This document shows, piece after piece, positions 1-64,000 of a stretch of DNA of 64,000 nt (positions within the stretch are counted from its first letter, which is position 1; every line of letters begins with the position of its first letter). The DNA is taken from the IMG/VR virus record IMGVR_UViG_3300027849_000012, positions 1-64,000 of that record; one strand, given 5' to 3'. Source of the DNA: a virus. The notes under the pieces were generated by a model. It had not been told where the DNA came from, searched no databases, and saw only the letters and a program-made list of their open reading frames with translations. A program made the translations under genes and the position numbers.

Positions 1-176
1 TTTTTTAAATTAGACAGGAGTGGTAGTATGGAATTATAAAGCTTATTAAGTTTATCTTCTAATTCGTGCACATTAGCTGAAGCTTCAGTTGCAAAAACTT
101 GACTAGTCTGCACTGCTTCTAATTCGTGTTCATCGACAGCAGTAAAGCCAAAGTCGAAATCTAATAAATCTGCCAT
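1..176 (-). CDS. Conserved phage protein, partial (C-terminus off window)
   Basis: Only the first 58 codons are visible; the gene runs off the left edge. It starts MADLLDFDFGF and contains a predicted helical stretch ending KLYNSILPLL. The start is supported by a GGAGA ribosome binding site 8 nt upstream, and a TATAAATA late promoter lies at 195-202. Small acidic proteins with this N-terminus are, as I recall, common in T4-like marine phages, but I know of no function. Probably expressed late, because of its promoter. Confidence 0.7.
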   Translation of the reverse strand, partial: MADLLDFDFGFTAVDEHELEAVQTSQVFATEASANVHELEDKLNKLYNSILPLLSNLK

Positions 177-194
177 ATATAATCTCCTATTAGT

Positions 195-202
195 TATTTA
201 TA
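195..202 (-). promoter_or_regulatory. T4-type late promoter (TATAAATA)
   Basis: Perfect TATAAATA on the minus strand, 19 nt before the start of the gene at 1-176. This is the -10 sequence recognised by RNA polymerase carrying gp55, which is encoded in this window. Confidence 0.65.
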
Positions 203-214
203 AGAGTTAATTAC

Positions 215-436
215 CTAATTGCCATCCCAGTTAAGGTCATTGTGTGCTGCCATTGAATCCTTGTATGACTTTCTATCATACTTGGATGCATCTGGGTGAG
301 TTACCGGCCTATGAAGCTTATCCATATTCTTTTTTACAGGATTCTTCTTCCCGAATATAGTATCATAATTATCGGCATAGTTTTTGCCAGGCCGCTGTTT
401 TGAACCTTTGCCGCCGTGCGTACTTCCCTTGGACAT
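215..436 (-). CDS. Small basic conserved phage protein
   Basis: 73 aa, rich in Lys, Gly and Asn, with the segment NYADNYDTIFGKK. Its start codon overlaps the stop of the preceding gene as TAATG (436-434), so the two are likely translationally coupled. No enzyme motif, signal peptide or membrane segment is visible. Similar short basic proteins occur in T4-like marine phages next to the following small gene, but their function is unknown to me. Confidence 0.7.
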   Translation of the reverse strand: MSKGSTHGGKGSKQRPGKNYADNYDTIFGKKNPVKKNMDKLHRPVTHPDASKYDRKSYKDSMAAHNDLNWDGN

Positions 437-621
437 TACATGATCCCGCGCTTGGTTAATTCATTTCGGATCTTCTGCCGCGATTTAGGCGTAGTGTTTC
501 CGTTATCATAAGCCGTTTGCAATGTTGAAGTCTCAGTTGACTTCATATAGAAGTGTTCAGTAGAATTCTTTGACGTTGCTTTCAGTCTTACGGTTTGACT
601 TGGTTTAAATTTAATTGGCAT
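436..621 (-). CDS. Small conserved phage protein
   Basis: 61 aa, basic, beginning MPIKFKPSQTVRLKA and ending in a Lys/Arg-rich helix (RQKIRNELTKRG). It lies 8 nt after the gene at 630-875 and overlaps the next gene by a TAATG junction. The layout of beta strands followed by a basic C-terminal helix suggests nucleic-acid contact, but this is inference. The family seems widespread in T4-like marine phages with no assigned role. Confidence 0.7.
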   Translation of the reverse strand: MPIKFKPSQTVRLKATSKNSTEHFYMKSTETSTLQTAYDNGNTTPKSRQKIRNELTKRGIM

Positions 622-629
622 AACGCCCC

Positions 630-875
630 CTATTTTACTAATTCTAAGAAATCATCAAATACGCCTGGATTATCTTTGCAGACCCTTTCGAGGTTTCGTG
701 TTAATGTTTCAAGCCCTTGCTTGTTATTCATTTCTTTCAGGTCTGCTACTCTTGCCTTAATCTTATCATAGTCGAACTTATCAGCAGCATATATCTTAGG
801 TTTCCATACTACGGTAGAATCCTTTGGCATGCCATAATATCTTCCGTCATTAATGAATTTTACTGGTTGTGTCAT
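630..875 (-). CDS. Hypothetical protein
   Basis: 81 aa, not recognised. It has an aromatic N-terminal part (FINDGRYYGMPKDS) and a helical, charged C-terminal half. It is the first gene after the early promoter at 907-935 and probably heads the short operon 875-215. No signal peptide or known motif. Confidence 0.65.
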   Translation of the reverse strand: MTQPVKFINDGRYYGMPKDSTVVWKPKIYAADKFDYDKIKARVADLKEMNNKQGLETLTRNLERVCKDNPGVFDDFLELVK

Positions 876-906
876 AATTTACTCCATTTATTTAATTTAT
901 ACTGTT

Positions 907-935
907 ATTATACTACACTTTGATACTAAAGTAAA
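907..935 (-). promoter_or_regulatory. Sigma70-type promoter
   Basis: On the minus strand: -35 TTTACT (935-930), 17-nt spacer, -10 TATAAT (912-907). It drives the small-gene operon starting at 875. A TATAAATA box just upstream (941-948) makes this a possible tandem early/late promoter. Confidence 0.75.
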
Positions 936-940
936 CACTT

Positions 941-948
941 TATTTATA
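941..948 (-). promoter_or_regulatory. Possible late promoter (TATAAATA)
   Basis: TATAAATA on the minus strand overlapping the stop codon of the DNA ligase gene, upstream of the early promoter at 907-935. It may give late expression of the 875-215 operon, or it may be chance in AT-rich DNA. Confidence 0.4.
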
Positions 949-2260
949 ATTTTTCACCCACTTCAAACCCCCTAAATGTCTTAAATCTAGGGAACCTTAA
1001 ACTATATTCACCACTCTCTGCCTGAGTAATAGCATCAGCTCTTATTTCTACTAACTGACCTATAACAGAATCTTTGTTATTCCAAATGGATTCTCGCATT
1101 TCATCGGATAGGCCTGAACCAACATTGACACCAATAAGAACATCATCGTCTACACCTTCGCATACAAGAGCACCAGTTGTTCCTTCAAACTTACCCTGGC
1201 CTTCTTCTACATCCATAACGGTTAGTGTAACCTCAATGACTGGTTTAATTTTTAACCATGCCTTTGATCTCTTATTGACATACAAACCGTCACTTGGTTT
1301 AATCATCAAGCCTTCATATCCCTCTGCCAGAGCTTTCTTATTCATAGCTTTAAAGGCTGCTTGGCCTTCGTCTGTTGAGAAGTCTATTTCCTGATGTTTA
1401 ACATATCTTATTGCTTTAGAAATTTCACCAAAGGTTGACCAATATATGTTTGCCAGAGCTAGTTTGTTCTTTCGTTCTAGTTGAGGCAGAGTTCCCTTAC
1501 CAGCATTATATTCATCAAGTGGCAACTGATCAAATACTGCAAAGTAGGCATCGGTAGTATCTACGTCGGTCTTTCTATAGACTTGTTTCATAAGTTCTTG
1601 GAAATTCTCACTCATGATTTCACCGTCAAACATCATGTTGTTACACCCACTGGCAGCAAACTCTTCTTCGATGTGAGGAAAGTTTGTTAGTATCTTACCG
1701 TTCCGACTATAAAGGGTGCAACTGTTATTCTGAACAATAGCAATACATCTAATGCCGTCATACTTGTATTCAACTAGTGTCTTAGTGAGTGCGGCCATTG
1801 TCTTTTCATTTTTAGTCCCATCATGAGCCAACATACAACCCCAGATAGGGATTGTCTTCGGTATCATCTTGTTGACGGTGCGTTCCGAAAATCCGGCCTT
1901 GAAATCCTTGAGGAGAATCGGCCTATACCAATCATTCCATGTATCACTGCAACACCCTTGGGCTACTTTTGCAATAGCATCTCTTGCAGCATGACCCGTG
2001 AGTTCTCTACTGATTAACTTATCCAACAGTTCTTTAAACCTAGGCCATGTTGATTCTGAAAGTTCTTCGTTGTAAGTGTAAGCTCGATAGTGGTCTATTA
2101 TGGCCGGAACATCTTTAGTACCGTACGTGATCAACGGAGTTAAGGCATACTTAAGGCCTTCGATAAACTGTTCGTTATCTTTATTATCCAACACTACAGC
2201 CTGCTTAAACAGTTTACTATTATCAGATCTTAGTAGTTGAATTATCTTACAAGGTTTCAT
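944..2260 (-). CDS. 30: ATP-dependent DNA ligase (T4 gp30-like)
   Basis: 438 aa. Seals nicks during phage replication and repair. The nucleotidyltransferase motif I is VEYKYDGIRC with the AMP-accepting lysine at about residue 166. Further motifs are FDGE (about 211-214), EGLMIK and WLKIKP, followed by a C-terminal OB-fold-like part. The start at 2260 follows a GGAG site inside the end of the HAD gene (stop at 2262), and an in-frame upstream extension to 2344 is unlikely. Cotranscribed with the HAD phosphatase from the promoter at 2876-2904. Confidence 0.9.
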   Translation of the reverse strand: MKPCKIIQLLRSDNSKLFKQAVVLDNKDNEQFIEGLKYALTPLITYGTKDVPAIIDHYRAYTYNEELSESTWPRFKELLDKLISRELTGHAARDAIAKVAQGCCSDTWNDWYRPILLKDFKAGFSERTVNKMIPKTIPIWGCMLAHDGTKNEKTMAALTKTLVEYKYDGIRCIAIVQNNSCTLYSRNGKILTNFPHIEEEFAASGCNNMMFDGEIMSENFQELMKQVYRKTDVDTTDAYFAVFDQLPLDEYNAGKGTLPQLERKNKLALANIYWSTFGEISKAIRYVKHQEIDFSTDEGQAAFKAMNKKALAEGYEGLMIKPSDGLYVNKRSKAWLKIKPVIEVTLTVMDVEEGQGKFEGTTGALVCEGVDDDVLIGVNVGSGLSDEMRESIWNNKDSVIGQLVEIRADAITQAESGEYSLRFPRFKTFRGFEVGEKL

Positions 2261-2261
2261 A

Positions 2262-2846
2262 CTATTCTCCAGTGATGTGTTTATATATTTCTTTCCACCT
2301 ATAGAATCTTGGAATATCACCCTTATATTGAGCATTATGTTCATGAGCTACTAAGATTGAATTAAGACCCAATTCAACACCGAGTTCGGCATTTGCAACT
2401 TTATCTTCAACCCAGAAACAACCAGTATCTCTGTATGGTTCTAGGGCTTCATCTTTATCAGCGCCACATTCTAGACATATCACTTCGTCCCACAATTCTC
2501 TTCCGAATAGTAGGTCTAGGTTTTGATATCTTAGTCTTTGTGCATACTTATCACTACTCAATGATGTGATACAGTGGAATCTATATCCATGTAACATATT
2601 GAGTCTTTTCATGTAATAAACAGCATCTCTTAGTGGTGGTAGAAATGCTACGGCCGCGGATGAATTAAACTGTCTTACTAGTCTCTTTGCTAGATTAACT
2701 TCTAAATGGAACCTCTTAGCAACATCATATTGTTCTGAGTCCATTGTGGGTATTCCCTGGTGATGCATCCATTGTGTGAATGAGTATTCCCAGTCACATA
2801 GTACACCATCACAGTCAACCAATATTATATTTTCTTTCAAGGGCAT
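2262..2846 (-). CDS. HAD-superfamily phosphatase / 5'-nucleotidase-like
   Basis: 194 aa. HAD motif I is LVDCDGVLCDW near the N-terminus (nucleophile Asp11, general acid Asp13), motif II likely CITSLSS, and a C-terminal acidic motif in FWVEDK. HAD proteins of this size in phages are often 5'(3')-deoxyribonucleotidases or sugar phosphatases, and the substrate cannot be told from sequence. First gene of the operon that also carries the ligase. Confidence 0.75.
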   Translation of the reverse strand: MPLKENIILVDCDGVLCDWEYSFTQWMHHQGIPTMDSEQYDVAKRFHLEVNLAKRLVRQFNSSAAVAFLPPLRDAVYYMKRLNMLHGYRFHCITSLSSDKYAQRLRYQNLDLLFGRELWDEVICLECGADKDEALEPYRDTGCFWVEDKVANAELGVELGLNSILVAHEHNAQYKGDIPRFYRWKEIYKHITGE

Positions 2847-2875
2847 ATCTCTCCGTTTATTTAATTTATAGGTAC

Positions 2876-2904
2876 ATTATACCACACTTAGCACCAAAAG
2901 TAAA
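2876..2904 (-). promoter_or_regulatory. Sigma70-type promoter with extended -10
   Basis: Minus strand: -35 TTTACT, 17-nt spacer, TGGTATAAT extended -10. Drives the HAD phosphatase and ligase genes. AT-rich repeats of AAAATAAATG occupy 2913-2936 upstream. Confidence 0.8.
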
Positions 2905-2939
2905 GTGTTTTTTGAAAATAAATGAAAATAAATGACGTA

Positions 2940-3617
2940 TTATCGGCCGAAGAGCTTGCGGCGCTTATATTCCGCAATTGTTTCTAATAGCTTATTGCTC
3001 CAGTTATCACGGTGTTCAATAAAAACTTGAGCACCTTCGTCGCCTGCAATTAGGGTTACCAATTGAGTAATTGGCATACCAGTCCTTTCTTCCCACATAA
3101 TGGCATAAGCAGTCTCTTGTATAAAGTACCCCTCGCACCACTCCTTCTTTTTGTGTTTAGCTGCTGTTTTATAGTCAATGATAGAATTCGCGCCATCCCA
3201 TACACCTACACAATCAACTCTACCAGCAACACCAAGGTGGGTTGAGTATAAGGCAGCTTCTTGAGCATAGACCTTTGTTAATCGTTTATCGAGTATATCT
3301 TTGACTTCGGCAAAATTAGATTTAACAATAAGATTAGCATCTTTGAAGTAATCCTCTTCGTTGTCTACATATCGTTCCAATACTGCATGAACTGATGTTC
3401 CTCTAGTAGAAGCTCTTCGTGATATCTTATTGGCTTCTTTCTCCCCGACCCGAGCTCGCCATGCTCTTATGTGGTCCTCACTCAGTATTGAAAGTACTGT
3501 AGTAACAGAAGGAAAATTGACACCAGTAGGAGCGGCATATGTTCTGCCAGTGGCTGCAGTCGTAGCGACCAAATCTGTGTAACCCAAATCAATTGTTTCA
3601 TGTTCAAAGTTTCCCAT
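2940..3617 (-). CDS. PD-(D/E)XK nuclease, RecB/Cas4-like exonuclease
   Basis: 225 aa. The motif series fits a RecB-family nuclease: His77 in GTSVHAVLE, Glu120, Asp135 in GVAGRVDCVG, then IIDYKT with Asp148 and Lys150. Such proteins are probably DNA exonucleases used in recombination or in degrading host DNA. The start at 3617 overlaps the PhoH stop (3604) by 14 nt. It is last in the operon that begins at the promoter at 5078-5106. Confidence 0.8.
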   Translation of the reverse strand: MGNFEHETIDLGYTDLVATTAATGRTYAAPTGVNFPSVTTVLSILSEDHIRAWRARVGEKEANKISRRASTRGTSVHAVLERYVDNEEDYFKDANLIVKSNFAEVKDILDKRLTKVYAQEAALYSTHLGVAGRVDCVGVWDGANSIIDYKTAAKHKKKEWCEGYFIQETAYAIMWEERTGMPITQLVTLIAGDEGAQVFIEHRDNWSNKLLETIAEYKRRKLFGR

Positions 3618-4290
3618 TTTCTACCAGTTCCTTAGTCATAATAAAGTCTCTCACAAGACCGCTTCGCACAATATCTTCCCACGTGAATTCAACATGGTCA
3701 AATAATTTCATATTGGTTAGAATCTTAGTGAATTTCTCCAACCCCTCCTTGTCGCTTTGTTTACCAAAGTCTGTCTGGTAATAATCCCCGCACATAATGA
3801 GCCGTGTGTTATTACCTAACCTAGTAATCACCGAACATAATTCATGATAGGTTAGATTCTGTGATTCATCAATCATCACAATGCAATCGGATAATGTGAT
3901 ACCTCTCACAAATGATGTAGTTAAAAATTCTATGGCGCCAGCTGCTTCTAGTTTAGTCCAAGCATTACCATCTTCAAACAACTGTTGTAGAATAGCTTTA
4001 TATGGAGCCTTATATGCTTCCTCTTTCTCTTCCAACGTCCCGGGTAAGAAACCCATATCACGTGTTGGTACAGCAGAGCGAACTATGATGAGCTTAGATT
4101 TCTCTTTACTACCCAGAATATCCTCTAAAGCTAGATACGTTGAGATAAAGGTTTTACCCGTACCGGCACTGCCTGAAAGTACCATATTAAAACCTTCTTT
4201 GTATGATGCAAATACAGTTTTCTGTGCCTTAGTTAATGGGTCTAGCTTGGTCAAATGTTCATATCTTAACCGTGATGGTTTTTGGCTCAT
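3604..4290 (-). CDS. phoH: PhoH-like ATPase
   Basis: 228 aa. Walker A GSAGTGKT at residues 40-47 and Walker B CIVMIDESQN (Asp141, Glu142), in the arrangement of bacterial and marine-phage PhoH proteins. PhoH-like proteins are P-loop ATPases related to the helicase fold. Their role in phage infection is unsettled, and in this family they are not reliable evidence of phosphate regulation. Start overlaps the preceding stop as ATGA. Confidence 0.9.
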   Translation of the reverse strand: MSQKPSRLRYEHLTKLDPLTKAQKTVFASYKEGFNMVLSGSAGTGKTFISTYLALEDILGSKEKSKLIIVRSAVPTRDMGFLPGTLEEKEEAYKAPYKAILQQLFEDGNAWTKLEAAGAIEFLTTSFVRGITLSDCIVMIDESQNLTYHELCSVITRLGNNTRLIMCGDYYQTDFGKQSDKEGLEKFTKILTNMKLFDHVEFTWEDIVRSGLVRDFIMTKELVENGKL

Positions 4291-4529
4291 TTAGTGTTTA
4301 TCCTATTTCGGTCTTTTGGGGGCATTCCTGCTTGTATTCTTTGTTGTACTTCTTTCCAGCCATTTCCGGCTTTAGTTAAAACCGATCCGTCTTTACCTGA
4401 AATAAATTTCGGAGCCGCTATAACTTGTTGGATATTCTTATCCTTAACGTGTTCTTCCATGTCAGCAATAGACATCATCTTGGTATATATTTCACCCGAT
4501 GTTAAATCCTTAAAATCATACATTGGCAT
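4287..4529 (-). CDS. FmdB-like small conserved protein
   Basis: 80 aa, starting MPMYDFKDLTSGEIY, which resembles the N-terminus of FmdB-type zinc-ribbon proteins. The cysteines are absent, so no zinc site is expected. The C-terminal half ends in QQRIQAGMPPKDR. It overlaps PhoH by ATGA and the upstream gene by 14 nt. As I recall, similar proteins are found near replication genes in T4-like marine phages. Function unknown. Confidence 0.65.
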   Translation of the reverse strand: MPMYDFKDLTSGEIYTKMMSIADMEEHVKDKNIQQVIAAPKFISGKDGSVLTKAGNGWKEVQQRIQAGMPPKDRNRINTK

Positions 4530-5070
4530 GTTTAAACCATCCCGGCGTTAGCCTATTTGTCCATGTCATATTGAACTTGGACTTCTTAGTTACATAGTAT
4601 TTATGGTATGACTCTACAGGGCTCTCAGTGATACACTGAGGCTCGTTCTGCATTGCCAACTTAAATGGGGTTAGTGGTCCGTGTGGAATATTGTTAGGTT
4701 TGTTAGACAATATTGATTCCAACTTAGTTTGGGTCATGTGAATCTTGTTATACCTGTGGGTATATTCATGACATAGAGCCATAAAGTGGTCATATAACCA
4801 TTGGTAATTTGCAGAGGATTCTCGTACCCATATAGAGCATGGATGATTATGGTGACAGGCCTTGTATAGCTGACTCTCTAAAGCGTTCTCCAGATAAAAG
4901 TACTGTAACATACTACCTGATTTTGAAGCTCTACGTTCCATAACACCATCTAACATTCGGTGAGAGGTAGATAACATTTGTGCAGACTCGACAATCATCT
5001 TAACTACGTGTTTGTCACACTGCTCTTGGGCCGCAATAACGGGGTCTTCATTAAGTATAAAAATATTCAT
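4516..5070 (-). CDS. Conserved phage protein of unknown function, His/Trp-rich
   Basis: 184 aa. Notable motifs are MNIFILNEDP at the N-terminus, CDKHVVKM, a HHNHPCSIWVRES stretch and NYQWLY. The number of conserved-looking His and Cys residues suggests a metal site, but I cannot assign an enzyme. This type of protein recurs in T4-like marine phages. First gene after the promoter at 5078-5106, upstream of phoH. Confidence 0.65.
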   Translation of the reverse strand: MNIFILNEDPVIAAQEQCDKHVVKMIVESAQMLSTSHRMLDGVMERRASKSGSMLQYFYLENALESQLYKACHHNHPCSIWVRESSANYQWLYDHFMALCHEYTHRYNKIHMTQTKLESILSNKPNNIPHGPLTPFKLAMQNEPQCITESPVESYHKYYVTKKSKFNMTWTNRLTPGWFKHANV

Positions 5071-5077
5071 AATGTAT

Positions 5078-5106
5078 ATTATATCACAATTCCGATCAAA
5101 TGTAAA
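5078..5106 (-). promoter_or_regulatory. Sigma70-type promoter with extended -10
   Basis: Minus strand TTTACA, 17-nt spacer, TGATATAAT. The -35 end lies inside the last codons of the upstream membrane-protein gene (stop 5096-5098). Drives 5070-2940 (unknown, FmdB-like, phoH, nuclease). Confidence 0.8.
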
Positions 5107-5395
5107 TAGTAGATAACAAGTTTTTTAATAAAAATATCAATCCAACGCCATTTAATATGATTAGAGCTCTATCATGCCATAGCACTGATACCCATAACCA
5201 TAGCGCTATACCACAAGCTGATAAGCCTAAGTCTACCATTTGTAATCCGTCAATGCCTCTAATTGACATCGCGCTTAATACGAAAATTGATGCAACCCAT
5301 TTAATATACCAATCAGTGGTATGTTTAGGTGTTGCTGACTTAAAGATCCGCTTTGAATTAGCTATTTCTTTTGGGTCATATTTAATTTCTTTCAT
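5096..5395 (-). CDS. Small integral membrane protein
   Basis: 99 aa from the ATG at 5395. The N-terminus is soluble and basic (MKEIKYDPKEIANSKR) and is followed by about three hydrophobic segments (near residues 33-45, 52-70 and 75-96). It is probably in the host inner membrane. It overlaps the SET-domain gene by 14 nt. The last codons double as the -35 region of the next promoter. Function unknown. Confidence 0.65.
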   Translation of the reverse strand: MKEIKYDPKEIANSKRIFKSATPKHTTDWYIKWVASIFVLSAMSIRGIDGLQMVDLGLSACGIALWLWVSVLWHDRALIILNGVGLIFLLKNLLSTIYI

Positions 5396-5759
5396 CAATT
5401 GCACCTTGCATTAAATCATAAAGTTCAAATAGATCAACATCATCATATTCGCTCATACTATATTTTAATAGTATTTCATCACCAGCCTCAATATCGCGTG
5501 TGGTGAATAAGTAGCACGTTTCTAGATCACTATACTGATCTGGATAATCAATAGCACTGCAGTTAGGATTTTCTGTGTGGTTTATAAACCCGCCGAGTGG
5601 AGTTCGTATCCACTCATCATTTATGTAAATCCTAAGCAATCCTAAATTTGTATCTTCTGCTATATCTTCTATAGCAAATAAGCCGAGACCATGGACACCA
5701 CTTTCTCTAATTGTTAACGCTTTTGGCAATGGTCTATATGTATTATTGAAGTGTGTCAT
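5382..5759 (-). CDS. SET-domain protein, probable lysine methyltransferase
   Basis: 125 aa, about the size of a minimal SET domain. It shows the GLGLFA start of the fold (residues 24-29), the substrate/cofactor motif GFINHTENPNC (57-67) and the late motif GDEILLKYS (93-101), where cellular enzymes have GEELTxDY. SET domains transfer methyl from S-adenosylmethionine to lysine. The target here is unknown, possibly a host or phage structural or RNA-polymerase-associated protein. ATG at 5759 chosen; 5765 is possible. Confidence 0.75.
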   Translation of the reverse strand: MTHFNNTYRPLPKALTIRESGVHGLGLFAIEDIAEDTNLGLLRIYINDEWIRTPLGGFINHTENPNCSAIDYPDQYSDLETCYLFTTRDIEAGDEILLKYSMSEYDDVDLFELYDLMQGAIDERN

Positions 5760-5781
5760 AGTCATGTTCGCGGCCGTTCTT

Positions 5782-5946
5782 CTAGTCTCCCTTTATTGAA
5801 TCCATTTGTTCAATGTACTGACTCATGTATTCGATTTTCTTACCTATTTTATAAGCAAGAGTATCTTTACCTTTTCGTTTCAGTTTCTTTTGATAGTATA
5901 TAGCTTCTCGTTGGTCTTTCCGAAGCCTTTCAATTTGTACATCCAT
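5782..5946 (-). CDS. Small basic helical protein
   Basis: 54 aa, MDVQIERLRKD to IKGD, almost entirely predicted helix and rich in Lys, Arg and Tyr. It has a strong ribosome binding site, GAGGAGG, 7 nt before the ATG. It lies between the DUF6433-like gene and the SET gene and is followed by a 22-nt gap. Could be a DNA-binding or coiled-coil peptide; unrecognised. Confidence 0.65.
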   Translation of the reverse strand: MDVQIERLRKDQREAIYYQKKLKRKGKDTLAYKIGKKIEYMSQYIEQMDSIKGD

Positions 5947-6030
5947 AATAGTTCCTCCTCATGGTTAATTGAACTCTATCATAATGTAAGGGATTGTTAA
6001 ATAGGCATTGCCTCCAGTTGGGTTAGGGTG

Positions 6031-6459
6031 TTATAGTTTTAAAAGGTTAGGAAAAGCATCTTTTATCATGATTTTCGTGATACCTTTGTATTTTATCGAC
6101 TTGTCCTTTGCAGCACAAACTAATGCAGCTTCACTTGGGTGCAGCTTTTCTAGCAACTGGACAAACATCGACTCTCTCTTGCTCTGTTTCATTGACGAAT
6201 ACGGACCTTTGAAAAAGTATGCAAACATCTTATACTCTCTGTGGAGATCTGACCAACTACTGTCATCAGGGGCTTCGTCAACTTTATATGGTGGTGATCC
6301 TTCAGGCAATAATGAGATAATATCATCGTCAAAATTGATCCTTAGGATATCCCGCAATGCGGGTGATGTGTTATCTTGGAGATACTTAACCTTTTCGGCT
6401 TTGGTTAGTAGTTTTCCTGCTGAAGTTAGTACTTCAGATATTCTTAGTTTATTCGACAT
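6031..6459 (-). CDS. DUF6433-like conserved phage protein
   Basis: 142 aa. Contains the block LRDILRINFDDDIISLLPEG and a second block MFVQLLEKLHPSEA, then KGITKIMIKDAFP, the pattern I associate with DUF6433 of T4-like marine phages. No catalytic motif is visible. It sits directly behind the RNase H gene (11-nt overlap), suggesting a role in replication or nucleic-acid handling. The 84 nt behind it (5947-6030) holds nothing I can identify. Confidence 0.7.
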   Translation of the reverse strand: MSNKLRISEVLTSAGKLLTKAEKVKYLQDNTSPALRDILRINFDDDIISLLPEGSPPYKVDEAPDDSSWSDLHREYKMFAYFFKGPYSSMKQSKRESMFVQLLEKLHPSEAALVCAAKDKSIKYKGITKIMIKDAFPNLLKL

Positions 6460-7309
6460 TGTAAAATTCCTCTACGACTTCAATCAAATGTGTGCATCGT
6501 TTGTTAATTAGATAGTTTAGTACTTTCATTTTCATGGGCAGTTTTTGCCCTTCAAAAGTATTTATAATGTTTTGTTGTACAGCATTTGGTATCTCTGTCA
6601 AATCAATAAGAGTTTTATTTCTTTGATAGTTTCTGTACTCCTCTTCGGTCATATGACTTTTGAGGTCATCAGCATTTTCCATCCAGTGGTCAACTTTCGT
6701 CTGTCTTAATGGTGTCTGACTAGCGCCTTCGGTAATAAATGTAGCATCCTTGGATAATACATTTGGTATACCGTCACCCGAATCACCGCGCATAATGTGA
6801 TTAAAGAGATATGTTCGTGGGTTCTTATCTGTGACAACTTTCTTTTGAATAGGACTCCACTGCTTTACGTTATTATAACGTTGCAGTTGGATAAAGTCTT
6901 TATCAGATGAAATGATCATAACGGGTTCACCCTTACCAAACTCTTGTGTTTCCATAGCTAGAGCACCGATAACATCATCAGCCTCACAGCCTTCTATGTG
7001 GATAACCTTGTACGGTAAGTTAGCTTGGATCTCTTCACGGACTAGATTTACAATACGGAATATCTCGTTCCAATCCATAGTCGATTCTTCTTTACCTTTC
7101 CTGCGTTTTGCTTTGTATTCGGGAAAGTATTGTCTGCGCCAAGTGTTCATACCGTCGGCACAAATCACCATCTGACCATACTCTGCTCGGTGACGTTTAT
7201 TGTACATCCTAATAGAATTTAGGATCATATGTCGAATCATGTTTTCATCATTAAGTTTTTGCACTATTATGTTGGATAGTGCGATCTGACTATAATCAAG
7301 TAGTATCAT
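6449..7309 (-). CDS. rnh: RNase H / 5'-3' exonuclease (T4 Rnh, FEN family)
   Basis: 286 aa. Removes RNA primers and flaps during lagging-strand synthesis. Metal-binding acidic residues are seen in LLDYSQ (Asp5), in EGCEADDVIGALA and in IISSDKDFIQL. The basic arch motif is FPEYKAKRRKGKE. RGDSGDGIPNV is the helix-hairpin-helix-like DNA-binding region of the T4 and T5 exonuclease family. The start at 7309 matches the family N-terminus (MILLDYSQIALSN) and overlaps the upstream gene; a start at 7327 is less likely. Confidence 0.88.
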   Translation of the reverse strand: MILLDYSQIALSNIIVQKLNDENMIRHMILNSIRMYNKRHRAEYGQMVICADGMNTWRRQYFPEYKAKRRKGKEESTMDWNEIFRIVNLVREEIQANLPYKVIHIEGCEADDVIGALAMETQEFGKGEPVMIISSDKDFIQLQRYNNVKQWSPIQKKVVTDKNPRTYLFNHIMRGDSGDGIPNVLSKDATFITEGASQTPLRQTKVDHWMENADDLKSHMTEEEYRNYQRNKTLIDLTEIPNAVQQNIINTFEGQKLPMKMKVLNYLINKRCTHLIEVVEEFYNVE

Positions 7310-7646
7310 TGTTTTTATGCATCTCATTTATTTTAAGGAATAGATCATCTAGGTCAATATGTGTTGAATGTTCAAGGCCGAAGTATCTTAAAAACATCGC
7401 GTTGATAAGATTAGCAATAACAAACATATCCTTAGATTCTGGGTTATCTTCATTTCTGAAGTCAAAGTCATCAAAGGGTGTATGTTCGCCTTGTTCGGAG
7501 ATTTCTACCAATATGGTATCGATTTCCTCTAGCAAGAAAGCAACAAGCTCTGCGGACTCTTCGGCGCAGAATACTGCCATTTCTTCTTCATCTCGTTTTC
7601 GCTGTTCTATTCGCGAAGCTGGAAATTTAATTATATTGTTTTTCAT
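7296..7646 (-). CDS. Conserved phage protein of unknown function
   Basis: 116 aa, strongly acidic, beginning MKNNIIKFPASRIEQRKRDEE. The C-terminal part has DMFVIANLINAMFLRYFGLEH, a hydrophobic helix typical of a small family found beside RNase H in T4-like marine phages (recalled, not checked). First gene behind the promoter at 7656-7684. Function unknown. Confidence 0.65.
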   Translation of the reverse strand: MKNNIIKFPASRIEQRKRDEEEMAVFCAEESAELVAFLLEEIDTILVEISEQGEHTPFDDFDFRNEDNPESKDMFVIANLINAMFLRYFGLEHSTHIDLDDLFLKINEMHKNNDTT

Positions 7647-7655
7647 AATAGGTAT

Positions 7656-7684
7656 ATTATATCACATAAATGGGCAAAAGTAAA
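7656..7684 (-). promoter_or_regulatory. Sigma70-type promoter with extended -10
   Basis: Minus strand TTTACT, 17-nt spacer, TGATATAAT. Drives 7646-5096 (unknown, rnh, DUF6433-like, small basic protein, SET, membrane protein). Confidence 0.8.
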
Positions 7685-7687
7685 CAC

Positions 7688-8155
7688 TTATTTTAATAAA
7701 TTTTTAACGGTTCTGCCACCTATTCGGCAAGCTATGATACCGTTATAGTACTCTTCTGTGAGTAAAACCTCGCGCTCAAACTGTTCTTTAGCTTCCATAT
7801 ATGATAATTCTCCCTTTGCCTTACATAAGTGTAGGATTTCCCTGTAGAACGTATCTGGCCCCTGTGTTTCTAAATCAGCAACTAGGTGCTTATTCGACCC
7901 CCAATATGTTCTCCAATCGGATTCAACTAAAGTTTTCTTTCGCCTTTTCCTTTTCTTGGTTATCGGCAATGTTTTTTGACTCCAGAAGAATTTTTTCCCA
8001 ACATACTTTCGTGATGTTGCTCGGTTCGTTATCATGTATACCATTCCATACGCGTCGTCTGGACTGAACTCTTCGGGCGGCTGCCATTCGGATCCTTCGT
8101 ATTGCCATGGGCTATTACTCTTCTCGGTTGTAGTCAAAGTCGTCTTGATAGTCAT
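7688..8155 (-). CDS. GIY-YIG endonuclease-like protein
   Basis: 155 aa. The GIY-YIG core is recognisable as YGMVYMITN, then RKYVGKKFF (residues 36-57), with a basic stretch KKRKRRKK and a probable catalytic Glu in the YMEAKEQFE helix. Free-standing copies of this type are common beside nrd genes in T4-like marine phages and may be homing-related or host-DNA nucleases. The start at 8155 has GAGG 6 nt upstream; the start is uncertain because the reading frame stays open further upstream. Confidence 0.75.
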   Translation of the reverse strand: MTIKTTLTTTEKSNSPWQYEGSEWQPPEEFSPDDAYGMVYMITNRATSRKYVGKKFFWSQKTLPITKKRKRRKKTLVESDWRTYWGSNKHLVADLETQGPDTFYREILHLCKAKGELSYMEAKEQFEREVLLTEEYYNGIIACRIGGRTVKNLLK

Positions 8156-8306
8156 ACGCATCCTCATTAATATTGGACGCAATCCCACAGTTGGGGCAGA
8201 ACCGATCATCGGTATCCCATTCGTCCACTATAGATATATAGGACATTTTTAAGCAGTGGTCACAGGATACAATATTCCATGTTAAGGGTACATCAATATC
8301 CAACAC
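8115..8306 (-). CDS. Small zinc-ribbon protein
   Basis: About 63 aa. Two CxxC pairs (SCDHC and FCPNC) separated by 18 residues form a likely zinc ribbon, followed by an acidic tail. There is no ATG: GTG at 8306 or TTG at 8303 follows an AGGAG site that lies within the end of nrdC. Could be a nucleic-acid or RNA-polymerase binding adaptor; the role is unknown. Confidence 0.55.
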   Translation of the reverse strand: MLDIDVPLTWNIVSCDHCLKMSYISIVDEWDTDDRFCPNCGIASNINEDAYDYQDDFDYNREE

Positions 8307-8532
8307 AGTACTCCTCAAATTGGTTCCAGCCACCTATACTTTGGCCGTCAATAATAATTTGTGGGAATGTCCTAGCAGTAGGAAATAGTTCAAACAGCTG
8401 CTCTCTGGTAAAGTCGACTCCTAACTTAAATACTTTAAATTCTGCTTTATTAGAATCTTGTAACGATTCAGCCTTTCTAACTGCCATGTCACAGTATGGA
8501 CAGTTATCTTTGCTATAAATTGCAATTTGCAT
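8293..8532 (-). CDS. nrdC: Glutaredoxin (NrdC)
   Basis: 79 aa. Active-site CPYC at residues 11-14, the cis-proline motif TFPQIIIDG and the glutathione-side GGWNQF. Supplies electrons to the ribonucleotide reductase encoded just upstream (nrdA, nrdB). Full length for a phage glutaredoxin. Confidence 0.92.
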   Translation of the reverse strand: MQIAIYSKDNCPYCDMAVRKAESLQDSNKAEFKVFKLGVDFTREQLFELFPTARTFPQIIIDGQSIGGWNQFEEYCVGY

Positions 8533-8545
8533 ATTATCTCCTAAA

Positions 8546-9619
8546 TTATAAACTTAAAGTTGCCATGGTTTCGGTGGTAACATCTTGTTTTACACCACCG
8601 GTAACATAACTACTAATTTCGGTTTCCTGTGGCGCTACTTGAACATCACTACCTCCAATCCATTTTTGAGTCCACGGTAATGGGTTTGCTTGTGGTGTTG
8701 TGTATGGGCAAGGTAGTCCGATAGCTCTCATTCTTTTACATCCAATCCATTCAACATAGTCTGATAGAAGTTTACCATTCAAGCCTATCATTGACCCATC
8801 CTTAAATAGATACTCGGCCCATTCCTTTTCTTGCTCGATCACACTCACATATAATGCAATAGCATCCGATTCCATTTCCTTTGAAATTTTAACGTAGTCT
8901 GGGTCTTCCTGTAACAATTTCTTAATCATTATGGAAGTACCAGCAAGGTGTGTATTCTCATCCCTAGCAATAAATTTAATAATCTTAGCATTGCCTTCCA
9001 TTTTCTTTAACTCAGCAAATGCCCATGAACACGCAAAGGATACATAGAACCTAATACCTTCCAATGCATTAGCCGACAGTAGAGCCATCCATATAGCTCT
9101 CTTGTGATCCATTGTTTTAGTGGCCGTGTTATTACAAGACATTAGCTCGTCATAGTATTTGGCAATATGTTCGCCGCAATTCATTATTTCTGGGACATTT
9201 AACATCTCATCAAATATCACAGATGGGTTGGCATAGATGTTTCTAATGATGTGTGTATATGATCGAGAGTGTATTGTCTCAAAGAATGACCACGTTTCGA
9301 TCCAGTTCTCAACTTCGGGTAGTGATACTATGGGCAAAAATGCGAGATTAGGTGCTCTTCCCTGCACACTATCAAGGAGGATTTGACGTTTTAGATTAGA
9401 TGTAAATATGTGTTGTTCATGTTCGGTGAGACTTTCAAAGTCCTTCTTATCTTTTGAAATATCAACCTCTTCGGGTCTCCAAAAGAATCCAAGTTGTTTC
9501 TCCGTAATTTTATCTATCTGCGGATACTTTAGCTCATCAAATCTTTGTATATCAACCGGCTCGTCTAAAAACATATTTTTCTCAAGGTGTGACTTTTTAT
9601 TCTTCTTTAATACTGCCAT
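8546..9619 (-). CDS. nrdB: Ribonucleotide reductase class Ia beta subunit
   Basis: 357 aa. Carries the diiron site and tyrosyl radical that feed NrdA. Diiron carboxylate helices are visible (WSFFETIHSRSY, ARDENTHLAGT) together with the RNR2 pattern FACSWAF. The ATG at 9619 is preferred over a TTG at 9625; AGGAAAA lies upstream. Follows nrdA and a small gene; the nrdA-nrdB-nrdC order is as in many T4-like phages. Confidence 0.93.
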   Translation of the reverse strand: MAVLKKNKKSHLEKNMFLDEPVDIQRFDELKYPQIDKITEKQLGFFWRPEEVDISKDKKDFESLTEHEQHIFTSNLKRQILLDSVQGRAPNLAFLPIVSLPEVENWIETWSFFETIHSRSYTHIIRNIYANPSVIFDEMLNVPEIMNCGEHIAKYYDELMSCNNTATKTMDHKRAIWMALLSANALEGIRFYVSFACSWAFAELKKMEGNAKIIKFIARDENTHLAGTSIMIKKLLQEDPDYVKISKEMESDAIALYVSVIEQEKEWAEYLFKDGSMIGLNGKLLSDYVEWIGCKRMRAIGLPCPYTTPQANPLPWTQKWIGGSDVQVAPQETEISSYVTGGVKQDVTTETMATLSL

Positions 9620-9767
9620 AATCAATTTTTCCTGTTTGTCTGAGTCGTTTGTTATATGAGCGTTTGGCTCTCTTTATCATGTTTTTGTGAGGCTGAAGTA
9701 ATTTACGCCACCCTGTGTGTACGTCATATTCATCACCACCCTTTAGAGGGATTCTCTCTTTCTTCAT
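9597..9767 (-). CDS. Small basic conserved protein between nrdA and nrdB
   Basis: 56 aa, MKKERIPLKGGDEYDVHTGWRK at the start (cited to 20 residues: MKKERIPLKGGDEYDVHTGW), then a very basic helix with RAKRSYNKRLR. Its start overlaps the nrdA stop as ATGA and its end overlaps the nrdB start by 23 nt. The same GGDEYD motif followed by a basic tail occurs in T4-like marine phages, as I recall. Possibly RNA-binding; function unknown. Confidence 0.7.
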   Translation of the reverse strand: MKKERIPLKGGDEYDVHTGWRKLLQPHKNMIKRAKRSYNKRLRQTGKIDYGSIKEE

Positions 9768-12043
9768 ATCTTACAACTCTCGCAGTCTTCGTCGTCAATT
9801 TCAGTTATAGGCAGGTCAGGGATGTCTTCATGCTCACCAGCTCCATCATTGGTATTAAAGTAGTACAGTTGTTTCAGGCCGTATTTATATGCCGTGACTG
9901 TATCCTTAATCATCTCTGACATAGGAATCTTATTGTCTTCGTAGTGCGCTGGATTATATGAAGTATTAACACTAATGCCTTGATCAATATACTTCTGCAA
10001 AATAGCACAAATCTTTAAGTATCCATCCGGCGATGTTTGGTCCCACAGCAGATCATACTTATTCTTTAGGTGATGATACCCAGGAACTACTTGAGCCATG
10101 ACACCATCTTTGGACTGTTTATAGCTCACTAACGCACGTGGTGGTTCTATACCATTAGTGCTGTTAGAAATCTGTGCGGAAGTTTCGGCTGGCATTAAAG
10201 CCATGAGAGTCGAATTGCGGATACCATGTTCTATGAGTTGATTTCTAAGCTTGTTCCACGGTAATCGTTCATTATGCTCTATCAAATTATTTATCGCACT
10301 CTTATATGTATCAATTGGGAGAACTCCAGCAGCGTATTTTGTCTCGTTATTTAGTGGAATTTTACCCTTTTCTTCTGCCAGATTAGCTGAAGCTTTAATT
10401 AAATAGTAGCTCCACGCCTCTGCATATTGGTCGACTGTATCAAAGGCGCTCTCGTCATATTTCATGCCTCGCTTGGCTAAGAAGTAAGCTAAGTTGATAA
10501 TACCTATACCAAGAGGTCTACGGTTCATAGTTCCCCTCTCTGCAGCACCAATTGGATATGATTGGTAATCCAATAACTCATCCAGAGAACGGACGGCTAG
10601 ATCACAGTATTTTTCAAACTCAGATGGGTCGTTGATTAATCCCCAATTGATAGCAGATAGAGTACATAGTGATATTTCACCTGTGTCGTCGTTGAAGTTA
10701 TCCATGGGCGTTGTAGGTAAATCTATTTCACAACACAGATTACTCATCCTAATTGGAGCCTTCTCTGCAATGAAAGCACCATGGTCATTAGCGTGATCAA
10801 CATTCATTAAATAGATACGTCCAGTATCCTTTCGTTCTGTTAGAAACTGAGAGAATACTTCCAAGGCAGTTAACACTTTCTTCCTAATAGATTTGGTTTT
10901 TTCATATCTCTCGTATAATTTTTGAAACTTATCCTGATCGGCAAAGAAAGCTTCATATAAGCCTGGGACATCACTAGGGTCAAACAAGGTAATATTACCA
11001 CCAGTCAATAAGCGCTCATACATCAGTTTATTGAATTGGAATGCATAGTCCATATGCCTAACACGATTCTCTTCGGTTCCCTTATTATTCTTTAGAACAA
11101 CTAGATCTTCAAATTCATAATGCCAAACGGGTAGATATACTGTTGCTGCACCTCCTCTCACACCACCTTGACTGCACGACTTAACTGCAGATTGGAAGTA
11201 TTTAAGGAATGGGATTAATCCAGTGTGTACTATAGAACCATCGCCGACCTTCGAACCATTAGCTCTAACCGAACCAGCTCCGATGCCTATACCAGCCTTC
11301 TTACTGATATACTTTACTATTGAAGTGGCAGTAGCGTTAATAGAATCAAGACTGTCACCAGATTCAATAAGCACACAGCTCGAAAACTGACGGGTCGGCG
11401 TCCGTACACCAGCCATGATCGGCGTAGGAAGCGAGATATAGAATTGAGATATTGCATCATAATAATCCTTAACATATTTTAAACGGGTTTCTTTTGGGTA
11501 TTCGGCGAATAGTGTAGCGGAGACCATCATATAAAGCATCTGAGGAGTTTCATAGTGGGTCTTAGTTCTTCGATCTTGAACCAAATACTTTCCACGAAAT
11601 TGTTCCATACCAGCATAGGTAAAGGTATCATCCCGGTCATGTTTTATATGGGAATTAAGTTCGTGCAACTCGGATAGAGTGTACTTATCCATAATTTCAC
11701 TGTCATATACTCCTCGAGTTATATTAGCCTCAATGAGATCAGTCAACGTCCAAGGTTCATACTTCCCGTAAACCTCTTTCCGAAGTTTATAGTTGATTAG
11801 CCTAGCGGCTACAAATTGGTAATTAACAGTGTGTTCCGATATTAGTTCGGCCGCACTTTTGATTAGTAGTTCGTGTATGTCATACGCAGGAATCTTGTCG
11901 AACAACTGGATATTGGACTTTAGTTCTATCTCTGAGATAGATACTCCAGTTATATCCTTAGTCGCCCATTCAAGGACTTTGTGTACCTTTTCTAAGTTGA
12001 ATTCCTGAGTGTTGCCATCACGCTTTGTGACGTTGATTTGCAT
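9764..12043 (-). CDS. nrdA: Ribonucleotide reductase class Ia alpha subunit
   Basis: 759 aa. Reduces ribonucleoside diphosphates for phage DNA synthesis. Visible are the active-site cysteines in SSCVLIESGDS and NLCCEIDLP, the phosphate-binding motif MPAETSAQISNSTNG, and the C-terminal redox pair CESCKI. An N-terminal ATP-cone-like start (VTKRDGNTQEFNLEKV) is present. Continuous, with no intein or intron. ATG at 12043 is preferred over 12061. Driven by the promoter at 12086-12114. Confidence 0.95.
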   Translation of the reverse strand: MQINVTKRDGNTQEFNLEKVHKVLEWATKDITGVSISEIELKSNIQLFDKIPAYDIHELLIKSAAELISEHTVNYQFVAARLINYKLRKEVYGKYEPWTLTDLIEANITRGVYDSEIMDKYTLSELHELNSHIKHDRDDTFTYAGMEQFRGKYLVQDRRTKTHYETPQMLYMMVSATLFAEYPKETRLKYVKDYYDAISQFYISLPTPIMAGVRTPTRQFSSCVLIESGDSLDSINATATSIVKYISKKAGIGIGAGSVRANGSKVGDGSIVHTGLIPFLKYFQSAVKSCSQGGVRGGAATVYLPVWHYEFEDLVVLKNNKGTEENRVRHMDYAFQFNKLMYERLLTGGNITLFDPSDVPGLYEAFFADQDKFQKLYERYEKTKSIRKKVLTALEVFSQFLTERKDTGRIYLMNVDHANDHGAFIAEKAPIRMSNLCCEIDLPTTPMDNFNDDTGEISLCTLSAINWGLINDPSEFEKYCDLAVRSLDELLDYQSYPIGAAERGTMNRRPLGIGIINLAYFLAKRGMKYDESAFDTVDQYAEAWSYYLIKASANLAEEKGKIPLNNETKYAAGVLPIDTYKSAINNLIEHNERLPWNKLRNQLIEHGIRNSTLMALMPAETSAQISNSTNGIEPPRALVSYKQSKDGVMAQVVPGYHHLKNKYDLLWDQTSPDGYLKICAILQKYIDQGISVNTSYNPAHYEDNKIPMSEMIKDTVTAYKYGLKQLYYFNTNDGAGEHEDIPDLPITEIDDEDCESCKI

Positions 12044-12085
12044 TATATTAGTCCCATTCATTGTATTCCCGTGTTTAATAGTATA

Positions 12086-12114
12086 TATTATATCACAAAA
12101 CCACTGCTATGTAA
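12086..12114 (-). promoter_or_regulatory. Sigma70-type promoter with extended -10
   Basis: Minus strand TTTACA, 17-nt spacer, TGATATAAT. Drives the nrdA-nrdB-nrdC operon and following genes. Confidence 0.8.
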
Positions 12115-12118
12115 AGTG

Positions 12119-12493
12119 TTATTTTACATTTTTTGTAATATATTTCGCTATACGGGCGGCATCCATATTATATATGGTTTCTAGGTCTTCTTCAATTCCG
12201 TCGATTCTATCAACCAACTCTTGGTATCCATCGAAGCCATCAAGACCACATGGTGGATGAGCGATTTTCTCGAGGAGTTCGATACGTTCGGCCATCGCGG
12301 GGTATTGCTTTCTGAATTTAGCATCTTTCTTGGCTAACTCAAGATCGTACTTTACAGCAAAGTGTTGCATAAAGGCGTCTACTTTCTTCTGGAACCATAT
12401 ACCTATTGTAGTACCTTGGAACCAATTATAGAATGATGACCCGATTACGGATGATAGGATAGACTTTAGGGATAATATCAGTAACCAATACAT
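12119..12493 (-). CDS. Membrane-anchored protein of unknown function
   Basis: 124 aa. The N-terminal 35 residues are hydrophobic (LLILSLKSILSSVIG and onward), then a charged helical region and a motif HPPCGLDGFDGYQEL. It is last in the gene run after the spanin pair and lipase, so a lysis-related or envelope role is possible. It also could be a small structural protein. Confidence 0.6.
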   Translation of the reverse strand: MYWLLILSLKSILSSVIGSSFYNWFQGTTIGIWFQKKVDAFMQHFAVKYDLELAKKDAKFRKQYPAMAERIELLEKIAHPPCGLDGFDGYQELVDRIDGIEEDLETIYNMDAARIAKYITKNVK

Positions 12494-12494
12494 A

Positions 12495-13256
12495 TTACTT
12501 CCCCTTTTTGGCTAATTTCTTCAGTGCTTGTACATAGTTAGGCATTCCATGGTCTACTACACCATCAAAGAACTTCCAACGTTTCCATGATTGACCAATA
12601 CCCTTAAAGAAATCTCTCCATGATGGGCCATCGGCTTTATTACCATCACAATCAAAGTAAATCATTTCACCATGATGTACAAATCCTAACCATGCTGGTG
12701 GCATTCTACATACTATATCATTGTTATTCATCATTCGGTAATGATCACATTTGATATTCTTTATAAAGAGTGGTCCTCCGACTCTTGGCGAACCAAAGGT
12801 GAAGAGTTCTTTAGGCTGATAACGTGTGGCACTAATGGTAGCCATAGCAGCACCCAGACTATGCCCAGTAAAATATACATCTTTGGTTGCCTTTAGTTGA
12901 CTATTCTTATCTAGAATTTTTACAATTTCCATCCATACATCATCTACTTCTTGTTGGAAACCACCATGCACTTTACCACCGGCGACAGCACTATTCTTAA
13001 TAACTTTAAGATCAGCTAATACATCATTCAATTTAGCGGGTTCTGTACCTCTGAATGCAAACCAAAGGTTATGACTATCCTTAGTCACTAACACCTCAGC
13101 ACCATCAACACTGATTAAATTAGCATTGGTAAATCCTAATTTTTTACATGCTTCAGCTGCAGGTTTAGGGTCCATATATGCAATGGCTGACAGTTTGGCG
13201 GCCAGTTCTGCCCTTTGCCATACAGTCATTGTTTCTTGTATATTATTCGTCGCCAT
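12495..13256 (-). CDS. Class 3 lipase (alpha/beta hydrolase)
   Basis: 253 aa. A lipase_3 fold is shown by FAFRGTE, the nucleophile elbow GHSLGAAMA (Ser about 133), the FTFGSPRVGGP strand, a candidate Asp in NNNDIVCRMPP (about 180) and a candidate His in VVDHGMPNYV (about 236). There is no signal peptide. The gene overlaps the o-spanin gene end by 14 nt, so it may act on host membrane lipid during lysis (inference). The ATG at 13256 begins MATNNIQETM; an upstream in-frame ATG at 13301 lies inside the o-spanin gene and is unlikely. Confidence 0.85.
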   Translation of the reverse strand: MATNNIQETMTVWQRAELAAKLSAIAYMDPKPAAEACKKLGFTNANLISVDGAEVLVTKDSHNLWFAFRGTEPAKLNDVLADLKVIKNSAVAGGKVHGGFQQEVDDVWMEIVKILDKNSQLKATKDVYFTGHSLGAAMATISATRYQPKELFTFGSPRVGGPLFIKNIKCDHYRMMNNNDIVCRMPPAWLGFVHHGEMIYFDCDGNKADGPSWRDFFKGIGQSWKRWKFFDGVVDHGMPNYVQALKKLAKKGK

Positions 13257-13743
13257 CCTTTTTCTCCAGTTTAATTTCCACCCCAGCAGCTTTCTTATCA
13301 TTTATCGTCACATTCCTATAGTACACTATCACTTCACCCAGCTGATTGATATATCGTTTAATTTCTTGAGTATTGTATGACATTAGCTCATAATCAGCAA
13401 TTGTCATTGCTACGAATACAATATCACCACCATGCCTTTTCTTGATATCATCTACGAATTTGTCAAAATATGTGTGACCTTCTGGATACAAATCTTCACG
13501 GCCTAATTTACAATTGGACTTTTTAGTTTCAGGATCCTTTAAACACCCTTCGATGATTTTAGCATCTGAAACAACGAACCATTTGGGCTCTTTTAACTTT
13601 ATGGGTCTTGGTAGTACAGGTTGTACTATATCAATCTGAATAGGTTTAGTTACAATTTTAACTTCACGAGGTGCTTGTTGAAGTAAGCTACATCCACTAA
13701 TCGTTAAGAGCGCTAATACGCAAACTATCTTCTTGAATCGCAT
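13243..13743 (-). CDS. Outer-membrane lipoprotein, probable o-spanin
   Basis: 166 aa. The N-terminus is a lipoprotein signal (MRFKKIVCVLALLTISGC) with lipobox ISGC and lipidated Cys18, then a Pro-rich segment (PVLPRPIKLKEP). Its start lies inside the end of the upstream membrane protein gene (47-nt overlap), the typical nested/overlapping Rz/Rz1 arrangement. It would bridge to the i-spanin and disrupt the outer membrane at lysis, so the host is Gram-negative. Confidence 0.8.
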   Translation of the reverse strand: MRFKKIVCVLALLTISGCSLLQQAPREVKIVTKPIQIDIVQPVLPRPIKLKEPKWFVVSDAKIIEGCLKDPETKKSNCKLGREDLYPEGHTYFDKFVDDIKKRHGGDIVFVAMTIADYELMSYNTQEIKRYINQLGEVIVYYRNVTINDKKAAGVEIKLEKKDGDE

Positions 13744-14089
13744 TGAATACCTCCTTTGTTCCATTATTAATTCGCTTCTCCACTAATCCAGGTTTAGCAC
13801 TAGCAAGTTGGCCGAGATTGTGTCTACGGAAAACATCCATATACTCTGTCATTTGACTTTGATATACTTGGTTCTGAACTTGTTGACCTTGTAGAGCTTT
13901 AGAGGTAGTCTCTAAATTATCCTTTATAGCTTCTATCGTAGCTTTTTGTTCCTGTTCTCTCATATCCTGTGCTAGAATAACCTTAGCTTGTTCAGCTAAT
14001 TGCAATTTCATTGGTACTATAGAGAACTGATGATAAAAGTACCCTGATATACCCATTGCGATTATAATTCCTATCAATACTTTACTCAT
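13697..14089 (-). CDS. Inner-membrane coiled-coil protein, probable i-spanin
   Basis: 130 aa. One N-terminal transmembrane helix (VLIGIIIAMGISGYFY), then about 80 residues of predicted coiled coil rich in Gln, Glu and Lys, as in Rz-type i-spanins. It overlaps the downstream lipoprotein gene. Assignment rests on topology and gene pairing, not on sequence identity. Confidence 0.78.
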   Translation of the reverse strand: MSKVLIGIIIAMGISGYFYHQFSIVPMKLQLAEQAKVILAQDMREQEQKATIEAIKDNLETTSKALQGQQVQNQVYQSQMTEYMDVFRRHNLGQLASAKPGLVEKRINNGTKEVFNAIQEDSLRISALND

Positions 14090-14092
14090 AAT

Positions 14093-14362
14093 TTATCGCT
14101 TTGCTTTCACTGCTTCATAAGCTTGTGCCTGAATCGAGGCTAGATTTTGTTTCTGAGCTTGAGCTTCCTTTTTGTTAGCATTAGCTTGGCGCTTTAGCAA
14201 CATTCTTTCAACGAACTTCCGACCTTCTTTGGTCCGGCCGTCATAGGTTGCTTTCTTCTTTTTCTTAGGAGCAGCATCAGCTGGTAGTGATACTCCTGCA
14301 CCTGATACAGAGTTTGCCGCAGCATCCTCCCAGCAAGTATTGAATTCTTTGAACTCCTTCAT
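14093..14362 (-). CDS. Small basic virion-associated protein (possible capsid-targeting N-terminus)
   Basis: 89 aa. It starts MKEFKEFNTCWEDAAANSV, similar to the short N-terminal peptides of the neighbouring genes, then Lys-rich KKKKKATYDGRTKEGRKF and a Gln/Ala-rich helical tail. The start overlaps the preceding stop as ATGA. Likely a minor virion or internal protein expressed late; no enzymatic motif. Confidence 0.65.
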   Translation of the reverse strand: MKEFKEFNTCWEDAAANSVSGAGVSLPADAAPKKKKKATYDGRTKEGRKFVERMLLKRQANANKKEAQAQKQNLASIQAQAYEAVKAKR

Positions 14363-14943
14363 TTTTTTATTTCTCCAGTATTAAAGTATGCCACTTGATT
14401 AGTTTTGGCCAGATGTCCCTGATAGATGTTAGTACCAAACATGGTACCTATAGGTTTAGTGTGGTGTGATATTACTATCTTGTCGCCGGGTGTTCCTATT
14501 GCTTCACCCGTTAATTCACTAAACAGACTTTCAGTTAAGGTATATTGCCCTGGGTTCATGACACCATTCTTTTCAAAAAACACGGATTCGTTTAATGACT
14601 CATCAATATCTTCGAGTACTTCATCCAAAACCTTTTTAATTTGTTCTTCCGTTAGCCCTGTGTTTTCTTTAATTAGAAACAGTGCTGTAGCATAAGATGC
14701 CAACTTAGTTTTACCAAATGGCAACTTATTCAGTAGCCTTTTAACATTAAATACTAATCTATGAAATACTGTATAGACTTCTTTCTCTTCGGGTGTAGTA
14801 AGATCCCTACCTTTCTTAAGGTTCTTACCATCTTTATCAACGATGCCCTGTTCAAAAGCACCGGTCTTCTCCCACGGCGTTACTAACAACTTTAGGAATC
14901 TAAAGGCGTAGAATAAATCTGCTGTTCTTGAAATCAAACCCAT
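14359..14943 (-). CDS. Conserved virion-region protein
   Basis: 194 aa. It starts MGLISRTADLFYAFRFLKLL with an amphipathic or membrane-proximal helix, followed by a Lys-rich loop and a long acidic helix (VLDEVLEDIDESLNES). It overlaps both neighbours by TAATG or ATGA junctions. I recall relatives in T4-like marine phages in the same context with the next gene. Function unknown; a structural or packaging role is likely. Confidence 0.65.
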   Translation of the reverse strand: MGLISRTADLFYAFRFLKLLVTPWEKTGAFEQGIVDKDGKNLKKGRDLTTPEEKEVYTVFHRLVFNVKRLLNKLPFGKTKLASYATALFLIKENTGLTEEQIKKVLDEVLEDIDESLNESVFFEKNGVMNPGQYTLTESLFSELTGEAIGTPGDKIVISHHTKPIGTMFGTNIYQGHLAKTNQVAYFNTGEIKK

Positions 14944-15314
14944 TAAAGTTTCCTTAATGTATCTACTATGTTAATATCCATAGGTATCTCAACCTTGTAA
15001 TCTTCGGGCAAATAATGTAGTAACACTAAGAATGGTTTTATATAAGGCCAGTGGATATCCTCAATCTTATACTCTATCATTCTATTTGCCGACGGGATAC
15101 CAAATACGTTATAAATCACAATCAAGTGATTCAATATTAACCGTTCCTGTAAGTCCCCGGTTAATTCATAACGTCTCAGTAATCGCTTGAGGTACTTAAA
15201 TCTAGCTAAGTCCTCCTTAAACTCTTCTACATCAAGGCATTCAGGATTGGTGTAGTTTTGAGCTGCAAACATCTCAAAGTTTTTTCTATTCAATGTATCA
15301 AATATTTTCATCAT
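14943..15314 (-). CDS. Conserved virion-region protein
   Basis: 123 aa, all-helical. Contains ARFKYLKRLLRRYELTGDLQ followed by RLILNHLIVIYNVFG, a pattern I recall in T4-like marine phages beside the previous gene. The function is unknown. The second codon is also Met, so the start may be 15311. Ends in a TAATG junction with the next gene. Confidence 0.7.
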   Translation of the reverse strand: MMKIFDTLNRKNFEMFAAQNYTNPECLDVEEFKEDLARFKYLKRLLRRYELTGDLQERLILNHLIVIYNVFGIPSANRMIEYKIEDIHWPYIKPFLVLLHYLPEDYKVEIPMDINIVDTLRKL

Positions 15315-15342
15315 ATATTATATATAACCCGTAGGTTAGGTA

Positions 15343-16107
15343 CTAGTCTTCCTCATTATCGGATTCGTAGTTCTTGTCAACATAGTCAAAGAATTCCTTT
15401 TTCTTATCGCCTTCTAATTCAGCAGGAGATTTAACGCCAAACTTCTTTAGAGCCGACTGAAAGAATTTTTTATACTTCTCTTGCTTTGCAGAAGCTTCAG
15501 ACTGGACACTTTCATTAGCAAGTCTTAGAGCATCGTCTACTGCTTTAGCCTTTGAAAGACCTTTCTTTAACTTCTCGATCTTCTTAACAGCACCAGTCAT
15601 GTCACCGCCCATTTCTTTAGCAATTTTTACTGCTTTAGCTTCAAGAGGGTCACCAGCTTCTTTAACTTCCTTTTCGTCTTCGTCTTCGTCTTCGTGCTTA
15701 TCTTCTTCAACTTCATCCTTATCACCGTCTTTAGCTTTCTTCTTAGCAATAGCGGCTTTAAGGGCAGGAGGTAATTCACCTTCAGCAACTTCTTCTGACT
15801 CTTCTTTTACAACAGTTCCGTCTTCTTTATCACCAGACTTCTTAACCTTGTGCTTACCTTTAAACTCTTTCTCGCCTTTGGCTTTAGGCTCTTCGGGAGA
15901 TTCGTCAACATCAGGTGCTTCGTGGGTGTAACCTTTATCCATAAGGTCTTTGTGTTCAGCTTCATCTTTAGCTGAAACCTTCTTACCTTCAGGACTCCAC
16001 ATATCATGGGGATACGTGACTTCCTCTTCTTCTTTTATCTTTTTACCTTCAAGCACCGCACTGACAGAATCAGCAATGCTCATAGTAATATCATCATTTA
16101 ATTTCAT
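15343..16107 (-). CDS. Acidic, highly charged prohead/virion protein
   Basis: 254 aa, dominated by Glu, Asp and Lys in low-complexity runs, much like scaffold gp22. The C-terminal segment (YKKFFQSALKKFGVKSPAEL) looks like a compact helical domain found in T4-like marine phage virion proteins (recalled). Several L-x-E or V-x-E sites could be cut by prohead protease gp21. Late-gene block member; probably an internal or scaffold-associated protein. The start at 16107 (MKLNDDITMS) is preferred over 16143. Confidence 0.65.
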   Translation of the reverse strand: MKLNDDITMSIADSVSAVLEGKKIKEEEEVTYPHDMWSPEGKKVSAKDEAEHKDLMDKGYTHEAPDVDESPEEPKAKGEKEFKGKHKVKKSGDKEDGTVVKEESEEVAEGELPPALKAAIAKKKAKDGDKDEVEEDKHEDEDEDEKEVKEAGDPLEAKAVKIAKEMGGDMTGAVKKIEKLKKGLSKAKAVDDALRLANESVQSEASAKQEKYKKFFQSALKKFGVKSPAELEGDKKKEFFDYVDKNYESDNEED

Positions 16108-16117
16108 AGTAGTTCTC

Positions 16118-16417
16118 CTATTGTATGAAAAGCATTCCTGCAATAGCGGCAGCGGATGCTGTCAATACTATCCAGAATATCTTGTTTATAACATTTACGG
16201 TTGATTGGTTATCTCTAACCATAGCATCCAATGTCTCTATTCTATTTATAACTGCTAGAATTTGAGCTCCTTGCTGCTTTTGTATATCCATAAGAGTGGA
16301 TATCTTCTCTTCAGCTCTTGCAAGTGATATGATGGCATCAGACATAGAATCGAGCTTAGTTTCGATCCTATTAAGCCGACTCGATTGTTCATTTCTCTGA
16401 TCTTGTGCTGTTGACAT
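16118..16417 (-). CDS. Tail-anchored coiled-coil membrane protein
   Basis: 99 aa. An N-terminal polar coiled-coil region (RIETKLDSMSDAIISLARAEEK, residues about 16-37, quoted in part) is followed by a single C-terminal transmembrane helix (IFWIVLTASAAAIAGMLFI). The topology resembles small holin-like or phage-encoded membrane scaffolds, but no assignment is justified. It starts 29 nt inside the preceding gene. Confidence 0.6.
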   Translation of the reverse strand: MSTAQDQRNEQSSRLNRIETKLDSMSDAIISLARAEEKISTLMDIQKQQGAQILAVINRIETLDAMVRDNQSTVNVINKIFWIVLTASAAAIAGMLFIQ

Positions 16418-16682
16418 GTTTAAAAACCCTACATTTTAATGGGGTGGCCCCTTTTATTAATCTATGATATTCAAAACTTTTAATATCAAATACCATTCCT
16501 TTTTTCAATAACCAAGGGAGACAATTTTGGACTTGGAATTGCCAACCCTCACCACTCATTATCTCGATTTCTCTATCTTCTGCATCTCGGTGCCAGACGT
16601 ATTCCGAGTCACTTGCATCCGGATTAAATTCTCTTATATCCGCATCTTCCCAGTACGGTTTACCAAAAGTAAGATCCACCAC
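16389..16682 (-). CDS. Cupin-like small protein
   Basis: 97 aa. Motifs YVWHRDAEDREIEI, SGEGWQFQ and FEYHRLIKG suggest a small cupin-type beta-barrel with metal-binding His/Glu, known from T4-like marine phages. Substrate unknown. The start is GTG at 16682 or 16679, overlapping the previous gene by about 20 nt. It has no capsid-targeting-like N-terminus, unlike several neighbours. Confidence 0.6.
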   Translation of the reverse strand: MVDLTFGKPYWEDADIREFNPDASDSEYVWHRDAEDREIEIMSGEGWQFQVQNCLPWLLKKGMVFDIKSFEYHRLIKGATPLKCRVFKHVNSTRSEK

Positions 16683-17028
16683 CTTTTAGCCCTAATTGTT
16701 TGGCGTATTTCGGAAGGCGACAAGCCCAATACCCAGCCTTGGTTTTGTCATTCTTCGTGTCGCATTGATGTCTAGCAGCAAAACTCTTTGCTGCACCCTT
16801 ATCGTTAATCTTAGCAGTAAGTCCAGTTGTGTCTCCAAACTGAATCTTTATAACATTACCTTTATCGTTCTTAACATAGACATAATATTTCTTAGTGCCG
16901 CCCCTCTTAGGCTGATTCAATTCAACATCTTCATCTTTAGTAGCTTCAATCATCGGCTGTTCTAAGGGAACGTGGTGTCCCTCATAGATTCCGAATCTTT
17001 CATCAATATGTTCTAAAAAACTATGCAC
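16660..17028 (-). CDS. Probable internal/virion protein with capsid-targeting-like N-terminus
   Basis: 122 aa from a GTG start at 17028, just 4 nt after the previous stop. This start gives MHSFLEHIDERFGIYEG, matching the M-x-x-F-x-E-x pattern of the neighbours with a likely gp21 site after IYE. The rest is a conserved domain: KKYYVYVKNDKGNVIKIQFG, then a Cys/His-containing ARHQCDTKNDKTKAGYWAC and the ending GGGSYFW. The domain is recurrent in T4-like marine phages. An in-frame ATG at 17091 is a possible alternative start but would hide the pattern. Confidence 0.65.
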   Translation of the reverse strand: MHSFLEHIDERFGIYEGHHVPLEQPMIEATKDEDVELNQPKRGGTKKYYVYVKNDKGNVIKIQFGDTTGLTAKINDKGAAKSFAARHQCDTKNDKTKAGYWACRLPKYAKQLGLKGGGSYFW

Positions 17029-17032
17029 ATTT

Positions 17033-17719
17033 TTATCCAAACTTCGCTGCAAACTTTTTAAGTGGGATAGTATCGAATCCACCAAACTCATCTTCAACCC
17101 TATATGATAGTTTACCACCACTAATTAGTGGTTTTGCACTATACAATTTACCATCTTTAGCTCTTAGGCCCGTGACTTCAGACCCCTTTATAGAAACACC
17201 TTTCATCTTCGGAGCTTTAGCTTCGTCAACTTCAACTGATTCTTTAACTATTTTGATATCTTTTCCAGGCACTCCGTTGGCTTCCTTACCATCATCTAAA
17301 TCAATATCGAAGGACTTATCAGCACCTTTAAACTTGCCATTGTCCATTTGTCTAATGATGCCTTCTTTTCCAGCAAAGCGACCTTTAGTAATTTTCACTC
17401 GGCTGCCTAATTTTTTTGCTTCTTCAACTTCAACCGATTCTTTTACATTCTTACCCTTTTTAATTATATCTTGCGCAGTTCTTTTATCGAACCCCAAGCC
17501 TAAGTCATCGGTATCTGTTATCCAGTTCATCAGTTCTTTTTCAGAACCGGTAACTTTAAGGGTTCCTTTCTTTTTGTTATAACCGTCTACATACACACCA
17601 AAGTCAGCCTTGATATCACCGGACAATTCTCTATCTGGTCGATCCTGATCCCAGTCCACTTCAACCTGTTTATAGGCTTCGGGTAATATGCTTTGTCTAA
17701 CTTCATTAAATTTTTTCAT
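17033..17719 (-). CDS. Probable internal protein with KOW-like domain and repeated protease-site linkers
   Basis: 228 aa. It starts MKKFNEVRQSILPEAYKQ, a capsid-targeting-like peptide with LPE/A as probable gp21 site. Two near-identical linkers follow, VKESVEVEEAKK and VKESVEVDEAKA, separating a KOW-like segment (GSRVKITKGRFAGKEG) from a C-terminal beta-rich domain ending in PLKKFAAKFG. The linkers look like further processing sites, so the product may be cut into two or three mature peptides inside the head. Confidence 0.65.
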   Translation of the reverse strand: MKKFNEVRQSILPEAYKQVEVDWDQDRPDRELSGDIKADFGVYVDGYNKKKGTLKVTGSEKELMNWITDTDDLGLGFDKRTAQDIIKKGKNVKESVEVEEAKKLGSRVKITKGRFAGKEGIIRQMDNGKFKGADKSFDIDLDDGKEANGVPGKDIKIVKESVEVDEAKAPKMKGVSIKGSEVTGLRAKDGKLYSAKPLISGGKLSYRVEDEFGGFDTIPLKKFAAKFG

Positions 17720-18153
17720 TTCTTTATAGTCCTCACTATTTTGCTTGTTAGCATTTTAATAGCAGTCATATAGGCAAAACCTAGTCCGAAAACTGCATGG
17801 AATGTATGATTCTTTTCTATTTCTGATTTAGGTCCTAACTTCTTGGTCCAGTTATCTACCCACTCGCCTTTGTATCTTAATACAGCATGGGATACTTTCC
17901 ACTTACTCGGGCCAACTAAACAAATACCAGCTTGATGGGTGATTAACATCCACCACATTTTAAGGTGTGATTCTCCACATAGTCTATATAGAACAGACAA
18001 TGCATAGTCTTCACAATCACCTACATACTTACCTGCTGCGTCTTCTGAATAGATAATCTTCCAAGCATCTTTCATACCATACTGCTCTGAATCCAATCTA
18101 TACTTCCATTTAGCATTGAAAGCTTTTACTATCTTCTGGTCGTCTTTATTCAT
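17716..18153 (-). CDS. Transglutaminase-like cysteine peptidase family protein
   Basis: 145 aa. GDCEDYALSVLYRL is the Cys motif of bacterial transglutaminase-like cysteine proteinases, KVSHAVLRYKGEWVDNW supplies the His and the Asn/Asp partner. A hydrophobic segment lies near the C-terminus (FHAVFGLGFAYMTAIKML). Could cleave or crosslink protein in the host envelope or virion. The ATG at 18153 overlaps the previous stop as ATGA; an in-frame ATG at 18174 is unlikely. Confidence 0.7.
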   Translation of the reverse strand: MNKDDQKIVKAFNAKWKYRLDSEQYGMKDAWKIIYSEDAAGKYVGDCEDYALSVLYRLCGESHLKMWWMLITHQAGICLVGPSKWKVSHAVLRYKGEWVDNWTKKLGPKSEIEKNHTFHAVFGLGFAYMTAIKMLTSKIVRTIKK

Positions 18154-18818
18154 TTTTTCTGGCCCTTTATCCATTTTACTGCTATAGCATTTTCTGGAGC
18201 CTTAGAGGCCCAGTTTTTTATATCCTTGAATGCTTCTAATGTTGAGGTTTCTATATCTGAACCCTCAGAGTTATCAAGAATAATCATACGGTTACGGAAC
18301 AAACCCTGGAATTTACCAATGTTCTTTTGAACATCTTTCCACATTTTACCTACCATATCATCTGGTAGAGAACGTGGTCGGTTATTATTTCTAGTCATTG
18401 CCGTTTCTAAATCTGTGTTTACAAATATCATGTGCACAGAATATCCTAATTTTCGTACCTCATCAACTTGTTTCTTAATCTTTGCGTAGTCTTTACCAGT
18501 ACCATCTACTACGATACCCATTCTACCCTCTAAAGCTCTGGTCATTATTTTACCAGTTAATGCTTTAGCGCCTGCTCTTACTGCCTGACCTTGCGCGGAT
18601 GCAATATCCTCTGGGTCAGTAGTAAGGCCTGCCTTTTTCAAGCCCTTTTCAAAAGCATCATCAGAGTTAATTAATCTAAACCCTAGTGCTTTCAGAGCAG
18701 TCTTACCTACAACAAATGACTTACCCGAACCCGGGCCGCCTGCAAGAAATACTGCTTTAAATATAGAAGGATCATTAACACCTTCCATTAAATTAAAATG
18801 TTCTTTGAATGTATCCAT
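18150..18818 (-). CDS. P-loop kinase (zeta-toxin-like) with capsid-targeting-like N-terminus
   Basis: 222 aa. The first residues MDTFKEHFNLMEG match the pattern of neighbouring putative capsid-targeted proteins (site after LME). A kinase domain follows with Walker A AGGPGSGKSF, DGTGKDY and a helical lid with RNNNRPRSL. It belongs to the AAA_33/zeta-toxin-like small-molecule kinases; the substrate (nucleotide, sugar or RNA end) is unknown. Its start codon overlaps the preceding stop. Confidence 0.75.
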   Translation of the reverse strand: MDTFKEHFNLMEGVNDPSIFKAVFLAGGPGSGKSFVVGKTALKALGFRLINSDDAFEKGLKKAGLTTDPEDIASAQGQAVRAGAKALTGKIMTRALEGRMGIVVDGTGKDYAKIKKQVDEVRKLGYSVHMIFVNTDLETAMTRNNNRPRSLPDDMVGKMWKDVQKNIGKFQGLFRNRMIILDNSEGSDIETSTLEAFKDIKNWASKAPENAIAVKWIKGQKK

Positions 18819-19039
18819 TATTTAAGATCGTATCTGTAAGTTTTGCCTTTGGCCTGTTTGTCCTTAGACACTTTATACTTAACATGTCTTGCTAGGTTAT
18901 TAACAAATTCAACATCACCCTTCTTTAATGCGGCCGCAATTACTGGTATAAGTTTCACTGCAATAGATTTAGCAATGTCATTATCAGCCATTACTAATGG
19001 TGCCTCTTCTATTCCTGTTTGCTCTAAAAATGTTTTCAT
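18818..19039 (-). CDS. Small internal protein with capsid-targeting-like N-terminus
   Basis: 73 aa. Starts MKTFLEQTGIEEAPLV, very close to T4 internal-protein leader peptides (MKTYQEF...), with IEE/A as likely gp21 cleavage site. The mature part would be a basic helical domain ending in KTYRYDLK. Overlaps both neighbours. Function unknown. Confidence 0.72.
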   Translation of the reverse strand: MKTFLEQTGIEEAPLVMADNDIAKSIAVKLIPVIAAALKKGDVEFVNNLARHVKYKVSKDKQAKGKTYRYDLK

Positions 19040-20082
19040 TTCTTACCTTGGGCAGATTTAATTTCAGCATCAGTTGGAGCATCCGGATGTCCCTTAGGGT
19101 TCATCTTTTTACCGCTCTTCTTTTTCTTACGGATATTGTCCCACAACCCTTTCTCATTCATGTCTTTTGTCATATCACTAAATGATTTGAGTACATTTCG
19201 TTGTGGCGTTTCAGATGGGGTAACTGTCTTATACTTGTCAGTGACTTTCTTTTCACCAACTCCACCACAATTCTCAACCAATTCAACTTGATCTAGCCAC
19301 ACTCTTTTCTTCCAAGCGCCGAACTCAACCACTAGATAATTAGTCCCACAAACTAGAATGTTACCAACATCTGATGTTTCCTTAAGCACTACTTCATCAC
19401 CTACCTTGAATAGTTTACCCTCAACATAGTCCTCTCGGGTATCTGATACCTTAGGTAGTTCAATGTGCTCTCTCTTGGCTTCTGATGTAAGACCCATTCC
19501 CTTTCTTACTGCTTTATATAATTCTTTAGGATCTGCGCCGGAAGGAACACCTTTAGCAAATGTTTGAATTGAACCTTCACCTGCAGCTTGTCGCATTTTT
19601 GATGCGGACATACCTGAAACACCTTCTGCATCGGGATCTCTTTCTCCGGCAGAGATGACTTTAATTCCATCTTTGAATTCATAAAACCCGTGCCGAGATT
19701 TAACTCCGTTATACTTGTTTAATAGAATCTCGAATTCGTTAACTCTATCAGACCCAGCAACCATTTGGACTGCAGTATAACCTTGGTCGTATAATTTAGT
19801 AGCAATATCCATAACGTGTCTGACATCATTATCTGCCATAACACTTCTAGCATGTTTAGGGAACATCTTTCGCACGAACTTGATTTTATCTTTAAATGAT
19901 AGAGGATTCTTTTTAGCATCCTGAGACTTGGAAGCATATATGCGGTATGAGCCACTGGATACTTCTTTCAACTTATTGAAAAGTTTTTCATGGCCACTTG
20001 TTGGGGGATTAAACCTGCCAAAAACAAACGTGATTTCACCCTTTGCTTCTGCGATATATTCACTAAAACCTTTTATACTCAT
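19036..20082 (-). CDS. NMNAT-like nucleotidyltransferase with capsid-targeting-like N-terminus
   Basis: 348 aa. After a leader-like MSIKGFSEYIAEA (IAE/A site), FVFGRFNPPTSGHEKL is the HIGH-type nucleotidyltransferase motif and VSGMSASKMRQA the ISxTxxR-type motif, as in nicotinamide-nucleotide and pantetheine adenylyltransferases. A beta-rich C-terminal domain (KVGDEVVLKE...VVEFGAWKKRVW) follows. Substrate is not decidable. Known as a conserved T4-like marine phage protein; here it lies in the late virion-protein block. Confidence 0.75.
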   Translation of the reverse strand: MSIKGFSEYIAEAKGEITFVFGRFNPPTSGHEKLFNKLKEVSSGSYRIYASKSQDAKKNPLSFKDKIKFVRKMFPKHARSVMADNDVRHVMDIATKLYDQGYTAVQMVAGSDRVNEFEILLNKYNGVKSRHGFYEFKDGIKVISAGERDPDAEGVSGMSASKMRQAAGEGSIQTFAKGVPSGADPKELYKAVRKGMGLTSEAKREHIELPKVSDTREDYVEGKLFKVGDEVVLKETSDVGNILVCGTNYLVVEFGAWKKRVWLDQVELVENCGGVGEKKVTDKYKTVTPSETPQRNVLKSFSDMTKDMNEKGLWDNIRKKKKSGKKMNPKGHPDAPTDAEIKSAQGKK

Positions 20083-20456
20083 TATATAATTCCTTCGGAA
20101 GCATCTTTATTCTTCTGCAGCTTGGCCTTATCTGCAGCTTTGATTTTAGGCAGTAACTTCTTAGCTATTGCCGCTATCTTACCTTTCATTTTATCTAGTT
20201 TCTTTTCTAGTGCTTCACGCGCTGGAAAGGATAACTCGTCCTTACTCTTACCTTTTAGGATCTTTTGTGTCAGAAGGTTTCTGGCAGCTTTAATGGCACG
20301 GGATTTTAATTGTTCGGGGGTAGCTGCACGCTTGGCAGCCTTTTTTCGGCCCAGGGCTATTTTACCTTTATTCTTCCTAAAGGTAGCCTTAGCTTTTTGG
20401 CGCTGGGCCATTGACATGGCTTCAGTAACGCCTGAGTGCTCTTTGAATGTTAACAT
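20082..20456 (-). CDS. Very basic internal protein with capsid-targeting-like N-terminus
   Basis: 124 aa. Starts MLTFKEHSGVTEAMSM (VTE/A site), then an extremely Lys/Ala-rich helical region (for example GRKKAAKRAATPEQLKSR). Composition resembles histone-like or T4 internal proteins that bind packaged DNA. Its stop (TAA) shares a nucleotide with the next gene's start (20082). It would be expected inside the capsid. Confidence 0.75.
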   Translation of the reverse strand: MLTFKEHSGVTEAMSMAQRQKAKATFRKNKGKIALGRKKAAKRAATPEQLKSRAIKAARNLLTQKILKGKSKDELSFPAREALEKKLDKMKGKIAAIAKKLLPKIKAADKAKLQKNKDASEGII

Positions 20457-20473
20457 AGTATCCTCGGTTCCAT

Positions 20474-21718
20474 TTAGTTGGGGCTATCCCAACCTTTTAT
20501 AATATCTTTGCTAAAGTTGTTTGCAGAAAATTCCATTCTGTCCACAAGTTTAACAGCTCCACCTTCCATACGATCTATAGCTACAAAACCTTCGGGGTTG
20601 GTAACCTTAAATCCGGATTTAGTCTTAACAAACGTAGATATTTTACTTAGTTTGTTAAGTTTATTTATAATAATTAATTTACTATCCACCACACTATTCT
20701 GTAAATCGAAGACTTTTTGTAAGTTAGATTGGTTGGAACTACTAAAAAACTTCAACAATTCATCACGTTTTGTAATTTGAGCAGATTTACCTTTTTGAGA
20801 AGAACGCTTATCTATCTCCTTTGCGTATCGGTCTTTAACAAACTTTATTAGACCTGTAACATGAGATTTAGTGTTGGTTATCCTTGCGCCGTCGCGCACC
20901 ATTTTATTATTCCACACATTAATAACTAAGTTTAATTCTTTATTGGCCTGTAGCTCTTTCAGAATTGGAGCTGATACTTGTCTAAACAGTTTACCAGCTT
21001 CAGATAAATGTGCGTTTATACTAGCAGTTTCATCTGCTGTGAGTGTTGCCGTACCGGATAAATCGTCCAGTGTAGCATCTTGCATCCATACGTCGTTAGA
21101 TGATTTCAATTTAGGCACAATTAACTTACCAAAGGAAGCTTGCATTGTTTCAAACGAGTCCCCAGTATAAATTGTGTGCCACACAACCCCGATCTTAGCT
21201 CTTTCAATTGTTTTGGCGAGATCAGATCCCTTAGGCACTGCATAAGCAATAGTATTGGGATGAAATACAATGTGTTTGACTCCATCAATTATTTCAGTCT
21301 TGAGGTCACTCTTATCAAACATGAAGTCACCTTGGATTACACCCTTAACACCTAAAGGTTTGATATAATCATATGCCATTTTTAATTTCTTGGATAAGTC
21401 ACCTGAAGTATCTGCGTCTATGTCAGCATGAGACTTATATATTTTAGGGTTAGCATTAAAGATTCCTTTCTTAGCAACAAAGAATTCTCCATCAGATGGA
21501 TCTTCTCCAGCAAAGACTGCCGGTGCTCCGTCCCATTTAACCGTAACGTCAACCGAGGACTTTGAACTACCCGATAACATATCTCGTAATGATCTCAGAG
21601 CTAGAATGGCTTGCCTGGCACCACTTACTCCACCATCAATAATTAAATCCTCAATATGGGTCATGTGGCCGGTGTTTTTACTAGCGGCTTCGTGCAAGTG
21701 TCCTTTTAAAGTTTTCAT
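20474..21718 (-). CDS. DUF6267-like protein with ligase-type KxDG motif
   Basis: 414 aa. The N-terminus MKTLKGHLHEA resembles the neighbouring leaders (LHE/A site). VTVKWDGAPAVFAG contains the KxDG motif of the ATP/GTP-dependent nucleic acid ligase superfamily, and GVIQGDFMFD and GFVAIDR may be later motifs. Proteins of this type are known from T4-like marine phages as structural or hypothetical. If active, it would be a nucleotidyltransferase or ligase delivered in the capsid. Confidence 0.7.
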   Translation of the reverse strand: MKTLKGHLHEAASKNTGHMTHIEDLIIDGGVSGARQAILALRSLRDMLSGSSKSSVDVTVKWDGAPAVFAGEDPSDGEFFVAKKGIFNANPKIYKSHADIDADTSGDLSKKLKMAYDYIKPLGVKGVIQGDFMFDKSDLKTEIIDGVKHIVFHPNTIAYAVPKGSDLAKTIERAKIGVVWHTIYTGDSFETMQASFGKLIVPKLKSSNDVWMQDATLDDLSGTATLTADETASINAHLSEAGKLFRQVSAPILKELQANKELNLVINVWNNKMVRDGARITNTKSHVTGLIKFVKDRYAKEIDKRSSQKGKSAQITKRDELLKFFSSSNQSNLQKVFDLQNSVVDSKLIIINKLNKLSKISTFVKTKSGFKVTNPEGFVAIDRMEGGAVKLVDRMEFSANNFSKDIIKGWDSPN

Positions 21719-23184
21719 TTATACATACTCTTAAATTCTTTTGTCATTACAGCATTGAAATTGGGGGCCGATGTAAATGAACCCTTATATCTTAATATGA
21801 TATTACATATAGTCACCGTACCAATTTTTAAATCGAACTTTAAGTTAGCAGCCTTTGCACCAGGTTCGAATGCTTGTTTAGCACCTGGTGTAAATATGAT
21901 TGCCGGTTCACCACCAGAGAATAGCTCATCTAATTGACTAGTCACTGAGTCGATGTTTTTATATTCACCTGTCTCAACTACTACTCCTTTTTTAGGGCCG
22001 TAGTCTCCTATTCCTGTTACTAAGGTAAAATCAAAATCAACCTTTTGCAAGTCCTTTAAGTCAGCTTTAAATATTAACTGCACCAACTGGTTTGCAATGA
22101 GGTCACTATTATCAATTATAGTCTTACCCATAGTGGCGAATAATGTTCTCTTCCCCTTTAATACTCTATTGATTAAAGCATTAGGAATTCTTTGGATATA
22201 CTGTTTCCAGTTTTTATTTGTGGGTTTATCTTTCTTCATATCCTTAATCATATCTGGAGATAGGACCTTAAGTCTAGCAGCTAATTTAATAACATGCAAG
22301 TAGAAATCTCCAGCATCTTGTTCTATACCAGCTCGGACTTTTATTAACTCAGGTGAACTAGTTAACATACTAGTGAATGCTTTATTGATCAAGGTAGGAT
22401 CAGTTTCTGTTGTTCGTTTCTTTTTCTTTAGTGAAACCCCAAGATATTTCTTGCCCTTGCTTAATATGAAATCAGATGAATTGAAATCCTTCATGCCATA
22501 TTTGGTCACCTGAAAGTCAGTGACATCATCATCCCAAGCTTGGCCTGTGAGATAAGCGATATCGGAGTTATCCCAACCATTATCATGTATCACCTTAGCA
22601 GCTGATATGGCTTGACACATATTACCATAGTCGCCCACTAATGAATCAATTTGGCCTTGTTTAGCACCTTTGACATTTTTTAATTTACTACCGACAAGTT
22701 CAATTAGTAAATCCATTTCATTAGAATTAGTAGGAACAGTCTTGATAACATTAGAGGGAAGAGTGCATAGAATTGCAGTCATTAATTCGTTTGGATCATC
22801 TCCAAAGGAACTTTGTTTACCCGAGGGCCGTACATTCACATAGATGGTTTTACTTAAACCGTCATATTGGATTGCATAATCCTTTTCTTTTCTGGATCCC
22901 GGGACTTTGCCTCTGGACAATTCGGGGTGAGCATCAATAAGTTGGTTGGCTAGAGCAGTAAACTTCTCTCTACTCTTATCATCAATTAGTTGTGATATGG
23001 CTAACCTTGAGCCAGTTTGTTTCTTAGGTCTTGTATCATATTCGATTTCAGAGTTAATTGATCCAATAGCATCGTCTATATCTGATAACAAGTCCAGGGC
23101 AAACTTCTTTTCATTGCCCGAAAATTCGAGATTCTGTAAATCTTCGCGGACTTGTTCTCTTCTGTGTTGAACAAACTTTTTCAT
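21715..23184 (-). CDS. Large conserved virion-block protein, possible PD-(D/E)XK-like fold
   Basis: 489 aa, first gene of the late block. N-terminus MKKFVQHRREQVREDLQNLE is helical and starts like the neighbouring leaders. Around the middle, DFNSSDFILSKGKKYLGVSL followed by KKKKR has the spacing of a degenerate restriction-endonuclease-like D-(S)xK core; this is only a suggestion. The remainder is unrecognised. It overlaps the next gene as ATGA. Confidence 0.65.
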   Translation of the reverse strand: MKKFVQHRREQVREDLQNLEFSGNEKKFALDLLSDIDDAIGSINSEIEYDTRPKKQTGSRLAISQLIDDKSREKFTALANQLIDAHPELSRGKVPGSRKEKDYAIQYDGLSKTIYVNVRPSGKQSSFGDDPNELMTAILCTLPSNVIKTVPTNSNEMDLLIELVGSKLKNVKGAKQGQIDSLVGDYGNMCQAISAAKVIHDNGWDNSDIAYLTGQAWDDDVTDFQVTKYGMKDFNSSDFILSKGKKYLGVSLKKKKRTTETDPTLINKAFTSMLTSSPELIKVRAGIEQDAGDFYLHVIKLAARLKVLSPDMIKDMKKDKPTNKNWKQYIQRIPNALINRVLKGKRTLFATMGKTIIDNSDLIANQLVQLIFKADLKDLQKVDFDFTLVTGIGDYGPKKGVVVETGEYKNIDSVTSQLDELFSGGEPAIIFTPGAKQAFEPGAKAANLKFDLKIGTVTICNIILRYKGSFTSAPNFNAVMTKEFKSMYK

Positions 23185-23204
23185 TATAACTCCTATAAAA
23201 TACT

Positions 23205-23233
23205 ATTATACCACAAAAAAGTGTTAATGTATA
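23205..23233 (-). promoter_or_regulatory. Weaker sigma70-type promoter
   Basis: Minus strand -10 TGGTATAAT with an imperfect -35 (TATACA) at 17 nt. Lies between the late box (23236-23243) and the gene at 23184. Confidence 0.5.
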
Positions 23234-23235
23234 TC

Positions 23236-23243
23236 TATTTATA
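23236..23243 (-). promoter_or_regulatory. T4-type late promoter (TATAAATA)
   Basis: TATAAATA on the minus strand, 52 nt before the first gene of the putative internal-protein block (23184). It supports late, virion-type expression of that block. Confidence 0.65.
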
Positions 23244-23261
23244 ATAAAAAAAATCTTAATT

Positions 23262-23432
23262 TTACCTCTCGCCACAGTTAGGCGTTACAGCCCCATCTTT
23301 ATCAACATTGACAATTTTAATTTCTTCCAATTTATCAAGCATCCTTTTGGCGCCTTCCTTAATACCAATAGTGTATGAAGTATACGCTAGGCCTGTTCCA
23401 CAAAACATGAATATAATTGCTAAAGGATCCAT
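23262..23432 (-). CDS. Small membrane protein
   Basis: 56 aa. One N-terminal transmembrane segment (LAIIFMFCGTGLAYTSYT), then a charged helix and a short tail with PNCGER. The start overlaps the preceding stop as TAATG. Function unknown; small single-pass proteins like this are usual in T4-like phages. Confidence 0.65.
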   Translation of the reverse strand: MDPLAIIFMFCGTGLAYTSYTIGIKEGAKRMLDKLEEIKIVNVDKDGAVTPNCGER

Positions 23433-23587
23433 TATACACCTCTTTCAGATATTGAAGCAGTATTGCCGTTTTCTTCCATTCTGTCTTTAAATACTGTTGC
23501 GGCTTCTAGATCTGCAAAAATATAATCTGCAAGAAGCTCACCTTCGGGTGTTTGAGCAATTACTCTATATGCGGTTGATTTTGTCAT
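23432..23587 (-). CDS. Small conserved protein
   Basis: 51 aa, MTKSTAYRVIAQTPEGELLA at the start, predicted beta-alpha. Begins inside the end of the dCMP deaminase gene (23-nt overlap) and ends at a TAATG junction. Unrecognised. Confidence 0.6.
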   Translation of the reverse strand: MTKSTAYRVIAQTPEGELLADYIFADLEAATVFKDRMEENGNTASISERGV

Positions 23588-24026
23588 TTACAAACTCCAA
23601 TATAATGTCACAGTTTTCTAAGAATTCCCGGCCGACACCAACAGCCGCAATATAATCAGTCTTTACATACACGTGGGTAATCCCACTCTGGTATATCAAT
23701 TTAGCACAATTAATGCAAGGCATGTGAGTGCAGAATAGTGCAGCACCCTTTGAACTTTCCGAACTCATTGCTACTTTTGAAATAGCATTTGATTCGGCGT
23801 GAATGACTTCTGGTTTAGTTTTAAGTGAATCTTTAGTGGGTCGACCAGTAAATGGAACATGATCTTCACACTCGTTAGTCCAACCACTAGGCATACCATT
23901 ATAGCCGATAGAGATGATGCGATCATCTTTCACAATAATCGCACCAACTTGAGCTCTCTTGGCCGTACTTAAACGCGCAAATATGGACGCGGTGTCCATA
24001 AATGCATATTTAAACTTATCTTTCAT
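23565..24026 (-). CDS. cd: dCMP deaminase
   Basis: 153 aa. Zinc-dependent conversion of dCMP to dUMP, feeding thymidylate synthesis by ThyX in the neighbouring operon. Zinc motifs VIHAESNAI and MPCINCAKLI are intact, and the N-terminus DTASIFARLSTAKRAQVGAI is typical. The ATG is at 24026, directly after the dsbA stop. Confidence 0.93.
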   Translation of the reverse strand: MKDKFKYAFMDTASIFARLSTAKRAQVGAIIVKDDRIISIGYNGMPSGWTNECEDHVPFTGRPTKDSLKTKPEVIHAESNAISKVAMSSESSKGAALFCTHMPCINCAKLIYQSGITHVYVKTDYIAAVGVGREFLENCDIILEFVNDKINRI

Positions 24027-24281
24027 TTAGAGCGCTTCCATCAAAGCTTCAACATCCTCAATCTCACCAAGAAGTTCTGCCATGTTTTGCTTATGGAATA
24101 TTCGAGCCATCTTACCTAATACCTTCTTAGGTACATCAACTGCATCTGCTAGATCCATAATAGCCTCTTTAACAAACTCTCGTTCGGATTCTTGTCGGCT
24201 GTACGAGTTACTAATTTCTTGCATTGCCCCTTTAATCTTAGCAATGTCTGCTGGACTGCTCGGGATAATAATATTGCTCAT
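24027..24281 (-). CDS. dsbA: DsbA-like dsDNA-binding late-transcription regulator
   Basis: 84 aa from ATG 24281 (GGAG upstream). The C-terminal helices (VPKKVLGKMARIFHKQNMAE) match the T4 DsbA pattern (GxxGKMFNRLLALYHKDN in my memory). T4 DsbA binds double-stranded DNA near late promoters and aids late transcription. Start overlaps previous stop as ATGA. A longer start at 24410 lies inside the neighbour and is rejected. Confidence 0.7.
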   Translation of the reverse strand: MSNIIIPSSPADIAKIKGAMQEISNSYSRQESEREFVKEAIMDLADAVDVPKKVLGKMARIFHKQNMAELLGEIEDVEALMEAL

Positions 24282-24502
24282 GCTGCATTCTCCATATATT
24301 TTGATGCGGGTTTTAGTTCTATGAATTTTCTTCTCGACTTTGAGAAGCCCTTCATAGGTTTGGTGAACTGGGTGTATTTCTTTGATACGGTTGAACGGAA
24401 ACCAACGCAATGGCCTTGGTCGTTCAGGATATAGGTATGATTCAGCACTTTGTAGCCGACTTCATCCCATGATGTTATTTCTTTAAAAGCCTTTAATACC
24501 AT
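24278..24502 (-). CDS. Hypothetical protein
   Basis: 74 aa from the ATG at 24502, with AGGA upstream. Starts MVLKAFKEITSWDEVGYKV and is beta-rich and basic toward the end. Unrecognised. First gene of the operon behind the promoter at 24534-24562. Confidence 0.6.
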   Translation of the reverse strand: MVLKAFKEITSWDEVGYKVLNHTYILNDQGHCVGFRSTVSKKYTQFTKPMKGFSKSRRKFIELKPASKYMENAA

Positions 24503-24533
24503 AATGTAGTTCCTAATCACTTAATAAGAGTAT

Positions 24534-24562
24534 ATTATATCACACTAAAACACTCTTGTCAA
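24534..24562 (-). promoter_or_regulatory. Strong sigma70-type promoter
   Basis: Minus strand consensus TTGACA, 17-nt spacer, TGATATAAT extended -10. Among the best matches in the window. Drives 24502-23262. Confidence 0.85.
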
Positions 24563-24565
24563 CAC

Positions 24566-24742
24566 TTATTTACATCTTTTTAAAAATATATTACCCGATG
24601 GAGTACTAGTTAACTCAAATTTATCACCTAGTTGATACCCTTTGGGCATCTTCAACACCTGATTCTTCTCCCATTCATTGTCCTCATCTACGAAATGGAT
24701 ACCTTCGTCTGTGATTTCAAATTTGTAATCAATGTATAACAC
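24566..24742 (-). CDS. Small protein with GTG start
   Basis: 58 aa, beginning with GTG at 24742 (VLYIDYKFEITDEGIH), acidic, with GYQLGDKFELTSTPSG. AAGGA lies 7 nt upstream of the GTG. It follows the tRNA-Arg gene by 15 nt and overlaps the next operon's promoter at its end. Unrecognised, moderate certainty that it is translated. Confidence 0.5.
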   Translation of the reverse strand: MLYIDYKFEITDEGIHFVDEDNEWEKNQVLKMPKGYQLGDKFELTSTPSGNIFLKRCK

Positions 24743-24757
24743 CTTATGTTCCTTATT

Positions 24758-24834
24758 TGGTGCGCCCTTCAGGAATCGAACCTGAAACCTACGGCTTAGA
24801 AGGCCGTTGCTCTATCCGATTGAGCTAAGGGCGC
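24758..24834 (-). tRNA. tRNA-Arg (anticodon TCT), CCA encoded
   Basis: Complete cloverleaf: acceptor GCGCCCT paired with AGGGCGC, D-arm AGCTCAATCGGATAGAGC, anticodon loop CTTCTAA (TCT, reads AGA), T-arm GGTTCGATTC. The 3' CCA is encoded. It lies between thyX and a small gene on the same strand, so it is probably processed from a polycistronic transcript. It is the only tRNA found in this window. Confidence 0.95.
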
Positions 24835-24839
24835 GAATT

Positions 24840-25493
24840 TTAGTTAATTTCTACGGGGAATACTTTATATATAACTTCAGCACAAGCCTTGGCTATGTCC
24901 ATATGCTCACGTTGAGTACCATTGGCCATACGTAAATCACAGTAGTGAATCCACGACCTAAGTGTACCATTCATGTATAATCTGCTTACGGTGTTACCTT
25001 CGGGCAAGACGGCCCTAGCTTGTTCTTTAGCAATACCATTTTCGATTGCCCAACTATAGGCATCAGTAGCGGCATGAATTACTGCCTGCTGCCTCATATC
25101 CCATTGATCTTGGAGTTCAACATTTGCAGCATCAATACTGTTCTGTCTATTCTTAGGATCTTGCATTCGAGCCCCTCTTCGGACAAATGACAACTCTTTA
25201 GTAGGGTCGGCATATCGTTGAGAGAATTCTTGGAAACTAAAGCTTCGGTGACGTAGCATCTGACGTGCAATGTCCCTAGTGGTTTCTACTTCCATACAAA
25301 CCGACACCATTTCAAGTGGTGACCAGTGTTTATGTTTCATTAGATATTTAACTAGTTTTTCCGAAGTTACTTCGTTTTGTTGATTGTCTGGGTTTGATAC
25401 CCTAGCACAATATGCAACCATCTGGAGAAGGTCTTCGTTAAGATCACTGTCTGCAGGTGGTTGACTATATGATATAAGTCTCGCATTGAACAT
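24840..25493 (-). CDS. thyX: Flavin-dependent thymidylate synthase ThyX
   Basis: 217 aa. The ThyX signature RHRSFSFQEFSQRY is intact, with the C-terminal LRSWIHYCDLR helix. Makes dTMP from dUMP using FAD, NADPH and methylenetetrahydrofolate. Works with dCMP deaminase encoded nearby. Follows a small membrane-protein gene in the uvsX-41 operon. Confidence 0.95.
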   Translation of the reverse strand: MFNARLISYSQPPADSDLNEDLLQMVAYCARVSNPDNQQNEVTSEKLVKYLMKHKHWSPLEMVSVCMEVETTRDIARQMLRHRSFSFQEFSQRYADPTKELSFVRRGARMQDPKNRQNSIDAANVELQDQWDMRQQAVIHAATDAYSWAIENGIAKEQARAVLPEGNTVSRLYMNGTLRSWIHYCDLRMANGTQREHMDIAKACAEVIYKVFPVEIN

Positions 25494-25500
25494 ATTATAG

Positions 25501-25674
25501 TTAAGCCTCTTTTTGTACCAATGTGTAAATACCCCAAGCTAGTCCTGCCCAAGCAACTAATTTAGCTATACCACCGAATAGAATTACCCCACCGCAAATT
25601 GCAATTAGTGTAGCTCCATCCCATGATGTTCTTTCGGGTAGTCTATCTTTTACCCAGTTAGTTATCATATCCAT
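25501..25674 (-). CDS. Small membrane protein
   Basis: 57 aa, MDMITNWVKDRLPERTSWDG at the start, followed by a long hydrophobic segment (TLIAICGGVILFGGIAKLVA and on to GIYTLV). Probably one or two membrane passes. The SWDGATLIA pattern is one I recall from T4-like marine phages. Function unknown. Located between gp41 and thyX. Confidence 0.7.
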   Translation of the reverse strand: MDMITNWVKDRLPERTSWDGATLIAICGGVILFGGIAKLVAWAGLAWGIYTLVQKEA

Positions 25675-25683
25675 ATTTATCTC

Positions 25684-27078
25684 CTATATTTTAAAGTCTG
25701 CAAACGTGTCTTTGGAATCATTATTACCCCACGTTGCAATTGGTTTATCGGGTATACTCGAATCTGACATAATGTCGGACTGAGCTGATTCTTCTACATC
25801 ATATAATTTCATGCGGGAACGGTCAATGCCTACTACAAATCTCTTATAGTAACTAACGTCATTGTACCGATTTTTCAATTGTTTCACCATGATCTGGCCT
25901 AATTCTTCCAGTTCCTCTGTAGATATAAGAGCAAACATAAGGTCAGCCGTTGCAGGTAATCCAAATGATTCCGATGTGTCTTCTAACCCTACATCAGTAT
26001 TACCAAATCCACTTCTTGTGGTCTGAGTAGCACTCATAATAGGAACATCGAACTCTACAGCAAGGCCTCGTAATTCTTCTGCAATAGCCTTAATGTAGGT
26101 ATAACTATTTATACTTCCACCCATCCCTTTCATACGACTTGATGAACAGATGTTTAGGTAGTCAATATAAATCATATCAGGCATAAAGTTCTTTTTAAGC
26201 TTCAATTCATTAAGCAATGCTCTAAAGTGACCAGCATGAGCAGACCCTGTGGGATACTCTTTAATGATCAACTTACCTATGGAAGCACCAGCAATCTTTT
26301 GAATCTTAGTATCGAATACGTTTTTAGGCATCGTATCTAAGTTCTGAATGGGTACGTCCATTAAGTTAGCATCTATTCTTTCTGCGACCTTTTCTTCGGA
26401 CATTTCCAGCGTGATATATAATACATTTTTACCCTGTTCTAGTACATGGGATGCACAATGAGTCATAAATAGTGACTTACCCACACCCGTACCTGCTAAG
26501 GCAATATTCAAGGTTTTATTGGGTAAGCCACCCTTAGTGATCTTATTGAAGTATTCCAAATCAAATGGTATCTTGTCTTCGACTCGATTATAGAATTCAA
26601 ATCTGTCGTCAGCATTGTCAATGTAATCGTGGCCGATGGCCTGATCAAATGAGACACCAAGAGCCTTTGATAAAATTTCAGGTATAGCACCATCACTTCT
26701 TTCAGTATCTTTGCCGTCAATAATTTGAATCGAATCCATTATAGCATTATATACCGCCTTATCCTTACACCACTTCTCCGACTCAGTAATAAGGTATTCT
26801 GTATCAATATCAGATTTAACTTTGATCTCACCTATCAACTTAGCAGCGTTGTTTAAAACATCATCTGGCGCGTCAATCTTTCTAAGCTCTAGGTCAAGGA
26901 CTTTACTGGTTGGTAATTTGTTATGTTTAGCAACAAACTTAACTATCAAATCAAAGACAGTTTTATGTGTGCCATCAAAGTATTCCTTCTGCAGATATGG
27001 TACTACACGTCTGCAATAATCCTCATTATTTAATAAGTGATTAAGAATGTGTGTCGGTAGTTGATTCGCTATTTCCAC
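25684..27078 (-). CDS. 41: Replicative DNA helicase (T4 gp41, DnaB family)
   Basis: 464 aa. DnaB-type helicase with Walker A AGTGVGKS (about 195-202), Walker B DMIYIDYLNI and the LLM/motif ATQTTRSG. Unwinds DNA at the replication fork. The start is GTG at 27078 with GAGG 6 nt upstream, overlapping the small gene between uvsX and 41 by 38 nt. Confidence 0.93.
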   Translation of the reverse strand: MEIANQLPTHILNHLLNNEDYCRRVVPYLQKEYFDGTHKTVFDLIVKFVAKHNKLPTSKVLDLELRKIDAPDDVLNNAAKLIGEIKVKSDIDTEYLITESEKWCKDKAVYNAIMDSIQIIDGKDTERSDGAIPEILSKALGVSFDQAIGHDYIDNADDRFEFYNRVEDKIPFDLEYFNKITKGGLPNKTLNIALAGTGVGKSLFMTHCASHVLEQGKNVLYITLEMSEEKVAERIDANLMDVPIQNLDTMPKNVFDTKIQKIAGASIGKLIIKEYPTGSAHAGHFRALLNELKLKKNFMPDMIYIDYLNICSSSRMKGMGGSINSYTYIKAIAEELRGLAVEFDVPIMSATQTTRSGFGNTDVGLEDTSESFGLPATADLMFALISTEELEELGQIMVKQLKNRYNDVSYYKRFVVGIDRSRMKLYDVEESAQSDIMSDSSIPDKPIATWGNNDSKDTFADFKI

Positions 27079-27364
27079 TTTTTTCCTCTACGTGTGTATT
27101 AATAATAACACTAAGTAAATCACCTAGATAGTTTTTAAACTCTTCGCTTTTTTCTAATTCATCAGCATTAAATGTCCCGGGCTCTTGCACGTTATATGAA
27201 AAAGAGAGAGTGGCGAAATCCGCGTCCTCACTCTCCTTAATTGATACCGTGCCATATACAACTACTACCCCAGCATAGGGTGAACTACCTTTAAGCTTGA
27301 TGCCATAGAATTCAGAAGAATCATTCTCAACGAAACTATAATCATACTCAGAGATACCTGTCAT
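27041..27364 (-). CDS. Conserved protein between uvsX and gp41
   Basis: 107 aa, acidic, beta-rich (VVVYGTVSIKESEDADFATL), followed by a helical C-terminus. Start overlaps the uvsX stop as TAATG. Possibly an accessory factor for helicase or recombinase; not recognised. Confidence 0.65.
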   Translation of the reverse strand: MTGISEYDYSFVENDSSEFYGIKLKGSSPYAGVVVVYGTVSIKESEDADFATLSFSYNVQEPGTFNADELEKSEEFKNYLGDLLSVIINTHVEEKSGNSESTTDTHS

Positions 27365-28407
27365 TAGATCTGCTCCGGATCAAAGTCAATAAGTGATTTA
27401 TGTCCAATCTGATACTGGTTGATCAGAAATTCTCTGAACTTAGCAGTATTAACAATAGGTTTCCAGAACTCGTCCGTTCTAGTTTGCTTCTCTCTTACCT
27501 TTGGTTCCACCACTTCACCAGTCTCTTGGTCAACAACATTGTACCAACCATTACTAGGTTTAATGACAAACCCACCAGCAATAGCAATCTCAAGAAGACC
27601 ACTGTTACGTTCAACACCACCGTCCCAAGATACAGATACTGGGATCTTAGATTTCTCTTTAACCATTCGAGACTTCTCAACATTGATAATAAAATCATAT
27701 CCCGTAACCTCCATGCCAGTCTTGTTCTGTCTACGACCAATAATCCAGATGTTATCGGCTGAGTAGTAAATACCCGTGCCACCTGAAACAACTGCTTTAG
27801 GGAACAGGCCCATTTCTTGATACGTATGGTTGATTGCCAATAGAGAGACATCTTTCATTGTCAGGTATGGGGTAACCATACGGAATAGTCCCTTAATAGC
27901 CTTAGCTCTGGACATATCAGCAACTGATTTTTCATTCAAGGCGTCTTCTAGTTCTTTCTTAGAAGCAAGGTTACCGATCGAATCAATGACAATAATCACT
28001 TTATCTTTACGATCAATGTTATCTAATTGGCCTACCAGATCAAACTTTAGTTGTTCCACATCCGTAATAGGTGTGTGAAGAACACGTGTGGTATCAATGC
28101 CAAAGGCTTCAAAGTATGATTGTGGTGATCCGAACTCGGAATCATAAAATAGCATTACAGCATCTTTATGTTCTTTGAGATAAGCACTTGCCATTAATAA
28201 GGCAAATGATGTCTTAAAGTGTTTAGATGGCCCAGCCAATACAGTAAGACCAGATGTGAGTCCACCTTCGGGATCGCCCGATAGTGCAACATTAATCATA
28301 GGTACTTCAGTTTTAACTGAGGTTTTCTCGCCGAAGAAAATACTATCAGACAGTATATCTGTAGTTTTAATCTTAGAGTTCTTTTTTAGTTTATCCATTA
28401 TAGACAT
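27364..28407 (-). CDS. uvsX: UvsX recombinase (RecA-like)
   Basis: 347 aa. Forms filaments on ssDNA for strand exchange and recombination-dependent replication. Walker A is GPSKHFKT (59-66), the UvsX variant, with VIIVIDSIGNLASKKE as Walker B. Partner proteins UvsY and UvsW are also in the window. Start overlaps the stop of the bS21 gene as TAATG. Confidence 0.95.
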   Translation of the reverse strand: MSIMDKLKKNSKIKTTDILSDSIFFGEKTSVKTEVPMINVALSGDPEGGLTSGLTVLAGPSKHFKTSFALLMASAYLKEHKDAVMLFYDSEFGSPQSYFEAFGIDTTRVLHTPITDVEQLKFDLVGQLDNIDRKDKVIIVIDSIGNLASKKELEDALNEKSVADMSRAKAIKGLFRMVTPYLTMKDVSLLAINHTYQEMGLFPKAVVSGGTGIYYSADNIWIIGRRQNKTGMEVTGYDFIINVEKSRMVKEKSKIPVSVSWDGGVERNSGLLEIAIAGGFVIKPSNGWYNVVDQETGEVVEPKVREKQTRTDEFWKPIVNTAKFREFLINQYQIGHKSLIDFDPEQI

Positions 28408-28664
28408 TAATATTTTCTCCTAGGTTGAAAGTTTCCCGACATGCGTTCCTCTTTCTTGGTTCTAGCTTTGGCCTCTGCCTTCTTGCGTTTCTTCTTCCAT
28501 GTAGGCTTTTCGTAATATTCCTTCCTACGAACATCTTGCAGAGTACCTGCTCGGTCAACAGCCTTCTTAAATTTGCGTAATGCAACTTCAAAGGGCATTT
28601 CTTTTTGTGGTCGCTTATCCTTGGGGTTCGTGTTTACCCTAGGCGTTAAATTGATGCTTGGCAT
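28407..28664 (-). CDS. rpsU: Ribosomal protein bS21 homologue
   Basis: 85 aa. The core MPFEVALRKFKKAVDRAG and EYYEKPTWKKKRKKAEAK follow bS21 closely (in E. coli: PFDVALRRFKRSCEKAG, EFYEKPTTERKRAKA), with an extra N-terminal segment of about 20 residues. bS21 is a late-joining 30S subunit protein near the mRNA exit that helps initiation. A phage copy may replace host bS21 and bias translation. First gene of the uvsX operon, with its own promoter (28693-28721). Confidence 0.88.
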   Translation of the reverse strand: MPSINLTPRVNTNPKDKRPQKEMPFEVALRKFKKAVDRAGTLQDVRRKEYYEKPTWKKKRKKAEAKARTKKEERMSGNFQPRRKY

Positions 28665-28692
28665 ATCTCTCCTCTTTTTTATGTATGTGTAT

Positions 28693-28721
28693 ATTATAAC
28701 AGGCTTTAATCAGTTTGTAAA
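28693..28721 (-). promoter_or_regulatory. Sigma70-type promoter with extended -10
   Basis: Minus strand TTTACA, 17-nt spacer, TGTTATAAT. The -35 overlaps the last codons of the upstream cytidylyltransferase-like gene. Drives rpsU-uvsX-41-thyX. Confidence 0.8.
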
Positions 28722-29134
28722 GTGTTTTCTACAACTCTTTTTCGTAAATCGGAAGAGGAGAACCTATGATCTCTTTTATTAAAGTAGAAATCAATATCTC
28801 GTTGTTTACACAAATCTCTCCCAGTGAAGTCTTTATCTCTATACTCTTCACCCATAATCTTGACATCTATCTGATACATGCCTAGAATATCCATCAACTC
28901 CTCTTCGGTATTATACACTAGGATCTCGTCCACATATCTAATAGCCGATAGTTGAGCTTGTCTTTCGACAATGTTTTGAATTGGTTGGTTTTTGTTTGGC
29001 CGGTCGACCGACGGGTCATTCTGTAGAGCACAGATTAAGTAATCGCAGACAGTCTTTGCCTCTCTCAACATCATGACGTGGCCCGAGTGTAACAAGTCAA
29101 AGGTGGAGCACGTTATTCCTACTCGTTTCTGCAT
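28706..29134 (-). CDS. Cytidylyltransferase-like nucleotidyltransferase
   Basis: 142 aa. The HxGH motif is TCSTFDLLHSGHVMML and the second motif HRFSSSDLRKR, as in glycerol-3-phosphate cytidylyltransferases and the RfaE nucleotidyltransferase domain. Would activate a sugar or polyol phosphate with CTP. The start at 29134 forms a TAATG overlap with the preceding stop. Could supply an activated donor for glycosylation together with the sugar genes near 33-37 kb. Confidence 0.82.
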   Translation of the reverse strand: MQKRVGITCSTFDLLHSGHVMMLREAKTVCDYLICALQNDPSVDRPNKNQPIQNIVERQAQLSAIRYVDEILVYNTEEELMDILGMYQIDVKIMGEEYRDKDFTGRDLCKQRDIDFYFNKRDHRFSSSDLRKRVVENTLQTD

Positions 29135-29820
29135 TAACTCACCCATAATTCAATAGCATCATCAATTGATAAACCATTGATGTGCAAGTATTCGCCGTTA
29201 GTTTCACTTTCAACCAGGGGGTTATCTTGCAACCATTGTTCTTTAAGGGTCTCGCGTTCGGGTCCAGCAGGCTTATTGAACTTAACTTTCACTGTTGGGA
29301 TATATCCAGCAATAGTTGGTACAATAGTTAAATGATACTCTGTACTGTTACCGGACTTTGAATGGTATGTGAATTGCTGGCCAGTACTTTGTGAACTCTT
29401 GACATGATCTCGGATATACGTGCCGTACAGACTGTAAAATTTTTGTTGTTCATCGGGGATATTAATCTGTTGTTTTTGCCATTCAGCGTATAAATCTAAT
29501 GCGCGCATTTTACACCATGTGTGTGAATACATGCCTGCAATTTTATTAAGTTTTGGGTCAAATAGGGTAATCAACAGGGACTCACATGCAGCTTGAACTG
29601 CTGCAGTAGCTTCCCTTTCCACAGTAAATTTTTCCGTGTTACGACATATGATCACTAGGTCGTTTATGTTAACGTCTTTATTTATAAGATGGTCTACACA
29701 ACGATCCTTTTGCCCTCTACCTATATATTTTGGCGCTATTGACATGTCAAATATGCCATCGGGCCAATAGCCGTATTGATACTGCCCTAATGATTCCCAA
29801 AACTTTGCAGGAATTTTCAT
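29134..29820 (-). CDS. GIY-YIG-like (LEM3-type) domain protein
   Basis: 228 aa. The N-terminal half resembles a GIY-YIG core: APKYIGRGQKDRCVDHL and later ACESLLITLFDPKLN. The C-terminal half is unrecognised. Its function is uncertain: nuclease-like but possibly inactive. First gene of the operon behind the promoter at 29853-29881. Confidence 0.5.
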   Translation of the reverse strand: MKIPAKFWESLGQYQYGYWPDGIFDMSIAPKYIGRGQKDRCVDHLINKDVNINDLVIICRNTEKFTVEREATAAVQAACESLLITLFDPKLNKIAGMYSHTWCKMRALDLYAEWQKQQINIPDEQQKFYSLYGTYIRDHVKSSQSTGQQFTYHSKSGNSTEYHLTIVPTIAGYIPTVKVKFNKPAGPERETLKEQWLQDNPLVESETNGEYLHINGLSIDDAIELWVS

Positions 29821-29852
29821 ATCACTTTCTCCATAATTTATTTTATATGTAT

Positions 29853-29881
29853 ATTATATCACACTTAGCATCAAAAGTAAA
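29853..29881 (-). promoter_or_regulatory. Sigma70-type promoter with extended -10
   Basis: Minus strand TTTACT, 17-nt spacer, TGATATAAT. Drives 29820-28706. It overlaps nothing coding except the GroES-like gene boundary (its stop is at 29886). Confidence 0.8.
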
Positions 29882-29885
29882 GTGT

Positions 29886-30149
29886 TTATGACAATAAAAC
29901 TCCTTTAATTTCAGCGATATCCACTATTGCGGCGCCTTTGCCTTCATAGTCCACTGGCAATCCTTTGGCCCAATTGATGTAAACTTTGTCGCCAACTGAT
30001 ACAGTAGTGACGTCACCTCCTACAGCTAATACAACTCCAGGTTTGGTACCCTTAGTAGTATCACCAGTGAGAATGATCCCACCTGTTGTCACTGAGTCAG
30101 TTTTCGTATCGGCAACCAATACGTTGTTTCCTATCATTTTAATATTCAT
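29886..30149 (-). CDS. 31: GroES-like co-chaperonin (gp31-like)
   Basis: 87 aa. The GroES fold is seen in NNVLVADTKTD, a mobile-loop-like stretch (SVTTGGIIL), GVVLAVGGD and GDKVYINWAKG. T4 gp31 replaces host GroES so that GroEL can fold capsid protein gp23. The same task is likely here, though only the family is established from sequence. Confidence 0.8.
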   Translation of the reverse strand: MNIKMIGNNVLVADTKTDSVTTGGIILTGDTTKGTKPGVVLAVGGDVTTVSVGDKVYINWAKGLPVDYEGKGAAIVDIAEIKGVLLS

Positions 30150-30156
30150 AATTTTC

Positions 30157-30396
30157 CTAGTATGATGATGTAAATTTAAATTCGGGGCCGTCGGTAATGA
30201 ATTCTAATCCACTCATTGATCCGACGTATTCTCCAAACTTAGTATACGTTAGTTTTAATTTTACCTTACCTTCAATTAAGACTGTAAGGTATTCCTTCTG
30301 TTTAAAGTAATCAACATCTGCTGTCACTACTCTCCCATTGTCTGTGCATTTTAATTGGCATTCGGTTTCATAATGATGTGTAACTACTTTCTGCAT
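30157..30396 (-). CDS. Conserved protein of unknown function
   Basis: 79 aa, all-beta. Contains LTVLIEGKVKLKLTYTKFG and VGSMSGLEFITDGPE, a pattern I have met in other marine phages without function. Lies between the wall hydrolase and the GroES-like gene, with a late promoter box just upstream at 30407-30414. Confidence 0.65.
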   Translation of the reverse strand: MQKVVTHHYETECQLKCTDNGRVVTADVDYFKQKEYLTVLIEGKVKLKLTYTKFGEYVGSMSGLEFITDGPEFKFTSSY

Positions 30397-30405
30397 GACA
30401 TGATC

Positions 30406-30918
30406 CTATTTATAAAAAATGTGTTGGTCGATTGTGACTGTTCTATTCAAACTGTCTGCCCAATATGGGTGAACATTATCTGCGTGATAATGCGTTGCGC
30501 CTTCAGTAATATCTTGGTTTCTATAATACATTAAATTAGCTGCAATCTTTAACGATGAATTCCATGTAGCACTGTCCTCGGGTACATCAGACTTGCCGTC
30601 ACAAAACCAACTGAATTGGCACATATTTCTTACAGGAACTGAGGTTCCTTTCCAGTTAGTAAACCATCTAGCTTGATAGACTACACCACAAATATCGTTT
30701 GGATATTCATCACTCATGACTCTGTTTAAAACAACATGAGATACTGCAAGTTTACCAGCGAGTGGTTGATTACCCGCTTCAAAATAGATGTTCTTAGCTA
30801 GGCAAAATACATCACCATTCTCATCAAATGCTTCAGCATGGTTTGCTATTAGTGCAAGAATCAAACCAGTAGCTACCATTGCAATTGCGTGTTTAACATA
30901 AAAGTAATCTTTTTTCAT
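30406..30918 (-). CDS. Cell wall hydrolase (SleB/Hydrolase_2), probable endolysin
   Basis: 170 aa. N-terminal signal/anchor helix (HAIAMVATGLILALIANHAEA) followed by the Hydrolase_2 core: LAKNIYFEAGNQP with catalytic Glu47, LAVSHVVLNRV and CQFSWFCDGKS. Cleaves peptidoglycan glycan strands. The hydrophobic N-terminus suggests a secreted or signal-anchor endolysin. The ATG at 30918 overlaps the previous stop as ATGA. Confidence 0.85.
   Translation of the reverse strand: MKKDYFYVKHAIAMVATGLILALIANHAEAFDENGDVFCLAKNIYFEAGNQPLAGKLAVSHVVLNRVMSDEYPNDICGVVYQARWFTNWKGTSVPVRNMCQFSWFCDGKSDVPEDSATWNSSLKIAANLMYYRNQDITEGATHYHADNVHPYWADSLNRTVTIDQHIFYK
30407..30414 (-). promoter_or_regulatory. T4-type late promoter (TATAAATA)
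   Basis: TATAAATA on the minus strand, overlapping the end of the wall-hydrolase gene, 11 nt before the start of the gene at 30157-30396. Confidence 0.5.
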
Positions 30919-31094
30919 AGTCCTATTAACCCCCACCCGTGATTAGCTATAGCATTAAGAATGATAAACCAACATGTTGCCATGTGACATATCCACCAGA
31001 AGGTACGAATACCAGCAACAGTATTTGCTTGGGTGTCAGACTCCCCAACCTTTTCGCCTAGGGATTTCGCCCAGATTCTCCACCACTTATGCAT
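30915..31094 (-). CDS. Small membrane protein
   Basis: 59 aa from the ATG at 31094, which overlaps the preceding stop. Starts MHKWWRIWAKSLGEKVGES and has one transmembrane segment (FWWICHMATCWFIILNAIA). Located just ahead of the wall hydrolase; a holin function is conceivable but unproven. Confidence 0.65.
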   Translation of the reverse strand: MHKWWRIWAKSLGEKVGESDTQANTVAGIRTFWWICHMATCWFIILNAIANHGWGLIGL

Positions 31095-31317
31095 CCCATT
31101 TACCATCGCTACGTTGTTCTTTCTGTTCACCCCATATCCCAGGAGCCTGAATTGCTGCCTCTCCCATATGATACTCACCAGGATAATGCTTCAAACATCT
31201 ATATGCTTCTTTCCTTACAGCACTTGGTATCCGTGGGGTCTTCTTGGGATCCATCAAATCACTGAGAAATATTCTAGTATTCTCTATAGCCCATCTTCTT
31301 TCATTCGGCATTGTCAT
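31087..31317 (-). CDS. BPSL0761-type small conserved protein
   Basis: 76 aa. Begins MTMPNERRWAIENTRIFLSD, with PRIPSAVRKEAYRCLKHYPG, matching the BPSL0761 family pattern. AGGA lies upstream of the ATG at 31317. Family function unknown. Confidence 0.65.
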   Translation of the reverse strand: MTMPNERRWAIENTRIFLSDLMDPKKTPRIPSAVRKEAYRCLKHYPGEYHMGEAAIQAPGIWGEQKEQRSDGKWDA

Positions 31318-31333
31318 CGTCCTATTAACTCCA

Positions 31334-31504
31334 TTATTGTACCGCCTCTTCAAGTTCAGCTACATACTTTTTCAAGTCTAAAATTTCAATCTCTAAGAAG
31401 TTAATGTACTCTTCAACAACTGCGCGTTCACACAAGGTTTCACAACAAATTTCTATCTGTTGTTTAGCTCTAGTTTCTAAGGAGACAGAGGTTCTTCTAA
31501 CCAT
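31334..31504 (-). CDS. Small coiled-coil protein
   Basis: 56 aa, MVRRTSVSLETRAKQQIEIC at the start, ending in an acidic coiled coil. The first half resembles a ribbon-helix-helix or short antitoxin-like helix, but this is tentative. The start overlaps the DexA stop as TAATG. Confidence 0.6.
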   Translation of the reverse strand: MVRRTSVSLETRAKQQIEICCETLCERAVVEEYINFLEIEILDLKKYVAELEEAVQ

Positions 31505-32094
31505 TAAATCATCTCCTGTACTAGATATTGCATTCGCATTACATCCATAGCAACGTCATGTTTAGCATCGTGTGCAACAAACTTATCTTCTAAGCCGGGA
31601 ACCATAAAGGAGTTCCTAATGGATTTATTTAGTAGAGTCATACCTTCGATAGTTGATCTAGTGTCTCGAACGTTATAGAATGGGTAAGGGTCTTTCTTAC
31701 CGACTTCACCTAGCAATGATTCCAAAAACATAGGATCAAAGGTGTTACCCCGAGTATAAATCCGCTTGATTTCAGCTGGGTTACCGGCGGCTGTAAGCCA
31801 TGCATGTAAATTCGCAATGGGCATATCATCTGCTGCAGGCTTAAGTTGTTTCTGTGCTTCTTCTGATTGCTCACTCCACCAATTTAAAGTGTCTTGGTCT
31901 ATCTTACGGCCGTAGGTTCGTACTTGGTCTGCAACATCAAACTTAACTGTAACAGCATTTTCAAGGAGTTCTTCATAAGTGTAACCAGGTTCTCCGAAGA
32001 AACTGGAGTCAAATGCTAGTGCAGCAAGTGAAATAACTACGGATTCTCTAGCATTAGTGCCTAGGGTTTCAAAATCATAAATCAAACTTTTCAT
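31504..32094 (-). CDS. dexA: DexA-like 3'-5' exodeoxyribonuclease
   Basis: 196 aa. DEDD-type exonuclease: IYDFETLGTN (first Asp and Glu), TFDPMFLESLL and the final FVAHDAKHDVAMDV. In T4, DexA degrades host DNA. The ATG at 32094 lies in the last codons of the epimerase gene (20-nt overlap); a longer start at 32184 is rejected on family length. Confidence 0.87.
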   Translation of the reverse strand: MKSLIYDFETLGTNARESVVISLAALAFDSSFFGEPGYTYEELLENAVTVKFDVADQVRTYGRKIDQDTLNWWSEQSEEAQKQLKPAADDMPIANLHAWLTAAGNPAEIKRIYTRGNTFDPMFLESLLGEVGKKDPYPFYNVRDTRSTIEGMTLLNKSIRNSFMVPGLEDKFVAHDAKHDVAMDVMRMQYLVQEMI

Positions 32095-32932
32095 TAATAT
32101 AGTCCTGTAAATTGTGTTGTGCGATCCAACCAAGTGCCTTAACTTGATCGGTTTTAAGTTCTCCGTCCATTCTGTTACCAGCAACGGATTCTGTTATAAT
32201 AGGTTCTGCTCCTAAGTAACCTACTAGGTCTAATATAGAATGTTTTTCATCGCATCCGATGCCGTAACCGTCACCTGCTCCGTAAAATCCGGATAATATA
32301 AGACCCGAAACAATATCATCAACATGAGTAAAATTCCTTAATTGAGTTCCTGGTGATGTTACTGGTAACTGCGTTGCGCCATTCTTTACCATACCAATGA
32401 ACTTAGCAATAACCGTTGAATAGTTGCCCGTGCCAATTTCATGGTCACCATAAGCATTATAAAAGTACACGATTGTGTAGTGTAAACCATACCACTCGGA
32501 ATACCTTTTTAGAAACTCTGTGTTCTGAGCTTTAGTGTATGCATACGGACTCATGGACTTACCATCTTCGCCGACAGAGAATTTAGTGGATGAACCTGCA
32601 TAGACTAACTTTGCTCCGGATTTCTTAGCAAATTTAACCACTTTAGGGAATGACATATAGTTATATTCCATAACAGTATCAAAATCGTTGAACGATTGTT
32701 CAACCCTGGCATACTCTCCTAGATGGAAGATGAAATCGAATTTAACATCTTCGTGGAAATAGACATCAATTAGCTGAGTTGAACCAGTAATGTAGCTTAT
32801 TCCTGAGTGATGGTTATCTGAACTGCCAGCATGATAGTTATCTAAGCAGGTGACATCATGACCGGCTGAACGTAATTCTTTGCATAAAGCAGAACCGATA
32901 AATCCGGCACCACCTGTAACTAATATGTCCAT
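32075..32932 (-). CDS. NAD-dependent sugar epimerase/dehydratase
   Basis: 285 aa. Extended SDR: cofactor loop TGGAGFIGS (6-14) and active-site Y130xxxK134 (PYAYTK). Likely epimerises or otherwise changes a nucleotide sugar. Fits with UDP-glucose dehydrogenase and glycosyltransferases upstream. Driven by its own promoter (32954-32982). Confidence 0.88.
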   Translation of the reverse strand: MDILVTGGAGFIGSALCKELRSAGHDVTCLDNYHAGSSDNHHSGISYITGSTQLIDVYFHEDVKFDFIFHLGEYARVEQSFNDFDTVMEYNYMSFPKVVKFAKKSGAKLVYAGSSTKFSVGEDGKSMSPYAYTKAQNTEFLKRYSEWYGLHYTIVYFYNAYGDHEIGTGNYSTVIAKFIGMVKNGATQLPVTSPGTQLRNFTHVDDIVSGLILSGFYGAGDGYGIGCDEKHSILDLVGYLGAEPIITESVAGNRMDGELKTDQVKALGWIAQHNLQDYINEKFDL

Positions 32933-32953
32933 ACTTTCTCCTTAATAGTGTAT

Positions 32954-32982
32954 ATTATATCACACCCAAAACCATTTGTCAA
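32954..32982 (-). promoter_or_regulatory. Strong sigma70-type promoter
   Basis: Minus strand consensus TTGACA, 17-nt spacer, TGATATAAT. Drives the epimerase, dexA and following lysis-related genes. Confidence 0.85.
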
Positions 32983-32994
32983 CCATTTATTGTC

Positions 32995-33018
32995 AATGGT
33001 ACCTAATTGGGTACCATT
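32995..33018 (-). terminator. Inverted repeat, possible terminator or regulatory hairpin
   Basis: Perfect 9-bp stem AATGGTACC/GGTACCATT with a 6-nt loop, directly after the MazG stop codon. No U-run follows on the minus strand, so a simple rho-independent terminator is not certain. It lies just upstream of the epimerase promoter. Confidence 0.5.
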
Positions 33019-33024
33019 TATCGG

Positions 33025-33360
33025 CTATCTATGTCTATATGGGACAGAATCCACTGGCCGGTCGTCAGCTTCTTTAATGAATATACCATCAACCATGCGG
33101 CCTTTGCGGTCCTTAATGTCATTATAAGCAACTTCCAAACAGGTTCTCATGTTCGTGTTATTGCGTTCGGCAATGTTAATTAGAACAACCATAATGTCTC
33201 CGATATCGTCCTTAACATCTTTACCCTTACATATATTATCCGATAGTTCACCAACCTCTTGAATCAGCTTGGCCAGTTGATCCTTATCATTGGCACCGTC
33301 GATTAGGTTACGGTCTCTGTGCCATTGTGCAGTGGCTGTAATTAGTTCATCAATTGTCAT
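33025..33360 (-). CDS. mazG: MazG-like nucleotide pyrophosphohydrolase
   Basis: 111 aa. The MazG metal site is IQEVGELSDN and DDIGDIMVVLI. Hydrolyses (d)NTPs or alarmone-like nucleotides; phage MazG substrates differ between family members. Lies after the damaged UDP-glucose dehydrogenase gene and before a hairpin. Confidence 0.88.
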   Translation of the reverse strand: MTIDELITATAQWHRDRNLIDGANDKDQLAKLIQEVGELSDNICKGKDVKDDIGDIMVVLINIAERNNTNMRTCLEVAYNDIKDRKGRMVDGIFIKEADDRPVDSVPYRHR

Positions 33361-33369
33361 GTTTATCCC

Positions 33370-34550
33370 TTAGTTATTTCTAAAAATGTCTCGTGTATAG
33401 ACTTTGGTTATAACGTCTTCGATTTCTGGTTCTATGCGATTAGTGACGATCACATCAGAAAGCTTCTTAAATTTCTTGATATCAGTTTCTACGATGCATC
33501 CTAGGAATTCATCCTCAGCGATAGATGGTTCATAAATCACGACTTTTATATTGTTATCAACGAGACGTGCAATTACACCTTGGATTGCCGAACTTCTATA
33601 GTTATCTGATCCAGACTTCATAGTCAGTCGATGGATACCTACAACATTAACACCGTCTACTTGTAGGATTTTATTAGTAATCCAATCCTTGCGGTTTTCA
33701 TTAGCATATACAATGCTCTGGATAATCTTATTAGGGATTCTATGTTTACGGAAGTTAGCTAGTAGCTGTTTAGTATCTTAAGGAAACAGTAACCACCATA
33801 CCCAAACGATGGATTAGCATAACCTTTACCAATTCTGCCGTCCAGTGTAACACCTTCAATGATTTCCTTGGGGTCGATTCCAGTAGCTTCTGCGTACATA
33901 TCTAGTTCATTAAAGAAAGCAACTCTCATGGCAAGATACGTATTAGCAAACAACTTAATAGATTCTGCTTCTTCTGTCCCAGTGTATATGATAGGTGGGC
34001 CTGGGTAGTCGGGAATGATAGCTTCTTTAATCAACTCGGCAAAACTCTTACCTAGTTTAAGTTTATCCCCTATCACAATTCTTTCAGGTCTTAAGCAATC
34101 ACGTAATGAAGTACCTTCTCGGAGAAACTCCGGCGAGAACATAATGCCGTAATGTCCAAAAATTTTCCTCATTTCATCCACAAAACCTACAGGGATTGTA
34201 GACTTAATTACTATCGGACACATTGTGTATTCCATAGCATCTCGGATACAACCTCTAATAGAATCCGTATTGAAGTAATTTCTATCGGCATCATAATCAG
34301 TGGGTGTAGCAATTATAATCCAATCAGCATTCTTATATGCAGCTTTTCTATCCAAAGTAGCTTTTAAAGTGAGTTTCTCTGATGTGAGATATTCTATGAT
34401 ACACTTATCTTCAACTGTAGACTTACCAGCATTAATTAAATCAACTCTAACTGGATCAATGTCCAATACGGTGACTTCATTATATCTAGCCAACATAGTT
34501 GCGTTTGCCATTCCTACATAACCTGATCCTACTACTGTCACCTTTCTCAC
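33370..34550 (-). pseudogene. UDP-glucose 6-dehydrogenase-like gene, frameshifted
   Basis: Begins with GTG at 34550 and reads MRKVTVVGSGYVGMANATML (Rossmann loop 5-13), giving 263 aa until a premature stop at 33759. The remaining frame picks up one base back: after GGYCF, right at the catalytic cysteine motif, the -1 frame continues without stop to 33370 as TKQLLANFRKHRIPNKIIQ and ends DIFRNN. The two parts give a normal length of about 393 aa. A single missing base near 33776-33777 explains it, either a real mutation or a sequencing error. Confidence 0.82.
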
Positions 34551-35467
34551 AATGCGCTCCTCATAACATATTCCAAGGCACGTTCTGCCTCCTTATCTAA
34601 CGGTCTTTTGTTATACCAATTACCATTATCCATATCTAGCTCTCTACACATCCAAGCAATTTCTTTTGCTGTTATAGGATATTTAGACTTGATTGCATTG
34701 TTAGCTAGAGATACCATAATCTGATACATCTTGTGATACCAACCACTTCCTGTAATGGACTTGTATTCATTCTCTAGCTTTCTAGGAAAGAATGGGCAAT
34801 CTCTATACGAATTCCACTTTACGTCTGTGTTAGTCAAAGAGTTTTTCATATGATTGACCATAGCTTCTTGCATTTGTTTGGGAAGTTTGTCAAAGAATGT
34901 ATTAGAGCTCTTTTCAATATAGGTGTGTTTATCCATTAAATCTTCAGGATTAATAGGATCGCCGTCGTTTGTAAATATGAAATTATGAGCATTAGCATAC
35001 GTACCCGGGATATAATACATACGTGATAAATCTTTAGTCTGTATATCACCAACTTCACCTAGTTCTTTATTTAAGGCAAACCAGAAATGTTTAATCTGTT
35101 CTCTATTCACTTCAGCAGTGAGTGGGAATACCAATCTGAATTTAGGGGTTTCTACTGTAGAAGAAGCAGTAGAGTAGCAAACGTATTTGAAGCTGCCACA
35201 TTTGGCATCCAAAAATTCTTGCATATCTCCGTCCATATCATCAACATCTACTGCACACCACCCGCCCCATTTTATGACGTTATCATTCTTTCTTGTGGTT
35301 CCGTCTACATAAGATGCAGGAGACATTAGATATGCAGATGTTTTATCCTTTCTAGGGACAGCTGCTAGTTTGAATAGGATTTTAGCGAAATCATCAAAGG
35401 TTTCACAATTGATGGTATTAACGGTCTTGGTCTCATATAGAGATTTGAATAGTGTACCTGTTATCAT
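34547..35467 (-). CDS. Primase/AEP-like replication protein
   Basis: 306 aa. A motif WCAVDVDDMDG (metal-binding Asp pair), then CYSTASS, TPKFRLVFPLT and SRMYYIPGTY resemble the archaeo-eukaryotic primase-polymerase catalytic core. C-terminal helices carry ITAKEIAWMCREL. No gp61-type primase was seen elsewhere in this window, so it may serve as primase, but this is inference. Stop overlaps the next start by 4 nt. Driven by the promoter at 35475-35503. Confidence 0.5.
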   Translation of the reverse strand: MITGTLFKSLYETKTVNTINCETFDDFAKILFKLAAVPRKDKTSAYLMSPASYVDGTTRKNDNVIKWGGWCAVDVDDMDGDMQEFLDAKCGSFKYVCYSTASSTVETPKFRLVFPLTAEVNREQIKHFWFALNKELGEVGDIQTKDLSRMYYIPGTYANAHNFIFTNDGDPINPEDLMDKHTYIEKSSNTFFDKLPKQMQEAMVNHMKNSLTNTDVKWNSYRDCPFFPRKLENEYKSITGSGWYHKMYQIMVSLANNAIKSKYPITAKEIAWMCRELDMDNGNWYNKRPLDKEAERALEYVMRSAL

Positions 35468-35474
35468 AATGTAT

Positions 35475-35503
35475 ATTATATCATAAATTGATCAAGATGT
35501 AAA
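35475..35503 (-). promoter_or_regulatory. Sigma70-type promoter inside the 3' end of a gene
   Basis: Minus strand TTTACA, 17-nt spacer, TGATATAAT. It overlaps the last nine codons and stop of the upstream glycosyltransferase gene. Drives the primase-like, UDP-glucose dehydrogenase and MazG genes. Confidence 0.8.
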
Positions 35504-36648
35504 CCATTATTTGAGTTATTTTTAAACTTTATTATGGCACCTTCACATATGCGTTCCAATCTTGCCGTGTAAGCTTCTTTACTTGTTGCTTCATAACAAG
35601 CATCGGCAATACTCTGTCTGGTATCAAGTGAGAGGTTAGCCCACTCTTTGGTCTTGGCTAAGAGGTCTGCTTTATTTTCAAAGATGTGGACGTATTTCTT
35701 CATCGCCTCGGGCAGCATCTCTTTCGCTGGATGAAGTCCTTTATAATTCTTCACCAAAACTGGAACCCCGCGGCTAAGAGACTCTAGCGAGGTGATAGTG
35801 AATGTGTCGTACGGCGCGATCCCAACGAAGGTACAAGCAGACTTGCCGATTTCCTGCACCATCTCGCCGTGGTCTACGTTAGTCCTAGTTGTTCGCTCAG
35901 GCCTATTCTCAAATCTATCCATATTCTTTTGGATATACTTACCATTTTTACTGTTGTTATTGAGATAGTTAAATGCAGTGTATACCTCAGTGTATACCTC
36001 AGTGTCATCAAACACGTCATGTATATAGAACGTTGACTTCTCGGTATTAGCTGCAGAACAATGTCTGACTACACCATCAGATGGTTGAACTGTTTCCCTC
36101 TCGGAATAAGCACAGAATAAAATATCATCTGCTGATACGTTAGCTTCAGGCCAGCGGCCGTAGAACTTATCGGTTCGCATTTTGTGGTAATCAGAACAGT
36201 TTATAAAAGTGTGACCCTGGGTGCAGAAATCATGCATCAAGTCAACGGAGGCTAAATCGCTCCAGAAGCCAGGGTTTGTCATAGACGAGAATATCACAGG
36301 TATGCCAAGGCCCATTAGTCTACTATAGGGATGGTCGTTAAACAGATAGTTTGATAATATCACATCCGGTTTAAACTCCCTAATAGACTTAATTAGCTCT
36401 TTGGCAATTACACCTCTTTTAGATTTCTCGTAATCCTTAACATCCATACCCTCAGGTATAGTCTCTTTATAGTAATCAATTCCGTTCATATGATTATGCA
36501 GATCAGTGAATGCTGTATACAGTCTTACATCATGACCAGCATCTTGCAATGCTCTAACTTGACATAGAGTACCCTGGTCAATGCCAGAAGCTCTCTTATG
36601 ATACGAAAAGAATGTTCTAAAGGTATATGGAAGTATAAATACTCGCAT
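35476..36648 (-). CDS. GT-B fold glycosyltransferase
   Basis: 390 aa. N-terminal acceptor domain (FRTFFSYHKRASGIDQGTLC, with GHDVRLYTAF) and a C-terminal donor-binding segment TSLESLSRGVPVLVKNYKG, typical of GT4-like retaining enzymes. The acceptor could be phage DNA or a surface polymer; T4 alpha-glucosyltransferase has the same fold, but identity is not claimed. The last codons run through a promoter for the next operon. Confidence 0.78.
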   Translation of the reverse strand: MRVFILPYTFRTFFSYHKRASGIDQGTLCQVRALQDAGHDVRLYTAFTDLHNHMNGIDYYKETIPEGMDVKDYEKSKRGVIAKELIKSIREFKPDVILSNYLFNDHPYSRLMGLGIPVIFSSMTNPGFWSDLASVDLMHDFCTQGHTFINCSDYHKMRTDKFYGRWPEANVSADDILFCAYSERETVQPSDGVVRHCSAANTEKSTFYIHDVFDDTEVYTEVYTAFNYLNNNSKNGKYIQKNMDRFENRPERTTRTNVDHGEMVQEIGKSACTFVGIAPYDTFTITSLESLSRGVPVLVKNYKGLHPAKEMLPEAMKKYVHIFENKADLLAKTKEWANLSLDTRQSIADACYEATSKEAYTARLERICEGAIIKFKNNSNNGLHLDQFMI

Positions 36649-36653
36649 CAGGA

Positions 36654-36965
36654 TTACAGTACCTCGTCTATCTCTGGGTTATCCAACTGGTCTTCACCTA
36701 CATATCGCATTAAGGTATTAGCCTTCTTATCGAGTACTGGGTGCCAAATGCTCTTGGTTTTATAAGTCATTCGCTGGCCGAGAAGTTCTTGGAACTCACG
36801 ATAATCTTCTTCATTCCTAAATCGGACTTTAAGCAACTTATATGCTTCATCCTGTGGCTGATTAAAGTCTGGCATTCCATCCCAATCATATGGGGTAGTC
36901 TCTTCTTCGCTGCCATCTAGGACAAATAGACTTGCTGGTTCATAGTTAATAGTTTTATTGCTCAT
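36654..36965 (-). CDS. Small partner protein of glycosyltransferase (KTKSIW motif)
   Basis: 103 aa from ATG 36965, with a strong AAGGAGAGG site. The motif RFRNEEDYREFQELLGQR followed by TYKTKSIWHP (67-76) marks a small family that, as I recall, commonly sits beside the TET-associated-type glycosyltransferase in phages. Here too it overlaps that gene by 11 nt. Role unknown; perhaps substrate recognition. Confidence 0.7.
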   Translation of the reverse strand: MSNKTINYEPASLFVLDGSEEETTPYDWDGMPDFNQPQDEAYKLLKVRFRNEEDYREFQELLGQRMTYKTKSIWHPVLDKKANTLMRYVGEDQLDNPEIDEVL

Positions 36966-37914
36966 TGAATTCCTCTCCTTCTTCATCTTTTACTGCTGAT
37001 TGTTTTAATTTTACTAGCTTCATGCCGTAGTTATCAGTACCTTTAGTTATATTTAGATCATCCCGTTTAGTGGGTTTATGATGAGTATACACTGAATAAT
37101 CAATGTGGTGATGCCATCTGCCCCATTTCTGAGTAATCTTAACAACGTCTGGGTGTTGTGCATGTAGGGACTCAGCAAACTCTCGTCTATGATCCCAATC
37201 ACCCTCTCGGGTTTCTACTGTGCCAGGTTTATCAATACCATACACCTCTTCCGTATTACCACCTTTCATTGTCAACGTAGCAACTTTACCACATAGCATT
37301 GCATTGAATAGGTAAGTATGGTAACCAGCTTTCAGGACCCTCAGTGATAAATCGGTATCTTCATTGAAACGGCCTCTCCAAGCGAAATCCGGGTAGATGT
37401 CATTAGACAATAGGATACAAGAATATACTCGGGTATTATGATAATATGGTGGCCGCTTTGTTGCGGCTGGACAAAAGAATGCATAGTTCATACCAGACAT
37501 TTTAACATCGGTATACCTATCAGTAAAGTCTTCACACACCCTGAAACACGTAGGAGTTGTCATCTTGGTCTTACGGTTATTGTGCAACCTATAAAAATTG
37601 TGGATATTATCATCTAGTATCCAATGTCTCTTATGACCTTCTTTAATCGAATGTTCCCACACCCAGTTCCGAACTGGTATAGACCCACCAATAAGTCCGG
37701 TGACTTCACATTTCTTAGCCCATTTTGGATTTTCTCTAAATCCCTCAGGTAACACTAAAATGTTTGCTGGGTCTATTACTGCAGAATAAGCAGCATAATC
37801 TGCTTGTTCAATTACGATCCTATAACGCGCGCCCATATCTTCCAGTGACTTTACAGTAAGTCTTGATTCAGCTCGGCCCTTGGAAATAATGTATATCGGA
37901 TACTTGGATTGCAT
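36955..37914 (-). CDS. TET-associated-type glycosyltransferase (GT-A-like)
   Basis: 319 aa. The family signature is visible: PIYIISKGRAESRL (10-14 SKGR), RHWILDDNIHNFYRL with the DxD-like DD (101-102), and GRFNEDTDLSLRVLKAG (about 181-197). The TET/JBP-associated glycosyltransferases are predicted to glycosylate hydroxymethylated pyrimidines in phage DNA. No TET dioxygenase or hydroxymethylase is present in this window. The gene overlaps its KTKSIW partner. Confidence 0.72.
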   Translation of the reverse strand: MQSKYPIYIISKGRAESRLTVKSLEDMGARYRIVIEQADYAAYSAVIDPANILVLPEGFRENPKWAKKCEVTGLIGGSIPVRNWVWEHSIKEGHKRHWILDDNIHNFYRLHNNRKTKMTTPTCFRVCEDFTDRYTDVKMSGMNYAFFCPAATKRPPYYHNTRVYSCILLSNDIYPDFAWRGRFNEDTDLSLRVLKAGYHTYLFNAMLCGKVATLTMKGGNTEEVYGIDKPGTVETREGDWDHRREFAESLHAQHPDVVKITQKWGRWHHHIDYSVYTHHKPTKRDDLNITKGTDNYGMKLVKLKQSAVKDEEGEEFNEQ

Positions 37915-37915
37915 A

Positions 37916-38212
37916 TTAGACCCCAGTTATGATTCCTTGCTTAGGCGGAGTAATAATAGCGCCTGTAGCTTGTTCGTATTGTGTTACAATATCACCAATA
38001 GGTTCTAGTATAAACAGAATGTGTTTTGAATCAACTGTTACGCCGCTTTCTTTGGCCGTAGTGTAAGGCATATAAGGCATGAAACCCATCTTACCCTCTT
38101 CTGCCGCATATAAAGCAATAGGGTTATTAAACGTAACCTTCTCACCTTGAATATCTACTGTAGCAATGATTTCTTCGCCACTTACTAATCTAATTAATTT
38201 GATGTTGTTCAT
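37916..38212 (-). CDS. Sm/Lsm-like small protein
   Basis: 98 aa. The N-terminal pattern LIRLVSGEEIIATVDIQGEK with FNNPIAL resembles an Sm-fold strand arrangement; a similar small protein lies at 52807-53184. MGFMPYMPYT and ILFILEPIGDIVTQYE are the other blocks. Could bind RNA; the fold assignment is inference. First gene behind the promoter at 38234-38262. Confidence 0.5.
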   Translation of the reverse strand: MNNIKLIRLVSGEEIIATVDIQGEKVTFNNPIALYAAEEGKMGFMPYMPYTTAKESGVTVDSKHILFILEPIGDIVTQYEQATGAIITPPKQGIITGV

Positions 38213-38233
38213 ATTTTTTCTCCGTAATAGTAT

Positions 38234-38262
38234 ATTATATCATACTTTTGTGCAAATGTAAA
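38234..38262 (-). promoter_or_regulatory. Sigma70-type promoter with extended -10
   Basis: Minus strand TTTACA, 17-nt spacer, TGATATAAT. Drives 38212-35476 (Sm-like, glycosyltransferases and partner). Confidence 0.8.
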
Positions 38263-38265
38263 CCC

Positions 38266-40770
38266 CTATCCGAAAAAATCTTCAAGTGAGGATTGTTGTT
38301 CAGAAGACCATCCAACGGCCTTTAGAATTGGTTCGATCGGACCCAAGAAGGTCTTAGCAAATTGTAGTTCGTAGTCTATGTATTTAGACAAGGCAAATTC
38401 GTCGGGTAAATATTGAGTGAACCCAACGACATTCTCCTTTAAACTGTTTGGAACTTTTAGGTATATAAATTTGATCTTCTCGCCATTCTTGATAGGTTCA
38501 TACTTCTTGTCGAGGCTGTACTGTTCTAGCAACTTGTTGTGCAGTAATGCAGCTCGGACATGGATAGGTGAACCCTTCTTATAAATTGTAGCACTATCCC
38601 GATAGTCGGTGACGTTGGATACACCACGTGGGAAAGCAATCTTATCAGCAGGAAGTGTCGAGAAGTATTCTTTGAATTGTTTAATTGATTTCTGGACGGT
38701 CGCCTCATCTGATATCATAATAACCTTAAAGATGGCTTTAAGAGCATCACGGCATGGTTCTGGTGTAGAGGATTTAATAGCCTCGATACCCATGATTTTG
38801 AGTTTGGGTTCTGCATATCGAACACCCTCGTTATCAAACACATTAAGGATGTAGCGTTTCTTAGCAGTCCAGATACCACGATCAGCAATAACCTCACGTT
38901 TCATAACCATACGGTTCTCAATGCCACCCATCATTTCAAACAGATTAGCATAAGCCTCTTCAAGCACAGGTTCTAGTTTCTCAGAAGCAACTGTATCAAG
39001 AAAGTCAATGGGGTTGGACGGGTTAACAGCCTTGACCAGATCATCCATAGCTACATAAAGTGAATCCGTGTCAATAGCAATAACATAGTCTTTCTTAGTT
39101 TTAAGAATACTCTGCATATATTTGTTAATGGCAACTTCTGCCCATCGGATTGTGAGCTGACCAGATAATGTAATAGCCTCGGCAATGCGTTGATCAAAGA
39201 ATTTAAAATATTTGTTACCCATAGCACCATAAAGTGAATTAAGTAGAATCTTGATAGCCATTTGTCGGTTCTCGGCAATATTGATTCTGCGTTCTATGGC
39301 ATAAACATCTTGTTTACTTCTCTTGTCAACCTTCTGCAAGTCCTTCTGCGCTTGGATCATTTCTTTCTTGATCTCGACTCTCTCGCTGTACATACCGTCA
39401 ACTAAGGTTGGCATAAACCCTTTCTTATCTGTACGGAATAACTGGCCGTTACCACCAATGCCTTTGCCTGGGTTATCAAATTTGTACCCATTAAGCAACT
39501 TTTCAATGTCCACGTTCATAACTTCACCATTAGCAATTGTCTCGGTAGACATATTGTACTGCATAATGAGCGACGGATATAGTGAGTTAAGGTCAAAGGA
39601 TACTACGTTTTTATGCATTCCAACCATCGGGTCTTTTACATAACCACCAGGATAATCGGACTTAATCTTGTTTTCATAGAACGGTGCGACGGTCTTATTA
39701 GCGTGTAAGTATCGGTAAATGATACATTCCCAAATAGAGGTAACGCCGAAGGTGTCTCCATAATTCACGCCACCCTGATAAGCCATAGTAAGACATAGAG
39801 TAATCAAACCCATCTTATCCTCAAGCCGCTCTACGATTTCAACGTCTTTGATATTATAGTCAATAAACTTCTGGTGATCAAATTTATATAATGTGTGTAA
39901 CGAGCCGTGTTCTGCATATGACAATTTCCTCTCGCCGAGGACAACATTTGCGATATGATCAAGTCTATAGGATTCTTGGTTGCCGTATGAGTACCCGAAT
40001 TTCTTAAAGAGCTCTAGGTAATCAAGAGTGTCTATGCCTTTGAGATCATATGTAGCCTGTGATCTATTCATGATCTTGACGTCATATCGGTCTACTAATC
40101 CCCAGGGCGAGAATCGTTTAACCATGTCCTCACCGAGTATTTTAAGTGTTCTATTAACGAGATACGGAACATCAAAGAATCGAACATTCCAGCCGGTGAT
40201 AATGTCGGGGCAGTTTTTAGGAAGTGACCAGTGATATATGAAATCTGATAACAGTTCAGCCTCAGAGCCGCACTTCTTATAAATGACTTCTTTGTCTGTT
40301 AACTTAGCAGATACGTCATAGTCATTAAGACCCCAAACGTAATAGATGTTATCAATATTGTTTCTTAAAGCAATAGAGATAACTGGATAATTAGCATCTT
40401 CGGGTAATGGGAAACCCTCATCAGAAGCAACCTCGATATCAAATGACGTCACATTAATCTTAGCACGATCCCACTCAATGATTCCGGGGAACTCATCGTT
40501 GATAAAGGAATGTATGTGTTTGTCGTTTCCGAATATTAACCTACCAGCAGTCTGTTTATTAGCAGCAATCCATTCTTTGGCATCTCGCATAGACTCCATC
40601 TGCACAGGTGCAACAGGAACTCCAGTCAGAGATTTCCATGGTGTAGGTTTAGGTGTGTTAACAAATAGTGTTGGTTTGTACTTGATTTTTTCTTGAACTT
40701 TGCGGCCGTTCTTATACCCACGATAGAGTAACATATTGCCATAACGAGCTACGTTAGTGTAAAATTCCAT
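38266..40770 (-). CDS. 43: DNA polymerase gp43 (family B)
   Basis: 834 aa. Exonuclease motifs: SFDIEVAS (Asp111, Glu113), GWNVRFFDVPYL and YNIKDVEIVERL. Polymerase motifs: SFDLNSLYPSLI (A), KILLNSLYGAMGN (B) and AIDTDSLYVAM (C). C-terminus ends SLEDFFG, a likely sliding-clamp-binding peptide (gp45). Complete, continuous, slightly shorter than T4 gp43. Driven by the promoter at 40801-40829. Confidence 0.96.
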   Translation of the reverse strand: MEFYTNVARYGNMLLYRGYKNGRKVQEKIKYKPTLFVNTPKPTPWKSLTGVPVAPVQMESMRDAKEWIAANKQTAGRLIFGNDKHIHSFINDEFPGIIEWDRAKINVTSFDIEVASDEGFPLPEDANYPVISIALRNNIDNIYYVWGLNDYDVSAKLTDKEVIYKKCGSEAELLSDFIYHWSLPKNCPDIITGWNVRFFDVPYLVNRTLKILGEDMVKRFSPWGLVDRYDVKIMNRSQATYDLKGIDTLDYLELFKKFGYSYGNQESYRLDHIANVVLGERKLSYAEHGSLHTLYKFDHQKFIDYNIKDVEIVERLEDKMGLITLCLTMAYQGGVNYGDTFGVTSIWECIIYRYLHANKTVAPFYENKIKSDYPGGYVKDPMVGMHKNVVSFDLNSLYPSLIMQYNMSTETIANGEVMNVDIEKLLNGYKFDNPGKGIGGNGQLFRTDKKGFMPTLVDGMYSERVEIKKEMIQAQKDLQKVDKRSKQDVYAIERRINIAENRQMAIKILLNSLYGAMGNKYFKFFDQRIAEAITLSGQLTIRWAEVAINKYMQSILKTKKDYVIAIDTDSLYVAMDDLVKAVNPSNPIDFLDTVASEKLEPVLEEAYANLFEMMGGIENRMVMKREVIADRGIWTAKKRYILNVFDNEGVRYAEPKLKIMGIEAIKSSTPEPCRDALKAIFKVIMISDEATVQKSIKQFKEYFSTLPADKIAFPRGVSNVTDYRDSATIYKKGSPIHVRAALLHNKLLEQYSLDKKYEPIKNGEKIKFIYLKVPNSLKENVVGFTQYLPDEFALSKYIDYELQFAKTFLGPIEPILKAVGWSSEQQSSLEDFFG

Positions 40771-40800
40771 AATGTAAGGTCACCTTTTTAATATATGTAT

Positions 40801-40829
40801 ATTATATCACATTGCGAGACAAAAGTAAA
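40801..40829 (-). promoter_or_regulatory. Sigma70-type promoter with extended -10
   Basis: Minus strand TTTACT, 17-nt spacer, TGATATAAT. Drives gp43. Confidence 0.8.
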
Positions 40830-40872
40830 GGGGTTTCTGCATAAGTTTACACTTATGTGTACTTAAAAGTTT

Positions 40873-40893
40873 GGGGGAGTTTTTACGTCCCCC
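40873..40893 (-). terminator. Possible terminator hairpin
   Basis: Minus strand stem GGGGGA/TCCCCC with a 9-nt loop, 31 nt after the stop of the small membrane-protein gene at 40924. The following stretch is AAACTTTTAAG, only weakly U-rich. It separates that gene from the gp43 promoter. Confidence 0.6.
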
Positions 40894-40923
40894 GCATGAT
40901 GTCAAATAGATATTCGATTGGCC

Positions 40924-41058
40924 TTAGTTAGCGGCTAAAATAATAACAGCAGGTGCAATTCCTAAAATTGCAATTCCACATACTATTGTAAATAAGCTAC
41001 TAATTAAGGTCTCACTAATATCGTCATACTTTCTTGCTAATTGCATGATAGTCTTCAT
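40924..41058 (-). CDS. Small single-pass membrane protein
   Basis: 44 aa from ATG 41058 with GGAG 7 nt upstream. After MKTIMQLARKYDDISE comes one transmembrane helix (LFTIVCGIAILGIAPAVIIL). Sits between hsp20 and gp43. Function unknown. Confidence 0.6.
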   Translation of the reverse strand: MKTIMQLARKYDDISETLISSLFTIVCGIAILGIAPAVIILAAN

Positions 41059-41114
41059 AGTGTTGCTCCAGTAAAAGTTTATTACTTCCACTGGGTTTTC
41101 GCTGCTCACCGGAG

Positions 41115-41567
41115 TTACTCTTGCAAGAACTCCTTCTTCTTTGATGCCCCAGCAGACCCTAATTGAATCTTCCTAGGACGCCTCTCCTCTGGAACTTCAA
41201 CCCTGGCATTCACCACGAGTATTCCGTTCACTAGATCAGCACCGTCTATAACTACAAATTCAGAGAGTCGGAAGGACTTCTCAAATTTGCGGGATGATAT
41301 ACCTTTATATGCATACTCTCTTTCATCACTAGCGCTTTCGCCTTTAACTAATAGAATTCCATCCTTCACTTCGACGTTGATGTCTTCTGGTGAAAAACCC
41401 GCAACTGCAAGTTCAATAATGAAATTTTCATCATCGACCTTCACTACATTGTGGGGTGGATAGTTATCTTGGGATCTTCCAGCTGAGTGGATTCTTTCAA
41501 GTTCGTTTAGTATGGGTTCAAACCCGATGAATAAAGAACGCGGCACGTTCATAGTATTTCTTACCAT
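41115..41567 (-). CDS. hsp20: Hsp20 small heat shock protein
   Basis: 150 aa. Alpha-crystallin domain: FIIELAVAGFSPEDINVEVKD (quoted in part), KGISSRKFEKSFRL and the tail motif with IKL-type R-K-I-Q-L. Holdase chaperone, common in marine T4-like phages. A late promoter box lies at 41625-41632. Confidence 0.9.
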   Translation of the reverse strand: MVRNTMNVPRSLFIGFEPILNELERIHSAGRSQDNYPPHNVVKVDDENFIIELAVAGFSPEDINVEVKDGILLVKGESASDEREYAYKGISSRKFEKSFRLSEFVVIDGADLVNGILVVNARVEVPEERRPRKIQLGSAGASKKKEFLQE

Positions 41568-41624
41568 TTTTAATTCCTCTTATGAGCAAAGTTTTCGGAC
41601 CCGACCAATTCGGCATCCTGTAGT

Positions 41625-41632
41625 TATTTATA
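41625..41632 (-). promoter_or_regulatory. T4-type late promoter (TATAAATA)
   Basis: TATAAATA on the minus strand, 58 nt before hsp20. It suggests that the Hsp20 chaperone is made late, with the virion proteins. Confidence 0.6.
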
Positions 41633-41700
41633 ACGCACAGTTAAGTGAATTACAAATTAGTTATACGCAGAATTGTTTAACTACTTTATTCAATCTGCCG

Positions 41701-41722
41701 GATTTCATTATTTTATGAAATC
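41701..41722 (-). terminator. Hairpin after regA
   Basis: Perfect 8-bp stem GATTTCAT/ATGAAATC with a 6-nt loop, 29 nt after the regA stop codon. No clear U-run follows, so it may be an mRNA-stabilising or weak terminator structure. The rest of 41568-41750 holds the late promoter but no gene. Confidence 0.5.
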
Positions 41723-41750
41723 GCTTAAAAATCCTTCTTACCATTCTTTC

Positions 41751-42128
41751 CTACTGCTTGCTGCTACCTATGTTATACTTGGGACATAATTCCCAATAGC
41801 TTTTTTCCTTGTGAGGGATTACCTTGATCTGTCTTAGTGGCGCGGTATTCTGTGCAACACTAGGGTTAACAATAGTAACAAGTCCCCAATCGGATAGCAA
41901 TGTCGATATGGTATTTCTTCGTTCTAGGTCATTAACCATCAATGATGACGGCTTACCATCAAGTAAGAATAGCTCTTTAAAGTGAACTATAAAGTATCTG
42001 CCTTGCTTGTGTAATATGTGACAGGACTGATAGAGCTTTTGATCTTTCCTAGAAGCAACACCTATACGTGTAAGGGTTTCTCTAATTTTTAAAAAATCAT
42101 CAGGTTCGTTCAGGGTAATTTCAAGCAT
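41751..42128 (-). CDS. regA: RegA translational repressor
   Basis: 125 aa from ATG 42128, where MLEITLNEPDDFLKIRETLT matches the T4 RegA start. LYQSCHILHKQGRYFIVHFK and the ending CPKYNIG match too. RegA binds AU-rich ribosome binding sites of early mRNAs and represses them. An upstream in-frame GTG at 42176 would add 16 residues and overlap gp62 by 17 nt; the true start is uncertain. Confidence 0.9.
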   Translation of the reverse strand: MLEITLNEPDDFLKIRETLTRIGVASRKDQKLYQSCHILHKQGRYFIVHFKELFLLDGKPSSLMVNDLERRNTISTLLSDWGLVTIVNPSVAQNTAPLRQIKVIPHKEKSYWELCPKYNIGSSKQ

Positions 42129-42159
42129 GGACGCCGGAGTCCAATCCTTGACTTCAATG

Positions 42160-42540
42160 TTATTTTCGTTTTCCACCTTTGTAAATCCTCAATTTCAATT
42201 GTTCAATACTTTCATTATTAAATAATGGTAATACGGACTTAGCCTTTTCATTGCTATAACCATAATATTCTTTAATGAGCTCTAGGTTCTCCACCTCAGT
42301 TGGCTTAAGCCACTTTGAGAACCGTTTCTTCTTCTTAATTATATTTATAAGAAAATGATATTGAAGCTTTGAATCTAGGTGGTGATTAACATTCATTTCA
42401 TTAGCAAACAAAACCGTATCCATAAAGTAGGATAAAGCTCTATTTACCATAAATGGCGCGTAGGCCTTCTCGGCCACATCATCGTGCATTATATCCTTCT
42501 TGGATAAATTAATACTATTAACATACTCAAACGGATTCAT
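42160..42540 (-). CDS. 62: Clamp loader small subunit gp62
   Basis: 126 aa from ATG 42540, overlapping the gp44 stop as ATGA, exactly the T4 arrangement of 44-62-regA. Helical, with NPFEYVNSINLSKKDIM at the start and KKRFSKWLKP. Forms the clamp loader with gp44 that places gp45 on DNA. Sequence is weakly conserved but position and length are decisive. Confidence 0.85.
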   Translation of the reverse strand: MNPFEYVNSINLSKKDIMHDDVAEKAYAPFMVNRALSYFMDTVLFANEMNVNHHLDSKLQYHFLINIIKKKKRFSKWLKPTEVENLELIKEYYGYSNEKAKSVLPLFNNESIEQLKLRIYKGGKRK

Positions 42541-43472
42541 TTGAAAGATACTCCGGCCATGATCTCCGTGCAACAAGCAACAAGGTTTAACTCATGGTCA
42601 GCAACGAATGCGTTTTTGTACTGGTAGTCTGCAAGTATTAACACTAGCTGAGGGATAGAGGTCGGTGAGACATATTCACCCATGTTATCGTATATCTTAC
42701 GGAACACAGCAGCTGGTTCAGTGTCAATGTTATCTGCAACCCATTGTCGCATCTTCTTGAAATCTTTCTTAGTCAAAGCAACCATGAGTTCATTAACTGA
42801 CACAGTTGATAGTGATACCAATATACCAGTATCAATAATACCTGACGTTGAATATCTTTGCAACTCATTGAGCACTCTACGCCAATCGGGCATATGTTTC
42901 ATGATCAATTCAGCAACAACTGGAGTATCATATTGGATACGCTCTTTGGTAAGAATGAACTGACAGCGTTTTAGGAACTGGCCGCACAATTCTGTGGAAT
43001 CTTTCTTGGATATGTTAAATTCAATAACTGAACAACGACTATGCAGTGGTTCAATGATTCTGTTCTTGAAATTGCAAGTTAATATAAACCTACAATTAGC
43101 AGAGAACTCCTCAATGAAACCACGCAAAGCGGGCTGAGTCGATTGGGGATTAAGGTAGTCTGCCTCATCCAGAATGACTACTTTATAGCCACCCTGTAAA
43201 CTTACTGATGATGCAAACTGCTTAATTTTATTCCTAAGGGTATCAATTCCACCCTCTTCGGATCCGTTGATTAACAAAAAGTCAACGCCCAATTCATTAC
43301 ACAGAGCCTTGGCGACTGTAGTTTTACCTAGACCAGCCGTGCCGGTCAGAAGCATGTTGTGTAGTTCACCCCCTTTAACAACTTGCTTCATAGTTTCTTT
43401 TATGTGTTTCGGTAAAATACAATCGTCAATTATCTGTGGTCGATACTTCTCAACCCAAAGGAAGTCATTCAT
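42537..43472 (-). CDS. 44: Clamp loader ATPase gp44
   Basis: 311 aa. AAA+ ATPase with Walker A LTGTAGLGKTT (42-52), Walker B VILDEADYLN and the SRC motif HSRCSVIEF. Loads the sliding clamp. ATG at 43472 starts MNDFLWVEKYRP as in the family and shares a TAATG junction with the previous gene. Confidence 0.95.
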   Translation of the reverse strand: MNDFLWVEKYRPQIIDDCILPKHIKETMKQVVKGGELHNMLLTGTAGLGKTTVAKALCNELGVDFLLINGSEEGGIDTLRNKIKQFASSVSLQGGYKVVILDEADYLNPQSTQPALRGFIEEFSANCRFILTCNFKNRIIEPLHSRCSVIEFNISKKDSTELCGQFLKRCQFILTKERIQYDTPVVAELIMKHMPDWRRVLNELQRYSTSGIIDTGILVSLSTVSVNELMVALTKKDFKKMRQWVADNIDTEPAAVFRKIYDNMGEYVSPTSIPQLVLILADYQYKNAFVADHELNLVACCTEIMAGVSFK

Positions 43473-43729
43473 TAAAGAACCTCCCAGCCAGTAACAGTGC
43501 TCACCCGAAACGATCGCCATGCATCTTTATCAAGTGACCATACGGCCAAATGTGCGGATTCAGGACTAACGCTTTCGACTACAGATTTAATTCCGTAAGC
43601 TTCTAATACGACTGGGTTTAACGTGCAGGGCATGACTCGAATTTCGTCTGAGTCAATCTTTTGAAAGGTTACAGTGACTGTACCTTTAAGTAAAGCCTCG
43701 ATAAGGCTCTTGCATTCATTGAGATTCAT
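43472..43729 (-). CDS. DUF2693-like small protein
   Basis: 85 aa from ATG 43729 (AAGGA upstream). VTVTFQKIDSDEIRVMPCTL and VWSLDKDAWRSFRVSTV form the typical beta-barrel pattern that I associate with DUF2693 proteins of marine phages. Function unknown. Immediately upstream of gp44, so it is part of the clamp loader operon. Confidence 0.6.
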   Translation of the reverse strand: MNLNECKSLIEALLKGTVTVTFQKIDSDEIRVMPCTLNPVVLEAYGIKSVVESVSPESAHLAVWSLDKDAWRSFRVSTVTGWEVL

Positions 43730-43757
43730 AATATATTCCTTAATAATAAAAAGTGGC

Positions 43758-43776
43758 AAGACCCGATTAGGGTCTT
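43758..43776 (-). terminator. Hairpin with U-run ahead of the clamp-loader operon
   Basis: Minus strand stem AAGACCC/GGGTCTT (7 bp, 5-nt loop), followed by GCCACTTTTTATTATT, so it has the form of a rho-independent terminator or attenuator. Lies between the 81-aa gene and the DUF2693-like gene. Confidence 0.65.
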
Positions 43777-43787
43777 ACCGAATGGCC

Positions 43788-43806
43788 AGACCCCTTATGA
43801 GGGTCT
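43788..43806 (-). other. Second hairpin in the same intergenic region
   Basis: Stem AGACCC/GGGTCT (6 bp, 7-nt loop), directly after the 81-aa gene and similar in stem to the hairpin at 43758-43776. The shared GACCC and GGGTC arms allow alternative pairings between the two, as in an attenuator. Confidence 0.5.
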
Positions 43807-43821
43807 AGCTCAATTGCCTAC

Positions 43822-44067
43822 TTAGGCGTCTTCAGCTACTTCGGCATCAGCTACAGGAACTTGTCCTTCAGGCTGCTCACCTTCTGCCGCTTTGTTCGCT
43901 TCTAGGAACTTAACGATCCTGTTGCGAAGTCCGCCGACGGCTTCCATTTCAGGTCCTTCGAACCCGCCACGCTTTGAACAGATATCAATTACCTGTACGC
44001 ATGTTGCAATGTCCTGTAAGGACAGGTTTACTTGCTCTTCTTGAGCTTGAGTTACTTCTTCAGTCAT
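43822..44067 (-). CDS. Conserved small protein between gp45 and gp44
   Basis: 81 aa. The helical core NLSLQDIATCVQVIDICSKR plus GGLRNRIVKFLEANK is followed by an acidic tail. I recall this core from many T4-like marine phages at the same locus. Function unknown, but linkage to clamp and loader suggests replication. Confidence 0.7.
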   Translation of the reverse strand: MTEEVTQAQEEQVNLSLQDIATCVQVIDICSKRGGFEGPEMEAVGGLRNRIVKFLEANKAAEGEQPEGQVPVADAEVAEDA

Positions 44068-44175
44068 AGTATTTCTCCAGAGTTTAGACTAATTTAAGGG
44101 ACCCCGATTATTCGGCAGCCCCCATATTATCCTTATTATATAAACATAACAAGGTATAATTCGGTTGTGTAATGT

Positions 44176-44183
44176 TATTTATA
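44176..44183 (-). promoter_or_regulatory. Possible late promoter (TATAAATA)
   Basis: TATAAATA on the minus strand overlapping the end of gp45, 109 nt before the 81-aa gene. The stretch 44068-44178 otherwise holds an AT-rich sequence with a TATAATAAGG element. Confidence 0.4.
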
Positions 44184-44850
44184 CACCATAGCTACTAGAT
44201 CTCTCTAGTGCGATAAAATATTCTACAGGGTAATTGGTATTCTGCCAATTAGATATCAACTTAGATGAAATTGATACATAGTAATCACCCGGCAATAGTT
44301 TCAAGTTAGGGATATTAACCACAAAATTGAATGTTTCCTTACATGCGTTATCCCTGTCAATGATGATATCGAATGTATTAGCAGTGGCATCTTTAACATC
44401 TAGCACCTTGGCAGTAATAACACCACCATCGCCACTGATTGACAATTCTAAGTGACCCAGTACTGCAGCTGCCTTCTTGATTTTATCCAAGATAGCCTCT
44501 GATAGATTGATACCAACTTCTGCATTAGGCATCGTGATATCTTTAGTGGGCTGAGTTAGAATATCAGTCTCTGCGTAGTAGTATTGGATTCGTTGATCAC
44601 CACTAGCAACTTCCATTGATTTCTCATTGAAGGATACTTGTGCGTTTTCAATCAAGCTGTGGACAGAGAGGAATTCATTAAGATCATAGACCCCAAATTC
44701 GACGGGAAAGTCCTCAGTGATTTCAGCAATTGCCATTATATTTTTAGCTTCAGAAATTGTCTTAACTTTCTGGCCAGGTTTCATCACTAGGTTAGGGTTA
44801 ACGGTAGCAAAGTTTTGTAACACTTTGAGGGTGTCGGTTGAAATTATCAT
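44179..44850 (-). CDS. 45: Sliding clamp gp45
   Basis: 223 aa. The ring-shaped DNA polymerase processivity factor; in T4 it also couples late transcription to replication through gp55 and gp33. Characteristic strands MIISTDTLKVLQNFATVNPN and KLLPGDYYVSISSKLISNW. Typical length. Promoter at 44882-44910. Confidence 0.94.
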   Translation of the reverse strand: MIISTDTLKVLQNFATVNPNLVMKPGQKVKTISEAKNIMAIAEITEDFPVEFGVYDLNEFLSVHSLIENAQVSFNEKSMEVASGDQRIQYYYAETDILTQPTKDITMPNAEVGINLSEAILDKIKKAAAVLGHLELSISGDGGVITAKVLDVKDATANTFDIIIDRDNACKETFNFVVNIPNLKLLPGDYYVSISSKLISNWQNTNYPVEYFIALERSSSYGV

Positions 44851-44881
44851 ATAGTCTCCATCATTTCAGTTAGTAGTATAT

Positions 44882-44910
44882 ATTATATCACAAATTGGGC
44901 CAAAAGTAAA
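44882..44910 (-). promoter_or_regulatory. Sigma70-type promoter with extended -10
   Basis: Minus strand TTTACT, 17-nt spacer, TGATATAAT. Drives gp45 and the clamp-loader operon. Confidence 0.8.
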
Positions 44911-44926
44911 GTGTTTTGTCATCAAT

Positions 44927-45211
44927 TTATAAATTAATTCGGTCATGTTCATATAATGCAAGTAGACCATAATGTAACACCTTCATTAGATCCTTTCTAT
45001 GATCTTCTGGGGTGTCGCCTTTTTTGCCATAGCGAGCATTGTATTTGTCTACATTACCCAAAAAGAATCCCATGCCATGGCCACGATCAACAATGACTTC
45101 AGAAGATTGTAATCCACCTTGGCCATAATGAGCGTTGTAAGTTGAGTTTATATAATTATGGAACTCTTCAATAAGAGTCCCTTCGTTAAATTTATATTTT
45201 GGTTTATTCAT
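44927..45211 (-). CDS. DUF3310/SaV-like small protein
   Basis: 94 aa from ATG 45211, overlapping the CobS-like stop by 8 nt. HYGQGGLQSSEVIVDRGHGM then FFLGNVDKYNARYGKKG and HRKDLMKVLHYGLLALYEHD match the DUF3310 pattern (HY..GxE...FxLGNAxKYxxRxGxK). Family role unclear, sometimes called nucleotide-kinase-like. A longer start at 45334 is rejected. Confidence 0.65.
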   Translation of the reverse strand: MNKPKYKFNEGTLIEEFHNYINSTYNAHYGQGGLQSSEVIVDRGHGMGFFLGNVDKYNARYGKKGDTPEDHRKDLMKVLHYGLLALYEHDRINL

Positions 45212-46343
45212 AAGAAGCTTCCTGAGTTGTTTCATTTGTACTGTCAGCAAGAACCACACCTTGATCAACCTTTGTGTAAAGATCCAAGAAGGCAGACTTT
45301 GTATCTTCATCAAATCGAGCAATACATAGGTCAATGGACTTCATCTTATCCTTGAAGATAGAGAAGGTCTGCACAATGTGTGACAGCCTTCTAGTTGATA
45401 TTACCTCATCCACACCATCGTCATAGAAGGTCTTTCTGATAATATCGGCCCAGTTTACAAGATTCTGTGCAAACTCTGTATCCATGATTTCAAATTTCTT
45501 CATGTGGTTGATCACGATCTTTTTCTCAACCGAAACACTAGGAAACTGTTGATCCACTGCAACGGTAAATCTTTCAAGAAAAGCATCATCAATGATGGTT
45601 GCCGCCGTGAATCTGCCGTCTTCTGATCCCTTGCCTTTTGTATTAGCCGTAGCTATAACATTGAAGCCAGGTGAAGGAGTAATTGTTTCACCCGTCTTTT
45701 TAACAAGGACAGGTTTACCTTCAAGTATACCTTGAAGACACATAATTTTATTTGTAGCTCTATCAATTTCATCGAGCAGTAGAATTGCCCCATCCTCCAT
45801 AGCCTTAAGTACCGGTCCTTTTGAAAAGACAGTCTCGCCGTCAATAAGTCTAAATCCACCAAGTAAGTCGTCCTCGTCTGTTTCTGGGTTAATCTGCACT
45901 CTGATGAATTGTCTACCTAGTTTAGCAGCAGCTTGTTCAACCATGAAGGTTTTACCGTTTCCAGATAAGCCGCTAATATAGACGGGGTAGAACATTTCAG
46001 ATTTGATAATTTTAACAATATCATTGAAAGCTCCCCAGGGTACAAATGTGGGGTCCACTTTGGCATATGATCTTTCGTCATTGACTATGGACTGCATTGC
46101 GGCGGCCAGTTTTGGAATGGCCTCGGGTGATGTTTGAATTTGTGATTTAAGTGGTGAGATAAAGGTCTCAAGATTGTATGTCCCGACTCGTACTCTGTTA
46201 GCCCCATCAATGAGAGGATAGACAGACTTCATTGGATAACCTAGCTTCTTAGATGCATCTACGATAGCGCCTTTACGGAACTCGGTCTGATCTGGGTAGG
46301 TTGTCATTAGGTCTTGGACAATGATGTTAGTTGAATTATTCAT
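45204..46343 (-). CDS. cobS: CobS-like MoxR-type AAA+ ATPase
   Basis: 379 aa. AAA+ core with Walker A SGLSGNGKT (124-132), Walker B ILLLDEIDRA and sensor TANTKGKG. The N-terminal part is of the CobS type seen in marine T4-like phages. True CobS works with CobT and CobN in aerobic cobalt insertion; MoxR ATPases in general act with a VWA protein. ATG at 46343 chosen. The VWA partner is the gene at 46900-49119. Confidence 0.85.
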   Translation of the reverse strand: MNNSTNIIVQDLMTTYPDQTEFRKGAIVDASKKLGYPMKSVYPLIDGANRVRVGTYNLETFISPLKSQIQTSPEAIPKLAAAMQSIVNDERSYAKVDPTFVPWGAFNDIVKIIKSEMFYPVYISGLSGNGKTFMVEQAAAKLGRQFIRVQINPETDEDDLLGGFRLIDGETVFSKGPVLKAMEDGAILLLDEIDRATNKIMCLQGILEGKPVLVKKTGETITPSPGFNVIATANTKGKGSEDGRFTAATIIDDAFLERFTVAVDQQFPSVSVEKKIVINHMKKFEIMDTEFAQNLVNWADIIRKTFYDDGVDEVISTRRLSHIVQTFSIFKDKMKSIDLCIARFDEDTKSAFLDLYTKVDQGVVLADSTNETTQEASYE

Positions 46344-46377
46344 AATATAGTGTTTCCTCAATTGATTTTATAAGTAT

Positions 46378-46406
46378 ATTATACCACAAAACCGTGTGCA
46401 TGTAAA
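46378..46406 (-). promoter_or_regulatory. Sigma70-type promoter (repeat cassette 1)
   Basis: Minus strand TTTACA, 17-nt spacer, TGGTATAAT, with AAATAAATGAAGAAAACAC upstream. Almost the same sequence drives the genes at 46785 and 49119. Drives cobS. Confidence 0.8.
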
Positions 46407-46437
46407 GTGTTTTCTTCATTTATTTTCATTATATTGA

Positions 46438-46785
46438 CTATAACTGAGCTTTATACTGCTTTTCAATCCAAGATGATTTAAACTCTTCTAATAAGTAGCC
46501 ATTCTCAGCTGCCTCTAATAGAGTATCTCCATTGCAAATAGTAACTTCAGACGGATCAGCATTGTCCATGATATAGTCATTATAATCACTAAAAATATCA
46601 TTACGATCTTCAGCCATAGCTTCATTAAATACCATATTTAAATAGTCTGTATTCATTGTGCGGCCTGCCGCTCTGCGCGCATCACCCGCTTTGCGTGCTT
46701 TGAGGAAATCTGCAATGGCTTCGGCCGTTGTGAGTTGCCTCGAGGGGGTGGTAATAGTTGGTGTTTCGTTCTTATTCATTTTCAT
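46438..46785 (-). CDS. Hypothetical protein between cobS and cobT-like genes
   Basis: 115 aa. N-terminal low-complexity Thr-rich stretch, then an Ala/Arg-rich helix (FLKARKAGDARRAAGR) and an acidic middle with NGDTLLEAAENGYLLEE that is ankyrin-like in pattern. Unrecognised. It has its own promoter and lies in a repeated promoter cassette. Confidence 0.6.
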   Translation of the reverse strand: MKMNKNETPTITTPSRQLTTAEAIADFLKARKAGDARRAAGRTMNTDYLNMVFNEAMAEDRNDIFSDYNDYIMDNADPSEVTICNGDTLLEAAENGYLLEEFKSSWIEKQYKAQL

Positions 46786-46817
46786 AATTCTTTCTTCTGA
46801 TTGGTTAATATAGGTAT

Positions 46818-46846
46818 ATTATACCACAAAACCGTGTGCTTGTAAA
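46818..46846 (-). promoter_or_regulatory. Sigma70-type promoter (repeat cassette 2)
   Basis: Minus strand TTTACA, 17-nt spacer, TGGTATAAT. Same spacer and flanks as the promoters at 46378 and 49151. Drives the gene at 46785. Confidence 0.8.
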
Positions 46847-46874
46847 GTGTTTTCTTCATTTATTTTCATATAGT

Positions 46875-46897
46875 CACTATTCATAGCACGAATAGTG
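46875..46897 (-). terminator. Hairpin after the CobT-like gene
   Basis: 8-bp stem CACTATTC/GAATAGTG with a 7-nt loop, 2 nt after the stop codon of the CobT-like gene. A close copy lies at 49219-49239 after gp46. The lack of a strong U-run leaves its terminator role tentative. Confidence 0.55.
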
Positions 46898-46899
46898 GC

Positions 46900-49119
46900 C
46901 TAAGCCACAGCCTTACCGAACTTCGTCATTAAGACTTTGTTAAGCTTCTTAGATTTGGCATATTTCTTAAAAGCATTTCGGATTGAAGTATTAGAGGCAT
47001 CTTCTTCTGTACTGAATTCATCTTCCTGTGTTTCAAGATTCTTACCACCTTTGACTAGGTAGTATTCATTATAGCCTAACACATCATTATAGGTAGCACA
47101 TTTGTTTTGTCTATACTGCTGATTAGCATCTTTTCGGGTATCATCACTATTCTGTAGTAATGCATCAGCCATAATGTATAATCGGTTTCTCCAATCTGAA
47201 CTGGATTCAGCCATAAAGAACCCTAGGTTATTAGTGTTATATCGCTTGGCCATATTAAGTAGAAGAGCAGTAGTTAGCCTTCTTCCAGACCTAGAAGAAC
47301 AGTTGACTATCTTACCGTCAATTTTAATAGCAATTTTATCCCTCGTGGTATCAACTCTATTGTCATCAGTAAGTTCATTTGACCTTTGAGCAACAGTGAG
47401 TCTGTTGGCATCACCATCAGTGAATGTGATGAAATTCATTTTTTCAATCTGATGTTTCATTTTGAATTTTTTGATCAATGCGTGTGAAACAACTAGTGCC
47501 TGATTGAGCGGAGTAGAACCCCAGTCCTCATAGAGATTGTGACGATCATATGTCCAGTGGGTACATTTAGTTCTGGCATATAGTGAATACATAGCATCTA
47601 GATAATCTGCTTTCTTTAAACTTGAAGAACATAGTAATGGCATAGAAAGCCCATCCATGTCTAAATGTCCGTTGGTGTAAAGTATGTTCTCAGCTTTGTA
47701 GTCAAGATCGGGGTTAGTAGACGTGAATCCGTAAACCTCGAATGGTATGTTTGTTGTCTTGCAGAACACTATCAAGTGCATGACTTGATCCATAACATAT
47801 GGCATTGAACCACTCATTGAACCGGACAGATCAATTAGAAGCATCATTCCGTGATTCTTTGCATTGGCTAGTTTAGTTGACTGTAGGAAGATGTCTTCGC
47901 TAGTCTTATAAGACCAAAGTTTATTCACATCAATTGTACCAGTCTTAGCCGTAGTAGCTCTAGTGTTCTGGTATGCAGACTTTCGCATTTCAAATTCTCT
48001 TACTGCAAAGGATGCATTAGTCTTTAGGAGCTTCATCTGTTTAGCAAACCCTTCCCTAGTAACCGATGGGTCACCATTAGGCCTTAAAAGTTGATGTTCA
48101 TCCCTCGCAGCCTTAAGTTTGGCATAAGGTATTACTGCCAGGTCTAAGATTTCCTTATTAATTTCATCTGCATAGATTGGCTGAGTACCACTGTCGTCTA
48201 CATCAAGTAGTGATTCCTCCTTTGATCTGTATATTTCATCAGTAACCGATATGTCTTCATCTTGGTTAGCGGCACCGTTTGATGTCACACCCGAAAGAGC
48301 TTCATCTAGTTCCGCTTCGATCTCAGCATCTTTTTGTTCTTTAAGTTCTTTTAAGAGCTTTTCGAGTTGTTCCTCAATTTCTGATGGAACTTCATAAGAG
48401 GTTTCTGATGGAGAGTCTTCAGTGTTGCTTTCTTCACTAGGAGAGTCTTCAGTGTTGCTTTCTTCCTTTTCATAATCATCATGGCCGCTTTGAGTAGGAT
48501 CTTGTTCTTCGGGTGAACCTTCTCCAGACTCTTCGGGTTGTGGTTGTGGCTGATTAATCAACTCAGGAGTATTCTCTTTAGTAAAAGCAAGAATATCCTT
48601 AACCAACTCAACTACTTCCTCAAAGGTTTGTGTTGTCATAGCTCTATTATAGAATACAACTTCCTCATCAGAAAATGGTACTTCAATTCTCGTGCCTAAT
48701 TTAGTTTTTAAGTTGATTTTATCAATAAGTTTTACTGTATCATAGTCAACTGAATCCATCTCTCCGAAGAATCCATTTTCAAGTAACTTACTATAGCCTC
48801 TGTTAAAACAAGCGATTAGTCCAGGGTATCTAGATTGAATTTTTCTCTCGATTCTGGCATCTTCTATTACATTGAGGTAAGACCTAGGACAACCTTTTAA
48901 TGTTTCAGTACTATCGTGCCAACCTTCAAATGGAGTCTCTAAAGCGTGACCCACTTCATGGCCGATGAATAAATCGTTTACATCTTTACCCATATCTTTC
49001 CACATAGGTAAGCCTAATACACGGTTCTTAATATCAAACCATGCAGTTGAGTAGTTACCATGCTGGATGGTAATATTCTCTTTAGCGAGTAATTTGGGAA
49101 GTAATGATGATGTTTGCAT
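46900..49119 (-). CDS. CobT-like VWA protein with HExxH motif
   Basis: 739 aa. The N-terminal domain has a metalloprotease-type motif FIGHEVGHALE (His54, Glu55, His58) with a possible third ligand in VIEDARIE (86-91). A long acidic linker (about 185-290) contains a repeated NTEDSPSEES unit. The C-terminal VWA domain has the MIDAS motif LLIDLSGSMSGS (about 424-435) and FTDGDAN. CobT-like by architecture and by pairing with CobS, but HExxH is not a CobT hallmark. May act as a MoxR-linked chaperone or protease. Confidence 0.8.
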   Translation of the reverse strand: MQTSSLLPKLLAKENITIQHGNYSTAWFDIKNRVLGLPMWKDMGKDVNDLFIGHEVGHALETPFEGWHDSTETLKGCPRSYLNVIEDARIERKIQSRYPGLIACFNRGYSKLLENGFFGEMDSVDYDTVKLIDKINLKTKLGTRIEVPFSDEEVVFYNRAMTTQTFEEVVELVKDILAFTKENTPELINQPQPQPEESGEGSPEEQDPTQSGHDDYEKEESNTEDSPSEESNTEDSPSETSYEVPSEIEEQLEKLLKELKEQKDAEIEAELDEALSGVTSNGAANQDEDISVTDEIYRSKEESLLDVDDSGTQPIYADEINKEILDLAVIPYAKLKAARDEHQLLRPNGDPSVTREGFAKQMKLLKTNASFAVREFEMRKSAYQNTRATTAKTGTIDVNKLWSYKTSEDIFLQSTKLANAKNHGMMLLIDLSGSMSGSMPYVMDQVMHLIVFCKTTNIPFEVYGFTSTNPDLDYKAENILYTNGHLDMDGLSMPLLCSSSLKKADYLDAMYSLYARTKCTHWTYDRHNLYEDWGSTPLNQALVVSHALIKKFKMKHQIEKMNFITFTDGDANRLTVAQRSNELTDDNRVDTTRDKIAIKIDGKIVNCSSRSGRRLTTALLLNMAKRYNTNNLGFFMAESSSDWRNRLYIMADALLQNSDDTRKDANQQYRQNKCATYNDVLGYNEYYLVKGGKNLETQEDEFSTEEDASNTSIRNAFKKYAKSKKLNKVLMTKFGKAVA
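48411..48465. repeat. 30-nt tandem repeat inside the CobT-like gene
   Basis: Two identical 25-nt copies spaced 30 nt apart (48411-48435 and 48441-48465) encode the acidic repeat NTEDSPSEES. They lie in the disordered linker, where slipped-strand expansion is tolerated. Confidence 0.85.
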
Positions 49120-49150
49120 ATCCAGACCTATTTCTTTATTTTATAGGTCC

Positions 49151-49179
49151 ATTATACCACAGAACTGTGTGCTTGTAAA
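49151..49179 (-). promoter_or_regulatory. Sigma70-type promoter (repeat cassette 3)
   Basis: Minus strand TTTACA, 17-nt spacer, TGGTATAAT. Drives the CobT-like gene. About 90 nt around it are near identical to 46808-46899. Confidence 0.8.
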
Positions 49180-49218
49180 GTGTTTTCTGCATTTATTTTC
49201 ATTTATTTTTATATAGTC

Positions 49219-49239
49219 ATTATTCATAGCATGAATAGT
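49219..49239 (-). terminator. Hairpin downstream of gp46
   Basis: 9-bp stem (one G-U pair) ATTATTCAT/ATGAATAGT with a 3-nt loop. Differs from the hairpin at 46875-46897 by two C/T changes. Between gp46 stop (49293) and the CobT-like promoter. Confidence 0.5.
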
Positions 49240-49292
49240 GGCTAGGGAGCAGTTTTAAACCAGACATACTCAGGTCATGGCCCTAAGGTGGG

Positions 49293-51008
49293 CTAAACTA
49301 TCTTGGAGAAGTTTCGGTCCTTATAAAACTCGATCTTTGACCTGAATTTGTTCTCTAGCATATCACCCTTGTGGGATATAATAAAGACATTGGAATCAGC
49401 ATCTAATGTGTCAAGGATCTTGGTTAACTGCTCGACACCATCTACATCCAAACTACTATCAAATGTCTCATCTAGTACTAGCAGATTAGTTGCTGCAGAG
49501 TTCTTCATCTTAGCAATCTGTCTCCACGTAAATAGTAATGATAGGTCAATCCGTTGTTTCTCACCCTCGGAGAATGATGCGTAATTGAAGTTGTCACGAT
49601 GCCTAGATCTGATTGTCTCATTGAAGCTCTCATCTAAGTGAAAAGCAACAAAGAAGTCCAGAACCTGTAGGTATTGGTTAATCAGACGGTTCATCACGGG
49701 TAGATACTGCTTAATCACTTTAGTCTTGATACCAGTGTCTTTGAGCATCTCACCAATAACTTCGTTGTAGGTTCTCTCCTCAACAAACTCTAGCTTCTTC
49801 TCGGTACAAGCTTCTTTCTCTTTTCTATAGTGAGTCAGATCTTTCTTTGCGCCGTTTAGGTCACCACTTTGCTGTGATAGGTTGTTTACATCTTTTTGAA
49901 CCTTATCTATCTCATTCTGGATAACAGAAATTTTATCATTGTTTGAATTGATTTTCTGTTGTCTCTGTCGGAGCTGGTTCAGCCTATCCATAATCTCATG
50001 GCCTTCTTTATCAGCAGTCAATATCTCCTTCTCAAGTAGAGCCATGTCAGATTGAACACTACCAGCTTCATCTTTAAGATTGCCAAGTTTAGCAGTCTTA
50101 ATAGTTTCAGTTATATCTTGATCGCACGATGGGCAAGTATCATTGTCTTCATAGAATCTAGCGTCCTTAACTAAGGCTTTAATCTTATTATTGTTTTGGA
50201 GCTTATACGATTTAATTTCAGACATACGATCTAGAAACTGCTTATGTAGCTTCTCTTCTGTAGATAGTAGTACCGACAAGTTCTCACCAGAGGTTTTAGA
50301 ATCATCAAACAGTCTAGCAATTTCAGTCTTATGTTCTTCCATATTATTGAGTTTCTGCTCAATCATATCCTCATTAAGAGCTTGTAGGTCAGCTATGTAT
50401 TTAGTTTGCGCCTCAATCTTTGACTTATATAACTCAATATTGTGGGTTATATCAACTAGTTCTTCTTTGATCTTGGAGTTTCTTTCCTTAAGCAGCAGAT
50501 TCATCTTTGAGAATATCTGTATATCCAATAGGTCTTCAATTACTGCTCTACGTGACCATGCTGGAAGTTGCATAAATGGGATAAAGGAACTACTACCCAA
50601 AACTACTACTTGGTGGAATGACTTATGGTTAAGCTTTAGAATATTAGCTTCTAAGAATTTCTGGTAATCTCGAGCATTAGACGATTGATTAATCATGTTA
50701 CCGTTCTGCCAGATTTCAAACTTGTTAGGTTTAATTCCACGTACGATTTTGAATTCAGAATTACCTATATCAAACTCCACTTCAACCAAAGCTTTCTTAC
50801 CATTGATTGAGTTAATCAACTGGTATTTACCTATATCTCTGTGTGGTTTACCGAATAGACCGAAGGACAAGGCATCGAGTAAAGTTGACTTACCAGCACC
50901 ATTTTGGCCGACTATAAGTGTAGTAGGAGACTTATTCAATTGGATCTCAATGAAATCATTGCCCGTAGACAGAAAGTTCTGCCAACGGCACGTTTTAAAG
51001 TGTATCAA
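49293..51008 (-). CDS. 46: Recombination endonuclease subunit gp46 (Rad50-like)
   Basis: 571 aa. Walker A IVGQNGAGKSTLLDAL (about 32-47), a long coiled coil with a zinc hook CPSC, the signature FSEGEKQRIDLSLLF and the Walker B LLVLDETFDSSLD. Acts with gp47 (Mre11-like) to resect DNA ends for recombination. Complete. It follows gp47 directly. Confidence 0.95.
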   Translation of the reverse strand: MIHFKTCRWQNFLSTGNDFIEIQLNKSPTTLIVGQNGAGKSTLLDALSFGLFGKPHRDIGKYQLINSINGKKALVEVEFDIGNSEFKIVRGIKPNKFEIWQNGNMINQSSNARDYQKFLEANILKLNHKSFHQVVVLGSSSFIPFMQLPAWSRRAVIEDLLDIQIFSKMNLLLKERNSKIKEELVDITHNIELYKSKIEAQTKYIADLQALNEDMIEQKLNNMEEHKTEIARLFDDSKTSGENLSVLLSTEEKLHKQFLDRMSEIKSYKLQNNNKIKALVKDARFYEDNDTCPSCDQDITETIKTAKLGNLKDEAGSVQSDMALLEKEILTADKEGHEIMDRLNQLRQRQQKINSNNDKISVIQNEIDKVQKDVNNLSQQSGDLNGAKKDLTHYRKEKEACTEKKLEFVEERTYNEVIGEMLKDTGIKTKVIKQYLPVMNRLINQYLQVLDFFVAFHLDESFNETIRSRHRDNFNYASFSEGEKQRIDLSLLFTWRQIAKMKNSAATNLLVLDETFDSSLDVDGVEQLTKILDTLDADSNVFIISHKGDMLENKFRSKIEFYKDRNFSKIV

Positions 51009-52070
51009 TTATACCACCTCCAAGTTCTGTGCTTCAGTGTAGAGTCCTCTCAATTTTACTTTTATATGCTCTTTATCAAGATCGGTATCAACTGCTTCGA
51101 CATAGGTGTCTAATAACTCGGTGGTATCCTCTAAGGATATCTTTTCATCGTCTACACTTTCACCTAAGTATTCCTCAAAGCTCTCTGCAATCTTGAGCTC
51201 ATATGTATCCACACTTTGGAGTTTGTCTATGAATTTGTCGAACATATACAAATCCGACTTGTTTATCACTATCAACTTGATAAACTTATGGACGCAATCA
51301 CTTAAATCATAGTCGCTGTAATCAACCTTTTGATCGTCATATATGATCTTTTTAAACATAGTAATAGGGTTTCTTACAGGGGTGAGCTCTCTAGTTTCGG
51401 TATCTAGCACGTGGAAATATTTAGGATCATCAACATCGGCCCAAGTGAATTCCATCTGTGATCCAAGATAGTGTACGTTACCTTGACTAGATCTGGTATG
51501 GAAGTGACCTGTTAGAACACTCTCAAACCTAGAGAATATGTCTGCATTCATTCCGTGAGGGTTAGGCATACCAGCCATCATTTCAAAACCCTTTAACTCA
51601 AGGTGAGCACCAAGTATAGGAGCATTACAAGTCATAGCAAACTTGGTATATTCTTGATAGTTTTGGTTGTTTATCCAGGGTATAACACCGACCTTAAGGC
51701 CGTCATAATCTAAAACTGTAGGTTTCATTATGATATTTACATTGCTAGTAAAGTATCCAAGAAGTTCTTTAAGGGAACATAGTTCATTGGTGTTCTTAAA
51801 ATACACATCATGGTTACCAGGAATGATATCCATAGTGATACCCATATCACGCATAGGCTCAAGAAAATGCTTACGATTGGCGTGGAGAGCTTTAAAGTTG
51901 ACGAACTTTCTGTGCTCATAGTAATCACCTAAATGCAGTATGTTTATGATTCCATGTTCCTTTAGATAAGGAAAGAATATTTCCTCATAGAATCGAGCTT
52001 GATAGTTTAAAAATATATCTGATGAGTTTCTTACACCACAATGTGTATCGTTCAATATTGCTACTTTCAT
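51009..52070 (-). CDS. 47: Recombination endonuclease subunit gp47 (Mre11-like)
   Basis: 353 aa. Calcineurin-like phosphoesterase motifs: LNDTHCGVRN (Asp8, His10), LGDYYEHRK, PGNHDVY and LTGHFHTRS. Nuclease partner of gp46. The stop is directly adjacent to the gp46 start. Confidence 0.95.
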   Translation of the reverse strand: MKVAILNDTHCGVRNSSDIFLNYQARFYEEIFFPYLKEHGIINILHLGDYYEHRKFVNFKALHANRKHFLEPMRDMGITMDIIPGNHDVYFKNTNELCSLKELLGYFTSNVNIIMKPTVLDYDGLKVGVIPWINNQNYQEYTKFAMTCNAPILGAHLELKGFEMMAGMPNPHGMNADIFSRFESVLTGHFHTRSSQGNVHYLGSQMEFTWADVDDPKYFHVLDTETRELTPVRNPITMFKKIIYDDQKVDYSDYDLSDCVHKFIKLIVINKSDLYMFDKFIDKLQSVDTYELKIAESFEEYLGESVDDEKISLEDTTELLDTYVEAVDTDLDKEHIKVKLRGLYTEAQNLEVV

Positions 52071-52074
52071 AATA

Positions 52075-52647
52075 TTATACCATAAATAGTTCTAGTTTTT
52101 CCCGAGCTTTCTCTTCTTTAGCAAAGACCTTAATTGCTTCATCCTTGGTTTTAATAGTACTGATTCTTTGTCTTAATGTATCAACATAGTTCATAGTCTC
52201 TTGAGCGCCTTGGCCGTCCATTCCCATAGAAACAAAGTCTTCAATACCCATCTTTTCAATGAACTTAAACTTGATATCCTGTTGCTTCTTCTCTTTGGTT
52301 ATTCGTCTGATAAAGGCGAAATAACAGATCTGAGTGAAGTATGAGAATGCATTAGGTTTACCCGTACGTGTAGCGGTTTCAATGTTATAATTATTGATTG
52401 CTCTTAAACAGTTCTCAACAGCATCCATTACCATTTCTTCACGGTAAGTATAACGTACAAAGTTTGGTCTATGCGATAAACCCTCGGAAATCTTCATAAA
52501 GCACGTAGCAATATAATCAGGAACAACAGGTGGTCTAACCTCTCGTTGTTTAGAATCCCGGGCAATTACAGCATAATCAAACACAGCTTCTGAGAAGTCT
52601 CTATTGTTAACGTAATGTGGTTTTTCTTTCGGCTTAAGTTTGGTCAT
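52075..52647 (-). CDS. 55: Late sigma factor gp55
   Basis: 190 aa. Sigma-70-family minimal factor that recognises TATAAATA late promoters. The core NRDFSEAVFDYAV, ATCFMKISEGL and SYFTQICYFAFIRRITKEKK matches gp55. Many TATAAATA boxes upstream of structural genes in the window fit this. Driven by the promoter at 52669-52697. Confidence 0.92.
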   Translation of the reverse strand: MTKLKPKEKPHYVNNRDFSEAVFDYAVIARDSKQREVRPPVVPDYIATCFMKISEGLSHRPNFVRYTYREEMVMDAVENCLRAINNYNIETATRTGKPNAFSYFTQICYFAFIRRITKEKKQQDIKFKFIEKMGIEDFVSMGMDGQGAQETMNYVDTLRQRISTIKTKDEAIKVFAKEEKAREKLELFMV

Positions 52648-52668
52648 TGTTTTTCTCCATAATAGTAT

Positions 52669-52697
52669 ATTATATCACACTTTAGGGCAAATGTAAA
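52669..52697 (-). promoter_or_regulatory. Sigma70-type promoter for gp55
   Basis: Minus strand TTTACA, 17-nt spacer, TGATATAAT. It lies back to back with a plus-strand promoter at 52742-52770, the -35 boxes being 44 nt apart. Confidence 0.8.
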
Positions 52698-52741
52698 CAA
52701 CTATTTTTATTAAATTAAATGAAAATAAATGCAGAAAACAC

Positions 52742-52770
52742 TTTACTTTTACTGCTAAATGTGATATAAT
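52742..52770 (+). promoter_or_regulatory. Plus-strand copy of the phage promoter (antisense)
   Basis: TTTACT (52742-52747), 17-nt spacer, TATAAT (52765-52770) with TG extension, and the upstream flank AAATAAATGCAGAAAACAC of the cassette. It is the only member of the promoter family on the plus strand. Transcription would start near 52777 and run antisense to the gene at 52807-53184 and uvsW. No convincing plus-strand gene follows. Confidence 0.75.
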
Positions 52771-52806
52771 ATATAAGTCAACCGGAGGGGTAGAGGTATA
52801 CCACTA

Positions 52807-53184
52807 TTAATGTACGGTTCTACCGTCCATATTATCATCTTCTTCTTCATCATACAGGTTATCACTGAACTCTTTAAGTTTCTCAAGTAACTCCATATTG
52901 GATTGAGGTGTGGCTAGGTCACGTTTGGTCATTGCAAATTTAATATAGGACTCTTTTATAGACTGTACCACGTTGCTTTCACCTACTATCTGGCTCTTGT
53001 CCAGTTTGTATGCTCTCTGATCTGAGAACGGGAACCATGGTGTGAACTGAAACCCACCCATCATATTAAACTCTACTAATACAGGTGTCTCAACCATATA
53101 CGTGTTGTCGTTATTATGTTGGATGAATGCTAGAACATCATCGCCATTGATCATCTTAAAATGTCGTATATTAATATCTTCCAT
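52807..53184 (-). CDS. Conserved Sm-like protein next to uvsW
   Basis: 125 aa. HFKMINGDDVLAFIQHN and MVETPVLVEFNMMGGF with TPWFPFS parallel the blocks of the 98-aa protein at 37916-38212 (RLVSGEEIIATV, MPYMPYT), suggesting paralogues of one Sm-like fold. The acidic tail ends DDNMDGRTVH. Sits between uvsW and gp55 as in other T4-like marine phages. Function unknown. Confidence 0.6.
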   Translation of the reverse strand: MEDINIRHFKMINGDDVLAFIQHNNDNTYMVETPVLVEFNMMGGFQFTPWFPFSDQRAYKLDKSQIVGESNVVQSIKESYIKFAMTKRDLATPQSNMELLEKLKEFSDNLYDEEEDDNMDGRTVH

Positions 53185-53185
53185 A

Positions 53186-54697
53186 TTATATATTTATATC
53201 GTATAGCTTGTAGTCGAAGTGTTCCTTACTATAGATTTTAATCCTTTCAGCAGCATGCTGAAGAGTATAGTTCTTCTTGGACTTCCAATGTAAGTCATCA
53301 GCTATGTCATACACCTTAGTATTTTGGCCGTCTGATGACTTTCTTAGTCCCCTTCCGATACTTTGGAGAACCCTAATTTGGCTCTTACTAGGACTAGCAA
53401 ATACAATGTTATGTAAACGCTTAATATTAATACCAGTAGAAAATGTGCCCATACTAGCAACAATAATTGCGTCATTTTGGGTTTCTGTGATAGCCCTAAT
53501 TTCTTCCCTCGTGTCCACATCGGTCTCACCTGAGACATAGAATAACCTCCTAGCATTCCTTGGTAGTTCATTAAATTTCTTTTGCAACATGTCGTGTAGT
53601 GGTTTACCATGTTTGTCGACATATTGGAATAGTATAAGTGTGTTACCCTCGCAATCCATTGCTAGATTAGAAATAAAGTTATTCCTAGGCGTATATGATA
53701 CTATAAAATCAAGCTCTTGTTGGTACGTCCCTTTGGATACAAGCTTACAATATTCAGGGCCGTACTTCAATAACAGTACATTAATATCCAACTGAGCTAG
53801 GTCGTTACTGTCCATAAGTTTCTTAGTAGTAGTAACTCTATGAACCGGCCCAAATAGACCTTCTAGGACAAGCTGATGTGTTTGTGTACCATCTAATGTT
53901 CCTGTAGTACCCATACGATATTTAGCCTCTGTGCATTTTTCGAGGATAGCAGTCAATGACTTAGCTTTAAAGTTATGTGCTTCGTCACCTACCACCATTC
54001 CAAATGGCTGGAACCACGCATGAGTCATTTTATAAATGGACTGCCATGTAGTTATTATAACTCTAGGTTTAATATCATATTTCTCTTTGCCCGCATAAAT
54101 CTTGTGGCAGTTCTCTGTGACGTTCCATTCATCAAACTGGGAATAGTCACCAAAGTCCGAATACATCTGTTCAACCAAAGATGTTGTGGGTACAATCAGA
54201 AGTACACTCTGATCTGATTCTTCCAAGAAAAATCTAATAGATAGATAAATGATTAGCGACTTACCAGAAGCCGTAGGTGATAGTAGTAGTGACTGGCCAT
54301 TAGTTAAAGCATGGTGTACTGCGTCCAACTGATAATCTCTAGGGGTTATCTTATCGCCGCCAGCAGTCAATGTCACCTCAGCCAACAATGACTCTAAATC
54401 AATGACATTCTGAGTACCAGCCATACCATAATAAGAATTAGGCTCAAACTCTAGGTCATACTGTCTAGCATCGGCAAATTCTTTTAGATATTTGAACAGA
54501 CCTGTATATAGAACTTTCTTCCTTAGATCATATAGTCTAATCTTGCCATCCCACATGCGATTTTTATATGCAGGCATAAACTTATAACCCGGGACATAAA
54601 AACAGAAGTGTTCACTGAGTTCCATTTCTATAGAAGGATCTGTTGCAATCTCTAGGAAGGCTTCGTTTTTCTTCTTGATTTTGAGCGTGTCGACCAC
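53186..54697 (-). CDS. uvsW: UvsW helicase
   Basis: 503 aa. Superfamily 2 helicase that unwinds branched DNA and R-loops in recombination-dependent replication. An N-terminal domain with VPGYKFMPAYKNRMWDGKIR, Walker A SPTASGKSL (140-148), DEAH box VVGDEAHNF, motif VI QSIGRGLRKS. Its start overlaps the small upstream gene by 46 nt. Confidence 0.94.
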   Translation of the reverse strand: MVDTLKIKKKNEAFLEIATDPSIEMELSEHFCFYVPGYKFMPAYKNRMWDGKIRLYDLRKKVLYTGLFKYLKEFADARQYDLEFEPNSYYGMAGTQNVIDLESLLAEVTLTAGGDKITPRDYQLDAVHHALTNGQSLLLSPTASGKSLIIYLSIRFFLEESDQSVLLIVPTTSLVEQMYSDFGDYSQFDEWNVTENCHKIYAGKEKYDIKPRVIITTWQSIYKMTHAWFQPFGMVVGDEAHNFKAKSLTAILEKCTEAKYRMGTTGTLDGTQTHQLVLEGLFGPVHRVTTTKKLMDSNDLAQLDINVLLLKYGPEYCKLVSKGTYQQELDFIVSYTPRNNFISNLAMDCEGNTLILFQYVDKHGKPLHDMLQKKFNELPRNARRLFYVSGETDVDTREEIRAITETQNDAIIVASMGTFSTGINIKRLHNIVFASPSKSQIRVLQSIGRGLRKSSDGQNTKVYDIADDLHWKSKKNYTLQHAAERIKIYSKEHFDYKLYDINI

Positions 54698-54855
54698 TGA
54701 ATAGTTCCATTGTAAAGTGTATAGTTATATTTATTAGTGCTCAAAGTGATACCATCAAAGTCGAGGATCTTTTCATTTGAGTTAGCTTGGATGTAGTCTC
54801 TTAGTTGTGAAAGCGAATTCCACCGGCCGTTACGTTTTTCTATCTGTTCTATCAT
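54652..54855 (-). CDS. Small protein between uvsY and uvsW
   Basis: 67 aa from the ATG at 54855, 1 nt after the uvsY stop (a GTG at 54867 would add four residues). Begins MIEQIEKRNGRWNSLSQLRD, beta-rich middle, basic tail (SKSRRKTKPS). A small gene at this place is common in T4-like marine phages. Function unknown; overlap with uvsW suggests coupled translation. Confidence 0.6.
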   Translation of the reverse strand: MIEQIEKRNGRWNSLSQLRDYIQANSNEKILDFDGITLSTNKYNYTLYNGTIQWSTRSKSRRKTKPS

Positions 54856-54856
54856 A

Positions 54857-55303
54857 TTATACGCCACTAGTGAATTTTCTCCACTCGATCATATTCTTGA
54901 TATTCTGATGTCTCCACTTCACATTTTCCATGATCTCTTTAAGTATATCACACATCTCTTTTTGGTATTCAATTCGTGCCTGTGCCTTTTGAATTATAGG
55001 GTCGGCATCATACCACTTATCCATATCGCCTTTCAGTACGGTCAGGCCATTTAGTGGATCGTATTCCCACCCCTTACTATCTAATTCTACTTGTGATAGT
55101 TTCCCGTTGTAGTGCATGAACTTATCTCTAAGCGTAATCTTAAAGTCAAGCTCTAGCTTCTTCAACGTCATTCTATTAACGCTTAGTAGTTCTAGGTATT
55201 TGGAGTGTAATTTGGCTGAATCTCTGGAGGTTTCGTCCAATCTCATTTCATCAATGATGGAGTCCTTCTTCCACATATCCAGTATTTTTTCTAAGTTATT
55301 CAT
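54857..55303 (-). CDS. uvsY: UvsY recombination mediator
   Basis: 148 aa, helical. Loads UvsX on gp32-coated ssDNA. The pattern ILDMWKKDSIIDEMRLDETS, KLHSKYLELLSVNRMTLKKL and the C-terminal HQNIKNMIEWRKFTSG match UvsY (T4: KHIQDMRAFEAGK). Promoter at 55346-55374. Confidence 0.9.
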   Translation of the reverse strand: MNNLEKILDMWKKDSIIDEMRLDETSRDSAKLHSKYLELLSVNRMTLKKLELDFKITLRDKFMHYNGKLSQVELDSKGWEYDPLNGLTVLKGDMDKWYDADPIIQKAQARIEYQKEMCDILKEIMENVKWRHQNIKNMIEWRKFTSGV

Positions 55304-55345
55304 TATGTGCTCTCACTGGTTTAAGAATAGTCTGTTTTAAGTACT

Positions 55346-55374
55346 ATTATACTATAAAACCAACCAAAAGTAAA
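55346..55374 (-). promoter_or_regulatory. Sigma70-type promoter
   Basis: Minus strand TTTACT, 17-nt spacer, TATAAT. Drives uvsY and uvsW. Ends 3 nt before the gp19-like gene's stop. Confidence 0.75.
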
Positions 55375-55377
55375 CCA

Positions 55378-55839
55378 TTATTTTACTTCAAAGTATGTAT
55401 ATTTAAAGGTTGCATCCGCTTGCAGATACTCAATGTCGGTTTGTTGCGTTGAAAATTCTAGTGCAGATAGTGATGTTGGGAAACAATCTCTGAATGTGAT
55501 TTCCTTAGAGACATTGTTGTGTGAAGTTAGTATGCTTAAAGTAGCATCAAACTTATAATTTTCGCCATCATTAATAATGTTATGCATCCAATTGAACATT
55601 TCGATGTAATTATCCATGTCTTCGGTTACATTAAAACGAATAGCTAGATCACTAAAGGTCAACCTATCACCAGTAAACGCGATATTTGAACCTCTGTATG
55701 GAGTAGCGGCTTCGGCTAGAGAGATGTCAGGTAGAGTGACAGCAGTACAAAAATATCCCACATTTGGAAAACTTGCTTCATCTATTTTAAACTGAAACCC
55801 TGTAGGGCTCAGAAAATTCTTGTTTGTAGTTAATGGCAT
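55378..55839 (-). CDS. gp19-like tail tube paralogue
   Basis: 153 aa. It shares the gp19 block order: FQFKIDEASFPNVGYFCTAV, TLPDISLAEAATPYRG, FTGDRLTFSDLAIRF and FPTSLSALEFS, parallel to the tail tube protein at 61082-61609. Possibly a tube-initiator or head-tail adaptor (T4 gp54 and gp3 contexts), or a decoration protein. Late promoter box at 55861-55868. Confidence 0.7.
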   Translation of the reverse strand: MPLTTNKNFLSPTGFQFKIDEASFPNVGYFCTAVTLPDISLAEAATPYRGSNIAFTGDRLTFSDLAIRFNVTEDMDNYIEMFNWMHNIINDGENYKFDATLSILTSHNNVSKEITFRDCFPTSLSALEFSTQQTDIEYLQADATFKYTYFEVK

Positions 55840-55860
55840 ATTTATTATCCTCTATGATAT

Positions 55861-55868
55861 TATTTATA
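55861..55868 (-). promoter_or_regulatory. T4-type late promoter (TATAAATA)
   Basis: TATAAATA on the minus strand, 22 nt before the gp19-like gene and just after the terminator of gp23. Confidence 0.65.
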
Positions 55869-55872
55869 CACA

Positions 55873-55903
55873 TAAAAAAAGGGATTCCGAAGAATCCCTT
55901 TTA
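55873..55903 (-). terminator. Rho-independent terminator after gp23
   Basis: Minus strand stem AAGGGATTC, loop TTCG, GAATCCCTT, then seven T. A textbook terminator 27 nt behind the gp23 stop. Confidence 0.92.
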
Positions 55904-55929
55904 AACGTTTCAAGTTAGACTTGATGTGT

Positions 55930-57258
55930 TTACGCCATGATATTGTCGACTCTAAAGATTCTGAAGTAAGGGTTAGCACGATTAGTACCAGCTCCTGCTG
56001 CAGTTCCTACGAATGGGTTCTGTTGAACGCCATATCTAGTCTTGAAACCAATTCTTGGCTGGAAGTCATTCTCGCCAACAGCTTTAACCATAGTTAAAGG
56101 TACGTATGGGCAGTAGAAAATACCAGCATCATACGGGTTTTGGCCTCTATAACCAACACAAGCAAAGTCGCCTGTAGCATAAGGATCAATATAGACTTTC
56201 ATTCTTCCGTTAAGTACACCAGCAAAAGTATTACCAGTATCATCAACATTCAAAGTAGTAGCAAGTGCAGGACTGTAATCCAATACACCAGCAGCAGCAA
56301 GTGCAGAAGCAACATCAGAAGAACAAAGAACAAAGTTGCCCTTTCCACGTCTAGTTTCTTTAGCAATTACGTTAGCTTCTCTTTCAAGTTGCATTACTAG
56401 GCCTTTGAACTTCTCAGCCATCCAACGTCCGTCTGAATCAGAACTCATGTTGAAGATACCAGAGATAGCAGTTGAAGCCTGAAGAGCACCAATCTTAGCT
56501 TTAGTAAGAACTGTTCTAACCATTTCTCTGTTGATTTCCGCAAGGATTTCAGAAGAAAGGATGTTAGCAAGTTCTGCTTCAGCATCTAGACCGTGTACAG
56601 CTTTAAGGTCTTGAGCAAGTTCCATAGTGTACTCAGCTTTAAGAGCTCTAGAAGTTGCAGTAACAGTAGCTTTCTCAATTGAGAATGCCATTTCACCGAA
56701 AGATCCATCGCCAGATGCGCCAACACCTAGTCTTTCTGCAGCAGCAGTAGTAAGGCCAGCACCGTGAGTAGAAACTGTATCAGCTTCGTCAGCAATAGTA
56801 GCATCCGAATCGGCATCACTAACACCAACAAGACCAGTAGGATCTGCTTGATGAGTACCAGTACCAGAGAAATCGGTATCAGCTTCATCATGAAGAGCTT
56901 CAGTTCCACCCTGAGTACTATATCTAGACTTCATTGCAAAGATAAGACCAGTAGGTCCAGTCATTGGCTGAACGCCAGCGATATCATAAGCAATAAGGTT
57001 AGGCATTGCACGTCTTACCAAAGAGATAAGAACGGGATCAAAAGTACCGAGTGCAGCAGCACCGATGTTGTTAGCAGCAGCTGCTTCAGAAATCATATTT
57101 CCTTGGCTGCTTCTTTGGTCTTCTCTCAAAGACATTTCTTGGTTTTCCAACAAGCGAGCTACAGTAGCCTTCTTGTGCTTATCAGTAATAGAAGGCACTT
57201 CAGCGTGCTCTAGTACTGGGTTCCATTTTTCAATTAAGTTTGAATCTGTGTTAAACAT
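55930..57258 (-). CDS. 23: Major capsid protein gp23
   Basis: 442 aa. HK97-fold capsid protein of the T4 type. MISEAAAANNIG near the N-terminus contains I-S-E/A after residue 58, the expected gp21 cleavage site that removes the delta domain. RRAMPNLIAYDIAGVQPMTG is a gp23 hallmark, and DDTGNTFAGVLNGRMKVYID is in the C-terminal part. No upstream TATAAATA was seen, so it is probably read from upstream late promoters. Confidence 0.95.
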   Translation of the reverse strand: MFNTDSNLIEKWNPVLEHAEVPSITDKHKKATVARLLENQEMSLREDQRSSQGNMISEAAAANNIGAAALGTFDPVLISLVRRAMPNLIAYDIAGVQPMTGPTGLIFAMKSRYSTQGGTEALHDEADTDFSGTGTHQADPTGLVGVSDADSDATIADEADTVSTHGAGLTTAAAERLGVGASGDGSFGEMAFSIEKATVTATSRALKAEYTMELAQDLKAVHGLDAEAELANILSSEILAEINREMVRTVLTKAKIGALQASTAISGIFNMSSDSDGRWMAEKFKGLVMQLEREANVIAKETRRGKGNFVLCSSDVASALAAAGVLDYSPALATTLNVDDTGNTFAGVLNGRMKVYIDPYATGDFACVGYRGQNPYDAGIFYCPYVPLTMVKAVGENDFQPRIGFKTRYGVQQNPFVGTAAGAGTNRANPYFRIFRVDNIMA

Positions 57259-57279
57259 TTTATGTTTCCCCTGTTAAGA

Positions 57280-58407
57280 TTATTTGTTATAGTTTGAGAT
57301 AGCTTGTGAGTATCTAGACATAGAGTCAGAATTTACAGCAACTGGTGCTGAATCATTCCCTACTACGGCAGATGCCTCGTCCACTGATTCGCTAATATCT
57401 TTAGTAAAGTAAGATTCTCTAACAACTTTAACTTTCATTTCAAAGTTATCTTTGTTATCGAACTCAATGTCTTCAACTAAAGAAGATAGTTTTTCAGCTT
57501 CTGTGTGAGCAAGTCCCGAAGATTGTTCTCTAACTACTTCTGATCTTTCTAAAGTCTGAACAGACTCATGTAGTTGGATATTATCTTCTGTGGTTTTGTT
57601 TAAAGTTTCTTCAAGTTCAGCAACCTGTGAAGACAGTTCGTCTACTAGGTCAACCTTACCTTCTGGAACTTCGATGTAATGTTCTTTGAACACTGATTGA
57701 AGCGAAGTCATGAATTCATTAGCAATTTCAGTCCTAAGACCTTCTGTTACTGCAACTTCATTTTCTTTCATCCAGTTAGAGACTACATAGTTCAAGTAGG
57801 AATCAACCTTCTCAACTAATTCACCTTTAACATCGGATACTTCTTCTTCTAAGTTCTGCGCGTATTCAGTTTCTAGCCTTTCAACTTCATGAGCTAACTT
57901 ACTAGTAAGTACAGCTTCAAAAATCGCTCCAGCCTTTCCTCTAAATGCATCAGATAAAGTAGCTTCTTCTGCAATCATTGCATCCAAATCTTCTTCAAAG
58001 TCTACAGATTCAACCTTAGCTTTGGCCTTTGATTCAGCTTTAGACTCTTCATCATCGTCTTCGTCTTTATCATCGGTTTCGCTTACAGCAGTCATCTTTG
58101 CAAACATCTTTTGCGCGTCTTCTTTTCTAGCAGCTTTCAACATATCAACGGCAGCTTGAATTACACCAGCTTTGGTTTTCGGTGTAGTAGGTGCAGCTTC
58201 TTTGACTTCTTCGTCATCTTCAGCTTCATCTTCTGCATCGTCTTCCTCAGACTCGTCTTCCTTCACTTTACCTTTAGCTTCATCAAGAACTTCTTCGTCT
58301 TCAACTTGTTGGTCTTCAACGAGCTCGTTCTCAAGCTCTTCAGCATTTTCTGATATGTCTTCTAGACCTACTAGAGTTTCATCTAGTTTATTTTCGTCTT
58401 TTGACAT
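57280..58407 (-). CDS. 22: Prohead scaffold gp22
   Basis: 375 aa, very acidic and helical, with long runs of Glu and Asp. Scaffolding core, cut into small peptides by gp21 during maturation; candidate sites VLDE/A and MIAE/E are seen. Position between gp21 and gp23 confirms the assignment. Confidence 0.9.
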   Translation of the reverse strand: MSKDENKLDETLVGLEDISENAEELENELVEDQQVEDEEVLDEAKGKVKEDESEEDDAEDEAEDDEEVKEAAPTTPKTKAGVIQAAVDMLKAARKEDAQKMFAKMTAVSETDDKDEDDDEESKAESKAKAKVESVDFEEDLDAMIAEEATLSDAFRGKAGAIFEAVLTSKLAHEVERLETEYAQNLEEEVSDVKGELVEKVDSYLNYVVSNWMKENEVAVTEGLRTEIANEFMTSLQSVFKEHYIEVPEGKVDLVDELSSQVAELEETLNKTTEDNIQLHESVQTLERSEVVREQSSGLAHTEAEKLSSLVEDIEFDNKDNFEMKVKVVRESYFTKDISESVDEASAVVGNDSAPVAVNSDSMSRYSQAISNYNK

Positions 58408-58422
58408 TTTTGTATTCTCCTA

Positions 58423-59079
58423 TTAAGAATTTACAAGTTTAGAGAGGAAATTCTTAAAAGCTTTAATCTCAATATCCGACGAACGCATACCTCGAGCTTC
58501 CCTTATTTCAGTCTCAATTTTTTCAATTTCTTGTGGACAAAGAATACCGTTTTCCCATATCCATTCAACACCTTCCATGATTCCATTGACAAAAGCCTCT
58601 GGAGCGGAAGGGTCTTGGACTATATCTACAGTGGATAACATAAAGTCATCTCCCACATACGACGTTCCTTTCTTGTTCACAAGAGTTCCCATACCACGAC
58701 TTGATACACCAAGCTTAACTCCACCTTCAAGAAGACCTTCAACGATCTTGCCCATAGGGGTATTAAGAATTGATGCTTTTCCTACAACATTACTACCTTC
58801 AAAACGAAGTTCAGTAATTTTGTGTGAAACTTTATCTAAGTTAATGGTCGGACCTTCGGGATGATTTAGTTCACCCACTGCTCGACCAGTACTTACCTGT
58901 TCTTTTACATACTTATTCACAGCACTTTCTAAAATGCGCTTCTCGTATATTCTGCCGTTCCTATTTTTAGAATCGGCTTGCATGAAAACACCCTCAATGA
59001 AATAACTCTTTGTGCCGTCTTTTTTGGCCTCAGTTATAACTTCAAGGTCACTATCATGATACTCACTAATCAGTCTCAT
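58423..59079 (-). CDS. 21: Prohead protease gp21
   Basis: 218 aa. Serine protease of the U9/herpesvirus type: His73 in VGELNHPEG and the Ser pair in LGVSSRGMG (Ser126/127). Cleaves gp23, gp22 and internal proteins after (I/L)-x-E. Its start overlaps the gp68-like stop as ATGA. Confidence 0.92.
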   Translation of the reverse strand: MRLISEYHDSDLEVITEAKKDGTKSYFIEGVFMQADSKNRNGRIYEKRILESAVNKYVKEQVSTGRAVGELNHPEGPTINLDKVSHKITELRFEGSNVVGKASILNTPMGKIVEGLLEGGVKLGVSSRGMGTLVNKKGTSYVGDDFMLSTVDIVQDPSAPEAFVNGIMEGVEWIWENGILCPQEIEKIETEIREARGMRSSDIEIKAFKNFLSKLVNS

Positions 59080-59309
59080 TCTAGTTCTTCTCCCATTAAT
59101 TTTATAAAATCATTTGCAGATTTTTCTGCATCTTTAGGCGACTTAAAGCTATCATCTAGCTTATCGCCGTTAATATATACAATGTACTTTGATCCCTTCT
59201 GGGATATGACAATGTCTACCTTCTTAGATTTACCACCCTTAAAAGCATTAACCTGTTTTTCGCCGGAACCAAGTGTAAACTTCTCTCGGAGTTCTGCAAA
59301 TGATTGCAT
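59076..59309 (-). CDS. 68: Prohead core protein gp68-like
   Basis: 77 aa, MQSFAELREKFTLGSGEKQV at the start, followed by a basic beta-rich part. It lies between gp67-like and gp21 genes, the position of T4 gp68 (141 aa, longer). Identification relies on position and general character. Confidence 0.6.
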   Translation of the reverse strand: MQSFAELREKFTLGSGEKQVNAFKGGKSKKVDIVISQKGSKYIVYINGDKLDDSFKSPKDAEKSANDFIKLMGEELE

Positions 59310-59311
59310 TG

Positions 59312-59473
59312 TTATTCCTCTTCTGTAGAAGCTTTACCTATCTGAGATGCGATATCAATCTTTTTTGCATCTAGGGCAGTTTGCATTTTACTTGACATTA
59401 GTCCTTCAAAGTCTTTTTGAGCTTGTACGTTATCACCGCCCTTTAAACTATCCACTAAATTTTCTATTGTCAT
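59312..59473 (-). CDS. 67: Prohead core protein gp67-like
   Basis: 53 aa: MTIENLVDSLKGGDNVQAQK then DFEGLMSSKMQTALDAKKID. It resembles T4 gp67 (MEGLIEAIKSNDLVAARKLF as I recall), without the acidic tail. AAGGAGA site and TATAAATA promoter are directly upstream. Part of the scaffold core in T4. Confidence 0.75.
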   Translation of the reverse strand: MTIENLVDSLKGGDNVQAQKDFEGLMSSKMQTALDAKKIDIASQIGKASTEEE

Positions 59474-59490
59474 TGTATGTTCTCCTTATA

Positions 59491-59498
59491 TATTTATA
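59491..59498 (-). promoter_or_regulatory. T4-type late promoter (TATAAATA)
   Basis: TATAAATA on the minus strand, 18 nt before the gp67-like gene. Drives 67-68-21-22-23. Confidence 0.7.
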
Positions 59499-59516
59499 CA
59501 AAATGATCCTTCTGGC

Positions 59517-61016
59517 TTAATCATCCCACCTAGGATCGTCATCTTCTGGCGCATCAAGCTCACCAGCTTTTTTCTCAGCTTCAATCTGTTTCTGCATATC
59601 TTTGATATCATCATCAGTTTGACGTAGAATACTCTTTCTTACCCATTCATTAGATATATACTTACCCACGTATTCATCTACTGAAGCTAACATTTCAAAC
59701 CGTTCTCTTACGATCTCAGTTTCTTTTAGCTCGGCAAAATAGTTATCTTCGATATAATCAAACGCAATATAACTCTTCCAATCGTGCCAATCTTCTTTAG
59801 TGATAATACCTTTCAGTAATAGTTGTGTTTTAAGTAGCTGCATGAATGTATCAGAGAATCTCTTCCGTAATCTATCAATAAACTTCTTAAACTTAATCTC
59901 ATCACGTGATATTTCAGTGCTTCTACCTAAGGAGAATGTGTTCTCCGACTCCAATCTTTGAGCAGGAACATTGAGAGACTTGTATAGCTTCTTTTGGAAG
60001 TATATGATATCATCTATCTGACCTAGGTTTTCGCCACCAGGCAATGTAGTGATTTCTGTACCCCTACCACCTTCTCTACGCGGCAAGAAGAAATCTTCCA
60101 GCATTGACATATGCTTACGATCATCTTTAATGTCACCAGTAGAAGCATCATATACCAGTTTATTTCTATACTGATTCATAATGCCTTTTAAATATTCTTC
60201 TGCTTTACCCTTAGGTAAGTTACCCACGTCAATATAAAAGATTCTTCGCTCTGGTGCTCTACTTATTCTGTAGATTACCAACGAGTCTTCCATCATCCTT
60301 AACTGATTAACTGGCTTAATAGCCTTCTGCAGATATGATAAAATTCGTTTTCTAGTTGGGTCTAACATACCCGATGTTGAATACATGATAGAATCGGGGT
60401 GTATCCGAACACCTTGCCCACCAGCTGCCATTCCTTCGTCTTGAAACAAGAAGTATTCCTGTTGATTGACGATGATCGTTGCACCTGTTTTAGGGTCTTT
60501 CTTTTCTTCGATTTCTTTAACCTTCCTAAGTTTAGTAGGGTCAATGTATCGTAATTCTTTAATACCTTGCAATGGTTTCTTATCATCAATAATGATGTGA
60601 TAAGGTAGTCTACCATCTATGTACCACTTTCTGAATATATCATGAGCATGGGAATTGAAATTCAATAATGATAGAATCTCTTCAAACTCTTCTCTCACAG
60701 TATCTTTAATCTTGTCTGAGATATCAAGTTGATCTAAAACTAAATTGACAGGTGATTCATCATTGTCGCCTATGATAGCTTCATTGACAATGTCTTCAAC
60801 CGCGGCATCGCATTCTGGTTGAGCAGCAACGTCTCTATACTTTAAAATTAGTTCTATTTCGTTCTTGGATTTATCACCATCCAAATCCAAATACGCACCA
60901 AAGTGACCGCCGGTGGTGATTACACCAGTTCCGTCCTCGTCAGTTTCGGGTACAAATGAGGGCCGTATAGGTTCCTCACCTTTCTTCTTTATCTCAAATC
61001 CAAAAAATTCAGCCAT
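59517..61016 (-). CDS. 20: Portal protein gp20
   Basis: 499 aa. Dodecameric vertex through which DNA enters. Patterns FFGFEIKKKGEE at the start, KRILSYLQKAIKPVNQLRMM with EDSLVIYRISRAPERRIFYI (quoted in parts), GNLPKGKAEEYLK and NVPAQRLESENTFSLGR are diagnostic. Late promoter and hairpin upstream. Confidence 0.95.
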   Translation of the reverse strand: MAEFFGFEIKKKGEEPIRPSFVPETDEDGTGVITTGGHFGAYLDLDGDKSKNEIELILKYRDVAAQPECDAAVEDIVNEAIIGDNDESPVNLVLDQLDISDKIKDTVREEFEEILSLLNFNSHAHDIFRKWYIDGRLPYHIIIDDKKPLQGIKELRYIDPTKLRKVKEIEEKKDPKTGATIIVNQQEYFLFQDEGMAAGGQGVRIHPDSIMYSTSGMLDPTRKRILSYLQKAIKPVNQLRMMEDSLVIYRISRAPERRIFYIDVGNLPKGKAEEYLKGIMNQYRNKLVYDASTGDIKDDRKHMSMLEDFFLPRREGGRGTEITTLPGGENLGQIDDIIYFQKKLYKSLNVPAQRLESENTFSLGRSTEISRDEIKFKKFIDRLRKRFSDTFMQLLKTQLLLKGIITKEDWHDWKSYIAFDYIEDNYFAELKETEIVRERFEMLASVDEYVGKYISNEWVRKSILRQTDDDIKDMQKQIEAEKKAGELDAPEDDDPRWDD

Positions 61017-61038
61017 GTCTTATCCTCTAATAATGTCG

Positions 61039-61057
61039 GGAGGGGCAAAACCCCTCC
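61039..61057 (-). other. GC-rich hairpin in the gp20 leader
   Basis: Stem GGAGGGG/CCCCTCC with a 5-nt loop, between the late promoter (61067-61074) and the gp20 start. There is no U-run after it on the minus strand. It may be a stabilising 5' mRNA hairpin or a partial terminator. Confidence 0.6.
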
Positions 61058-61066
61058 TTCTATTAT

Positions 61067-61074
61067 TATTTATA
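61067..61074 (-). promoter_or_regulatory. T4-type late promoter (TATAAATA)
   Basis: TATAAATA on the minus strand, 51 nt before gp20 and 8 nt after the gp19 stop. Confidence 0.65.
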
Positions 61075-61081
61075 CACCAAA

Positions 61082-61609
61082 TTATGATGTAGTATCTGAC
61101 TCCCAATACTGAACTTGTAGCTCAACTGTGAATTCCTCGATTGTATTCTCGGTTTCATAGCTAAGGTCTATAGTACTCAGATTAGTAGGGAATGTTCCTC
61201 TAAGGTCATACTTTTTAGTTACATTACCTTGCTTGTCTAATTGTTCAACAATCATATCAGCTTGGTAATCAACTGGATTGCTAAGGCCAGTGTTATTAGC
61301 ATGTTGGTTAATACCATCCATCCATCTCTCAAACGACCCACGAACACTGTAGCTAGAATCATTGATAATTGTAAGAGTCCATGGTTCAAACGTCCTATCA
61401 CCAGCTATTTGCAACTGTCTACCACGGAAAGGTACCATGATAGGTGCAATAATTGATGCGGGTATCGTAGCACCTTTACATAAAAATGAAGTTAGCTCAA
61501 CATCGCCTTGGGCATAAGAGGGAAAGTTGCATGTTACTTTAAACATGTTAGCGCGTGCACCGCCACCAACTAGTTTCGATTTAAAATCGTCTACGCCTAA
61601 AATTGCCAT
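61082..61609 (-). CDS. 19: Tail tube protein gp19
   Basis: 175 aa. Forms the inner tail tube. The blocks NMFKVTCNFPSYAQGDVEL, FRGRQLQIAGDRTFEPWTLT and LRGTFPTNLSTIDLSYET are typical. Follows gp18, precedes gp20. Confidence 0.93.
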   Translation of the reverse strand: MAILGVDDFKSKLVGGGARANMFKVTCNFPSYAQGDVELTSFLCKGATIPASIIAPIMVPFRGRQLQIAGDRTFEPWTLTIINDSSYSVRGSFERWMDGINQHANNTGLSNPVDYQADMIVEQLDKQGNVTKKYDLRGTFPTNLSTIDLSYETENTIEEFTVELQVQYWESDTTS

Positions 61610-61620
61610 TATTTCTCTCC

Positions 61621-63297
61621 TTAAACGCCGGAGATTTCAGAGAAATCTACACCGGTTCTTGTTGCTACAAAGTTTAAAGTAATGAAGTTAATGGATCTTG
61701 CAGGCTTGATATAAATATCAGCAACAAAACCATTAGTATCAATCACTTGACCTGTATTGTTAGTAGTATCACATATAACTGAGAAGTCTGTAACTCCTCT
61801 GCGGCCTTTAACATCTCTCAAGAAGGGCTCAATAATATTTCTAAATTGAGCTCTAGTAAATTCATCATTGAATTCAAAGAGTTGAGCTTTGGCTGCAGTT
61901 GAAATAGCCTTTTCAAGGACTATAAACAGTCTACGCACGTTAATTCTATCGAAAGCAGATGGTCTGCTAAGCAGTGTTTTATCACCGAATAACATAGTAC
62001 CTTGGCCCGGCAGAGAAACGATAGGGTTGACTCTTGCTTTATACAAAGAATCTCTATCAGCTTTCTTAGGGTTGAACGCCAACTTAGTAATACCTAGAAT
62101 CTGACCACGGTTTACACCAGCAGGTGAGAACCAAGCATCAGCTACATTGTCTGTATTAGCACATAATCCTGCAGTATGACCAGCCGCTCCAATCCAACGA
62201 TATTCATCATTGTATTTATCATACACATACAACGCAGTAGAATCTGCAGATGCATATGAAGTTGAAGTGAGTGTGTCTGCCCAGACTTTAACATCAGCAG
62301 CAGGACTTGAAGTACCTACAGTATCTTCAATAGGCGGTGATACAAATGCCATACAATCTTTTCTTGCAACTGCAATAGAGATAATATCATTTGATATATC
62401 ATTTGCAGCATTCACATCAGGATATGCAAATAATAGATTTACTTCAACAGTTTCTGCATCTTCAAAGTGATCAAAGCCTACTGCAATCTCACCAACAGTT
62501 GGTAGATTATCATCAGTAGCTCCACTTAAAGAATTTGTGACTGCTGCAGTTGGTGCGGCAAAACTAGCAGTTGCTGCTACAGTTGCACCTGAGTTGGTTA
62601 GTCCAGTAGGAACGCCAATCCACCAAGCATACTGTGAGTTGTTATTAATAACATCTTTGTAGTAGTTAGAAGTGCCGTCTGCTTTCTTAGCATCAGAACC
62701 TTGTGAAAGATATTCAAAAGTTTCTAATACAGTTCCTGCTGTTCCTGTCCATGCCCCATCTTCATCAATTACTACTGCATGAAGTTCATCATTTGCAGAA
62801 GTTTGACCTAGATTAGTTGCATATTCAGAAGTCCCAGGTTGACCCTGGAATGATGATGCGTATGCCCAACCGGCCCATGCAGTTGCATTGGCTGGACAGA
62901 CTGATACCTTAAGACTGTTTCCTTTAGCGCCAGGGTATTTTGCAGCCCAAGCTCCTTGTGATAGTCCCGTTAGGGTATCATAGTGATCCTTATTTTTAAT
63001 TAATAATCCACCGCCTTGAGCAGTTGCATTGTCATGCCCTGTCAAAACCCGAACTACCTTAAGTGCATTGCCATATTTTAAAAATGACGCTGCGGTAAGG
63101 AAGTATTTAAATGTACTGGAATCTGGTGCACCGAAAGTTTCTGCTAATTCTTTCTCCGAAGAGACAGTTACTATCGTGTCAACAGGACCCCAATTAAATG
63201 ACCCAGCAAATCCGCCAATAGATGTTGATACTGCAGGAACTACTCCTGATGCATCAATTTCCTTGACTTGGACGCCTGGTGATACTTGAAATGCCAT
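61621..63297 (-). CDS. 18: Contractile tail sheath gp18
   Basis: 558 aa. Starts MAFQVSPGVQVKEIDASGVV and ends with the conserved subtilisin-like-fold insertion and the C-terminal strand exchange domain (GFVADIYIKPARSINFITLN). Slightly shorter than the T4 protein. Late promoter at 63358-63365. Confidence 0.95.
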   Translation of the reverse strand: MAFQVSPGVQVKEIDASGVVPAVSTSIGGFAGSFNWGPVDTIVTVSSEKELAETFGAPDSSTFKYFLTAASFLKYGNALKVVRVLTGHDNATAQGGGLLIKNKDHYDTLTGLSQGAWAAKYPGAKGNSLKVSVCPANATAWAGWAYASSFQGQPGTSEYATNLGQTSANDELHAVVIDEDGAWTGTAGTVLETFEYLSQGSDAKKADGTSNYYKDVINNNSQYAWWIGVPTGLTNSGATVAATASFAAPTAAVTNSLSGATDDNLPTVGEIAVGFDHFEDAETVEVNLLFAYPDVNAANDISNDIISIAVARKDCMAFVSPPIEDTVGTSSPAADVKVWADTLTSTSYASADSTALYVYDKYNDEYRWIGAAGHTAGLCANTDNVADAWFSPAGVNRGQILGITKLAFNPKKADRDSLYKARVNPIVSLPGQGTMLFGDKTLLSRPSAFDRINVRRLFIVLEKAISTAAKAQLFEFNDEFTRAQFRNIIEPFLRDVKGRRGVTDFSVICDTTNNTGQVIDTNGFVADIYIKPARSINFITLNFVATRTGVDFSEISGV

Positions 63298-63357
63298 CGC
63301 TTTATCCTCTCATTGAGTTGGTTAATATGTTAACATAATATGAATGTTCACTGTTAT

Positions 63358-63365
63358 TATTTATA
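63358..63365 (-). promoter_or_regulatory. T4-type late promoter (TATAAATA)
   Basis: TATAAATA on the minus strand within a palindrome TTATTTATAAATAA (63356-63369), so it is also readable on the plus strand. About 60 nt before gp18. Confidence 0.65.
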
Positions 63366-63377
63366 AATAACCGAATC

Positions 63378-64000
63378 CTATCGTAACATATCATCAAATG
63401 TACTTGATTCCATCCACAAGTTGCCATCACCGTCTCGTTCAAATCTGGGAACTTCGGCACTATCGCTATCAGGAGTGAAACCAAATGGTAACATATCATC
63501 TTGTATTTCTGCTAATCGTTCTTTATATAGCATGTTTTTCATATTTATATCAGTTAGATTACTAAACACGTCGGTTGAAGTAAACCATCCAAACATAACT
63601 AAATTCATCATTAAGTCATCGTGGTTAGGAGCCTTGGCCGCATATGAATTACCTATAGCAACGAATGTGCTCATTTCTATAATAGTGTCAGCATCGTAAA
63701 TTCTTAGTTTCTGCTGTTCAACCAAATCCTTAATAGTAGAACAACCAATCCGTTTTACTCGTTTAGTCATTGTAGCACCAATAGCATTAGCTTTAATTGA
63801 CGATTCAACAAACATGTGTTCATATTCCAAGTCATAGTATAGTCCATTACATACTACAGCACCTTGATCATTAGATTCTATTATGACATAGGCTTCATTA
63901 TATCCATTGGCCCATTTGTATATAACATCGGGCATTAGCATGGGAGATATGTTATTATCTCTGAATGTGCAAACTTGTTCAAATGGTATTGTGCTAACAT
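63378..64000 (-). CDS. 17: Terminase large subunit gp17, partial (N-terminus off window)
   Basis: C-terminal 207 codons only; the frame is open through the right edge. VSTIPFEQVCTFRDNNISPM and LMPDVIYKWANGYNEAYVII match the nuclease domain of gp17 (T4: RDNTTSHLILPDIV). GLYYDLEYEHMFV and AKAPNHDDLMMNL give metal-binding acidic residues. Cuts concatemeric DNA during headful packaging. Confidence 0.93.
   Translation of the reverse strand, partial: VSTIPFEQVCTFRDNNISPMLMPDVIYKWANGYNEAYVIIESNDQGAVVCNGLYYDLEYEHMFVESSIKANAIGATMTKRVKRIGCSTIKDLVEQQKLRIYDADTIIEMSTFVAIGNSYAAKAPNHDDLMMNLVMFGWFTSTDVFSNLTDINMKNMLYKERLAEIQDDMLPFGFTPDSDSAEVPRFERDGDGNLWMESSTFDDMLR

Follow-up and report, generated by a model that had tools for sequence, protein, structure and literature searches.

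At least eight otherwise unrelated proteins encoded in one block of the window, the 64,000-nucleotide stretch of the genome of an uncultured T4-like marine phage (IMG/VR record IMGVR_UViG_3300027849_000012) analyzed here, start with a T4-like address tag that would load them into the head and then be cut off, a reading that is largely supported by comparison of the sequences. As unrelated proteins of a late block share a T4-like tag, the phage probably injects an enzyme kit along with its DNA. The overall interpretation, that the block represents virion cargo of a T4-like head that is targeted, cut by gp21, and injected with the DNA, is considered to be very likely. The features are listed in Table 1.

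Table 1. Features of the putative cargo block and associated late and head genes (↓, predicted cut).
Feature	Coordinates	Strand	Leader, site, or element	Basis
T4-type late promoter element	23236..23243	-	TATAAATA	52 nt upstream of first block gene
489-aa protein (phrog_3060)	21715..23184	-	MKKFVQHRREQVRE↓D	leader profile
DUF6267 protein	20474..21718	-	MKTLKGHLHE↓A	Pfam DUF6267, E 5e-102
Very basic 124-aa protein, net charge +24	20082..20456	-	MLTFKEHSGVTE↓A	leader tests
Cytidylyl/NMN-adenylyltransferase-like protein	19036..20082	-	MSIKGFSEYIAE↓A	phrog_395, E 3e-68
73-aa protein	18818..19039	-	MKTFLEQTGIEE↓APLVM	leader tests
Zeta-toxin/polynucleotide-kinase-type P-loop kinase	18150..18818	-	MDTFKEHFNLME↓G	Pfam Zeta_toxin
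KOW-domain protein	17033..17719	-	MKKFNEVRQSILPE↓A	domain and leader tests
phrog_7595 domain protein, GTG start	16660..17028	-	MHSFLEHIDERFGIYE↓G	phrog match and leader tests
Acidic protein without IP-type leader	15343..16107	-		leader tests
89-aa protein p89	14093..14362	-	MKEFKEFNTCWED↓A, leader-like, Asp at P1	orthologue comparison
Major capsid protein gp23	55930..57258	-	ISE↓A at residue 58	phrog_138, E 1e-150
gp21-type prohead protease	58423..59079	-	MRLISEYHDSDLEVITE↓A, leader-like start	phrog_207, E 4e-77

The N-Terminal Leader and Its Distribution

Genetic mapping of T4 IPIII has placed residues of aromatic type at 4 and 7, with L/I-x-E ahead of the cut (PMC9026906). The similar N-termini quoted in the initial annotation were all found in the window sequence, on the minus strand between 14093 and 23184, and both profile and pattern tests showed a leader with targeting residues at 4 and 7 and processing residues at 8 and 10, the spacing of which differs in some members. 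For comparison with the T4 IPI–III leaders, a profile was trained on these and on proteins found in S-CREM2 virions, with zero window sequences. It placed 8 of the 15 block ORFs above the cut-off against 2 of 86 elsewhere in the window (Fisher 1.2e-6), and a regular expression derived from T4 alone matched 4/15 block ORFs and 1/86 others (p 0.0015); these p-values from tests of 15 versus 86 ORFs are somewhat post hoc because the limits of the block were picked in the initial annotation. One of the two profile matches outside the block was the gp21 protease itself. Stronger evidence comes from the family-level test over relatives, in which the leader pattern was carried by a fraction of 0.45–0.90 of the members in seven block families and by 0–0.33 in 41 other families. 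The independent profile and the family-level test place the similarity of the N-termini beyond chance. Among orthologues, the letters of the leader turn over and the pattern F..F/H..[LI]xE stays.

The proposal that the whole block encodes packaged proteins was supported for the leader-bearing members and had to be narrowed elsewhere. Six block genes (BTLCP, p97, coil99, acidic, p123, and p194) lack an IP-type leader; the block is therefore mixed, and the view of all block genes as cargo was dropped. The site of p89 (MKEFKEFNTCWEDA), which had been quoted among the leaders, is abnormal: its orthologues keep WED↓AAANSV with Asp, the leader frequency of the family is 0.00, and p89 was rejected as a normal cleavage site. 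In T4 IPIII, an Asp as residue 10 has been reported to leave targeting intact and to prevent processing, and by analogy p89 may be targeted yet uncut, since MKEFKEFNTCWEDA has Asp at P1.

Late Promoter, Protease, and Head Genes

The late promoter annotated at 23236 ahead of the block was confirmed. The element TATAAATA occurs 22 times in the window against 8.1 expected, and it lies ≤160 nt upstream in 63 of 68 orthologous blocks (3.7 expected), a conservation that supports late expression of the block. The same genome harbors a gp21-type protease and T4-type head genes (phrog_207, 237, 138, and 213). The start of the protease scored as leader-like (p 0.0076), and the I-S-E/A site ascribed to gp23 was found as ISE↓AAA. 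Since the predicted leader residues, a late promoter, and a gp21-type protease are all present, the sequence data support a capsid-targeting function of the leaders.

Leader-Bearing Proteins of the Block

The first gene of the block, which encodes the 489-aa protein, probably belongs among the leader-bearing cargo too. The leader pattern was found in 90% of its 31 orthologues, the highest frequency of any family (0.90); several orthologues carry other leaders (MRGFKTFLPE↓D), and many distant ones align from residue 14 onward only. Its AlphaFold2 model (pLDDT 81) gave sub-significant fold matches: a Foldseek search yielded no significant match and leaned toward Pol-beta nucleotidyltransferases (TUTases, SpoT, and DncV) at E 0.025–0.2. 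PDB sequence profiles matched neither this protein nor the DUF6267 protein.

The leader of the DUF6267 protein was detected in 59% of 128 orthologues. In the AlphaFold2 model, residues 1–17 of the leader are disordered and the remainder is folded. Cyanophage homologues begin just past the predicted cut, which marks the leader as a separable add-on; as the DUF6267 proteins of several cyanophages lack the leader, packaging of the DUF6267 protein is not universal among relatives. The protein had been described as ligase-like. In favor of this, the invariant residues comprise K61-x-D63-G64 (KxDG) and E376-G377, besides QGD 129–131 and K390. The fold and profile searches gave no significant support: among PDB folds, Foldseek returned no significant match, with ligase adenylation domains recurring at E 0.7–4, and in a search of the DUF6267 profile against all T4 proteins the T4 ligases were not matched and did not rank at the top. 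The DUF6267 protein is retained as a candidate nucleotidyltransferase.

The remaining enzymes and the very basic protein agreed with the initial annotation. The NMNAT-like assignment of the 19036–20082 product is backed by its family profile, by Pfam CTP_transf_like at its cut-off, and by the (H/T)xGH motif in the form FNPPTSGH; the protein is an orthologue of S-CREM2 gp154 (34% identity, E 4e-37). The predicted P-loop kinase scored 48.6 bits for Zeta_toxin (curated cut-off 22.3), contains the Walker A motif GGPGSGK, and found T4 PNK as its best T4 profile match (prob 94). Its residues E12 and G13, the P1 Glu and P1' Gly of the predicted site, did not vary among 18 orthologues, which extend to 42% identity.

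Predicted Polyproteins and Exchange of Domains

Most of the cargo proteins are single-domain genes, and several are predicted polyproteins with internal sites. The KOW-domain protein is predicted to be a small polyprotein, additional cuts being expected behind residues 100 (VEE↓A) and 166 (VDE↓A). The phrog_7595 protein, the leader of which occurs in 76% of 41 orthologues, has another predicted cut at residue 28 (MIE↓A); in the window, its N-terminus MHSFLEHIDERFGIYEG is read from a GTG (17028), a start that is plausible because many orthologues have ATG there (MHSFLEHI[DE]ERFG[IL]YEG). In the acidic protein, sites were predicted at residues 20 (VLE↓G), 109 (VAE↓G), and 150 (VKE↓A), and relatives encode its C-terminal domain as a gene of its own, which begins with a sequence of the MKTFRELRE type. 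The E↓[AG]PLVM module of the 73-aa protein is joined to different N-terminal parts in relatives.

Relatives fuse and swap the small domains of cargo genes, in some cases giving fusions of 1,000–1,200 aa. The domain joins fell on [LIVM]-x-E↓[AGS] sites in 61 of 228 cases against 23 expected. Before de-duplication, one scrambled control, [LIVM]E.[AGS], showed an excess as well (28 vs. 14); after de-duplication the true motif was still enriched (23 vs. 9.8 expected) and the control was not (10 vs. 6.8). For the YRGM genes of Atu_ph07, an ADP-ribosyltransferase was read by eye, with no Pfam call. It is somewhat favored that the injected payload of marine T4-like phages consists of interchangeable small modules joined by head-protease sites, such that the maturation protease would be a general cutter making several effectors from tagged polyproteins inside the capsid, and recombination at the sites would swap modules between cargo genes.

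Virion Proteins of Related Phages

S-CREM2 gp154 has been detected in CsCl-purified virions (PMC10665884), and the presence in virions predicted by the capsid-targeting function is thus borne out for a direct orthologue. The leader of gp154 is MKNFSSFLTE↓A, and the same leader stands at the start of the non-structural S-CREM2 virion proteins gp6, gp13, gp14, gp136, and gp154. Cytidylyl/NMN-adenylyltransferases have been reported in virions of S-SM1, S-SCSM1, and S-CBWM1. S-CRM01, in the virions of which a protein kinase has been reported, encodes cargo with the same leader, including a kinase (MISFDQFLSE↓K). A second profile, trained on T4 and window leaders, was applied to virion and non-virion proteins of S-CREM2; it separated them weakly (Mann–Whitney p 0.03) and not significantly in a threshold test, which suggests that the leader subtype varies between clades. 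One universal leader is not claimed, given this poor performance on S-CREM2. Orthologues of some cargo proteins in HTVC008M and Melnitz showed reduced leaders. A near-identity DNA search among named phages gave no match.

Proposed Mechanism and Alternatives

By analogy with T4, the N-terminal leader (∼10–16 residues), made up of two aromatic-type residues with two others between them and then hydrophobic-x-Glu, would insert each cargo protein into the prohead core. The gp21-type protease would cut after Glu, freeing the mature enzyme or domain, and would also separate domains arranged in tandem by cutting at [LIV]-x-E↓[AG] sites within the chain. DNA would be packed around the freed proteins, which would enter the next host with it. 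There, the NMNAT-like transferase, the PNK/zeta-like kinase, and the DUF6267, KOW, and basic proteins may act on the host before phage genes are expressed.

It is conceivable, though rather unlikely, that the proteins are packaged and cut and yet act as part of the prohead core or as a filler that condenses the DNA, instead of as host-targeted injected enzymes. The very basic (+24) and acidic (-19) members are in line with such a role, and gp21 sites also occur on T4 core proteins; against it, both the kinase and the DUF6267 protein (invariant K61, D63, G64, and E376 in the latter) retain catalytic motifs, which implies selection for enzymatic activity. Less probable still, the leader-bearing proteins could be late cytoplasmic enzymes that co-purify with virions, their N-terminal likeness being a regulatory or stability tag. 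Co-purification was raised by the S-CREM2 authors, who could not exclude it, and DUF6267 homologues without the leader exist. However, the leader signal agrees with the positions that genetics defined in T4 IPIII, several unrelated proteins detected in S-CREM2 virions bear the same leader, and the kinases keep the Glu-Gly pair while the preceding letters change. Chance, suggested by the frequency of a loose M..F...[LI]xE in Glu-rich phage proteins and by the few non-virion proteins that loose forms of the pattern match in every genome, is barely credible in view of the shuffled-N-terminus null, the block enrichment, and the family-level contrast.

Relation to Known Systems

The predicted cargo shares with T4 IPI, IPII, and IPIII the short leader (T4 MKTYQEFIAE↓A and MKTFKEF...ITE↓A), the L/I-x-E cut and late expression (both predicted for the window), and otherwise unrelated mature parts; T-even ip genes were previously found via their leader (PMC12373910). 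In contrast to the T4 internal proteins, the predicted cargo proteins of the window are bigger and of enzymatic type (NMNAT-like, kinase, and DUF6267), their leaders frequently carry His as residue 7 together with a lengthened spacer, and several of them are predicted polyproteins. Polyvalent proteins (Iyer et al., 2017; PMC5512222) likewise combine many enzymatic domains, proposed co-injection with DNA, and domain shuffling, but they are long single chains with proposed processing by embedded peptidase domains, whereas the window encodes separate small proteins or short polyproteins with a capsid targeting sequence (CTS) and predicted head-protease sites; several disparate enzymatic domains per polypeptide, which define polyvalent proteins, were not found in the window. 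In the phiKZ-like giant phages (SPN3US, phiKZ, and 201phi2-1), many proteins of the head, ejected ones included, are likewise processed behind a Glu by the prohead protease, and a single propeptide is sometimes cut more than once, but there the rule is S/A-x-E and the propeptides are long, unlike the short IP-type leader. The portions of the phiKZ-like literature available to us report no domain swapping at protease sites. The cyanophage virion cytidylyltransferase (T4-GC190)/NMNAT of S-SM1, S-CREM2, and S-SCSM1 is the orthologue of the 19036–20082 product, and the accessible portions of those reports describe neither leader nor cleavage. The system encoded in the window is most likely a variant form of the internal-protein system of T4.

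Marine phages of the T4-like type occur in very large numbers. In their virions, numerous "hypothetical" proteins have been detected alongside unexpected enzymes (NMNAT, kinases, and nuclease-like proteins), the presence of which has been blamed on possible contamination. A recognizable leader predicts which of these odd virion proteins are true cargo and gives the exact neo-N-termini to be expected, so that what marine T4-like phages inject becomes answerable from existing mass-spectrometry data. The leaders could also serve as trial tags for loading proteins into non-enteric phage heads, and the site-punctuated fusions suggest a route for the recruitment of new payload domains.

Leader-bearing genes cluster in a late block

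The window (bases 1-64000 of a 69,261-base IMG/VR virus record) contains T4-type head genes for portal, gp21-type protease, gp22 scaffold and gp23. The similar N-termini quoted in the initial annotation for the putative internal-protein genes were all found, on the - strand, and the late promoter placed ahead of them was recovered as TATAAATA, 52 nt upstream of the first block gene. This element lies ≤160 nt upstream in 63 of 68 orthologous blocks (3.7 expected). The window harbors 22 such elements against 8 expected, and several of them precede the starts of head and tail genes by ∼20-60 nt; their positions provide a ready-made map of late units.

A two-block leader profile (targeting block, spacer, and cleavage block) was trained on T4 IPI-III and the leaders of S-CREM2 virion-detected proteins, with zero window sequences. 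The cut-off of 12.5 (shuffled-N-terminus p < 0.01) was exceeded by 8/15 ORFs in the block as against 2/86 elsewhere in the window genome; one of these two is the gp21 protease itself, the other a doubtful ORF on the + strand. Orthologues were taken from three isolate genomes and ∼320 IMG/VR loci. Seven block families showed the leader pattern in 45-90% of their members; in 41 other families its frequency was ≤0.33.

Coordinates of the features and leader frequency by family
Feature	Genome	Position (strand)	Leader frequency
Block	window	14093-23184 (-)	
489-aa protein	window	21715-23184 (-)	0.90
DUF6267	window	20474-21718 (-)	0.59
Basic protein	window	20082-20456 (-)	0.57
Cytidylyltransferase	window	19036-20082 (-)	0.45
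p73 (73-aa)	window	18818-19039 (-)	0.75
Kinase	window	18150-18818 (-)	0.57
Transglutaminase-like protein	window	17716-18174	
KOW protein	window	17033-17719 (-)	
p7595 (phrog_7595)	window	16660-17028 (-)	0.76
Acidic protein	window	15343-16107 (-)	
p89 (89-aa)	window	14093-14362 (-)	
Lipase-like protein	window	12495-14089	
Gene 57B	T4	13953-14411	
'Cas9-like' nuclease	S-CREM2	7704-10313	
Tandem array	Atu_ph07	39484-49507	

Agreement with T4 IPIII genetics

In T4 IPIII, targeting depends on residues 4 and 7, and processing on residues 8 and 10; an Asp in position 10 blocks processing while targeting is kept, and gp21 cuts after L/I-x-E (PMC9026906). The window leaders MKTLKGHLHE/A, MSIKGFSEYIAE/A, and MKTFLEQTGIEE/A (slash, predicted cut) fit the T4 leaders MKTYQEFIAE/A and MKTFKEFTSTTTPVSTITE/A when small spacers are allowed. 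The p89 start, MKEFKEFNTCWED/A, is leader-like but carries Asp in place of Glu before the cut, and this Asp is kept among relatives as WEDAAANSV. Analogy with the T4 data suggests that p89 may be targeted yet uncut. T4 gp57B, whose gene adjoins ipI, has a leader-like start, MMEFKDFSTGLYVAAKFSE/L (p 0.009), and could be an overlooked internal protein.

Virion proteins of related phages

The S-CREM2 non-structural virion proteins listed in Table 3 of PMC10665884 include gp6 (SAM hydrolase), gp12, gp13, gp14 (APH-like kinase), gp15, gp136, gp154 (cytidylyltransferase), and gp155. Several of these proteins start with MKDFDSFLEE/F, MKDLHSFLTE/Q, MKRFDAFLTE/E, MQTFSMFFSE/D, or MKNFSSFLTE/A. A regular expression derived from T4 alone matched 5/28 non-structural virion proteins vs 2/167 non-virion proteins of S-CREM2 (p 0.0007). 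Co-purification was left open by the S-CREM2 authors; the leader common to the virion proteins argues for genuine cargo. The window cytidylyltransferase is an orthologue of gp154, and cytidylyl/NMN-adenylyltransferases have also been reported from S-SM1, S-SCSM1, and S-CBWM1 virions. S-CRM01 carries the same leaders across a run of genes, one of them a kinase, and a protein kinase has been reported in its virions.

The S-CREM2 virion 'Cas9-like' nuclease has a leader-like LRFASFMAE/A behind an N-terminal extension, and LSLDSFIKE/A occurs in an S-CRM01 gene located correspondingly; the annotated S-CREM2 start may be too early.

The leader as a separable module

Across 18 kinases with identities as low as 42%, Glu12 and Gly13, flanking the predicted cut, are invariant, and the residues ahead of them vary. 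The AF2 model of DUF6267 shows a disordered stretch over residues 1-17, with the remainder well folded. The leader is absent from DUF6267 of S-CRM01, P-HM2, S-PRM1, and S-PM2, which begins no more than a few residues from the HLEHLED segment, at or just past the predicted mature end; therefore, the leader is a detachable add-on. This supports a targeting role and also shows that DUF6267 is not tagged in every phage.

Joins between modules also fall on predicted protease sites. Among relatives, the E/[AG]PLVM module of p73 is placed behind different N-terminal parts, and the C-terminal module of the KOW protein comes after p89-like or other parts, via VEE/A. The C-terminal domain of the acidic protein stands alone in some phages, as a gene with an MKTFRELRE-type start, and is an internal VKE/A or VDE/A segment in others; Melnitz-like phages encode 1,000-1,200-aa proteins composed of such modules. 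Internal homology boundaries over non-redundant proteins fell on [LIVM]-x-E-[AGS] in 61 of 228 cases (22.8 expected; reached in 0/2000 simulations) and in 23 of 103 after de-duplication (9.8 expected), and Asp and Lys control motifs showed no excess at these boundaries.

A kinase relative in Agrobacterium phage Atu_ph07 has another domain fused ahead of it via VTE/GVND, the same site as the leader end of the window kinase (LME/GVND). The fusion belongs to a tandem array, ten genes in a row that have M[KR]W..L.E starts and YRG[MI] motifs. By gene count from the record start (numbers not matched exactly), the array lies in or beside CDS 31-76, a cluster rich in virion proteins (PMC6102473). The array genes resemble ADP-ribosyltransferases by eye; Pfam made no call for the first domain.

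Possible functions of the cargo

The proposed P-loop kinase is of the zeta/PNK type and, in a profile comparison with every T4 protein, matches T4 PNK best; profile matches likewise bore out an NMNAT/cytidylyltransferase-like enzyme. In DUF6267, the ligase-like candidate, the KxDG, QGD, EG, and K motifs are invariant and suggest a ligase-type nucleotidyltransferase; the fold search gave no significant match. In the 489-aa protein, D238 and S251-L-K253 are invariant and by eye are similar to a PD-(D/E)xK-type motif; its fold search favors Pol-beta nucleotidyltransferases, with E-values short of significance.

A transglutaminase-like cysteine peptidase (BTLCP type, under the Pfam cut-off) without a leader is present within the block. 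Immediately downstream, a lipase-like protein (FTGHSLGAAMA motif) adjoins an Rz-like spanin (phrog_739), perhaps forming a lysis module with a lipase.

T4 IPI-III block restriction enzymes (PMC12373910), and by analogy it is a reasonable guess that the cargo would be injected as a kit for nucleotide, RNA-end or NAD metabolism and would counter early host defence. The leader pattern is real, and the block is best read as a well-supported extension of the T4 internal-protein system, in which marine T4-like phages would carry cargo that is enzymatic and modular.

Follow-up and report, generated by a model that had tools for sequence, protein, structure and literature searches.

Judged from sequence, a promoter that reads backward into the 3' end of a small gene upstream of gp55 is near-universal across the Kyanoviridae examined. 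By family profile and structural model, that small gene encodes an Sm/LSm-fold protein. Our preferred reading, which we hold with middling confidence, is that antisense RNA or transcription from this promoter controls both the Sm-like gene and the boundary between uvsW and gp55.

A divergent promoter between the 125-aa gene and gp55

The window analyzed here, 64 kb in full, is part of a 69,261-base IMG/VR contig (IMGVR_UViG_3300027849_000012) from a T4-like marine phage. Its major capsid protein shares 60-61% identity with the counterparts in the Melnitz phages, Phage C48C1, and HTVC008M, which are members of the Kyanoviridae. Genes on the minus strand run in the order uvsY, a 71-aa ORF, uvsW, a 125-aa ORF, gp55, gp47, and gp46. 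The UvsW-like helicase (503 aa) occupies 53186-54697, the 125-aa ORF 52807-53184, and the gp55-like late sigma factor (190 aa, phrog_234) 52075-52647.

A first-pass annotation of this DNA had described a full promoter with its upstream flank on the plus strand between the last two genes, and both were confirmed. The promoter (52742-52770) consists of a -35 TTTACT at 52742-52747, a 17-nt spacer, and a -10 TATAAT at 52765-52770 preceded by a TGA extension (extended -10 TGATATAAT, ending at 52770); the flank is aaatgaaaataaatgcagaaaacac. A strict pattern, TTKACW-N14-TGDTATAAT, had 17 exact matches in the 64 kb, 16 on the minus strand and 1 on the plus strand, versus 0.01 expected from shuffled sequence. 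That single plus-strand match is 52742-52770, so the description of it as the only plus-strand copy holds, and a looser promoter list gives about 19 on the minus strand, the number against which it had been called inverted. The other 5,261 bases of the contig contain no extra copy of the strict pattern. Many window promoters share an upstream AAACAC beside the -35 (2881, 12092, 28698, 29858, 44887, 46383, 46823, 49156, and 52765), and in other phages a different flank, such as AGGGG or AATCG, is common to both divergent promoters.

The promoter also lies back to back with that of gp55, as had been stated. Pattern search places the gp55 promoter on the minus strand at 52669-52697 (-35 at 52697-52692, -10 at 52674-52669), and an AT-rich spacer of 44 bp (52698-52741) separates the two -35 boxes. 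The divergent pair forms a 32-nt inverted repeat whose arms, 44 nt apart, are 78% complementary. The best reading of the antisense promoter's sequence is a host-sigma70-type early promoter. Transcription from it is predicted to begin at G52777, which leaves 30 nt to the stop codon of the 52807-53184 gene, and the conserved initial transcribed region GTCAACCGGAGGGGTAGAGGTATAC (52777-52801, plus strand) comprises a short hairpin position (ACC-GGAGG-GGT) plus GTAGAGGTATAC. The RNA would be antisense to the upstream gene, as had been proposed; the further claim that it also opposes uvsW would hold only if the transcript ran on unterminated for more than 400 nt.

The promoter is conserved and follows the upstream gene

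Relatives were collected by gp55 and sorted into three groups: A, window-like; B, S-PM2-like cyanophages; and C, HTVC008M-like phages of the pelagiphage type. The order uvsW, 125-aa-type ORF, gp55 is kept among them, with occasional insertions. An antisense promoter no more than 60 nt from the stop codon of the upstream ORF was found at 77 of 77 group A, 148 of 150 group B, and 72 of 79 group C loci; the group B set overlaps between two scans, and an earlier pass without identical sequences gave 93 of 93. Phages carrying it include Syn9, P-SSM2, P-HM2, S-RSM4, Mosig, HTVC008M, S-PM2, and C48C1, and the Melnitz promoter is weaker (TTGCTT-N17-TATATT, read by eye). The corresponding starts are predicted, to within 3 nt, on the minus strand near 84,439 in S-PM2 (AJ630128), 123,698 in Syn9 (DQ149023), and 80,260 in HTVC008M (KC465899). 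Megablast of the region against phage records returned no match. Inspection of related phages, which the first-pass annotation had proposed as a check, thus produced a conserved divergent antisense promoter in all three groups. Promoters of like quality are rare at other antisense-strand positions in these relatives, and that rarity, combined with near-universal presence at this one place, argues that the feature is old and selected. Together with the 0.01 matches expected in the window, these two observations rule out a chance or decayed inverted promoter.

The distance from the upstream stop codon to the predicted start is tight, with medians of 29, 24.5, and 28 nt in groups A, B, and C, so that transcription would generally begin about 25 to 30 nt past the end of the upstream gene. 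Insertions reveal which neighbor the promoter follows. At 10 group C loci, 344 to 1,013 nt separate the upstream ORF from gp55, and in 9 of these the promoter lies 26 to 42 nt from the ORF's stop codon; at one group A locus (L027) it likewise remains within that range of the codon despite separation from gp55. Since the promoter stays with the upstream ORF when gp55 is moved away, the anchor is that ORF, and neither gp55 nor uvsW. The framing of the element around gp55 and uvsW in the original description was not supported by this comparison.

The anchoring gene encodes an Sm/LSm-fold protein

Homologues of the 52807-53184 product are usually annotated as "methylamine utilization" (T4-GC 139, phrog_527/471) or hypothetical proteins, and the former label looks wrong. 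The S-PM2 homologue scores 41.6 bits against Pfam Sm_like PF16243 (cutoff, 29.4), and 14 of 55 family members match this model at an E value of 0.01. A family profile matches PDB 3BY7 (E = 2.3e-5) and also the TIP60 cage, which includes a five-fold Sm-like protein; a phmmer search of PDB with the S-PM2 protein alone gave no match. The window protein alone scores 15.2 against PF16243, under the Pfam cutoff, and its assignment therefore rests on the family profile and the fold. An AlphaFold2 model (pLDDT 83) superimposes on 3BY7 with a TM score of 0.89 (by target length) and an rmsd of 1.3, and the next matches are eukaryotic Sm/LSm proteins. Profile and model together identify the product as an Sm/LSm-fold protein. 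The 3BY7 entry, a marine metagenome Sm-like protein of the same fold and family (PF16243), contains five chains; it concerns the protein, and antisense RNA is not mentioned there. The phage protein carries an acidic tail ending in TVH, and a C-terminal T[IVL]H is invariant in the window's group. From the fold, we infer that the Sm-like protein binds RNA.

A co-varying palindrome marks the predicted start

In nearly all sequences a G, usually GT, lies 6 to 8 nt past the -10, which matches expectation for a start site. Around it is a short palindrome whose arms vary together among phages. Group B and C palindromes span the predicted start, with a nearly invariant TGT (93/93 and 62/64, respectively), as in AACTC-TGTCAA-GGGTT, AACCT-TGTAG-AGGTT, CCGG-TATGT-CCGG, and AACGG-TGT-CCGTT. 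In group A it lies just within the predicted RNA and has a G-rich loop (TATCC-GGGGA-GGATA and TGTC-GGGG-GACA). When initial regions were compared across 81 sequences, the stem was 3 bp in the window phage versus 4 to 7 bp in many relatives. The full downstream element occurs once per contig.

As a control for co-variation, hairpin arms were exchanged between phages. Such swaps lowered pairing from 4.72 to 3.76 bp in group B (maximum of 200 swaps, 4.20) and from 3.69 to 2.62 in group C (maximum, 3.08), and a pairing score from 9.29 to 7.01 in group A (maximum of 300 swaps, 8.33). The arms therefore co-vary beyond the partner-swap controls. Against an RNA role stand the short stem and the ordinary stability of the window's plus-strand RNA (z = -0.34), and a palindrome that spans the start, as in groups B and C, may act there as DNA rather than RNA.

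The group B start region is also present at a few sense promoters, such as those at S-PM2 162,752 and in S-H38 and S-CAM9. Of 79 hits in a scan for it, 67 fell at the gp55 site; among the other 12, several look like copies of that site that have been truncated or shifted. This recurrence at sense promoters ties the palindrome to the promoter and marks a promoter class without antisense specificity; a role solely as a 3' hairpin of the sense-strand mRNA was set aside on the same ground. B-type start regions resembling AACTCTGTnnGGGTTCAAG were seen at sense promoters of small genes at L329:1480-1575 (the S-PM2 162,752 site), L336:1480-1580, and L337:1475-1560, hinting at a shared regulator or a shared start-region function.

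Past about 30 nt, no conserved RNA sequence was found. A search for a conserved ORF on the predicted antisense RNA found none in groups A, B, and C, and a hidden small ORF was rejected because longest-ORF lengths vary widely (medians of 31, 7.5, and 23 aa, respectively). Rfam gave no match at or above the gathering score. No conserved terminator for the predicted RNA was detected; the plus strand has a single weak terminator-like site, some 700 nt downstream and no better than chance, and a group B hairpin followed by a T-run about 60 to 75 nt downstream probably arises, as judged by eye, from Lys/SLED codons conserved in the Sm-like gene.

A promoter that tracks the Sm-like gene instead of gp55, a 5' segment conserved as a hairpin with an invariant start region, and the Sm fold of the product are also what a dedicated small RNA partner of a phage Hfq-like protein, possibly acting in trans, would display. 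We consider that reading rather unlikely, as the predicted RNA has no conserved 3' end or terminator and neither a conserved target nor a seed was identified.

Spacing to the gp55 promoter is helically phased in two groups

Cyanophages mostly have 2 to 9 bp between the two -35 boxes (median, 6), a gap at which two polymerases could hardly sit together. Spacers in groups A and C cluster at 23 to 27, 32 to 38, 42 to 47, and 54 to 58 bp, with gaps between the clusters. Phasing was tested with a single sequence per gp55 cluster below 85% identity and 2,000 jittered sets as the control. At a period of 10.6 bp, phase concentration R was 0.65 in group A (n = 35) and 0.81 in group C (n = 13), values reached in 0 of 2,000 jittered sets. 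Group B spacers form a single cluster, to which the test is poorly applicable. By this measure, spacing between the antisense and gp55 promoters is helically phased at about 10.6 bp in groups A and C; either direct coupling or A-tract curvature upstream of each promoter could account for this. Phasing in A and C and the narrow gap in cyanophages make mutual influence of the two promoters likely.

Two other explanations draw on this phasing. According to the first, the element is a transcription boundary alone, a roadblock or insulator that closes off the uvsY-uvsW-Sm operon at its 3' end, and its RNA has no role. Constant distance past the stop codon, phasing with the gp55 promoter, and loss of RNA conservation after about 30 nt all agree with it, but a roadblock has no need of a co-varying hairpin sequence, and we think this explanation unlikely. 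The second follows the first-pass annotation, which had proposed an antisense RNA affecting recombination or the switch to late transcription; here the promoter would serve as a gp55/uvsW switch, repressing UvsW early and linking to late sigma expression. Divergence from gp55, helical phasing, and the close -35 boxes of cyanophages favor this model, as does the late expression of T4 UvsW, which unwinds origin R-loops (PMC3016281). However, the promoter does not track gp55 where the two are separated, and the uvsW start is more than 400 nt distant, making the switch distinctly improbable.

Proposed function and known systems

Antisense control of the Sm-like gene and of the uvsW/gp55 boundary remains our preferred reading. 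Host polymerase would make an RNA early from the antisense promoter, its first 30 nt or so unique and the rest complementary to the 3' end of the Sm-like mRNA. The closest functional parallel is OOP RNA of phage lambda, an antisense RNA to the end of cII on its 3' side. By pairing with the Sm-like mRNA as OOP pairs with cII, by convergent transcription, or by both, the phage transcript may repress or tune the Sm-like gene early in infection. Read-through of the uvsY-uvsW-Sm operon toward gp55 would also be held down, and repression would last until host-type promoters are switched off. As with OOP, the promoter is on the opposite strand in the gap behind its target gene, reads back across the target's 3' end, and adjoins the start of a replication or regulatory gene. 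Unlike in lambda, the target is Sm-like, the phage is strictly lytic, conservation is family wide, and a terminator or defined 3' end was not found.

Three other systems invite comparison. The cis-encoded RNA h2cR of hfq2 in Burkholderia cenocepacia acts on the hfq2 5' UTR (PMC3474761); both it and the RNA predicted here are cis-encoded at an Hfq/Sm-type gene, but h2cR is bacterial and works at the 5' UTR, whereas the RNA predicted in the phage would lie at the 3' end. CfrI of cyanophage S-PM2, called the first antisense RNA in T4-like phages by a 2010 review, is located at psbA and a homing endonuclease gene (PMC2984593). It too belongs to a Kyanoviridae phage, but the RNA predicted here has the Sm-like gene, uvsW, and gp55 as its neighbors and in each of the three groups maps to the Sm-like/gp55 boundary.

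The third system, T4 oriF (uvsY), is an R-loop origin with a sense-direction MotA middle promoter and an AT-rich unwinding element (PMC3016281). Here, too, a promoter lies in the uvsY-uvsW neighborhood, and its transcript could be imagined to prime the leading strand until UvsW unwinds it. The surrounding recombination and replication genes, a purine-rich RNA start (64-68% in groups A and B), and easily melted downstream DNA in group B (percentile, 0.10-0.20) would suit an origin. In groups A and C the downstream DNA is not easily melted (percentiles of 0.48-0.75 and 0.41-0.72, respectively), which weakens this reading, and the promoter is of the sigma70 type, with a -35 and extended -10, rather than the MotA type. 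GC skew was uninformative as an origin signal, merely tracking gene direction. We regard an origin as very improbable. From most to least probable, we rank the alternatives as partner RNA, pure roadblock, gp55/uvsW switch, and R-loop origin.

A more ambitious proposition is that the locus is a riboregulatory module common to the whole family, in which an Sm/LSm protein and an antisense-encoded partner RNA, with a stop-codon-fixed promoter helix-phased and mechanically coupled to the late sigma promoter, together set the early-to-late switch; as a whole this seems improbable. Our search of the open literature, a coverage outside which the Syn9 transcription-start study (Doron 2016) falls, turned up no account of an antisense promoter at the Sm-like/gp55 site, and a built-in antisense RNA switch at an Sm-like gene appears so far undescribed.

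Cyanophages and pelagiphages rank with the most abundant marine viruses, and the timing of their transcription, which lacks the MotA/AsiA system of T4, is an open question (PMC2984593). A promoter that almost all of the phages examined hold at the same exact position, encoding no protein, would put antisense transcription in their core program, with a phage Sm-like protein as its target. Phages with cultured hosts, including S-PM2, Syn9, P-HM2, and HTVC008M, make the antisense reading directly testable.

Two minor observations concern individual relatives. In Melnitz-3, a 96-bp opposite-strand "hypothetical protein" (L091:3426-3521) runs across the divergent promoter region and is unlikely to be a real gene. 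In HTVC008M (L324), strong promoter-like sites lie on the minus strand at 13016, 19439, and 23548, in or near plus-strand structural genes.
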